Shown in pieces: positions 1-32,396 of a stretch of DNA of 32,396 nucleotides. Position 1 is the first letter of the stretch. Each line of letters begins with the position of its first letter. This DNA is from a virus, in the IMG/VR virus record IMGVR_UViG_3300009173_000050, positions 1 to 32,396 of that record. One strand, given 5' to 3'. The notes under the pieces were generated by a model. It made no database searches. It was not told the origin of the DNA and worked only from the letters and a program-made list of their open reading frames with translations. The translations under genes and the position numbers were made by a program.

Positions 1-687
1 TGCACCATTAAAAGGCTTTGTGCCAGCACATTGTTCTAATGAAAAACTGGTTGTGGTTATATTATTTGCAACAGGGTGATCACCAACAACATCTGGGCTT
101 CTATATCTTTCACCAACAGTTCCTAACAAATTATAATTAGCTGTATTAGATGTACCAGCTAGGGGTTTTATATGCCCTTTCCAATCATCATGTGAGGCGG
201 TTCCTTTTGTATAACTTCCCCACCGATTCATAATTTCTGGAACTATAGAATCATCTACTTGATCCTGGGTAAAAGATCTAACACCCCAACCCATTACCTT
301 TTCAAATGTAATTCCAACACTAGTTTGCCCGGTATAATCTGCTCCGGAAGAATTTAAATGACTATAAAATTCAGCTGTGTTATCTTCTAATGTTAATACT
401 GTAGATGCACCGGTACTTGCAACGGATTCAACTTTAATCCATTGTCCAACACCCAACATTCCATATTGTTGATGCCTAATAACAAGATAATCGCCGGCAG
501 CAAATACATCATCATATACTCCGGCTCCTGGTGTAGATGTAATAGTTGTAATTTTACCAATATTAGCAGAAGCACCTGAACCGGTTTCAGTTACCGACCC
601 TATATATAATTTTCCACTTTCTGTTGCGGCTAATTCTGTGTTACTACCCAGTGGATATATTCTTACTAATTTTCCATCAGCTGCCAT
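1..687 (-). CDS. fibre-like virion structural protein, 3' end cut by window edge
   Basis: The frame is open from ATG at 687 to base 1 (229 codons) and continues beyond the window. It begins MAADGKLVRIYPLGSNTELA, a start I associate with structural or fibre proteins of marine T4-like phages. Its ATG overlaps the TAA (687-689) that closes the extended frame of the upstream repeat gene, as TAATG, which implies translational coupling. Residues about 193-217 (RYRSPDVVGDHP, then Thr/Ser-rich, ending SLEQ) resemble residues 62-88 of the upstream fibre protein (RLRNDDVGEHP... SIQQEQ). The two neighbours therefore share a module. No enzymatic motif is visible. The likely role is a tail-fibre or baseplate-periphery component; this rests on context and composition. 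Confidence 0.75.
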   Translation of the reverse strand, partial: MAADGKLVRIYPLGSNTELAATESGKLYIGSVTETGSGASANIGKITTITSTPGAGVYDDVFAAGDYLVIRHQQYGMLGVGQWIKVESVASTGASTVLTLEDNTAEFYSHLNSSGADYTGQTSVGITFEKVMGWGVRSFTQDQVDDSIVPEIMNRWGSYTKGTASHDDWKGHIKPLAGTSNTANYNLLGTVGERYRSPDVVGDHPVANNITTTSFSLEQCAGTKPFNGA

Positions 688-932
688 TACGCAATCCTCT
701 TCCAGAATGTATACGCTTGAGAACCCAATGAAGCTAACACTGTTAATCCTGTATATTGATTAGAATAAATTCCGGTGTATTGATTACTATAAATTCCAAG
801 ATAAAACATACTATAAAATCCTTCAAACCCTTGTGAATAAAATCCTTCAAACCCTTGTGAATATATTCCTTGATACCCTTGAGAATAGATCCCTTCATAT
901 TGATTGGAATAAAAACCTGCATATTGGTTTCA
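687..932 (-). other. in-frame continuation of the repeat fibre gene after TGA
   Basis: After TGA (930-932) the frame runs for 80 sense codons to TAA (687-689). It first continues the same octapeptides (such as NQYAG, FYSNQYEG, IYSQGYQG, IYSNQYTG) and then ends in a unique tail, GLTVLASLGSQAYTFWKRIA. The TGA stands where the repeat calls for Ser (Tyr-[Ser]-Asn-Gln-Tyr); TCA to TGA is one substitution. The repeat unit at the break is also four residues short, which suggests repeat recombination. This is either a nonsense mutation, a base-call error or readthrough. The next gene starts on this distal stop, which supports the longer frame as the ancestral one. Confidence 0.8.
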
Positions 933-1377
933 ATACTGTCCTGAATAAATCCCAGAATATGTGCCCGAAAATATTCCTTCAAATGTACCTGAATAAATTC
1001 CTGAATATGTCCCGGAATAAGTACCGGTGTATGCAGGACCTTCAGATGAACCTCGAGGATTAGGTGATTCGCCACCGGACCCATAAGTATGTATGTAAGA
1101 CCCTTCATAATCACCGCGGTAATCACCCATAAACGGTCCGATATATGCACCTACATATCCACCTTGATAACCACCTTGATATCCACCAGAATAACCTTGA
1201 GAATAAAATCCTTCAAAACCACGTGAATATAATCCCGTAAATTGTCCCGAATATATGCCAGTAAATTGTCCTGAATAAATCCCCGCAAATTGTCCTGAAT
1301 ATAATCCTTCATATTGATTGGAATATGTTCCTTCATATCCAGCTGAATATATTCCTTCATATCCTTGAGAATATATT
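745..1377 (-). repeat. tandem 24-bp coding repeats (octapeptide [ILF]YSxx[YF]xG)
   Basis: Degenerate 24-bp units encode about 17 to 19 copies of Y-S-x-[GQ]-[YF]-x-G, with runs of near-identical units around 1230-1300 (IYSGQFTG) and 835-880 (FYSQGFEG). A GGYQ-type variant and a Pro/Gly linker occupy about 1045-1195. The unit length is a multiple of three, so all frames on this strand stay open and produce spurious ORFs. The array could change length by slippage or unequal recombination. Confidence 0.85.
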
Positions 1378-2153
1378 ACATCACCTGTATCTGTTAAATA
1401 ATCTGTATATCCACCTACTTGGGTCCATGTACCGGTTCCAGGTGCAGAGGAGCCTGATACTATTTGATAATGGCCAATAGATTCAACATTAAATAGATAA
1501 TTTCTCCATTCTGCGGCTAATGTTTTAATCTCAGCATCAGACATTTCTTGAACACCATCATTGCCAGTTCTATTAAAAACCGGTCTTGAACCTGAGGTAG
1601 CATTTGGGGCTGTTTTTCTCCATAACTTAAAATCAGTTGAACTATCGGCTCCGGCTTGTCTATAAGTTTCTGCTAAAACATCCCCGCAATAAATCCATGT
1701 ATCTGAATCGGGAGCTGCAGTTCCAAAATAATATCCACCAACAGGATAAGTAGTTGATTTCCAATGAGTGGCAACTCTAGCTAAAATGGTAGTTTGTAAA
1801 TCAGAAGTATTCATTTGTTGTAATTTACCACCAGAAGTAATCCATTTGGTGGGATAAATTACATTAGTTAAACCGGCAGCATTAGATTGTTCTTGCTGAA
1901 TAGACCATGTTGTTGTAGAAAAATTGACTGCAGAAATAGGATGCTCACCTACATCATCATTACGAAGCCTATTATCGAGAGTGCCAGCATTGCCAGAATT
2001 ATTTGCATATGCAGTTGCATTCCCGCGTACATTATACGTCTGATTAGATGCGAACTCCTGCAAAACAAGAGGGACAATCATACTGTCTATTTCTGCACTG
2101 GTCATCTCTTTGAGAGCAGTCCCAGAATTTATTACCTTTAACGGTGATGCCAT
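930..2153 (-). CDS. fibre-like protein with Tyr/Gly octapeptide repeats, ended by an in-frame TGA
   Basis: This encodes 407 aa from ATG 2153. Residues 1-250 are non-repetitive. They include the VGEHP module (62-88) shared with the next gene and three copies of a motif like LKEMTSAEI, LQQMNTSDL and VQEMSDAEI. From about residue 258 the protein becomes tandem octapeptides of the form [ILFT]-Y-S-x-[GQT]-[YF]-x-G, broken by a GGYQ-type stretch and a short Pro/Gly linker. The frame stops at TGA 930-932, but the same repeats continue in frame for 80 more codons to TAA 687-689. The natural product was probably 488 aa. Such repeats suit an extended or adhesive tail appendage. The family is recalled from marine T4-like phages and the exact role is unknown. 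Confidence 0.8.
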   Translation of the reverse strand: MASPLKVINSGTALKEMTSAEIDSMIVPLVLQEFASNQTYNVRGNATAYANNSGNAGTLDNRLRNDDVGEHPISAVNFSTTTWSIQQEQSNAAGLTNVIYPTKWITSGGKLQQMNTSDLQTTILARVATHWKSTTYPVGGYYFGTAAPDSDTWIYCGDVLAETYRQAGADSSTDFKLWRKTAPNATSGSRPVFNRTGNDGVQEMSDAEIKTLAAEWRNYLFNVESIGHYQIVSGSSAPGTGTWTQVGGYTDYLTDTGDVIYSQGYEGIYSAGYEGTYSNQYEGLYSGQFAGIYSGQFTGIYSGQFTGLYSRGFEGFYSQGYSGGYQGGYQGGYVGAYIGPFMGDYRGDYEGSYIHTYGSGGESPNPRGSSEGPAYTGTYSGTYSGIYSGTFEGIFSGTYSGIYSGQY

Positions 2154-2174
2154 TTGTTTTCATCGTCTTTATAA

Positions 2175-2861
2175 TTATGGTCCAAGTCTTGTACCGGCTG
2201 AATTATATATTCCAAAAGCCACCCACGTACTAGTACCAGCCGTGTCGCCACTTCTTAATATATAATTTGCTGCAGCAGAACCCCCGGCAGTTGTTTTAAA
2301 TGCTCCCGCATGCGTAACTGTACCATCGTGGACGATATTTGCATCAATATCTAAATCACCATCCATATCTACTGTACTTGTAAAATGTGCGGCACCATTA
2401 CTCTTTAATCCATCGGAAGCAACCCATTTCCCAACTGTACTATTATATAATATACTGTGTACAGTTGCACCGGGTAAAATTATACCCCCACCTGATGCTG
2501 TTGCATCCGTATGAGCCTTTGCGAAATCTAATGTACCTGTTCCAGAAAACCCTGTTAAAGTAAAGGTAGTTGTTGATGGTACTGTAGCGACTACATATAC
2601 TGCTTCTGCTGTTATACCTGAAGTCCCAGCATTTGTAATAAAAACTTTATCCGAAACAGATAATCCATGTGTCTCAGTTGAATTATTTCTCTGTGAGGTA
2701 ATTGTACCAGAACTGGCATCTGAATCACTATAAACATTACTTGCTAGACCAAAGACCATTGTTTTGTCTTCGGAAACCATTATGGTTGTATCATTATATG
2801 TTCTGGTTCCCTGTACAACTAGATTACCCGTCAAAATAACTGTATTGGCATCTAATGTCAT
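2175..2861 (-). CDS. tail-fibre-like protein, C-terminal part of a frameshifted gene
   Basis: This frame gives 228 aa from the internal ATG 2861. It is open without a stop further upstream to about 3060 and reads fibre-like sequence back to about 2990 (GTANVTGTVNFTN, then NLKGNTHVTGG). The true N-terminus therefore lies in the preceding frame. Typical fibre motifs are visible: NLVVQGTRTYNDTT, an ED-K-MVFG segment, SGGGIILPG, then ILYNSTVGKWVASDGL. The protein ends AANYILRSGDTAGTSTW and GTRLGP. It is probably a host-contact or baseplate-periphery fibre. Taken alone it has no convincing ribosome-binding site and starts inside a conserved-looking stretch, so it is best read as the distal half of one gene spanning 2175-3706. 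Confidence 0.7.
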   Translation of the reverse strand: MTLDANTVILTGNLVVQGTRTYNDTTIMVSEDKTMVFGLASNVYSDSDASSGTITSQRNNSTETHGLSVSDKVFITNAGTSGITAEAVYVVATVPSTTTFTLTGFSGTGTLDFAKAHTDATASGGGIILPGATVHSILYNSTVGKWVASDGLKSNGAAHFTSTVDMDGDLDIDANIVHDGTVTHAGAFKTTAGGSAAANYILRSGDTAGTSTWVAFGIYNSAGTRLGP

Positions 2862-2962
2862 AGATTCTGTTGCAAAGTTTACATAATCAGATACAGAAAC
2901 GTTTGCCCAGGCGCCTCCTGTAACGTGCGTATTACCCTTTAAATTGGTCCTATTTGTGAAGT

Positions 2963-3002
2963 TTACTGTGCCGGTGACGTTAGCTGTACCTGCACGTGTA
3001 GC
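2963..3002 (-). other. frameshift junction joining the two halves of a fibre gene
   Basis: The upstream frame ends at TAA 2963-2965. The downstream frame enters by a -1 shift (equivalent to one missing base), most plausibly near 2990. Coherent fibre sequence continues across the junction with no stop. The window in which a -1 shift is possible is about 3060-2963, and no canonical slippery heptamer lies at the natural join. A one-base deletion or sequencing error is therefore the simplest explanation. Confidence 0.65.
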
Positions 3003-3706
3003 ATGGCATCTCCGGTAGTCGCACCTGTTCCGATTGAAACATTTCCGGAGGTTCCAATATTAACTCTTTCAGTTGATTGTGTTGAAGAGTTACCAGTAAA
3101 AAATCTAATTATATCTTCATCACTCGCATTATCTGTTTGAATTTTTGTATCGCCATCTTGGTCAGCAGGTTCTGCTAAGGGGAAAAAAGAAGTTCCTGTA
3201 TTTCCTTCAAATCTGCTTAAAGTTGTATTCCATCTAATTGCTCCTGTTGTCCCCGAACGTTCAGCACTTGTTCCTACTGGAACAAGTAAAGAAGCGGAGG
3301 AATTAGAACCTACAATTCCACTTACATGGACAGTTCCCCAACGATATGTAGAATTACCAAAATTCTTATCGCCATTTGTATATGGAATAGTATCTGTATC
3401 TACTCTTGCTAAAATAGACAACGTGTCGGCCGCGGCATCACCAATATCAGTGTGTCCACTTAAACTTGTGTCTCCATTAACATTCAAATTTGTATGAATA
3501 AGAACACTTCCGCCTATAACAGCTGAAGACTGAATTCCTAAACCACCATTTGAAGTAAGAGCACCTGTTGTATTAGATGTTGAATTGGTAGTATTAGAAA
3601 CGTGCAATACGTCTTTTCCACCCGCGGTTTGTGTGTACATCAAAAGCTGATTTGAACGCGTTCTCCATAAATCAAACGTATCTGATAACGCTACATTAGC
3701 TGCCAT
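2963..3706 (-). CDS. tail-fibre-like protein, N-terminal part of a frameshifted gene
   Basis: This frame gives 247 aa from ATG 3706, overlapping the end of the 77-aa gene by 11 nt. The N-terminus (MAANVALSDTFDLWRTRSNQ) is one I recognise from structural or fibre proteins of cyanophage-like T4 relatives. Asn/Thr/Gly-rich beta segments follow, then the tail-fibre motif GAIRWNTTLSRFEGN near residue 160. The last residues (about VQLTSPAQ) look out of frame. Shifting by one base near 2990 restores LHV(Q)GTANVTGTVNFTN and leads straight into the downstream frame. The complete protein would be about 510 aa. Function is inferred from composition and position at the distal end of the baseplate operon. 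Confidence 0.75.
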   Translation of the reverse strand: MAANVALSDTFDLWRTRSNQLLMYTQTAGGKDVLHVSNTTNSTSNTTGALTSNGGLGIQSSAVIGGSVLIHTNLNVNGDTSLSGHTDIGDAAADTLSILARVDTDTIPYTNGDKNFGNSTYRWGTVHVSGIVGSNSSASLLVPVGTSAERSGTTGAIRWNTTLSRFEGNTGTSFFPLAEPADQDGDTKIQTDNASDEDIIRFFTGNSSTQSTERVNIGTSGNVSIGTGATTGDAMLHVQVQLTSPAQ

Positions 3707-3929
3707 CTTTATCCTTTTCTAAAACTTTCATTAATAATTTTTCTATATTATCCACAGTAGTTTTTAATCTATTAAATTCTGCCCTATGCACATCCATTTC
3801 TTTAGTAAATTTTTGTGAGGCCTGACGTGATAATCTATGTCTATTTAGGGCTTCTTTATCAGTGGCTAAAAGTGCCTTTGAATGTATGTCCCTAACAAAA
3901 CGTGGATCTTCGGTTTGTACTTTACTCAT
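3696..3929 (-). CDS. small conserved T4-like phage protein of unknown function
   Basis: This encodes 77 aa from ATG 3929. It overlaps the 3' end of the large DUF4815-type gene by 8 nt and the start of the following fibre gene by 11 nt, so it is embedded in the operon. The start contains EDPRFVRDIHSKALLATD, which I associate loosely with small ORFs in marine T4-like phages. Residues about 40-72 are charged with heptad-like Leu/Ile/Val spacing (RLKTTVDNIEKLLMKVLEK) and probably form a coiled coil. It could be an assembly factor or a small linker for the neighbouring fibre. No function can be assigned from sequence. Confidence 0.75.
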   Translation of the reverse strand: MSKVQTEDPRFVRDIHSKALLATDKEALNRHRLSRQASQKFTKEMDVHRAEFNRLKTTVDNIEKLLMKVLEKDKDGS

Positions 3930-6900
3930 CCAATGCTATTGCTCTTAAATCTTTCACTTTAGGAACTTTTAATGTACTAGAAGAAAGTAAACATAACTTA
4001 ATTGAAAATGTTTTAAATTTCTTATAATTAGTTCCGCTTTCATCTATATAATCAATTGAATCCCCAGGAGATTTATATGTAAACTCTTTATAATCTTCTT
4101 CGTTCAAAGAATGAACAGAAGCAGCCGTTTCTTGTGTTAATTGTATATAATCTCTATCATCAAATGATGATGGGTCATCTGGACTTAATACTTTTGCATA
4201 TACGTGTATTTTTGCAGTTTCTGGTTTATAAGCACTGATAACAACTTTTATATCTTCTGCTTCAAAACCATCTTCAAGATTAACTTTTCTTGTAATATAT
4301 TTAGCGTTAATAGGGCCACCTTGTGGATCTAATTCACTACTAATAACAACATTTGCGTAGTTACTGCCGGTGTGTCCCGAATCTGTTATTACTACTGTTG
4401 GGGTTGCTGTATATCCAGACCCTCCATCAGTAATTGTTGTTCCAGTAATTAATCCTGCGGCAACTGATAAAGACATTGTGGCGCCTGTACCATTCCCCCC
4501 AGAAATAGTCGCAACCGCTGAAGATGTATAACTTGACCCTGCATTAACTATATATACCTGTGCATTTGCAATGGCGGCGTTATCAACATCATTTTCAATG
4601 GTTGTTAAACTAAATCTTGAAAGATCAATCATCGGAGAAACAAATTTTGAAGTAGAACGAATTGTAATATGAGCACTAAAACAATTTGCTGTATTGGCTT
4701 TCATTATCATTCGTTCATCAAGATAAACATTTTTATCTCTTTCACCCGTCACATAATTTGTTGATGAATATCCTCCAGCCGTATTAGTAGTCTTATATGC
4801 AAAACCAACTGTTGAACTATCAAATTGCATTAATGATGAATTAAATTTATAAGCATCAGAATAAACATTAGTTGTGGCTGCTGATTGACTAGATGAATTA
4901 GACATCAAGATTATATTACCTTCATTTATTGTTGTAAAATGACATCTATTAACTCTCATCATTAACGATTCGCCTGGAGATGACTGTGGCATTCCTGCAT
5001 TAGTTGGTAAATATAATGTTTCAATATTTGGTTGTTTCGGTATTCTGATATTGGGACTAATCGATGTCGTGCTCAATGGACTCAATCCTTGTATTGCTGT
5101 CCATAACTGATATTCAGAACTATTTGAAATAATAACTAATCCATACTCATCGCCTGGTAAATATATTGGCGCTGGAAATTCAAATGTAGTATAATGAGAT
5201 GCATTTGCCGAATCCGGAGCAGTTAAAACAGTATTAATTTCTTCAGGTCTCATCGCAACTTCTGCATTTGGAATAATGATGCCGGAACTTGGATAACCAT
5301 TAATCATTGGTCTAATTTGTAGTGTTACAGTTAATTGCGGTGTCGAGCTATTAGCAGTTGCTTTTTGTCTAAACCATAAATCTACCGATTTAATAAAAGC
5401 CCCTTCTGGAAAATTACTCTTATTAACTAAAAATGTCTGAGTCATGGGATCCATCCATCCTGATGATCCTTCAACTCTATTAATAGGGCTAGATATTACA
5501 TTTTCATTAGTTACATCTTCTCTTCGTGAAGTAGACGGCCTTGTTGAAACTGAAGAAGGTTCTCTACCATCTACCATTCCTCTTACATGAAAAGTACATT
5601 CTGCGGCCATAGTAGAACTTGCAACTACATCAGATGCATGATCTGTAACCCTTAATAATCTTTCACCTGACTTATGAGCACTACCTGGCAAAGAAAGAAT
5701 ACCCGCAAATTCCCCGGCTTGATTCGTAGCCATATAATCTGCTTGACCTTTTGTTGGAACAGTTCTATTTGATATAACCCCTGATACTCCACTATTTGAA
5801 GTAAGAATAGTTGTTGACCCTGGTGAAAAACTTTGATCTATATCGGCATTGTCACCATTTTGATCTACTGCTTTAATTACTTTAATATATGCTGTCGCGG
5901 TTCCACCTGAAGTAGTTAATTTTGGTAATATAATTTGTGCAACGTTTGAACCTTCAGATATTGTTTCACCTAATTTTAAATGATCTGTTATTGTAACACC
6001 ATTAAGTGTTACAAAAGGCATTGGATAAACATTAGCTGTTACATTATCACCATCAAAAAATATGTAAACATTTGTTGCAGGCTTTAATCCCTTAGCTACA
6101 AAATAAATTCTTTGATCATCTGGAGCATATTGTGAATTAAGCTCATGAGCCTTCATCCAGAAAGTCATAGAAATATCTGTAACCTTATTACCAAGTGATC
6201 TTTTAATTGAATCTGGAATATTTTTTGAAGTTATACCTTTTCGTGTTTGTCCTTGTGAAATAAGATTTGCTTTTCTTATTCCGCTAGAAGTAGAACCGGC
6301 ATCTTTAACACTTATTTCTGGTTCTGGATTGATTTGTTCACCATGCCAATTCTTGGTCCAGTTATCCCACTGTGATCCATGACCACCCCTATATGCACCA
6401 AATTGCCAGTTATCATTTACACCTTCTATATTAACTAATACTTCAGGTCTTGTATTAGTATCAAACCATAAATCAGAATCCGGATATGTTTTAACAGCAC
6501 CAGAAAATTGAGCCAAGGCAAATGGATTAATTGCTTTATAAGTACTTGCTAAAGGTTGATTAACCAAATTAGCAGATGTAAAAGGCAATGTTACTAATTC
6601 TTTCCCAGGTAAATGCCAAGAAACATTATTACTAGATCCGTCTGTCATATGAAAAGAATAATTATCTGTTTTAAACGGAGCTCTTAATTCATTTCTTTCT
6701 ATATCAATTGAACATCTATAATCATTATTAATTACATCACCAACTGAATGTCCTTTAAATCCATCTACTAAAATTCCATTTTTAAATCTATCGCCGGCAG
6801 GATTGAAAAGTGAATCTTGTGTTGATCCGCCAGAAATAGAAGAAGAAACGGTAGAAGATTCCAACATTGATAATGCAGTATAATATTCTAAATTTTCGAT

Positions 6901-9900
6901 TCTTTTTTCTAATTTACCAATATCTCTCATTGTATAACGTCTATTGTCAATATACTTTGTTTTAACATCATCCGTACTAAAAGTATATGGAGGAATAGTT
7001 AACGTATACAATGTCATGGAATCATCATCATCCGGAGGTGAAATTGGTTCTAATGCCGGGATTCCTTTAAGTACTTTAAATTTCTTATCTTTAGATAAAA
7101 CTAATTTATCTTTACGACCCAAATAATATTGTGTGTTAAATTGTAATGTATATTCCGGATCCGGTGTTCCGCCAGCAGAACCTAACTGCGAAGATGGAAT
7201 TGCTTCGTTATTAGATGTTATATCATTTGTCGTGTTAGAACCTTTATCGTTATTCGCTGAATAACGTGTAGGTCTAAAATCTATACAATCCCTTAATTGT
7301 ATTTCTTGGCCAGTTGTGGGACTTGTATATTTTGGAATAGCAGAAAAGTTAAACCCTTTTCTCTTAACACCATCTAATCCATAATGATATCCGGTATTTG
7401 AACTTACGTCAGCATATGATGCAATTGAAAAGTAGCCTGCGGTAGCATCTTGAATTGGAGGTGTCAGAGCCGGATTACTAAAATGATCAACAATTGCTAA
7501 TATTTGTCCTGTGGGAGAAGCACTTCCAGGTTTTAATGTAATGGAAGACCAATCATAATAATTATCTCGTTGTCCGTTATCTAAATCATAATTACTAGTA
7601 ATATCTTTAGCAGTTGTTGAAGTCACATCTCTAAGTGCAGTTAACATTGCTGAACTTACGGGTGCTGCAGGATCTCCGGAATCAATTATATATGCCAAAT
7701 TAACAACATCAGAAATCATTAAATTATCTTTTTTCCCGGCAACTTTATTAGGAGTAGCAAAATGTACTTGTCCTTTAGATATATCTGAATTAGAAGACAA
7801 GCTGGTTGTATTTCCAACTGTTAATGTTTTAGATCTTGGTGAAGCATTTGCTGTTCTAATAGTTGAAGTTACTTCAACTTGATATGCTCCATTCTTTGAA
7901 TTTAAATTTACTGTTGTTTGAGTAGCACTATCAATAGTTGCTGTTCTACCTGTAGCATTATCAAAATTTAATATCTGACCTGCGGTTAATTCATCACCTG
8001 ATACATTATCAATAGGTGGATTAGACGCGTCATCAATTGTTTTTATGGTTATTGTATATAATTCTTTTGCTGTTGATGCTGGTTGTGCTCCAGATCCTAT
8101 AAAGGTACCTGCACTAGTTGATACAGTAGTCGTGCCTGCAATCGGTACAGAAACTACTTGAACTGTTTTAAATGTATAAGTAAGCCCATCAGGTATAGTG
8201 GCCAAAGGTGAAAATGGTAATTGAAATAATAGTGTATTTTTACTTACCCCAGATAATAGAGCTGTTCCCTCAGGATCATTATTAAATTTTGATAACTTAT
8301 CAATATCTGCTCGTGTTGTTTTTACAACATGGGTAGTATTAGCGGCATTTAATTGATCAACAGCTGAATGTTTTACAATTAATGATCCTAAATCTTGAAA
8401 TTTAAAAGAAATAGAAAATGATGAATTTGATAATACCTTTTGCGATAGAGCAGTATTGGCTTTAATGGTATGTTGTGAACCTATAGCAATATATTCCGCA
8501 ACAGTAACTGTATCACTTGAAACAGTAGAGCCGTTTGTGGTATTAACAGTTAATGTAGCACCCTTATATGCATTATTTGCATAAGATGTAATAGTAGCCG
8601 GCACACCTATAGTTGTTAAGTCATCACCTTCACCAGACACCTCTCCAGTGATGGTTTGATCTAAACGTATATCATATATTCGTGAAGAATATACAGAATG
8701 ATAATGTGAAGTATTAGATGAAGATAAATCTGCTTGTTCCCAATCAAACGATCTTACTCTAGCTGTTCCCATTCTCGTTTGATTGTATTTTGTTAATGCA
8801 TTAGTATCGTTGCTCATAGCATTAACAGACGCGGAAGGACAACAATGCAAATCTACAAGTTCATGTTTAGATATATCAAAAGCACCTAAAACATTTTTAA
8901 GATATAAGGAATTACCATAATCTGATGCAATAATATAATCTGATACATTTGCAGTATCACGACCTCTTTCTACATCAATATATTGTGTTGCAATACTTTC
9001 ATATTCATAACCTTTTACATATGCTTTTCCTGCTTCTAATCCTACTGAAAGTAAAGCAGTATTACCTTTTTTATGAGATTTTAATTGAATTCCAAATGGC
9101 CGTACTGTATACGAACCCGACTCATCATATGTTCTCCGTGCTAATGTTTTTTCAAGTTCACCATACATTGGGAATTTAGTTTCGGAAACCTTTACACCAT
9201 CTTCCATCCTAACTAATTCTATAAATTTTTCCCCAGCAAATTCTGTAATAGTACTAGAAGTCTTTGTAATAGTTCCATCTGTGGCAACTACTTGAGTTAC
9301 AATATCTAGAGATGATAACGTCAAAAGCATTTTAAATCTGTCAGCACCAGGTGCAGCATAATTAGCAGTACCCTGTGCATTATCTAAAATAGACGAGTCA
9401 TCATCTGTTTGAACAATAGATTCTGCTACTGTTAATCCAATTCTTTTGGTTGGGAAATTACTATACTTATCTAAAGCAACAGTTTGCGCAAGAACTATAA
9501 CAAAATACCCACTTACATAAAAGCATCCTTCTGTAATGCTTGCAAGAGAAGCTGTATTTTGAGCATATGCTACACCAGAAGCCCCACTTAAACTGACTGT
9601 ATTAGCTTGTATTGGTGTTGTTTCTAAAGTGGCAATTGTTTCACCATCTAGAAAATTTCCCCCACCCAATTTAGAAAAAATTAATGTGGGTTGATCTGTT
9701 ACAGTAACACCTTCGGCTTGAATAACTAAACCCTTTGCCCCCGATGTTCCACCTGTGATGGTTTTTCCTGCAAATGAATTTACCGTAACAGTGGCGCTAT
9801 CAAATGCGGATTCTAACTTTAAAGAATTAACTTGTGTATTGAGTGTTACATCTCCGCCGAAAACTTTACTGCCTTCTTTGAAGATATGATCACCAAACCT

Positions 9901-10053
9901 GGTAACTTGCTCCTGCAAAATAGTTTGCATTTGAGTAAGTTCTCTTGCTTGAACAGCAAAACCAGGTCTAAATAAAATTCTATGAAAGTTTTTATCCTTA
10001 TCAAAATCATCATAGTATGGTGCAATATTAAAATTTGTTTTTACGCCTGACAC
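3922..10053 (-). CDS. large baseplate-periphery structural protein (DUF4815-type)
   Basis: This encodes 2043 aa. The start is GTG at 10053 (GTG TCA GGC); an AG-rich AAAGAGA precedes it, and no ATG gives the conserved N-terminus. Residues 4-60 (NFNIAPYYDDFDKDKNFHRI, then RPGFAVQARELTQMQ) match the start I know from DUF4815 proteins of T4-like cyanophages. Residues about 1035-1060 (NRRYTMRDIGKLEKRIENLE) form a short coiled coil typical of the family. A later domain runs from SGWMDPMTQTFLVNKSNFPEG to a WTAIQG stretch. Near the C-terminus is a Gly-rich beta module (GSSYTSSAVATISGG, GGSGYTATPTVVITD), then DIKVVISAYKPETAKIHVYAKV. Following gp8, it takes the place of T4 gp9-gp11/gp10 and probably links wedge and fibres; that role is inferred. 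Confidence 0.85.
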   Translation of the reverse strand: MSGVKTNFNIAPYYDDFDKDKNFHRILFRPGFAVQARELTQMQTILQEQVTRFGDHIFKEGSKVFGGDVTLNTQVNSLKLESAFDSATVTVNSFAGKTITGGTSGAKGLVIQAEGVTVTDQPTLIFSKLGGGNFLDGETIATLETTPIQANTVSLSGASGVAYAQNTASLASITEGCFYVSGYFVIVLAQTVALDKYSNFPTKRIGLTVAESIVQTDDDSSILDNAQGTANYAAPGADRFKMLLTLSSLDIVTQVVATDGTITKTSSTITEFAGEKFIELVRMEDGVKVSETKFPMYGELEKTLARRTYDESGSYTVRPFGIQLKSHKKGNTALLSVGLEAGKAYVKGYEYESIATQYIDVERGRDTANVSDYIIASDYGNSLYLKNVLGAFDISKHELVDLHCCPSASVNAMSNDTNALTKYNQTRMGTARVRSFDWEQADLSSSNTSHYHSVYSSRIYDIRLDQTITGEVSGEGDDLTTIGVPATITSYANNAYKGATLTVNTTNGSTVSSDTVTVAEYIAIGSQHTIKANTALSQKVLSNSSFSISFKFQDLGSLIVKHSAVDQLNAANTTHVVKTTRADIDKLSKFNNDPEGTALLSGVSKNTLLFQLPFSPLATIPDGLTYTFKTVQVVSVPIAGTTTVSTSAGTFIGSGAQPASTAKELYTITIKTIDDASNPPIDNVSGDELTAGQILNFDNATGRTATIDSATQTTVNLNSKNGAYQVEVTSTIRTANASPRSKTLTVGNTTSLSSNSDISKGQVHFATPNKVAGKKDNLMISDVVNLAYIIDSGDPAAPVSSAMLTALRDVTSTTAKDITSNYDLDNGQRDNYYDWSSITLKPGSASPTGQILAIVDHFSNPALTPPIQDATAGYFSIASYADVSSNTGYHYGLDGVKRKGFNFSAIPKYTSPTTGQEIQLRDCIDFRPTRYSANNDKGSNTTNDITSNNEAIPSSQLGSAGGTPDPEYTLQFNTQYYLGRKDKLVLSKDKKFKVLKGIPALEPISPPDDDDSMTLYTLTIPPYTFSTDDVKTKYIDNRRYTMRDIGKLEKRIENLEYYTALSMLESSTVSSSISGGSTQDSLFNPAGDRFKNGILVDGFKGHSVGDVINNDYRCSIDIERNELRAPFKTDNYSFHMTDGSSNNVSWHLPGKELVTLPFTSANLVNQPLASTYKAINPFALAQFSGAVKTYPDSDLWFDTNTRPEVLVNIEGVNDNWQFGAYRGGHGSQWDNWTKNWHGEQINPEPEISVKDAGSTSSGIRKANLISQGQTRKGITSKNIPDSIKRSLGNKVTDISMTFWMKAHELNSQYAPDDQRIYFVAKGLKPATNVYIFFDGDNVTANVYPMPFVTLNGVTITDHLKLGETISEGSNVAQIILPKLTTSGGTATAYIKVIKAVDQNGDNADIDQSFSPGSTTILTSNSGVSGVISNRTVPTKGQADYMATNQAGEFAGILSLPGSAHKSGERLLRVTDHASDVVASSTMAAECTFHVRGMVDGREPSSVSTRPSTSRREDVTNENVISSPINRVEGSSGWMDPMTQTFLVNKSNFPEGAFIKSVDLWFRQKATANSSTPQLTVTLQIRPMINGYPSSGIIIPNAEVAMRPEEINTVLTAPDSANASHYTTFEFPAPIYLPGDEYGLVIISNSSEYQLWTAIQGLSPLSTTSISPNIRIPKQPNIETLYLPTNAGMPQSSPGESLMMRVNRCHFTTINEGNIILMSNSSSQSAATTNVYSDAYKFNSSLMQFDSSTVGFAYKTTNTAGGYSSTNYVTGERDKNVYLDERMIMKANTANCFSAHITIRSTSKFVSPMIDLSRFSLTTIENDVDNAAIANAQVYIVNAGSSYTSSAVATISGGNGTGATMSLSVAAGLITGTTITDGGSGYTATPTVVITDSGHTGSNYANVVISSELDPQGGPINAKYITRKVNLEDGFEAEDIKVVISAYKPETAKIHVYAKVLSPDDPSSFDDRDYIQLTQETAASVHSLNEEDYKEFTYKSPGDSIDYIDESGTNYKKFKTFSIKLCLLSSSTLKVPKVKDLRAIALDE

Positions 10054-10076
10054 TTATATCTCTTTCAGTTAAATTA

Positions 10077-11804
10077 TTAGAAGTTAATTATCAACTTAAC
10101 ATCTTCAATTTGGTCACTCGCTCTTGAAATTGGTGATCTATTTTCAACATATAAAATATCACCAGTATATTGTTTTAAGTCAGGTCCTTCAATAGCACTT
10201 GTATTAGAAGTAGTTGCACCGCCGACTACAGTTAAAGCTTCGTTACCTTGAAAAGAACCTGGTGTTGCGTCCCAACCATTCGAAGCATTTGAACCTTTAG
10301 TAACTTGAGACATTCTCAACTTACTTGTACCTGAAGTCCAATCAACCACTCTTCCAGTTGCACCTGATACTGAGCCTGTTACCAGTTGATCAGCAGCATA
10401 TGCCGATCCAGAAAAGGATTGTACTGTAACTCTAAGTGCTTGGTCAGCCAATGAAATTGTCGCTGGTGTCCCAAGATCAATATCATTTTGAGTATTAGCA
10501 GCATTTGGATGTGAAATTAAACCAATTTTTCTGAAGTCATTGGCAACGGTAAATTCACCAGACTCGTCATTTTCAAGTCTTACATTAACCATAACATTAT
10601 AACCACCTAATTCTTCAGTTGAATCAAATCCATGTCCACCTTTTGGTTCGATAACAGCCTGAACTGTTGCGTCATCTGTGTTCCAAGAAGTATTTGCTAA
10701 AACATTAACAACAGCGTTTGTGTATCCTGAACCCGCGGCTATTGTTACAACATCAGTTAAACCTGAAGTATTGGTACCATTTGCTCTACAATTCGCAGAA
10801 GCACCGTCACCTAAGATTTGTAATCTAGGCGCGATTTGAAAACTATCACTTTGTGCAGCCGCAGACGAAACAGCAGGTGCGAAAGTAATAACTTTTGTAG
10901 AACCAACATAATCTGTAATAGTTCCGCCTTGTCCTTCAGCGTTGCCGGATGTAAAGAAAATATCTGAACCAATATAGATATTATCTGCAGCACTAGCGGT
11001 ACTGTGAATACGGACAGAAGTAGTCGTATGTGAATATGCACTTCCAAAACCATTATCTAATGTGTTTGTTTCAAAAATTAAATATTCTGCTCCACCAACG
11101 GTGCCATTAGCTGTTTTTCTATAGATATTAATTGCACCATCTACAGCTCCGTTCTCAACAGCTCTCTGTAAGGTGTTTTCCTGTGTGGCCGAAGCCATAA
11201 TAGTATTTTGATAACGTACTTGTTGTACTGGAATATAGTTGGTTGTTACAAATTTCAGAGCTGATGCTGCAGAAATTGTAAACATATATTTCCATTTATA
11301 ACCATCAGAACCTGGGGTAACAATAGTTGTTGCTTGACCAATTGGTTTTGCTAAACTATTACCACCACTATTATTGTTTGCTAAACACTTATAAACATTA
11401 TATTCATCTGTCAGGACATAAAAAGAATTTGCAAGCATAGTATTTTCAGTATTATTATAAGCGAAATACGATGTGTTGTTTGCCCAATTATATCTAGGAA
11501 TACAATGTGTTACATCAGTAGATACAACTTTTTTAGCTGCAATCATATCTTTCCAATGATTATAATAAGTATTTGAAACAGAATCGGTGGGTGTAGGAGG
11601 TACTGTGTCTGTATCTGCCGCCGCGGCTCCTGCTACATTAGCCCAGTTCTGGACACCACCGATAAAAAGATACATATTAGATTCTAAGTATGTATCGCCC
11701 GCGACTGTGTTCGCAAAAGTAGTCATTCCGCTGTCTTCGTCAAAAGACTCCCGGAACTGCTTTGCATTGAACATTCTAAATTTATTTGTTACTAAAGCCG
11801 GCAT
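10077..11804 (-). CDS. gp8: baseplate wedge subunit gp8-like
   Basis: This encodes 575 aa from ATG 11804, preceded by GGAG about 11 nt upstream. T4 gp8 is 334 aa and forms the dimer that ties gp7, gp6 and gp10 together in the wedge. Diagnostic features are the N-terminus (FRMFNAKQFRESF), residues about 145-180 (FYVLTDEYNVYKCLANN followed by DGYKWKYMFTI), and the C-terminal block about 380-430 with GGHGFDSTEELGG then ANDFRKIGLISHP. The extra length comes from Gly/Thr-rich beta insertions. The next gene starts 23 nt downstream and the gp7-like gene ends 29 nt upstream, so it sits in the usual gp6-gp7-gp8 order. Identification rests on motif memory and synteny. Confidence 0.88.
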   Translation of the reverse strand: MPALVTNKFRMFNAKQFRESFDEDSGMTTFANTVAGDTYLESNMYLFIGGVQNWANVAGAAAADTDTVPPTPTDSVSNTYYNHWKDMIAAKKVVSTDVTHCIPRYNWANNTSYFAYNNTENTMLANSFYVLTDEYNVYKCLANNNSGGNSLAKPIGQATTIVTPGSDGYKWKYMFTISAASALKFVTTNYIPVQQVRYQNTIMASATQENTLQRAVENGAVDGAINIYRKTANGTVGGAEYLIFETNTLDNGFGSAYSHTTTSVRIHSTASAADNIYIGSDIFFTSGNAEGQGGTITDYVGSTKVITFAPAVSSAAAQSDSFQIAPRLQILGDGASANCRANGTNTSGLTDVVTIAAGSGYTNAVVNVLANTSWNTDDATVQAVIEPKGGHGFDSTEELGGYNVMVNVRLENDESGEFTVANDFRKIGLISHPNAANTQNDIDLGTPATISLADQALRVTVQSFSGSAYAADQLVTGSVSGATGRVVDWTSGTSKLRMSQVTKGSNASNGWDATPGSFQGNEALTVVGGATTSNTSAIEGPDLKQYTGDILYVENRSPISRASDQIEDVKLIINF

Positions 11805-11833
11805 TTCGATAACTCCAATTCTTTATTAATTAA

Positions 11834-14800
11834 TTACTCTAAAACTACATGTTGAGCAACGCCATCAATTCGTCCTTCCGGGAAGTATTTATTGGCTCGC
11901 TCGTGAACGTTAAACGTTTGTGATGTATAATTGCCCACAATGTATTTAGCGTCAAATTTACTGTAAATATTCATTCGTTTATAATTACTACCAGTATTTA
12001 TAAGGTCTTCGTATAAGAGAAAATCATTCTCGATTTTCAACTTACCCATAGTGGATGCTGCGGTGCTTGTACCGTCTTCCACTAACAATTCATCACCATC
12101 TTCGAGAAGCATTCCGTCTTCTTCTTCTAATATAATATTTATATCATCAAATAGTATAGTCGACCCGGAAACAATATTTTCTACCGGTGTCGGATTCTGT
12201 AAGAGGGTTAGTCCTAAGCCTAGGCCCGCGTATTCTCCAACTTCGTCATATTCGTACATATCACCAACGCGCGGAACTGTTGAAACTGGACAATATGTTC
12301 TCCATGGCCAGCTGTACTTGACTTTATCCCAAGTTGGCGAATATGTGCCATGAACAGGTGTATTCGCTGTTATTAATAATGTTTGCTCTGTCCCTTGTTG
12401 TCCGCCAAGTGTTTTTCCAATTATATTAAGTGGATGATTACTATAAGCCACATTTAATTTTACAGAAGCATCTCTATAATCAACATAAAGTGTTGTATTA
12501 GTTGCCCATGTAAAAGATGTTTCTGTACCTTGGAAGAAAGTTGCCATTTCAAGTGTTTGGTGTTTTGTTACTACTTCTGCCCAATTACCCGACAAACAAT
12601 CTTCTTTTACAACACCAAGTAAGGAATGGACACTATCTAGTTGTGGTTTAGCTGTACCATTTACTTCACAAAATACTTTTTGAACTTTTCCATTAGACAT
12701 CAAACCTACTACATTTCCTTGAACCAAATCTTCATGAGCCTGATAAACATGTAATTTCCATTGTGGAAAAGACAATTCTAATTGATTTTGAGTTGAAGCA
12801 CGTCCTAATTTAATTCTGTCCAAACTATCTGCAGAAGTTATTGTACGGGCCGTAGCAGTAATCCATCTTTCTATTCCTTCGTCTGGACTAGCACTGTAGT
12901 TAGGATAGTATTCTTCTCCAGGACTTAAATCATAAACTCTTTCCGATATAGAATCTGTATCTCTAACTTCAACAAATTCACCAACCGCTCCATCTTGTTC
13001 CACTATCCCTAACAATGAATGAACATAATTAATTCTTGGAAAACAAACACTTGCTGTTTGATAAACTTGTTGTATTGTTCCATCTGTTCTCAATCCTACA
13101 ACTTGTCCAGCCCATACTTTTGCAACTGCTACTTCAAATAAATTATCTGTCCGTAGTGGATTATTTAGCCTTTTATCTTTAGGTCTTGCATAAGATTGTC
13201 CATATTCAAAGGTTCGCTGTCTATAAGTTCCTGTTACATCGGTATCTGGTGTATTTACAACTGCAGGTGTTCGAACTTGCATTAAATCAGTATCGCGAAC
13301 TACTACTTTATCTTCCGTTTTTATTGGGCCGGCCATATCAGAATGATTATCACAATATGCAAATAACACATCTTCTGCAACTCCTGTCCCTGTTGAATAT
13401 TCGTAAGTTTTAACGATATAATCTGGAATTTTAAAATCTACATATGATCCACCAACACCAGGAGTGCCCACAGCGGTGGAAGGAAATTCCATACTTGATA
13501 CCCAACTTGCATTATGGTCCCCATCAAGCACACTAGCAAATCTTAATGGATGCCCGGAATTTGAACTATCTTCTTGCCAAAAACGATATGTAACACCTTT
13601 AATAAGGTTTCTTGTCCATGCACTATTATTAATATTTACACCATCAAAAAGAAAATCAGTACTTGCAACTGTTACTGTTATTTCCCGTGATGCAGAATTC
13701 GGATATTCTATTACAGCTCTTGAAATAACTCTTTGGTTAAACATTTCTATTGGCAGAAACATTTCTGCATCAATATATGTTGTAACGCCTGTTAAGTTTG
13801 GTAATGAGGCAGTTGCCATTCTTATAGGTAAAGTAGGTTCTTTCCACGAAATTACCGAAATAGTAGCATCACCAATTAATTCAATTTCTTCTTGACCATA
13901 AGTTACATATGTTGAAATTGTAGGCATTACAAATTGGCCATCTGGCGAACGATACTTACCTAATATACCTATCTCTAACCAATAATCTGTGCCTCCTTTA
14001 CGTGCATTCGGATTACTTCCCATTCCCCACGCAGTATCTGGTGGTCTTTGTGCTCCTGCGGTTGCACCCGCGGCACTTGCCGTATGCAGTGGGCCCCATC
14101 TATTTTCTGTATTATAGTGAGTTGACTTACCCCATTCGGAAACTCCGCCAAATGCGCTGTGGCCTGTACATTCATTTCCTTCAAAGTGTCCCGGCCTTAC
14201 ATATTCTGCGATTACATTTGGATACCATGGAGCGATTTTTTCACTAGTATTAAGAATTGCCATATCATGTTCTGGGAAATGGTGAGGTATTTCTACTCTT
14301 CCTGATTCCAGTCCAGTATATGGAGCATTTGGGTCATGTTGTCCAGCATCTGGAGCATTATTGAGCGTTCCGCGGAAGTACTTTTCATAATCCCACCCTT
14401 GACCATTTAACCAAGCAGTTGAATCGCTTCGTCCAAGGTGAAATGCAAACTTTTTATCGTCTGTTGTAACTCCAAATCCTATTGTTCGCGGATCCAAAAA
14501 TTCAATATGATAATTATGTAAGATTGACACATCGAAATTAATTAACCCATCCACACTATCATGTGGCATCATGGTTCGATTATATCCCATTCTCATATCT
14601 TTATCAATTGGCCCATATTTCGCAACATATGATGGCGTTCTATCAATAAACAACTCCAAAATCTTATTTGTTACAGATTCTGCTTCAATGGTCATGCCTA
14701 TAATAAATTCAATGCCTATTTCTCCAAATACGTTCCATCCAGCAGGGTGAACAAAAGATCTTACCATATCTCTAAATTCACTAATTTGAATATCAGATCT

Positions 14801-17800
14801 TAAAACATATGAAAAATCTTGATAATAATAAGAATCTTGTATTCTAATAATATCGCTGATCATTCCCAATTTGGATTTAAATGTACCGGGATAATTAGTT
14901 ATAGTAGTTCGTTTAGCAGAAAAAGTCGCGTTATTATCACCTGTAGGTGCAGTAACTATAGGAATAGTAGTATAGTTTATGCCTGCTTGTGAAATTACAA
15001 GAGATTTAATAGCACCAGTTTTTAAGGCCCCAGATTTTAATACAGCATTATTACCATAATTTGCAACTGATTCATATGACTTAACATTTGATGATGCAAG
15101 ATTAGCCGTTCTTGTTCCGGAAAGTGATATCACCTTTTCCCCAGCAGTAAAATCAGTCTGCGGTTCCAGTATCATAAATTTTTCTGGTTCATCTGCAGTA
15201 TTAAATCCTTCGTATTCAATTTTTCCACGTGATGTAATATCAACAATTTCCATTTTATCCACATGCAAATCATATGTAGTAGAAATTGTTGTATTAACAT
15301 ATAAAAATAATGAATGATATGAATCAGTAGGATGAACAGTAAATTTACCTTCATATGTATAAACTTGGTCTTTATTAGTAGTAGCAACATCTTTATAAAT
15401 TTTTATTTGTGTTAGGCCTACTGTTGGACCGCTAGATTCAAAATTTACATCTACAGCCGCACTACCATATTTTAAAATAACATTATTTAAAACCTTGCTA
15501 GCTCTAAAACTTACTCTTCCAATATATTGATCACCTGGTTTTAATAAACCTTCATAAGCCTCACCTGTGTTATTATTTAAACCTTTAAGTCCAACATATG
15601 TTTCTAATTGATCATTAACAGCAATTTTACCGCTATATGAACCATATATTGTATTTGAAGATTCAATAGAAAGAGCATTATTACCTGTATCAAGTGCTGA
15701 ATTCGCCCAAGATGCATTACCATTTGTTACTATTGTAACCGCGCCTCCTACAGGTATCCCTGCTCGTTTAGTTGAAAAAGAATAAAGTCCAGATGTATTA
15801 TTTTCAAATGTTCCAATGCTATTTAAAAGAACATTTTCATCTTCAAGAGAAAATTGTGTATCTACTTCTTTTACCTTCATTGTACTAAAAGTAGAATTTG
15901 CAGTAGAATTAACAATTGGTTGTATTACTTGTACTTTTTTACCTGAAGATTGGCCTATAATATATTCACCAAATTTAAATTTTCCCCCTGCTAAACCAAT
16001 ATCTTCACTAAAATTTAAATATGCTAATGCTGCAGTATTTTTTCCTGTAATTGGGTCTTCAAATTCATATGATTTTTTTCCTAAAATAGTTTGATTAGAT
16101 GCTTCATATGATGGCCCCTTTATATAATCAATACCAGTAGTTATAACTTGCACATTAGAAATAGCACCGAATGGTGTAAAAGTATATTCTGTTGCTCCGT
16201 AATAACTATCAATGGAATAAGTATTATCCCCTAATTGATTTCCTTCTATTTCATAATAGCTAGCTGGTTTAATTGAAGAGACTTGAAACATACTTGATTT
16301 ACCAGGAACTGCTGTGGTATTTGCACTATAATATAAATCTCCATAACTATTTTGAACAAAATTTGCTGATATGTCACTTTCTATTACATAAACAAAACAT
16401 GAAGAGTTTATTGAGGGCCCGGCAATCGTTGCCTTGGTTCCTGTTTTAGAATCATATATGTAAAACCCTGGTTGAATATCATCTTCAAAATTCTTTGTAG
16501 CTAAAAGAATATTATCACCAGCGTCTACATAATTTCCTGGATTATCTGCATCTGTACCATTAAATATAATCCTACCATCACCTTCTTCAAGTAAGATATT
16601 TGCGCCGCCGTCTTCTGTATCTTGATTTATTACTTCAGCTACCCAAGTAGTTGTATTACTTGAACTAAAATGGGTATTAATATTTTCAGGGTATCTTACA
16701 TCGCCGGGATCATCAACAGAAAATGAAAATGCATTTAAAGAAATTGCGGAAGAAGATAATCCGCCACCAGCAGTTGAAATTACTTTATTAATTACCGAAT
16801 TTGAAGTTCTAAATTTTCCTGTTTCAAGAACTCCACGAATAGCACCGGTGTGATTAGTCCCTAAAGTTCCGGCACTATTAACTATCAACATCTCACCACC
16901 CATATAGCCATTACCACCATCATCAACGATAATTTCATCAATGGCGCCATTAGCAGTTGCATTTACACGTGCGACAGCACCTTTTCCGGCTCCGCCTGTA
17001 ATTACAAGTTCATCGTTAACTTTATAAGCTGTACCATTACTTACAATATCAATTTCACCAATAACCGCAATACAAGTTCCTCTTGAAGAAGCCTCCGGAA
17101 ATGTCATTGCTTTAACAACATCAGAAGAATTATCACTACCCATAAGTTCGTCTATAGTTGATGCAGTAACGTCAACATATGCGTCAAGTGTGGCTATTAT
17201 TTCACCAGGTTGAAAATCAGAATATATATCAAAACGAGCATCATATCCTTTAACATAATCTGTCAAATATAATTCTGTTACCGCGGTCGATCCTTCAACA
17301 TAAGAAATAGAATTATCAATTGTTGCTGTAGCTTGAGAAAGTTCCCCTTTAATAACTTTACTATTAAAATCATCAGGATTTAGGGCAGTACCTGTATAAA
17401 TTTTAACTGACTGAGCTGAACTCCATGTTCCATCAGAAGGTCTTAATAATCTTTCTTTTGGATATATAAAACTTAATTGATCGGAACCATATACTGTTCT
17501 CCATAACCATAGAAAAGAATCTTCTGTACCCCTACTTCTATAAATGCTTCTTGCAGTTTTAATTGCTTGTCGTAAATCACCAACCGCACTAAAAGGAATA
17601 TTTTGTAAAAAGTCTTCCCTAAATTGTTGTAACATGTAATTATCTGCAGCATCTACATCAGTCATTAAATCTATGTCAGCTGCTCCACGAAGAGGATTTC
17701 TCAACAAGTCTTTATCTGTTTTTCCTACAGTCGCTTTGGCTCGAGTTGAAGTGCCTCTAACAGATTCACCATGTATTAAAACTATTCCATTAATGGGTCG

Positions 17801-18514
17801 TGCAAATAATAAATGGGGGCTTAAATTATACTTCGGCGAAGTTGTATTTGCTGTTTCCAAATATTTTCCTGCCGGGTAATTCTTTGCTTGAACACCAGTT
17901 ACTAAACATTTGGATCCTGATTTGGAACCTACGATTACTTCACCAATAGCGAATGTAGCATCAGTTCCTCTTTCTGATTCAATTATAATTTCAGTATTAG
18001 CTAATCCAGACTCGGGGGAGTCTTCTTTTACAACTCTAGAAGCGGCAGTATATTTTGTATAAGAAGATGAAGGAGGATCCTTTATTGCTATACCGTAATT
18101 ACCACCATTTGCACCACCTTTTCTGGGCATATAAAATATAAGACCTTTTAATTCTTCCAATTCTAATTCATAAACTGTTTCACCATCATCGGTGGCGGCT
18201 AGCGCCGGGCCCTTATTTCCATAAACAGGATAAAAGTGTCCGAACTTCATTCCTGCTTCGGTAGATTCTGCATCGTCTGAAGGGTCATAAATAAAATTTC
18301 TTTGATCTAAGGCGGTTCCTTCAACATAATATGACAAGTCATCATCTTCTTGGACAATATTATATTCATCTAATTCTAAATCAGTATATTCTATTTGATA
18401 AGATTCCAAAAATTCAAAATACTTTGTCATGAAAAGAGGAAGATTACTCCCCTCTTCAGTAAAGAAAGAAGGTAATTGATTTTGAATTATTTCAGATATT
18501 CTATTGTCAGCCAT
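11834..18514 (-). CDS. gp7: giant baseplate wedge protein gp7-like with extra C-terminal domains
   Basis: This encodes 2226 aa from ATG 18514, coupled to gp6 by TAATG. T4 gp7 is 1032 aa. The gp7-type core spans roughly 1-1260. It contains an N-terminal segment (QNQLPSFFTEEGSNLPLFMT), RSIYRSRGTEDSFLWLWRTV followed by YPKERLLRPSDGTW near 325-365, and YQDFSYVLRSDIQ then SFVHPAGWNVFGE near 1225-1260. The remaining 960 residues are unusual. First comes a His/Trp/Tyr-rich block (about 1290-1530). A cupredoxin-like domain follows (about 1610-1730; H1655, C1721, H1724, M1727). Next are two homologous repeats of about 50 aa (VHSLLGIVEQDG and VHSLLGVVKEDC). An acidic LLEDG-like stretch (ILEEEDGMLLEDGDELLVED) lies near 2130. 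It probably scaffolds the wedge and presents extra domains on the baseplate surface. Confidence 0.85.
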   Translation of the reverse strand: MADNRISEIIQNQLPSFFTEEGSNLPLFMTKYFEFLESYQIEYTDLELDEYNIVQEDDDLSYYVEGTALDQRNFIYDPSDDAESTEAGMKFGHFYPVYGNKGPALAATDDGETVYELELEELKGLIFYMPRKGGANGGNYGIAIKDPPSSSYTKYTAASRVVKEDSPESGLANTEIIIESERGTDATFAIGEVIVGSKSGSKCLVTGVQAKNYPAGKYLETANTTSPKYNLSPHLLFARPINGIVLIHGESVRGTSTRAKATVGKTDKDLLRNPLRGAADIDLMTDVDAADNYMLQQFREDFLQNIPFSAVGDLRQAIKTARSIYRSRGTEDSFLWLWRTVYGSDQLSFIYPKERLLRPSDGTWSSAQSVKIYTGTALNPDDFNSKVIKGELSQATATIDNSISYVEGSTAVTELYLTDYVKGYDARFDIYSDFQPGEIIATLDAYVDVTASTIDELMGSDNSSDVVKAMTFPEASSRGTCIAVIGEIDIVSNGTAYKVNDELVITGGAGKGAVARVNATANGAIDEIIVDDGGNGYMGGEMLIVNSAGTLGTNHTGAIRGVLETGKFRTSNSVINKVISTAGGGLSSSAISLNAFSFSVDDPGDVRYPENINTHFSSSNTTTWVAEVINQDTEDGGANILLEEGDGRIIFNGTDADNPGNYVDAGDNILLATKNFEDDIQPGFYIYDSKTGTKATIAGPSINSSCFVYVIESDISANFVQNSYGDLYYSANTTAVPGKSSMFQVSSIKPASYYEIEGNQLGDNTYSIDSYYGATEYTFTPFGAISNVQVITTGIDYIKGPSYEASNQTILGKKSYEFEDPITGKNTAALAYLNFSEDIGLAGGKFKFGEYIIGQSSGKKVQVIQPIVNSTANSTFSTMKVKEVDTQFSLEDENVLLNSIGTFENNTSGLYSFSTKRAGIPVGGAVTIVTNGNASWANSALDTGNNALSIESSNTIYGSYSGKIAVNDQLETYVGLKGLNNNTGEAYEGLLKPGDQYIGRVSFRASKVLNNVILKYGSAAVDVNFESSGPTVGLTQIKIYKDVATTNKDQVYTYEGKFTVHPTDSYHSLFLYVNTTISTTYDLHVDKMEIVDITSRGKIEYEGFNTADEPEKFMILEPQTDFTAGEKVISLSGTRTANLASSNVKSYESVANYGNNAVLKSGALKTGAIKSLVISQAGINYTTIPIVTAPTGDNNATFSAKRTTITNYPGTFKSKLGMISDIIRIQDSYYYQDFSYVLRSDIQISEFRDMVRSFVHPAGWNVFGEIGIEFIIGMTIEAESVTNKILELFIDRTPSYVAKYGPIDKDMRMGYNRTMMPHDSVDGLINFDVSILHNYHIEFLDPRTIGFGVTTDDKKFAFHLGRSDSTAWLNGQGWDYEKYFRGTLNNAPDAGQHDPNAPYTGLESGRVEIPHHFPEHDMAILNTSEKIAPWYPNVIAEYVRPGHFEGNECTGHSAFGGVSEWGKSTHYNTENRWGPLHTASAAGATAGAQRPPDTAWGMGSNPNARKGGTDYWLEIGILGKYRSPDGQFVMPTISTYVTYGQEEIELIGDATISVISWKEPTLPIRMATASLPNLTGVTTYIDAEMFLPIEMFNQRVISRAVIEYPNSASREITVTVASTDFLFDGVNINNSAWTRNLIKGVTYRFWQEDSSNSGHPLRFASVLDGDHNASWVSSMEFPSTAVGTPGVGGSYVDFKIPDYIVKTYEYSTGTGVAEDVLFAYCDNHSDMAGPIKTEDKVVVRDTDLMQVRTPAVVNTPDTDVTGTYRQRTFEYGQSYARPKDKRLNNPLRTDNLFEVAVAKVWAGQVVGLRTDGTIQQVYQTASVCFPRINYVHSLLGIVEQDGAVGEFVEVRDTDSISERVYDLSPGEEYYPNYSASPDEGIERWITATARTITSADSLDRIKLGRASTQNQLELSFPQWKLHVYQAHEDLVQGNVVGLMSNGKVQKVFCEVNGTAKPQLDSVHSLLGVVKEDCLSGNWAEVVTKHQTLEMATFFQGTETSFTWATNTTLYVDYRDASVKLNVAYSNHPLNIIGKTLGGQQGTEQTLLITANTPVHGTYSPTWDKVKYSWPWRTYCPVSTVPRVGDMYEYDEVGEYAGLGLGLTLLQNPTPVENIVSGSTILFDDINIILEEEDGMLLEDGDELLVEDGTSTAASTMGKLKIENDFLLYEDLINTGSNYKRMNIYSKFDAKYIVGNYTSQTFNVHERANKYFPEGRIDGVAQHVVLE

Positions 18515-20400
18515 TATGCAGTATTAGCTCCATAAACTACTTGTGCGGGAATCTCATCAGAAGTTGCAATCTTAAAGTCACCGGTGAGTAATGAAGTATC
18601 AGAAATCATATTAACTGTAACATCTTTCTTTTCAACAATAATAACTTGTTCTCTTATAGGAGTTATATCTAAAACGTTGGTTTGTACATATACTTCAATT
18701 GTATTATTATTTACAACAGCTTCAACCGTTATGGGTTTAAATGCTACCAAGGTCATTTTACCAGTAGTATAATCTAATGTTCCAACATTTGAATTAATAA
18801 TAGCTACTTCACCGGCTGCTTCTTTTACAACTTGTATAGTTCCATCTTTATCAGCTAATGTACAAGCATTTTCTATAACTTCGGTTGCTTCATTAGTATA
18901 TTGAAATTTTGAAGATGTTAGTGTACCCTTATATCCAACATATGGATATTTTAATTGATTTGAAAAATTTTGTGCATAGTTAAATGCCTGTGCTAATTCT
19001 ACTACTACTCGTTTAAATAAAAGTACTGTTGTTTGGTTATTTAAAATAGCTGGATCAGTATTATCAATTATAGTAGTTAATCGAGAATATCTAAACCTTA
19101 AATCAAATTTTCCTAATTCATTTGAATTATAACCCAAAGTCACTCTAATAATATTTTCACCTATTTCTTGTGCGGATTGAATTGTTGCATTTGGATCATA
19201 TCTAACATCTGTCTTAATTTTTAAATAAAGATAATCAGGAGCAACAATTACCGGAGTAACAGAAACCATATTCTTTCTTAATAAAATATCATTTTTAATA
19301 GAAGCTTTATCTTTTGAGGTTAAATATAATCCGCTTTTAGGTTTTACTGCAATATATGCTTGTCCATATCTTGGAGGATCATTTTCTTCACCACCCCAAC
19401 ACGTTACGGATTCGGCATTAACCCATTCTTTTTCCACAACTCGTTTATAATCATTTAAGGTAACGCATCTATTTTGTGTTTCATATAATTTAGGTGCACC
19501 ATATTTTATTTGCGCTATTGTTTCTCTAGCGGCGCCACCATAACCTGCTGTTGTCGAGGTTACAGAAACATTTCCATACCCTCCTATTAGATCAATTGCG
19601 GTAAAAGCAGATGCCATATTTGTAACATCTCCATCGGAAATATTTGCTGACAAAATTACTTGACTTCCATCTGCTGGTCTAAAACCTACTTTATTATCTC
19701 CAAATTGAATTTCAAATTTACCATCAAATTCTTCATACAAAAAATATACTTTAGATAACGCTGTTACTTGGACAGTATCACTTACTTTACTATAAGTATC
19801 TATTATTGTAGCTGTTGGGGAAGCCTTTACTGTAACTGATAATGTTGTAACATCTGTAGTTGGATTTGGTAAAATAAATTTTTGTTCATGATTGGAATAA
19901 TCAACTGCGTACTTATGTGTTAATCTTATACCTTGGTTTAATTGTATATCTTTGACTGTGAATCTACCATCGGTTCCAATTATAGCATTATACGAATTCG
20001 CAGTCGTAAAAATATATTTGTTACCATCTATAACAGAAGAAAATCTTTTATCTTTTTCTACAACCATTGTGGTAGCAGTATCGCTTGGGGTAATATTCAA
20101 TGTAACAAATGCTTTTGTTCCTTGAACAGATCTGGGCGTATACCCCATTTGTTTTGCTTTTTGAACAACAGAATTTCTGAGTTCAGCTGTATCTAAAAAC
20201 ATTTCATTTGCTAGCATATTTAAATAAAATGAATTATAATAAGTATTATATGCTAGCATATCCATAATTACATCCAGTCCAGATCCACCGAAGTCAAAAT
20301 TTGCAAATTCACTTTGACTTTTCAAAAAGGCTATCATATTAGCCTTAATAGCCGGCATATCTAGTTCTGAAACATTTAATTTAGCTACATCTGTTGCCAT
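18514..20400 (-). CDS. gp6: baseplate wedge subunit gp6-like
   Basis: This encodes 628 aa from ATG 20400, starting 3 nt after the gp25 stop; T4 gp6 is 660 aa. gp6 is the core wedge protein that forms the continuous ring around the hub. Visible family features are the N-terminal segment (FDFGGSGLDVIMDMLAYNTY followed by ANEMFLDTAELRNSV) and the central block near residues 305-350 (APKLYETQNRCVTLNDYKR, then CWGGEENDPPRYGQAYIAVK). It belongs to the baseplate J-like fold family. The gene ends in TAATG with the gp7-like gene, so the two are translationally coupled. Identity is firm from motifs and the gp25-gp6-gp7-gp8 order. Confidence 0.93.
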   Translation of the reverse strand: MATDVAKLNVSELDMPAIKANMIAFLKSQSEFANFDFGGSGLDVIMDMLAYNTYYNSFYLNMLANEMFLDTAELRNSVVQKAKQMGYTPRSVQGTKAFVTLNITPSDTATTMVVEKDKRFSSVIDGNKYIFTTANSYNAIIGTDGRFTVKDIQLNQGIRLTHKYAVDYSNHEQKFILPNPTTDVTTLSVTVKASPTATIIDTYSKVSDTVQVTALSKVYFLYEEFDGKFEIQFGDNKVGFRPADGSQVILSANISDGDVTNMASAFTAIDLIGGYGNVSVTSTTAGYGGAARETIAQIKYGAPKLYETQNRCVTLNDYKRVVEKEWVNAESVTCWGGEENDPPRYGQAYIAVKPKSGLYLTSKDKASIKNDILLRKNMVSVTPVIVAPDYLYLKIKTDVRYDPNATIQSAQEIGENIIRVTLGYNSNELGKFDLRFRYSRLTTIIDNTDPAILNNQTTVLLFKRVVVELAQAFNYAQNFSNQLKYPYVGYKGTLTSSKFQYTNEATEVIENACTLADKDGTIQVVKEAAGEVAIINSNVGTLDYTTGKMTLVAFKPITVEAVVNNNTIEVYVQTNVLDITPIREQVIIVEKKDVTVNMISDTSLLTGDFKIATSDEIPAQVVYGANTA

Positions 20401-20403
20401 TCT

Positions 20404-20826
20404 TTACCTATACAAAAAAGTTTCGAATTCTTCCGAAGTCATTTGTCCTAACAGTGTAAAAATAACCTGTATTCTATATCTGTTACGATCTTCTTCTGAT
20501 ATTACTATTATGTCTCTTATAGTAGCACGGGGTTCTAATATTCTTAATGCATCCGCAATTTTTTGTACTACTCGTGTTTCTGTTATCCCGTTCATTGGTT
20601 CAAATAATAAGTCTTGAATACCGGCACCAATTTCGGGATGGCCTAAACGTTCATTTTCCCTTGTTTGAAGAATATTACGCATGGATTGTTTTATAACAGA
20701 GGCATTTCTTGTTTTAACAATATCACCTGTTACCGGATGAACTTTAAAAGAAATATCTACATCAGAATATATTGTTTGTTGCGTATCCGGATCATATTCT
20801 ATTTCAGTGTATGTTGTTTGGGCCAT
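20404..20826 (-). CDS. gp25: baseplate wedge subunit gp25 (gpW/gp25 family)
   Basis: This encodes 140 aa from ATG 20826, against about 132 aa in T4. gp25 is the small lysozyme-like-fold protein that joins the gp6 ring to the hub and starts sheath assembly. The family signature is clear at residues 40-78: RNASVIKQSMRNILQTRENE, then LGHPEIGAGIQDLLFEPM. The start is supported by AAGGAA 7 nt upstream. An exact TATAAATA box ends 20 nt upstream of the ATG, so this gene may head its own late transcript within the operon. gp6 follows after a 3-nt gap. Confidence 0.95.
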   Translation of the reverse strand: MAQTTYTEIEYDPDTQQTIYSDVDISFKVHPVTGDIVKTRNASVIKQSMRNILQTRENERLGHPEIGAGIQDLLFEPMNGITETRVVQKIADALRILEPRATIRDIIVISEEDRNRYRIQVIFTLLGQMTSEEFETFLYR

Positions 20827-20845
20827 AGTCTTTCCTTATTCAATT

Positions 20846-20853
20846 TATTTATA
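20846..20853 (-). promoter_or_regulatory. T4-type late promoter box before gp25
   Basis: The minus strand reads TATAAATA (20853 to 20846), an exact match to the T4 late -10 consensus. It lies in the only 27-nt gap of this part of the operon, directly after the TAG of the 1136-aa gene. Initiation about 6 nt downstream would leave a short leader containing the AAGGAA ribosome-binding site of gp25. The assignment is from consensus and position only. Confidence 0.6.
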
Positions 20854-23800
20854 CTACCAGCCTTCATTAGCGAGCTTATCCAAATAATCATAAACTTCAT
20901 CTGCTTGAGCATTAATATCTGTTAAATAATCTGCGAATTTATTTCTACTATTTTGTATTTTATCATCTTGTGCTTTGTCTGCTAATTTACCAATAGACAA
21001 TTCAAAGTCCCACAAATCATGATAAGCAAGATCTACAGGTTTGGAATCCGCGCCACCTGTTTGAATAACAGAATCAATTGCTATATGCTGGTCATCAATA
21101 ACTTCTTCAATATATTTTGTATATGTTCCCTCAGGAAGAGTTATAATTAAAAGATCATCTTGTGATACACCAATAGCATTCCAAGTCTCAGCAAGTTCTT
21201 CTTCTTCTTCTAATAAAATTTCTACTCCACCACCGGCAACAAAACCTGCTGATACTGGAACTGTCCCGTTTATTTCTATAATAGTCCCAAATGGATATTG
21301 TGTTGTATTTCGAAATTGTCCTTCAGCCGGCACACCCCAACGGCTACCTTCTTCATGTTTTGGTAAGTCTTTATATTCAGTTCCAGTTTTCGTGATCGCG
21401 CCTCCCTCTGCCTTTGCATAAAGATCTGTGTAAGTAGAAATAGTATTCGACTTTGCTGCAAATTCTCGTAATCTATATCCTGGATGATAATAATGGGTAT
21501 TATTAGCATTATTTTCTGTTTTATCTCTATAATCTGTTTGCCAATCTGCTTTAGCTAGAAGTACATCGTAAGGTAAAGCTATTTCTAAATCAAGATCGAA
21601 CGCGGCATCAAGAACAGCTACAGTTGTATTTGCCAGATATTCAACAGTTCTTACTGAGTCTGATCCTGGATTACTAGGATCCATAATAGTGATAGTTGTA
21701 TTAGGTTTTACTTCTCTTTGCCCAGCTTCAAAATCATCAACTTCGTCTACAAATTCACCTTTCAAAATTAATAATGATTTTCCTTTAGACCTTAAACTAC
21801 CAGGCACCACATCTTCATCTGGTGTTTCTAGAATCGTATTAATTTCTACTGTTACTAACATTTCACTAATTCTTTGTACCAATAAATCCAATTCATTTAA
21901 ATCATTCCACCTCAAGCCTAAAAGTTCTTCAAATACGGCGAAATTTGCCCCAGAAGAAATAAACAAGGGAGGGCTTTTAGTTGGATCCATTATCCCATAA
22001 AGAGGCACATCCATTATTTTTTTTCTTAAACTAGCGGCACCACCACCAGTACCGTTTAACTTTTTTAAAATATCACCTAAAGCTTTTTTTGTTTCTTTTA
22101 AAAACTTTAATTTTGCTACCCTTAATTCTTCCGGTGTTCTAGGATCACCAATCTCAACTTCAGCATCTTCTTCTCCAACGGCCCCAGTTGATTTCCAATA
22201 GATATAATTAAGAATATCTTTACCGTCACTATCTTTTATTAATGGTAATTCACCTGATGTACCATTTAATAAACATTCATAATTGACACCTTTAAAATAT
22301 AATAAATCACCTGCATTATATGTTATTTCATCTTTAAAAATAGGTGTTGCTAATGTATCCATCTTCGCGGACTGTTCTTCTTCAGCTGCTGTTTGTTTTC
22401 TCATCCCTAATAATAATGCTAAAGTTTCAACAGATTTAATTAATGGACCTCCTGTTGGGCCTCCACCTAAGAAACAAACGCCCGCACAGAACTTTAATAC
22501 TTCTGGGGGTTTACGAGGGCCTCCAGCTGATAACATTCTAGTTCTAAATTCAGCTGTACCACCTAATTTAGGGGCCAAATATAAAGTGTATATTCCGGCA
22601 GCTGGAATACCTACTGCAAATAATTCTAGAATTGATGTAACTTCAGCAGAAAATGCTTGAAGTTCTGCCATTTTTGAATCTAAATATTTTATCATTGGTT
22701 CAATTGACTTCTTAGCACTTTGAACCGTTCCTTTCATACCTCTAACATGACCTTCAGTTGCATCTAAAAGAGTGCCGAATGGAGGAATTAATTCTTCTAA
22801 TCTCTTTCCTCTCCAATCTGGTTTTTCAGGCTGTCCACCGGCATAAAATTCTTCAACTACTTTTCCAACAACAACAATTCCAGAATCAATCTGGGCATAT
22901 TCAGTTCCCGCTTTACTACCTGAAACAGACGGATCCACATCTGAGTTTCCACCGAATATCGGCTCACCGTATTGGTCTAATTCAACAATATCTTTCTTTG
23001 TAGTTGGTATAGCCTCAAAAATAATATCACCTTTTTTAAATTCATCTCCTGAAGTAATATATTCAACTTCTAATTCTTGTTGTTGATAGGGTACTAAATT
23101 TTTATTTTCTTTAATTTTAGTATGTCTTTTTTTAATCAAATTAGATGTCAATTCGGTATTATGCGAATCTATCAAATGCGCAGGAGTTACTAACTCCTCT
23201 ATTATCATACTTTCAGTAGATATAACTTTAGTAACCCTCGCCTTTACAGCCGATCTATTATTCATCATAATCGTTGGAGTTTTTTTCTTATCCATGATAT
23301 TAAACTGACCCACTGTATCTTTGGCCTCAGTATATCCTACTCTTCCGCCCGAGCCGATGACTCCGCCCCCTTGTTCAATATTTTTATTACTTACCCAAGA
23401 TACTTTTATAGTATGTTTCTTTTTGGCATCATCAGTCCATATTGCTTTTACATTTTTTATTAATTTTCCAAAAGATTCTAAATTAATAAGTTTATTAAAA
23501 CTTTCTAAAATATTCATAAACTTGTCAAAGTCCGGGGCTCCGGCTATAATAATAATTCCCCCCACAGTTGCAGAATCTGAAAATACCGGTCTACCGGACA
23601 TGTAATAATCTTCAGACATTACAGTGTCTGCAGAAATATCTTGGCGTCCAACAATTTTAGGTGTATCATTTATATCATCAAAAGATTTATCAATAGTTTG
23701 TAATATCCCACCAGGTGTAAGAGTTATTAATCCTAATGCCTGATTAATGTATATAAATGCATTTTCTGTGGTTAAATCAATATCACCATCAAATTTGGCG

Positions 23801-24264
23801 AACGTAGAATCTTCAACATATAATTGTTCACCGGTTTCCCTATCTTTTTCTAATATATCAATTCCGAAATTACTTGCTTTTATTAGTTCATAAGGAGGAG
23901 CCGTCGATCTTGTTGCCTTTGCATAATATTTGCCACCTATAAACAATCCTCCTGTAACAGGATGCTTTTGTAAAGAACTTTTAGCATCAACTGATTCAGC
24001 GTGAACAGGTAGATAATAAAAACCTAATCCTCGTAAATCATCTAATAATTTTAAAATTTCATCTAGAATTGCATCAATTGCAGCAAAAAGCGGATCTATA
24101 GTAGCGAGCAACAATGCTTTATTAAGTTCGTAAACAGTTTTAATAAAAGCTGCATTCTCTTTATGAAGTTCTAAACCTTTTTGCGCCGCTTCAAAGAACC
24201 CTTTTAAGTGTGATATATCACCTAGGGTTTGAGAAGCCCAAAGATCAGCTTGTTCTTCCGCCAT
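20854..24264 (-). CDS. large virion structural protein of the baseplate region, unrecognised
   Basis: This encodes 1136 aa from ATG 24264, overlapping the 58-aa ORF by 20 nt. No T4 counterpart is recognised. Its place between the gp5 spike and gp25 argues for a baseplate or hub-associated structural protein, as some marine T4-like phages carry large unnamed ORFs here. Residues about 35-85 are helical and hydrophobic/acidic (LLLATIDPLFAAIDAILDEI then LLDDLRGLGFYYLP). Residues about 640-690 (YNAGDLLYFKGVNYECLLN, then IYWKST) resemble a CBM5/12-type carbohydrate-binding module. A Gly/Pro/Cys segment lies near 590-615 (CAGVCFLGGGPTGGP). The C-terminal region about 840-1136 is beta-rich with an acidic run (EILLEEEEELAETW). 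No catalytic motif was found. Confidence 0.7.
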   Translation of the reverse strand: MAEEQADLWASQTLGDISHLKGFFEAAQKGLELHKENAAFIKTVYELNKALLLATIDPLFAAIDAILDEILKLLDDLRGLGFYYLPVHAESVDAKSSLQKHPVTGGLFIGGKYYAKATRSTAPPYELIKASNFGIDILEKDRETGEQLYVEDSTFAKFDGDIDLTTENAFIYINQALGLITLTPGGILQTIDKSFDDINDTPKIVGRQDISADTVMSEDYYMSGRPVFSDSATVGGIIIIAGAPDFDKFMNILESFNKLINLESFGKLIKNVKAIWTDDAKKKHTIKVSWVSNKNIEQGGGVIGSGGRVGYTEAKDTVGQFNIMDKKKTPTIMMNNRSAVKARVTKVISTESMIIEELVTPAHLIDSHNTELTSNLIKKRHTKIKENKNLVPYQQQELEVEYITSGDEFKKGDIIFEAIPTTKKDIVELDQYGEPIFGGNSDVDPSVSGSKAGTEYAQIDSGIVVVGKVVEEFYAGGQPEKPDWRGKRLEELIPPFGTLLDATEGHVRGMKGTVQSAKKSIEPMIKYLDSKMAELQAFSAEVTSILELFAVGIPAAGIYTLYLAPKLGGTAEFRTRMLSAGGPRKPPEVLKFCAGVCFLGGGPTGGPLIKSVETLALLLGMRKQTAAEEEQSAKMDTLATPIFKDEITYNAGDLLYFKGVNYECLLNGTSGELPLIKDSDGKDILNYIYWKSTGAVGEEDAEVEIGDPRTPEELRVAKLKFLKETKKALGDILKKLNGTGGGAASLRKKIMDVPLYGIMDPTKSPPLFISSGANFAVFEELLGLRWNDLNELDLLVQRISEMLVTVEINTILETPDEDVVPGSLRSKGKSLLILKGEFVDEVDDFEAGQREVKPNTTITIMDPSNPGSDSVRTVEYLANTTVAVLDAAFDLDLEIALPYDVLLAKADWQTDYRDKTENNANNTHYYHPGYRLREFAAKSNTISTYTDLYAKAEGGAITKTGTEYKDLPKHEEGSRWGVPAEGQFRNTTQYPFGTIIEINGTVPVSAGFVAGGGVEILLEEEEELAETWNAIGVSQDDLLIITLPEGTYTKYIEEVIDDQHIAIDSVIQTGGADSKPVDLAYHDLWDFELSIGKLADKAQDDKIQNSRNKFADYLTDINAQADEVYDYLDKLANEGW

Positions 24265-24421
24265 CTTTCCCCTTTTGATGATCTACCAATGTTTCTTTTA
24301 CTTGTGTCATTAATTTATTTTCTAGTTCTATTAATTTTAATGTTTTGTTCATTAATTCAAACAACTTGGGATGTGGAGTAAACTTGCCCGGTTGTTGCCA
24401 TTCTTCTTCTTTTTCTTTCAT
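24245..24421 (-). CDS. small ORF, 58 aa, unknown function
   Basis: ATG 24421 to TGA 24245-24247 encodes MKEKEEEWQQPGKFTPHPKL and a mainly helical remainder (FELMNKTLKLIELENKLM, then TQVKETLVDHQ). The start lies 1 nt past the TAG of the gp5-like gene. The end overlaps the start of the 1136-aa gene by 20 nt. It fills a 158-nt gap that would otherwise be the longest in the leftward operon, which supports it as real. The charged N-terminus and Leu/Ile spacing suggest a short coiled coil. By position between spike and baseplate protein it may be an assembly factor; no family is recognised. Confidence 0.65.
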   Translation of the reverse strand: MKEKEEEWQQPGKFTPHPKLFELMNKTLKLIELENKLMTQVKETLVDHQKGKDGGRTS

Positions 24422-24422
24422 A

Positions 24423-26456
24423 CTAGTCTGCCATTAATAAATTTAAATTCGCTTGATCTTCAATAATAGATGTATACCAATCTTCACCTACATTTGGCAT
24501 TGTTTTTGCCGCCGGATTCGGTTGGCCCATAATTGTATCGATATGAGTATGTGTATGATCTGCCATTACTTTATAAAGTGTAGCTATAATATTTCTTAAA
24601 GAAGTTACATCATTCTTTATGGAAATTAATCCCTTAGCATCTATTGCTATTGTAGCCCCTACAGTTTCCAATGTTGCTGTGCCACCTGCTCCCATAGCTG
24701 AAAGAAGAATACTAGAGCCATCTTTATCACTATTTGCTAATGAAATTTCACCTGTTGCATTTTTTATCGTAAGAGATCCAAATAGTGAAGCCATTTCTAT
24801 ATCAGCACTGATAGAATCATCAGCCGGCACCATTGACAAATAACCACCTGCTGTTTTCTTTGCATAATCTATACTAGGCGCCGGTAATTCATTTAATTGT
24901 AATATAATTCCAGCAGATTTTTTTACATCTGCACTTCTTATGTCAATAATTCCATTTTGAACTGAAACTGTTTTACCTTTAATTTTCCCTTGGTTTATTA
25001 CAGCTAGTCCTGTAATCACTTCTTCTGCACTATGAGAAATACTTTGAGTATAACCTTGAGCCGACATAGACATGCCGCCCATTGCATTCAAGGCCAATGT
25101 ACCAGCATTTAATGTTTGTGTGCCGGATACCTCTTCTTCCCTATCTCCAGCAACCTTTGTTGCTTGCCCTGACTTAGCTCCAGGATCAGAAGGATTTAAA
25201 CTAGGATTGTCATTTGGTTTTTGTCCTTGTACAACCTTCGGTGCATTGAGTTTAATAGATTCTTTAGCATTAAACTCAATTCGTTTAGCATTAATAAATG
25301 TTACACCATTATGAGTGTATATTTCAAGATTACCATCTTCAGCTTCTAAATGTACATCTCCTCTTCCGCATACTCTTAACCATAAATCTTCTGAGCCACC
25401 TTTTGCGGCAACAGCTAATTCATATCCATAATCTATAGATTCATATTTATTACCACCTATTTGATCATACCTATCCCTCATAACACAAGACCACATGTCT
25501 CTATTTGATTTATCAACAACATCACCTGTTGGCCCCATTTCTTTGTAGGAACCAGATCTATGCATCCAATGCAATCTTTCAGAAGTTGGTGTATCATCTA
25601 TTTCTATAACGTGTCCGCTCTCGGATTGATGAACATGATTATAAGGATATGTTGCATCATAGGGTGATTCCGGTTCTCTAAAATATGGGTCGCGACCAAG
25701 GGGCGGCGGCTGACTTGGCTTAGAAAACTTCCCCAATGTTGGCATTCGAACATCTTTTTTAAGTTGAAGGGGAGAATCAGCATTCCCAGTTATCTGAAGT
25801 GAACCTGGTTCTGTGCCTGGCAGTATTCTATTCGTAAGTTTAGCTGATGCATCCGCAAAACCTCTTGCCAATCTAGGTGTAGTAGGTTCATTTAAAAATC
25901 TTATATTAGGAAAATTATAAGCAAAATCCCAAAGCTCTTTATCTTCGTGCTTTGCCGGATCATCTGTGCGTTCAGTGATCTTAACGCCATTATTCATATC
26001 CAATTCAACTTTTAAAGGAAATTGAGGAATATCTGTAAATTCAGCTTCCGATTCAATAATTTCACCGGTTTCTTTATGGATCTGAAATGGTTTGGGGTTC
26101 CATGTGCGCGGATCATTAAACCCATCCCGTGGATCACCCGCTTTATCAGGTCTTCCTGGTAATGTACCTAACATAATAGGGTCTGATGCATCTTCCCCAT
26201 CTTTGAAAAATCCTAAAATCCAAGTTCCCTCAACTGGGCCAGTTGGACTTGTCCCAACTTGGGTTTGAGAAGCGGAAGTAATTGGCATTAAAGGAAAAGA
26301 CCAAGGCAACGTTGATGTTGGTAATTGTTGTTTATCTCTTGTGTGCCAACCTAAATATCTTACTCGACACCTTCCCAAATATAGAGGATCATATCTATCT
26401 TCAACAACACCAACTGCCCAAATAAAGCCTTCACGGCCCATAAAATTTGTTTCCAT
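24423..26456 (-). CDS. gp5: gp5-like central spike protein without a visible lysozyme domain
   Basis: This encodes 677 aa from ATG 26456, coupled to the gp27-like gene by TAATG. Residues about 8-125 form a gp5/VgrG-type OB domain (WAVGVVEDRYDPLYLGRCRV, then GTWILGFFKDGEDASDPIML). Residues about 270-400 contain SESGHVIEIDDTP, LHWMHRSGSYKEM and GDVHLEAEDGNLEIYTHNGV, the pattern seen where VgrG and gp5 enter the trimeric beta-helix. Ala/Ser/Gly-rich beta repeats follow. Near the C-terminus is HTHTH (634-638), reminiscent of metal-binding spike tips. T4 gp5 carries a lysozyme domain between the OB fold and the needle; I see no lysozyme-like segment here. It should sit on the gp27 trimer at the centre of the baseplate and pierce the outer membrane. 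Confidence 0.85.
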   Translation of the reverse strand: METNFMGREGFIWAVGVVEDRYDPLYLGRCRVRYLGWHTRDKQQLPTSTLPWSFPLMPITSASQTQVGTSPTGPVEGTWILGFFKDGEDASDPIMLGTLPGRPDKAGDPRDGFNDPRTWNPKPFQIHKETGEIIESEAEFTDIPQFPLKVELDMNNGVKITERTDDPAKHEDKELWDFAYNFPNIRFLNEPTTPRLARGFADASAKLTNRILPGTEPGSLQITGNADSPLQLKKDVRMPTLGKFSKPSQPPPLGRDPYFREPESPYDATYPYNHVHQSESGHVIEIDDTPTSERLHWMHRSGSYKEMGPTGDVVDKSNRDMWSCVMRDRYDQIGGNKYESIDYGYELAVAAKGGSEDLWLRVCGRGDVHLEAEDGNLEIYTHNGVTFINAKRIEFNAKESIKLNAPKVVQGQKPNDNPSLNPSDPGAKSGQATKVAGDREEEVSGTQTLNAGTLALNAMGGMSMSAQGYTQSISHSAEEVITGLAVINQGKIKGKTVSVQNGIIDIRSADVKKSAGIILQLNELPAPSIDYAKKTAGGYLSMVPADDSISADIEMASLFGSLTIKNATGEISLANSDKDGSSILLSAMGAGGTATLETVGATIAIDAKGLISIKNDVTSLRNIIATLYKVMADHTHTHIDTIMGQPNPAAKTMPNVGEDWYTSIIEDQANLNLLMAD

Positions 26457-28288
26457 TATGTAGTTCCTCCCTCAAGCGCGCTGATTTGAGCCGAAGAAAA
26501 GTCGGCTTCACTCTTATCACCTGGATAAGTTTTCTGTACTCCAAGCATCGCGTCTAACTTTTCGTCTTTACTAGTACCACTTTGACCTCTATTATGGTTT
26601 AATGATTGATCAAATGCCGGCAAATCATTATCCCATGAATCTTTTCTAATTTGAACATCCATTGTATAATTTTCAATGTTAAAATTGTGTTTAATTTTTG
26701 TTACTAAATATCTACCACTTATGAACGCATCATATTGTGAGGCGTTCATGCTTCCGTCTCCTATGTTATTAACAGTAAGAGAAGGTGCAAAAAATTTAAT
26801 AACTTCACCAACCCTTAATGAAGAATCTCCATTCAATTTAAGAGTTAGTTTAATATTATCTAACTGTTGTAATTGTGAATCTCTTAATTGTTTTCTTCTT
26901 TCAAGATTACTTTCTTTTACACCGGGTTCACTGCCGCCCCCAGCAGTTTTTCTATTTTTTTCATAAAAATAACCATGATTAAGATCTGTTGCCATAAATT
27001 TTACCCTGGAGCCTTCTCCATTATCATTATCATTTAAAAGATCATTTTTATCCGAACATAATTTCCCGGCCGATGCCCCCGATGATAATGACAAAGTCAT
27101 ATCCGGCACTTTCTTTTTAGATGCCTCGGCCGGCGGGTGCGGGTTGGATGTGGTGGTTGTGCCATCCGGAGCTGCTGTTTCAACTCCCGGTTCTTTATCA
27201 ATATAACGATATCCTGTAATATCATATCGCATTCGAGTCATGTCATGTGTTATCAATTTTGATGCGTACATTCCTTCACGTAAATTATCAACAATATCAA
27301 AAAGCCCGTCAATTTCCCATTCTATTACTCTATTTGCTATATCACCTGTTTTATCTGGATGCAATATTGGTTCTGGTGTTGCATAAAGATTTCTTTTGCC
27401 CACTTGCCGGTTCATTATAGATTCTAAACTTTCAAATCTAAACGCGGAAAACGTTTCATAAAACATATATAAAGCCCCGCCAGTTTGTTTTTCTTCTGCA
27501 GCCCCATCGGCACCTGCTTCTTCGGTTTCAGGTTCATCTTTTGACAATGCTTTTTCAGCTAAGTCAGCAAAAACATCAAACGGTTTTTTAAAAGGAAACG
27601 AAATATTCTGTATATCAGTAGTTGGTTCAATTATTAATGGTTTAACTGCCAAGTTTCCGCAATAGCTATTATAATCTGATTGTAATGGCCAAATAATTTC
27701 ATTTTTATAGATGTCTCTAATAATTTCATCAATGGTAACATTTACATATCCTCTACTTATTCGTGTTTTTTCATTAATAATTGCCTCTACAGAACAACAA
27801 TGTAAAACATATTTTTTTACTCTTTCAGAAGTTGACACTACGGCTGATATTGATGTTACTCTAAAAATTTTATCAAGAACAGAATCCCATTTCTTATAAT
27901 CCTTTGACGACGTTCTATCACCTTCGCCAGCTATGATACCTTGTGTTGATGCTATAATATGAATAAATTCTTCGCCAATAATAGGAACTATTTCTCTCAG
28001 GCCGATTGAGTCAACCATAGCAACATCCATTAACAAATAAGGTTTAGAAATATCTTCATAAAGAGATATAGTATCGTACATTGGTATTATATTGACTTTT
28101 GCTGGAACTTCACTCGTTAAGTCCGGTGCCATATTAGGAGACATAAGATCTAATTTCTCAACAACATAATCGCCGGCCGCCCGTGATACCGGTTCTACTG
28201 CTCCGTCGGGATCCACTGGGGACACTGAGGGTGTTCTATCTCTAACATCCCATGCAGGCAAATTTGCTTCTGGATGATGATCTGGCAT
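26456..28288 (-). CDS. gp27: baseplate central hub protein gp27-like
   Basis: This encodes 610 aa from ATG 28288; T4 gp27 is 391 aa. gp27 trimers form the hub torus that connects tail tube to spike. The hub fold is suggested by residues about 65-115 (VNIIPMYDTISLYEDISKPY, then EIVPIIGEEFIHI), about 155-190 (YVLHCCSVEAIINEKTRISR) and the C-terminal domain (LTLKLNGDSSLRVGEVIKFF, then GRYLVTKIKHNFNIENYTM). Two low-complexity insertions, around 250-275 (acidic Glu/Ala/Gly) and 375-395 (Thr/Pro/Lys), account for part of the extra length. The gene lies immediately before the gp5-like spike, its structural partner, and the two are coupled by TAATG. Confidence 0.82.
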   Translation of the reverse strand: MPDHHPEANLPAWDVRDRTPSVSPVDPDGAVEPVSRAAGDYVVEKLDLMSPNMAPDLTSEVPAKVNIIPMYDTISLYEDISKPYLLMDVAMVDSIGLREIVPIIGEEFIHIIASTQGIIAGEGDRTSSKDYKKWDSVLDKIFRVTSISAVVSTSERVKKYVLHCCSVEAIINEKTRISRGYVNVTIDEIIRDIYKNEIIWPLQSDYNSYCGNLAVKPLIIEPTTDIQNISFPFKKPFDVFADLAEKALSKDEPETEEAGADGAAEEKQTGGALYMFYETFSAFRFESLESIMNRQVGKRNLYATPEPILHPDKTGDIANRVIEWEIDGLFDIVDNLREGMYASKLITHDMTRMRYDITGYRYIDKEPGVETAAPDGTTTTSNPHPPAEASKKKVPDMTLSLSSGASAGKLCSDKNDLLNDNDNGEGSRVKFMATDLNHGYFYEKNRKTAGGGSEPGVKESNLERRKQLRDSQLQQLDNIKLTLKLNGDSSLRVGEVIKFFAPSLTVNNIGDGSMNASQYDAFISGRYLVTKIKHNFNIENYTMDVQIRKDSWDNDLPAFDQSLNHNRGQSGTSKDEKLDAMLGVQKTYPGDKSEADFSSAQISALEGGTT

Positions 28289-28296
28289 ATCTTAAA

Positions 28297-28854
28297 TTAT
28301 CCGTATCGTTTAGTTTGTGCTTCTTTAAAAATACTTTCAATATATTGAAGGTCAATTATTTTAATAGTTCTATTAGATTCATTTCTCCGGAATTCGAAAT
28401 CATATTTTGTTATTCGTGATCGAACCGTATCCGACAAACCATTCCATGTTTCATAATCAACCACAACCTTTATCTCTTTTTCTTTATCTGTTTTCGGTTG
28501 AATAATTTGATGATATTCATGAATTACTTTTCTTGCGCGTTCCGCAGATCCATATTTACTCTGAAGGAATTTTCTAAAATCTTGCGAACTCAAAGGCCAA
28601 TCAAAATAAGGATTATACATTTTATTTGCTAAAAATATAACCCAATCATATTTAACATTACCATAAATTAAATACGATGTTATATCTGGTCTTTCTGAAT
28701 CGCCAATAGTATGTAATTCAAATTGTATACCTTTATCTATAACACTTTGCTTTATTAAATTTCTAATAAATATATTAACGGCAGTGGTTGTATCCAGATA
28801 TTTACTTTTTGTTATATTATATTCAACTTTTGGTAGGTAAGAAAAATATGACAT
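28297..28854 (-). CDS. gp53: baseplate wedge subunit gp53
   Basis: This encodes 185 aa from ATG 28854, against 196 aa in T4. gp53 clamps neighbouring wedges to complete the baseplate ring. The family signature is at residues 59-92: TSYLIYGNVKYDWVIFLANK, then MYNPYFDWPLS, followed by a region on YGSAERARKVIHEYHQ that corresponds to the LysM-like part of the protein. The start overlaps the gp48 stop as TAATG, and the gp27-like gene follows after 8 nt. Both the motif and the position near hub genes support the call. Confidence 0.92.
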   Translation of the reverse strand: MSYFSYLPKVEYNITKSKYLDTTTAVNIFIRNLIKQSVIDKGIQFELHTIGDSERPDITSYLIYGNVKYDWVIFLANKMYNPYFDWPLSSQDFRKFLQSKYGSAERARKVIHEYHQIIQPKTDKEKEIKVVVDYETWNGLSDTVRSRITKYDFEFRRNESNRTIKIIDLQYIESIFKEAQTKRYG

Positions 28855-29747
28855 TAAAATCCTTCATCGATGTTTTCTTTTGTTATAATAACTGTTTCAG
28901 TAAATGTAAGAGTCATTTTAATTTCAAAAGGTGCTCCATCTTCAAAGAAAAATGGTACTCCGGCTGCAGCATAATTAACTACGCATGCATTACATACACT
29001 TCTTGCTATTCTAAAAGGGACTGTCTTCTGACCGCTGTCGCCTGTGTAACTAGTTCCAGACTTATTTAATCCATTATGTCCAAATTTAATATTAAATACA
29101 CTTGGGAAAGAAAAAAAGTTTGAACCTGCGCCTCTTTTGCGATATCCGGTCCCTCCTGCCATGCTTGCCCCACCCTCTCCTAAATGCTTATCTTGGTAAC
29201 CAGGCAATGTTGATCTTCTAAAAGCTGCTATAATGTTGCGAATCATTTCAGATTCCGCACTTGATTTCGCTATCATTGGAAATTCAAAAGTAAATTTTCT
29301 AAATTTACCCGGGCCTTGATATAATAAAGACATTTTAGGATTAACAGCAACATTTGCGCCGCCTATCGCTCGTTTTAAGAAATCATCTTTTCTAATTAGG
29401 TTACCAACAGTAGCTTCTACAATACTTGAACCTTTGGATGCGGTTACCCCATCAGCAATAGCAGATAAGGCTTGTGATACATCAATCTCTTTTCCTGAAG
29501 TAAAATATGGAGTTAAGGCTTTTGCGGCTTCGGCTGAAGCTTCCGTTAAAACAGTACCCAATCCTTCTTGTTCTGCATATATTGCTTCCGATGTGGTAAT
29601 CATCGCTTGGGCACTCATAGGTAAAGCTACTGACCACTCCTGACCGGAAACTCCACCACCAAACTGTGTAGGATAAGAATCAAACATAACCCAATGTCCT
29701 TCATCATTCTTTTGTAATTCCGCGGGATATTGAAACAAATCTCCCAT
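28854..29747 (-). CDS. gp48: baseplate tail-tube cap protein gp48-like
   Basis: This encodes 297 aa from ATG 29747, with a strong GGAGG about 6 nt upstream (29754-29758). T4 gp48 is 364 aa and caps the hub so that tube polymerisation can start. Family features are residues 136-160 (NPKMSLLYQGPGKFRKFTFE), the helix about 164-182 (AESEMIRNIIAAFRRSTLP) and the C-terminal block about 212-291 (FSFPSVFNIKF, VVNYAAAGVPFFFEDGAPFE, MTLTFTETVIITK). This is the tube-type beta fold shared with gp54 and gp19. It is the first gene of the leftward operon, behind an exact late-promoter box. Confidence 0.88.
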   Translation of the reverse strand: MGDLFQYPAELQKNDEGHWVMFDSYPTQFGGGVSGQEWSVALPMSAQAMITTSEAIYAEQEGLGTVLTEASAEAAKALTPYFTSGKEIDVSQALSAIADGVTASKGSSIVEATVGNLIRKDDFLKRAIGGANVAVNPKMSLLYQGPGKFRKFTFEFPMIAKSSAESEMIRNIIAAFRRSTLPGYQDKHLGEGGASMAGGTGYRKRGAGSNFFSFPSVFNIKFGHNGLNKSGTSYTGDSGQKTVPFRIARSVCNACVVNYAAAGVPFFFEDGAPFEIKMTLTFTETVIITKENIDEGF

Positions 29748-29766
29748 TTAATTCCTCCATTTTTGT

Positions 29767-29774
29767 TATAAATA
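29767..29774 (+). promoter_or_regulatory. T4-type late promoter box driving the rightward operon
   Basis: An exact TATAAATA lies on the plus strand, 47 nt before the gp4-like ATG (29822). Initiation would be expected about 6 nt downstream, near 29780. It faces the leftward late box at 29809-29802, so this leader passes through the other promoter. No separate -35 element is expected for sigma-gp55-type late promoters. Confidence 0.65.
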
Positions 29775-29801
29775 GTTTCACAGCACATTTATATTATAAA
29801 T

Positions 29802-29809
29802 TATTTATA
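29802..29809 (-). promoter_or_regulatory. T4-type late promoter box driving the leftward baseplate operon
   Basis: The minus strand reads TATAAATA from 29809 to 29802, 54 nt before the gp48 ATG (29747). A near match, TATAAATG, lies just downstream on the same strand (about 29794-29787) and could be an alternative box. Together with the plus-strand box at 29767-29774 it makes a compact bidirectional late control region of 74 bp. Confidence 0.65.
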
Positions 29810-29821
29810 TTGAATTAAACA

Positions 29822-30265
29822 ATGGCTTATAAAGGAAAATATAAACCTAAATATCGTAGTAAATATAAAGGCGATCCTACTAAGATAATTTATCGAAGTT
29901 TGTGGGAAAGGCGTTTTATGGTGTACTGTGATGAAAACCCAAGTATTATTAAATGGGCAAGCGAAGAAGTGATTATTCCGTATAGATCTCCGCTTGATAA
30001 AAGAATACATAGATATTATCCTGATTTCTGGGTTAAAACTAAAAAACATGATGGGTCTATTGAAACATCATTAATTGAAATAAAACCTAAAAAACAAACT
30101 GTTCCACCCAAAAGTACAGGCAGAAAACGAAAGAGTGGAAGATTTTTATTGGAAATAAAAAGATATGGGGTTAATGAGGCAAAATGGAAAGCTGCATCTG
30201 CAGTTTGTAAAAAGAAAAAATGGAAGTTTATTATATTAACTGAGGATCAATTGTTTTCTAAATAA
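29822..30265 (+). CDS. gp4: head completion nuclease gp4-like
   Basis: This encodes 147 aa from ATG 29822; T4 gp4 (gp50/gp65 in older naming) is about 150 aa. It is required to finish the packaged head before tail joining. A PD-(D/E)xK-type nuclease core is visible: E29 in YRSLWERRF, D68 in RYYPDFW, then E86-x-K88 in LIEIKPKK. The N-terminus is strongly basic (KYKPKYRSKYKGDP), fitting DNA contact. No strong Shine-Dalgarno is seen. It is the first gene of the rightward unit and the next gene begins 3 nt after its stop. The call is firm from motif and length. Confidence 0.9.
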   Translation: MAYKGKYKPKYRSKYKGDPTKIIYRSLWERRFMVYCDENPSIIKWASEEVIIPYRSPLDKRIHRYYPDFWVKTKKHDGSIETSLIEIKPKKQTVPPKSTGRKRKSGRFLLEIKRYGVNEAKWKAASAVCKKKKWKFIILTEDQLFSK

Positions 30266-30268
30266 TAC

Positions 30269-30853
30269 ATGGCACTAAAAAATTATTCTAAACTACAAGA
30301 TAACGCTATTTCATGGTTGCAGGCGAAATTCGATTTTCTCCGAGACCAACTGATAACCGGCAGATCTCGTATGTCTAAAAACCCATATAAAATTATATCA
30401 GAAGGAACCCGAGAAGACTCAATGCAATTCGGGCATATGTACTTCTTTAATTACGACCCCAAACATAAAACAAAATTAAATTACTATGATAGATTTCCGT
30501 TAGTTATTCCAATAGGATCATGGCAAAAAGGGCTTATAGGAATGAATTTTCATTATCTTCCTCCACAGCTAAGAGAAGCGTTAATGAAAAAATTAATCGG
30601 AAGAATAAATCTTAATGAAGATACTTCTAGAACGTATATAGATATCACTTACAATGATATAAGCCCTTTTGTTAGATATAAAGAAGTCAAACCGACCATA
30701 CATAAATATGATATAGCATATTCATCGGGAACATTTATACATATTGCTGCTGATGAATGGAATACAGCAATTCATTTACCTGTAGAAGATTTTAGAAAAG
30801 CTAGTAAATCTGAAGTTTGGAACGATAGTAGAAAAATTATAAAGGCCATATGA
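30269..30853 (+). CDS. conserved T4-like virion assembly protein, possibly gp2 or gp3
   Basis: This encodes 194 aa from ATG 30269, directly behind gp4. Its TGA overlaps the ATG of the next gene (ATGA). Recognisable blocks are GHMYFFNYDPKHKTKLNYYD, then RFPLVIPI and GMNFHYLPPQLREALMKKL. I recall this pattern in T4-like phages from aquatic hosts but not a secure name. In T4 the order is 3 (tail completion/sheath stabiliser) - 2 (DNA end protector) - 4, so synteny suggests gp2 or gp3, and the length is closer to gp3 (176 aa) than gp2 (274 aa). No catalytic motif is seen. The N-terminus is basic (ITGRSRMSKNPYK). Confidence 0.6.
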   Translation: MALKNYSKLQDNAISWLQAKFDFLRDQLITGRSRMSKNPYKIISEGTREDSMQFGHMYFFNYDPKHKTKLNYYDRFPLVIPIGSWQKGLIGMNFHYLPPQLREALMKKLIGRINLNEDTSRTYIDITYNDISPFVRYKEVKPTIHKYDIAYSSGTFIHIAADEWNTAIHLPVEDFRKASKSEVWNDSRKIIKAI

Positions 30854-31434
30854 ATACAAACGATTTTATTGCTCAGTTAGACACTGCCGGTGGCTTAGCC
30901 CCGATGAACAGATTTATCGCACAGGTCTCTGCACCAACGGTGACCTCAAAACCAGCCGGCCTCGAATTTTTCTGTAATCAAGCTCCTTTGGGATCAAGAA
31001 CAATAGCAACATCTGATTTGAAACATTATGGCCCAGTTCGTAAAATGGCTAGAGAAAATACTTATGCTGAATTTTCATTACAATTTATGATTACTAATGC
31101 ATGGGAGGCAAGAAATTTTTTCATCCGATGGATGGATTTATGTGTTAGTCCTGAGTCTGCTAATATGAAATATTATAATGACTATAAAGGTGATATTAAG
31201 GTATTAGCATTTGATCAAAGTAATGAGTCCATTTCCAATGCAAAAGTCAAGCACGGGACTCATTATATGGATGTATTCCCTACAAATGTTGATCAGATTA
31301 ATCTAGCATGGGACCAACTGAATCAACTCGGGCAATTTAATGTGAATTTTGTTTGTAGAAAATGGCAAAGTTTGGGAGCAGGCGCGAACCGCACCACTGA
31401 AACAGCATTGAGTGAAGATGCAGGATTTCAATAA
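30850..31434 (+). CDS. tail-tube-fold protein, probably tube initiator gp54 (or gp19)
   Basis: This encodes 194 aa from ATG 30850, coupled to the previous gene by an ATGA overlap. Tube-type features include an N-terminal helix then a strand (MNRFIAQVSAP), a central loop region (EFFCNQAPLGSRTIATSD, then HYGPVRKMARENTYAEFSLQ), the helix AWEARNFFIRWMD, and a C-terminal block ending YMDVFPTNVDQINLAWDQLN then FNVNFVCRKW. These parallel T4 gp19, with its ...WPTNVGELQLDWDS... segment, and gp54. Because gp48, the usual partner of gp54, heads the opposite operon and no sheath gene is adjacent, gp54 is my first choice. gp19, the major tube protein, is the alternative. Confidence 0.75.
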   Translation: MNTNDFIAQLDTAGGLAPMNRFIAQVSAPTVTSKPAGLEFFCNQAPLGSRTIATSDLKHYGPVRKMARENTYAEFSLQFMITNAWEARNFFIRWMDLCVSPESANMKYYNDYKGDIKVLAFDQSNESISNAKVKHGTHYMDVFPTNVDQINLAWDQLNQLGQFNVNFVCRKWQSLGAGANRTTETALSEDAGFQ

Positions 31435-31447
31435 TGACTTTTGTAAA

Positions 31448-31455
31448 TATAAATT
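31448..31455 (+). promoter_or_regulatory. possible late promoter box before gp26 (one mismatch)
   Basis: TATAAATT, one mismatch from the late consensus, lies in the 38-nt gap before gp26. Initiation near 31461 would leave a leader of about 12 nt holding the GGAG ribosome-binding site. In DNA this AT-rich the match could be chance. Confidence 0.3.
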
Positions 31456-31472
31456 TTTGATTTGGAGATATT

Positions 31473-32189
31473 ATGGCTTTACCAGTAGTAGAAACACCTA
31501 CCTATACAATTAAATTGCATAGTGTAGATAAACCAATAAAATATAGGCCTTTTCTTGTTAAAGAAGAAAAAATCCTATTAACGGCTCTTGAAGGTGGTGA
31601 CACCGCAGATATTGTTTCAGCAACGAAACAAATTATTAAAAACTGTTGCCTTGAAGAAGATCTTGATACATCAGAATTACCATCATTTGATGTTGAAATG
31701 CTCTTTTTAAATCTCAGAGCCCGTTCAGTGGGTGAAGTAATTACAATAGGAATGAGACACCCAGGAGAAGAACCTGATTGTAAAGGTGTCACATCTGTTG
31801 AAATTAATTGTAATGATATAAAATTAGCTGTCAATGAAGATCATAAAGATTTGATTAAACTTAATGATACTGTTTCAGTACAATTAAGATATCCTGATAT
31901 TGACAGAATGACAAGACCGGAAGGTGAATCTCAAATGGATTCTATCTTTCAAATTACTAAGGCTTGCATTGCTGGAATATATGATAAAGATGAATATCAT
32001 GATATAAAAAATAGTACTGAGAAGGAACTAGAAGATTTTATATACAGTTTAGACCAAAAACAGTTTGGTAAAATTGTTGGCTATTTTAATACAATGCCCA
32101 AGCTCCGGCACAAAGTAAAGTTTAATTGTGAACAGTGTGGGAAAAGTGAAAGCGTAGTCCTGGAGGGGCTACAATCTTTTTTCGGTTAG
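31473..32189 (+). CDS. gp26: baseplate hub assembly protein gp26-like, candidate tail assembly chaperone
   Basis: This encodes 238 aa from ATG 31473, with GGAG 5 nt before the start; T4 gp26 is about 208 aa. In T4, gp26 takes part in hub assembly. Family blocks are KPIKYRPFLVKEEKILLTAL (20-39) and FDVEMLFLNLRARSVGEVI (72-90). A C-terminal Cys pair, C219-x2-C222 (FNCEQCGK), precedes LEGLQSFFG. Just before its stop (TAG 32187-32189) the mRNA carries SD-like GGAGGGG, then T TTT TTC. A -1 slip there would append 65 residues of gp51-like sequence and give a 302-aa product. I therefore read the short form as the N-terminal chaperone and the long form as a GT-like fusion; the second part is inference. 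Confidence 0.85.
   Translation: MALPVVETPTYTIKLHSVDKPIKYRPFLVKEEKILLTALEGGDTADIVSATKQIIKNCCLEEDLDTSELPSFDVEMLFLNLRARSVGEVITIGMRHPGEEPDCKGVTSVEINCNDIKLAVNEDHKDLIKLNDTVSVQLRYPDIDRMTRPEGESQMDSIFQITKACIAGIYDKDEYHDIKNSTEKELEDFIYSLDQKQFGKIVGYFNTMPKLRHKVKFNCEQCGKSESVVLEGLQSFFG
32177..32183 (+). promoter_or_regulatory. candidate programmed -1 frameshift site (T TTT TTC)
   Basis: In the gp26 frame the codons are TCT TTT TTC GGT TAG, so the heptamer T TTT TTC has the correct X XXY YYZ phase for tandem -1 slippage. GGAGGGG (32162-32168) lies 8 nt upstream, an arrangement like the SD-stimulated dnaX site of E. coli. Only a small AGCGCT palindrome follows; no strong stem-loop was seen by eye. Slippage enters the gp51-like frame one codon before the gp26 Gly-stop. 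Confidence 0.6.
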
Positions 32190-32380
32190 CGCTCAGTCAC
32201 AATACTTTAAGTAATTATTATAAGACTATTTTTGCTATAATGCAAAATCATAAGTGGAGTTTGACTGAGTTAGAAAACATGATGTGTTACGAAAGAGAAA
32301 TTTATACAGCTTTATTAATAGAACATATAGAAGAAGAAAATCAACGCCTCGACGAGGAAAGAGCAAAACATGGCATCTGA
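32180..32380 (+). CDS. gp51: gp51-like -1 frame extension of gp26
   Basis: The frame is open from 32150 to TGA 32378-32380. Residues from the slip site read RLALSHNTLSNYYKTIFAIM, then QNHKWSLTELENMMCYERE, then a charged helix (EHIEEENQRLDEERAK). I recognise this helical pattern from the small proteins annotated in marine T4-like phages as baseplate hub assembly catalyst gp51. There is no ATG, GTG or TTG before M at 32240, which would cut away the YYKTIFA segment (46 aa left). Expression by -1 frameshifting from gp26 is the best explanation. Initiation at ATC 32174 behind GGAGG is the less likely alternative. The end overlaps the next gene by 11 nt. Confidence 0.65.
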   Translation, partial: FRLALSHNTLSNYYKTIFAIMQNHKWSLTELENMMCYEREIYTALLIEHIEEENQRLDEERAKHGI

Positions 32381-32396
32381 AACTATAACAACAAAA
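32370..32396 (+). CDS. start of next gene, cut by window edge; possibly the tape measure
   Basis: ATG 32370 begins MASETITTK and runs off the window. It is preceded by GAGGAAAG (32354-32361), a plausible ribosome-binding site, and overlaps the gp51-like frame by 11 nt. Nine codons do not allow identification. The gene following tail assembly chaperones is normally the tape measure (gp29 in T4), which is an inference from order alone. Confidence 0.45.

Follow-up and report, generated by a model that had tools for sequence, protein, structure and literature searches.

A cupredoxin-like domain with a type-1-like ligand set in a gp7-like phage baseplate protein, and its relatives in marine phages and bacteria

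A gp7-like baseplate wedge protein of 2226 amino acids contains an internal domain that is predicted to fold as a cupredoxin and that carries four residues arranged like the ligands of a type-1 copper site. The domain is a widespread marine module, not special to this protein. Taken together, the evidence is best read as pointing to a cupredoxin module whose type-1-like site is real but which is dispensable in this gp7. The window analysed here is the whole of the 32,396-nt record IMGVR_UViG_3300009173_000050 (positions 1 to 32,396).

The carrier protein and its baseplate gene cluster

The carrier gene lies between gp6 and gp8 in a T4-type baseplate cluster with the following members:

3922-10053: DUF4815 protein of the T4-type baseplate cluster
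10077-11804: gp8, from Pfam
11834..18514, minus strand: carrier ORF, gp7-like baseplate wedge protein of 2226 aa, from its translation, PHROG and its neighbours
18514-20400: gp6, from Pfam
20404-20826: gp25, T4-type baseplate cluster
20854-24264, minus strand: 1136-aa protein, encoded between gp25 and the gp5-type gene
24423-26456: gp5-type OB protein, T4-type baseplate cluster
26456-28288: tail protein of the same T4-type baseplate cluster
28297-28854: gp53, from the PHROG/Pfam scan of the window

The gp7-like label follows from the gene order 25-6-7-8 combined with matches of the 2226-aa protein to PHROG baseplate wedge families (phrog_17744, E = 1e-24; phrog_2885, E = 1e-17), which support the assignment. 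The Pfam Baseplate_wedge family (PF23786) scored 24.4 bits against a cut-off of 27 and covered residues 1224-1265 only. Gene order and PHROG matches are also what the protein shares with T4 gp7, whereas its length and, presumably, the inserted cupredoxin domain set it apart; T4 gp7 has about 1032 residues. Judged via gp6, the nearest named relatives are Methylophilales phage Melnitz and the Pelagibacter phages HTVC008M and Mosig (36-37% identity), and IMG/VR contigs with orthologous genes reach up to 167 kb. The 1136-aa protein had no PHROGs or Pfam match at the thresholds used.

Predicted fold of the domain

The domain and its putative ligands map to the window as follows:

13313..13696, minus strand: cupredoxin domain, residues about 1607-1734, from the AlphaFold2 model with Foldseek and VIA-align matches
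13550-13552, minus strand: H1655, putative copper ligand 1; H in 27 of 28 aligned rows, directly before model strand 51-54
13352-13354, minus strand: C1721, putative copper ligand 2; Cys in 27 of the 28 rows and a gap in the other, at the end of model strand 110-115
13343-13345, minus strand: H1724, putative copper ligand 3; His in 27 of the 28 rows, in the loop preceding the last strand
13334-13336, minus strand: M1727, putative axial copper ligand; Met in 26 of the 28 rows, with a single Tyr and a single Phe in the others

An AlphaFold2 model of residues 1607-1734, built from a 41-row alignment of homologous domains, has a pLDDT of 85.1 and a pTM of 0.81. A model of the wider region (residues 1275-2226), built with six orthologues, gave values of 28.8 and 0.22, too low to draw on. 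The original prediction had proposed a cupredoxin-like fold, to be examined by structure prediction and superposition, and the fold is borne out: the predicted structure is a Greek-key β-sandwich that matches solved cupredoxins over most of the domain, with rusticyanin and auracyanin as the best superpositions.

Foldseek against the PDB returned nothing at E ≤ 0.001, the best match being rusticyanin (1a8z) at E = 8.4e-3 with a probability of 1.00. Among the 50 matches listed, 48 are named copper cupredoxin proteins, including rusticyanin, laccases, other multicopper oxidases, purple cupredoxin and a pseudoazurin with an engineered amicyanin loop; the other two are unnamed chains of respiratory supercomplexes, presumably subunit II. 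VIA-align placed rusticyanin (2cal) first (Z = 8.5, r.m.s.d. = 2.9, 101 aligned residues, spanning model residues 1-128), followed by auracyanin A (2aan; Z = 8.2, r.m.s.d. = 2.9, 100 aligned). Only two of 998 aligned chains reached a Z of 8, and the 50 matches listed are all entries for copper proteins or respiratory complexes. Going by the model, the window domain almost certainly has the cupredoxin fold.

Despite their structural likeness, rusticyanin and auracyanin are only 12-15% identical to the window domain; their ligand loops are longer and both are soluble redox proteins. The CuA domain of cytochrome c oxidase subunit II belongs to the same fold family, as seen in the match to CoxB (4w9z, Z = 7.1), but differs from the window domain, which has one Cys.

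A type-1-like ligand set

Translation of the minus-strand ORF places H1655, C1721, H1724 and M1727 exactly where the original prediction had them, with GVTYRF starting at residue 1640, GHPLRF at 1654 and CDNHSDM at 1721. In the model, C1721 ends the penultimate strand and is followed by a loop that holds H1724 and M1727, and H1655 sits directly before an inner strand, a placement typical of type-1 sites. Both sequence and strand placement thus show the type-1 pattern of a His before the central strand, a Cys, and a loop bearing a His and the axial residue. Translated in six frames, the window has two C-x2-H-x2-M motifs, of which the one outside the domain is broken by a stop codon; the spacing in the domain is amicyanin-like.

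The spacing had been likened to type-1 or CuA sites, and only the first comparison stands. The H/C/H/M set is type-1-like, whereas CuA requires two Cys ligands in the loop and C1721 is the sole Cys of the domain. Judged from sequence, the ligand set is therefore of the type-1-like and not the CuA kind. A disulphide is rejected for the same reason.

Relationship to known copper protein families

The window domain shares the cupredoxin fold with amicyanin, pseudoazurin and plastocyanin (PF00127), and, as amicyanin does, it has one His followed by C-x2-H-x2-M. It differs from these proteins in a long insert before the ligand loop (KTYEYSTGTGVAED), in a Pro directly after the first ligand His (classical cupredoxins usually have Asn there), and in being embedded in a virion protein rather than being a free exported electron carrier.

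Neither Pfam nor NCBIfam assigned the window domain to a copper family, PF00127 (Copper-bind) giving no hit. Across 28 aligned domains, Pfam again found no copper family, four of them matching the At5g54830-like domain (best E = 0.014), and NCBIfam reported amicyanin in two of the 28, the best E of 0.053 being far below the cut-off of that family. Searches of PDB sequences gave little: three unrelated sequences with the window domain alone, two antibody chains only with the 41-row profile, and eight sequences with the 28-domain profile. One of these eight is a copper protein, pseudoazurin 3tu6, which aligns on C, H and M at E = 0.59 (whole sequence), a match too weak on its own.

A firmer link comes from bacterial relatives. 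When 10 hand-picked relatives were compared with PF00127, the two Woeseiaceae copies (L125 and L130) scored above its cut-off, at 24.6 and 25.2 bits against 21.2, and two others (L122 and L126) matched below it. The same Woeseiaceae copies match the 28-domain profile at 9.9e-22 and 3.4e-20. Because they pass Copper-bind and match the profile, the link between the phage domain and the plastocyanin/azurin family is one of sequence in addition to fold. The window domain thus appears to be related to PF00127 while lying outside its membership.

Conservation of the ligands across the family

The other 27 domains in the 28-row alignment are 23-92% identical to the window domain. By relative entropy, the four ligand columns rank 1-4 of 101, and as the most conserved columns they lead us to reject a chance motif. 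Outside the window orthologues, all four ligands are present in 22 of 22 rows of this alignment, from which incomplete copies had been dropped beforehand. It omits seven of 35 distinct segments. In six of these the motif is partly or wholly missing (L025, L027 and second copies in L018, L024, L026 and L030); the seventh is split but complete (L034). With the omitted segments included, our own count finds all four residues in 26 of the 35. In a larger set, 118 of 121 distinct full-length domains have the H and C-x2-H-x2-M, a figure biased by one search pattern that contained part of the motif, so that the 28-row alignment and the tblastn set are preferred here. Among named phages, at least one complete four-residue copy is found in 21 of 23 fetched loci, the exceptions being P-RSM6 (L025) and S-SZBM1 (L027).

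In cyanophage proteins with the annotation gp7 or baseplate wedge subunit, a second, ligand-less copy adjoins an intact first one (L024:2002-2388, L026:2002-2388, L030:1477-1869), and the two could form a natural pair of metal-binding and structural versions. The gp9-type baseplate-fibre connectors of P-SSM7 and S-CAM22 (L026:26-349, L024:23-346) have a C-terminal copy of the domain with the four residues present. In S-BM3 (L034, ORF residues about 495-645), the domain is split: a long insert separates the first His from the Cys-His-Met loop, and the carrier protein is annotated as peptidase S8.

Decay and loss among orthologues of the gp7-like gene

The same gene is found at eleven IMG/VR loci, yielding five distinct domain sequences besides that of the window. 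The ligands are intact in three of the six distinct orthologous domains: those of the window, L004-L007 (one sequence) and L008. In L001 the Met is replaced by Tyr, though the domain is 92% identical to that of the window, and in L002/L003 it is replaced by Phe. The L009-L011 group has Tyr in place of H1655, lacks the Cys and has Thr in place of H1724, yet keeps the domain itself. Conservation of the H, C, H and M, which the original prediction had proposed to check, holds in the wider family but only partly among the orthologues.

Known type-1 sites in which other residues replace the axial Met can still bind copper. Accordingly, a clear inability to bind copper is confined to the L009 group.

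One more orthologue, L149, shows 55% identity along most of its length and has no trace of the domain. The difference falls within one stretch:

13208..13774, minus strand: variable stretch between the anchors PNLTGVTTY and EYGQSYARPKD, 189 residues in the window and L001 and 56 in L149

Because L149 lacks the domain and the L009 group lacks the ligands, the domain behaves as a cassette whose metal site is dispensable in some members. Since orthologues alter (Met to Tyr or Phe) or abolish the site but keep the domain, it seems to be the β-sandwich surface, not the metal, that is under continuous demand in the window lineage.

This pattern raises the alternative that the domain in this gp7 is a structural cupredoxin scaffold, a spacer or an adhesin, and that H/C/H/M is a relic of a copper-binding ancestor. 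Such a scaffold would accommodate the altered or lost ligands of three of six orthologous domains (H, C and H in one lineage) with the rest of the domain kept, the degenerate second copies in cyanophage gp7 proteins and the absence of the domain from L149. Yet the window copy is intact, the 22 rows outside the orthologues all retain residues that are the top four of 101 columns, and complete copies prevail in the named-phage loci, so that we consider a purely structural role rather unlikely. Metal binding by the window copy is, in our judgement, quite probable. With intact, Met-to-Tyr, Met-to-Phe, ligand-less and domain-less forms, this one orthologous gene offers a natural series in which the role of the metal can be tested directly.

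Distribution of the domain in phages and bacteria

By tblastn, the domain was found in 56 of 50,697 phage records, all of them marine phages by name or listed host; 23 of these 56 were fetched for inspection of the ligands. With a second query, taken from phage S-B68, 70 records were found. Among viral structure models, 46 match the window model at E ≤ 0.001. They include tail fibre-like proteins from P-SSM2 and P-TIM68, the baseplate wedge tail fiber connector of S-RIM14 and a virion structural protein from S-TIM5.

When bacterial and archaeal species were searched with one genome for each, the domain was found at 21 loci. Several of these appear cellular from the length of their contigs, among them SAR86 (462 kb and 248 kb) and a Bacteroidetes single cell (1.06 Mb). 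One kind of bacterial carrier is a large protein rich in repeats, which in some cases (L125, L129, L130) begins like a lipoprotein; the large carriers are probably secreted or exposed at the surface. Proteins from Prochlorococcus and Burkholderiaceae (L133, L134, L135, L128) measure about 340-425 aa from stop to stop; the domain forms their N-terminal part, and the C-terminus presumably resembles DUF4214. Here the module is in cellular use.

In a tree of the domain (69 rows, 117 columns), few deep forks are resolved. The window orthologues form one clade (100/100) and the three cyanophage gp7 copies another (100/100), which fits the idea that gp7 proteins acquired the domain more than once. 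The starred branches force at least five changes between phage and cell labels. Some cell contigs may be viral contamination, and five are phage-like in appearance (L115, L117, L120, L131, L132); for this reason we claim no direction of transfer. Overall, fibre and baseplate proteins of marine phages share this mobile cassette with proteins of bacteria.

A candidate role for the domain

We lean towards an explanation in which a cupredoxin cassette, its site loaded outside the cytoplasm, uses copper to stabilize a displayed β-sandwich for host contact, and we hold it as a whole to be moderately likely. It builds on the sequence, the predicted fold, the family-wide conservation, and the presence or absence of the domain and the decay of its ligands among orthologues, from which we infer the steps of loading, display and function. 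Tail proteins assemble in the cytoplasm, and the site would probably be empty at that stage. It could then take up copper from seawater or from the host envelope, after lysis or on contact. Bound copper would lock or stiffen the ligand loop and so stabilize the β-sandwich, which may be displayed at the baseplate periphery and help that periphery to contact the host surface. In this way the module would favour stability or contact with the surface.

Known cupredoxins serve in cells as electron carriers and as domains of oxidases. Among open-licence full texts, we found no description of a cupredoxin as a virion part; databases may contain automatic annotations that label such proteins cupredoxin-like. 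PMC8115048 deals with a viral nitrite reductase, which is an auxiliary enzyme and not a virion domain. The nearest printed idea that we found is that of iron in tail fibres (PMC11705849), where HxH sites of T4 gp37 and of Alteromonas phage R22Y bind iron. As in the present case, a metal site is proposed in an adsorption protein, but those are octahedral His iron sites made of HxH motifs, whereas ours is a cupredoxin site within one domain.

This precedent invites a copper version of the Trojan horse, in which virion copper is recognized by, or exchanged with, a copper-handling surface protein of the host and so directs adsorption. The domain is common in marine phage tail fibre and baseplate proteins and an iron analogue is argued in PMC11705849, but no receptor is known, copper loading is putative, the site has decayed in orthologues, and bacterial proteins have the same domain without needing such a role. 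We find this proposal very doubtful, and a role in copper-guided adsorption improbable. Most improbable of all is a site for a metal other than copper (Zn or Fe), or one with a redox function instead of that of a copper holder. Sequence cannot tell the identity of a metal, and phage fibres bind iron via HxH (PMC11705849), but the Cys-His-His-Met set in a cupredoxin fold is the copper arrangement of the named structural matches, and the window domain has no HxH.

Returning to the stabilized cupredoxin cassette, the domain raises the possibility that copper is present in some virus particles. Were copper bound at the site, phages would count as metalloparticles in a new sense, and a class of marine phage proteins now called ‘hypothetical’ or ‘tail fibre’ would gain a fold and a testable chemistry. 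It is quite unlikely, though worth stating, that many marine phage virions are copper particles by virtue of a shared, horizontally moving type-1 module in baseplates and fibres that is loaded outside the cell and helps to recognize hosts; if true, this would be the copper counterpart of the iron Trojan-horse idea. As a bulk marine copper ligand the domain would be negligible, since about 1e10 viruses per litre times tens of sites would come to less than picomolar.

A repeat protein elsewhere in the window

A 407-aa protein without a PHROG or Pfam match is encoded near the start of the window (ORF 930..2153, minus strand). Its C-terminal part contains tandem 24-base repeats (930-1377) that encode a run of YSGxFxGxYSG / YxGxYxG units, and further 24-base repeats lie at 747-897.

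Follow-up and report, generated by a model that had tools for sequence, protein, structure and literature searches.

The gp26 and gp51-like reading frames at the end of the virus sequence analysed here, a stretch of 32,396 nt from an IMG/VR virus record of a marine T4-like phage (the window), very probably constitute a pair of tail assembly chaperones that arises through −1 frameshifting; the probability of this reading is put at about 0.92, with the slippage itself predicted from the sequence. According to the proposed mechanism, gp26 would be the short tail assembly chaperone, and a fraction of the ribosomes on the T TTT TTC heptamer at its end would slip one base back, tRNA-Phe in both sites re-pairing from TTT TTC to TTT TTT. 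We infer the occurrence and the rate of this slippage, the aid that it would receive from the pairing of an upstream GGAGGGG with the anti-Shine–Dalgarno (anti-SD) sequence of 16S rRNA, and the binding partners of the products. Slipped ribosomes would skip the TAG found one codon on and append 65 residues, giving a minor gp26-gp51 fusion. As is the case for gpG/gpGT of phage lambda, many copies of the short form would cover the tape measure protein and a few copies of the long form would bring tail tube subunits.

The gp26/gp51 junction and its −1 reading frame

All the features of the junction lie on the plus strand, shortly before the end of the window, where the virus record itself ends. 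The gp26 homologue, considered the short, TAC-N-like form, occupies positions 31473 to 32189, encodes 238 aa, and matches PF12322 (E 6e-61) and phrog_150 (E 2e-65). In the zero frame its 3' end reads CAA TCT TTT TTC GGT TAG. The SD-like GGAGGGG (32162–32168), the proposed 5' stimulator, is separated by an 8-nt gap from the in-phase slippery heptamer T TTT TTC (32177–32183), past which the zero-frame stop codon is located at 32187–32189. The −1 frame is open from 32183 through the TGA at 32378–32380; the gp51-like, TAC-C extension (32183–32380) thus comprises 65 codons and a stop codon, and it matches phrog_634 (E 5e-25). The heptamer, its phase, the SD-like element, and the open −1 frame were all found where the first-pass annotation had located them, and the fusion product of 302 aa that it had predicted agrees with the sum of 237 and 65 codons.

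No ATG, GTG, or TTG occurs in the extension ahead of an ATG at 32240 (codon 19), which lies within a conserved segment; this bears out the earlier claim that the N-terminal part of the gp51-like frame has no usable start. In comparison with two related loci, L003 and L004, the −1 frame of the extension displays a pN of 0.12–0.14 and a pS of 0.61–0.65, indicative of purifying selection, and no such excess of silent changes is found in its other two frames in the same comparison. Codons 1–18, all located upstream of the first possible start in the window, follow the same pattern, and in L003 and L004 themselves the first ATG, GTG, or TTG appears only at codon 55. Since these residues are conserved upstream of any start, they would hardly be produced without frameshifting, a rare start codon aside. 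The extension of the window is therefore what is expected of a frameshift pair, an open −1 frame selected as protein and devoid of its own start.

Alternatively, gp26 and gp51 could be two separate genes, gp51 being translated by itself, through internal initiation or through stop-restart where gp26 ends, with the heptamer incidental. Such an arrangement agrees with the annotation of gp51 as a separate gene in databases, with the TAATG or TGATG present at the gp26 stop in some lineages (KVP40, P10VF, Vibrio YC, D503), and with the ATG found ahead of or within the first 10 extension codons in 27 of 64 relatives, where additional initiation is possible. It is nevertheless very unlikely, because the residues preceding the first start codons of the window, L003, and L004 are conserved, no start position is common to all relatives, the synonymous conservation of the heptamer and of the SD-like element described below would be left unexplained, and T4 gp51 is a single fused chain. 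None of the three start codons occurs in the first 10 extension codons of 25 of the 64 relatives. An independent gp51 start or stop-restart is rejected for the window and is possible in some lineages.

Conservation of the proposed recoding signal

The relatives comprised 80 IMG/VR loci, 64 of which, the window included, were left after those of more than 85% nucleotide identity had been dropped. An in-phase T TTT TTY closes gp26 in all 80 loci, and without exception in the 64 non-redundant ones. The residue ahead of the heptamer Phe pair is Ser in 50, Asp in 6, Asn in 6, and Ala in 2 of the latter, its codon always ending in T, and the gp26 stop lies one codon past the heptamer in 59. The SD-like element is kept at a constant distance as GGAGGG in 30 relatives, GAGGG in 19, and GAAGG in 9. 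Alignment of the junction in related phages, which the first-pass annotation had suggested as a check, thus shows the heptamer and its phase to be retained and the intervening codons to vary.

Third-base conservation beyond that predicted from the amino acid and codon usage was scored for each of 231 codon columns, and as the 64 sequences are related to each other, the z values given here serve as ranks and not as exact probabilities: the second heptamer Phe codon, TTC, ranks first (z 11.3), the Glu codon GAG of the SD-like element (codon 231) second (z 9.8), the G ahead of this GAG (codon 230) fourth (z 7.0), the T opening the heptamer sixth (z 6.2), and the heptamer TTT codon eleventh (z 4.3). 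In-phase TTTTTTN heptamers number only five across the window (10,496 codons); apart from the gp26 heptamer just one of them, a TTTTTTG (gene at 20404–20826, minus strand), lies close to where a gene ends, and it is not accompanied by a −1 extension. The location of the gp26 heptamer at the junction is beyond chance. It is also worth mentioning that the third bases of gp26 codons 3, 12, 13, and 17 (31479–31523 of the window) are conserved above the codon usage prediction, which perhaps reflects structure or regulation of the translation start.

The heptamer occurs together with the −1 extension in the isolates KVP40, Cronobacter S13, Aeromonas 65, pf16, ACP17, the cyanophages S-SSM7 and P-RSM6, and the Pelagibacter phage HTVC008M, and the heptamer likewise in Yut3 and Bakedbeans. 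Scans with gp26 of KVP40, Dickeya Ds20CZ, T4, and P10VF as queries added few further loci. An error of sequencing or assembly, or decay of a fused gene, would account for the frame change itself and for nothing further; it is ruled out by the identical frame change at the same base in the 80 IMG/VR loci and in isolates of several families, and its probability is negligible.

Transcriptional slippage at the T run, by which part of the mRNA would gain one additional base and so open the −1 frame, must also be considered, as at least six Ts are present at the junction in all relatives. The runs are mostly of six Ts, which is short for slippage by RNA polymerase, and TTC is retained in 51 of 64 relatives against 14 expected from codon usage, although the Arg codon of the −1 frame may favour C too. 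The fixed SD-like element, together with a 3' hairpin in one clade, points to ribosomes, and slippage at the level of transcription is highly improbable.

As regards this 3' structure, a mild average excess of RNA structure directly past the heptamer was found over all 64 loci. In one clade of 16 of the 64 loci, including L020, L022, L060, L070, and L080, the first 40 nt after the heptamer contain an 11-bp stem that starts exactly 5 nt past it. One pair of this stem switches from T-A to A-T or G-C, and a synonymous Ala position tracks an altering residue in the opposite arm. The hairpin is a possible second stimulator in this clade; in the window, no clear RNA structure follows the heptamer, and the 11-bp stem is absent.

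Different junctions were observed in other loci. In two Rhizobium phages of the Pootjesviridae (L088 and L094) gp26 closes with T TTT TTG instead of T TTT TTY, accompanied by a TGATG overlap, so both frameshifting and stop-restart could act there. In members of the Ackermannviridae and their relatives (L095, L100–L117, L096, L093, and L134) a gp51-like −1 extension is kept in the absence of T TTT TTY, the junction containing only T TTC, as in ATT TTC ATT TAA. There is no ATG at the junction of L103, L106, L113, and L117, and TAATG is found in others of this group; single-codon slippage and stop-restart are the candidate mechanisms.

Protein family, fold, and the T4 genes 26 and 51

Profile comparison places gp26 in PF12322 and shows gp26 with its extension to be homologous to T4 gp26 and gp51. 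In T4, genes 26 and 51 are separate and divergent. T4 gp26 and T4 gp51 each match PF12322, the latter over residues 1–201 (E 4e-52), and residues 147–246 of T4 gp51 match the gp51 family. The gp26 profile aligns to residues 6–202 of T4 gp51 (E 8.6e-15), and the extension of the window to residues 206–246 (E 9.8e-9), collinearly after the gp26 part. Owing to this collinearity, T4 gp51 is, by sequence comparison, the in-frame equivalent of the frameshift product, i.e., a paralogue of gp26 fused to the same extension.

T4 has two genes and no slippery site. T TTT TTY is absent from gp26 of those T4-type phages in which gene 51 stands apart, namely T4, CC31, VR7, PS2, AM101, 4S, G37-3, phiAS4, and RB43. 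At the gp26 ends of such phages a Phe is often retained and the heptamer is gone (GAG TTC TTT in T4, GAA TTC TTC in CC31), and in most of them the frame following gp26 is that of gp25, with no gp51 tail. It may tentatively be proposed, at somewhat less than even odds, that the compound signal (the fixed SD-like element, T TTT TTY, the stop one codon on, and the 3' hairpin of one clade) predates the split of genes 26 and 51, and that the T4 branch lost it when the fused copy arose. If so, gene duplication would, in this split, have naturally taken the place of frameshifting.

AlphaFold2 gave a confident model of gp26 (pLDDT 90, pTM 0.82), which was compared with known structures by VIA-align. 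The best four matches were 3fgx (Z 8.4), 2ob9 (Z 7.6), 3klu (Z 7.0), and 5ir0 (Z 4.8), all covering gp26 residues about 1–96, and the next one scored Z 3.9. The HK97 tail assembly chaperone (2ob9), with a fold match over residues 1–86, and YqbN (3klu) resemble the predicted fold of gp26 over residues 1–88, but share only 5–6% sequence identity with gp26, which is about twice as long. Foldseek against the PDB gave no match to the gp26 model at E ≤ 0.001, the HK97 chaperone appearing at E 5.3 and standing out only in the VIA-align comparison, and a sequence search of the PDB with gp26 returned nothing relevant. With middling Z values, and no significance by Foldseek on its own, the model lends moderate support to a tail assembly chaperone fold in the short form.

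The first-pass annotation had likened the gene order to tail tube, chaperone, tape measure. The upstream neighbour (30850–31434, plus strand) does belong to the tail-tube family by the phrog_45 tail tube profile (E 2e-29), but by position and annotation it is most like, and probably is, a gp54-like tube initiator, as its HTVC008M counterpart is annotated. The next gene does follow the junction, but merely its first 9 codons (32370–32396, plus strand), at the position of a tape measure gene, lie within the window. In L002, a locus nearly identical to the window, this gene encodes 762 aa; no tail family profile is matched by the protein of L002 or of L004, and in HTVC008M the gene at the corresponding position hits tape measure profiles (E 8e-12). 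Given the chaperone fold, the tail-tube family gene upstream, and the tape measure match in HTVC008M, a mechanism analogous to that of G/GT is the most likely one for the short and long forms of gp26. The proposal that gp26 and gp51 are the tail assembly chaperones of T4-type phages is supported by the collinear fusion in T4 gp51, the distribution of the heptamer, and the fold.

Relation to known frameshift systems

The locus resembles lambda G/GT in its proposed logic, a short chaperone combined with a rare −1 fusion, upstream of what would be the tape measure gene. It differs in the heptamer, which is G GGA AAG in lambda and T TTT TTC in gp26, and in the additional domain that gp26, unlike lambda gpG, has past residue 90. 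Another parallel is E. coli dnaX, in which −1 shifting is stimulated by an SD-like element located some 10 nt before the heptamer; such an element precedes the heptamer of gp26 too, but the dnaX heptamer is A AAA AAG and the gene is unrelated to gp26. A further parallel is the phage Adele locus of the Vandenendeviridae, where a conserved −1 shift at a poly-T (GTTTTT) ends TAC-N and the tape measure gene lies downstream (PMC12846349), although these phages belong to families other than that of the window.

G/T frameshifting was described in a 2016 review as widely conserved in long-tailed phages, T4 excepted (PMC5009743), and a review from 2010 calls T4 gp51 essential and its function unknown (PMC3004832). 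According to papers citing them, Vladimirov, Gautam and Davidson (2022, Virology 566:9-15) identified the tail assembly chaperone genes of T4-like phages. A passage of the phage Adele paper ascribes to them the poly-T signals for frameshifting that are known in TAC-N genes of T4-like phages (PMC12846349), and one of the PRFect paper states, after the same authors, that some T4-like phages swap frameshifting for a short gene and a fused long gene (PMC10885494). In an Acinetobacter phage record gp26 and gp51 are both named tape measure protein assembly chaperones. The statement of the first-pass annotation that no description existed for T4-like phages therefore does not stand: judging from these passages, frameshifting of T4-like chaperone genes is already published in general, which limits the surprise, and the window adds a further case. 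The 3' hairpin of one clade, with its compensatory changes, is a possible addition to the known signals.

The finding amends a widespread annotation, in that 'gp26' and 'gp51' of marine T4-like phages would be the short and long forms of one tail assembly chaperone and not parts of the baseplate hub, and the role of T4 gp51 becomes directly testable.
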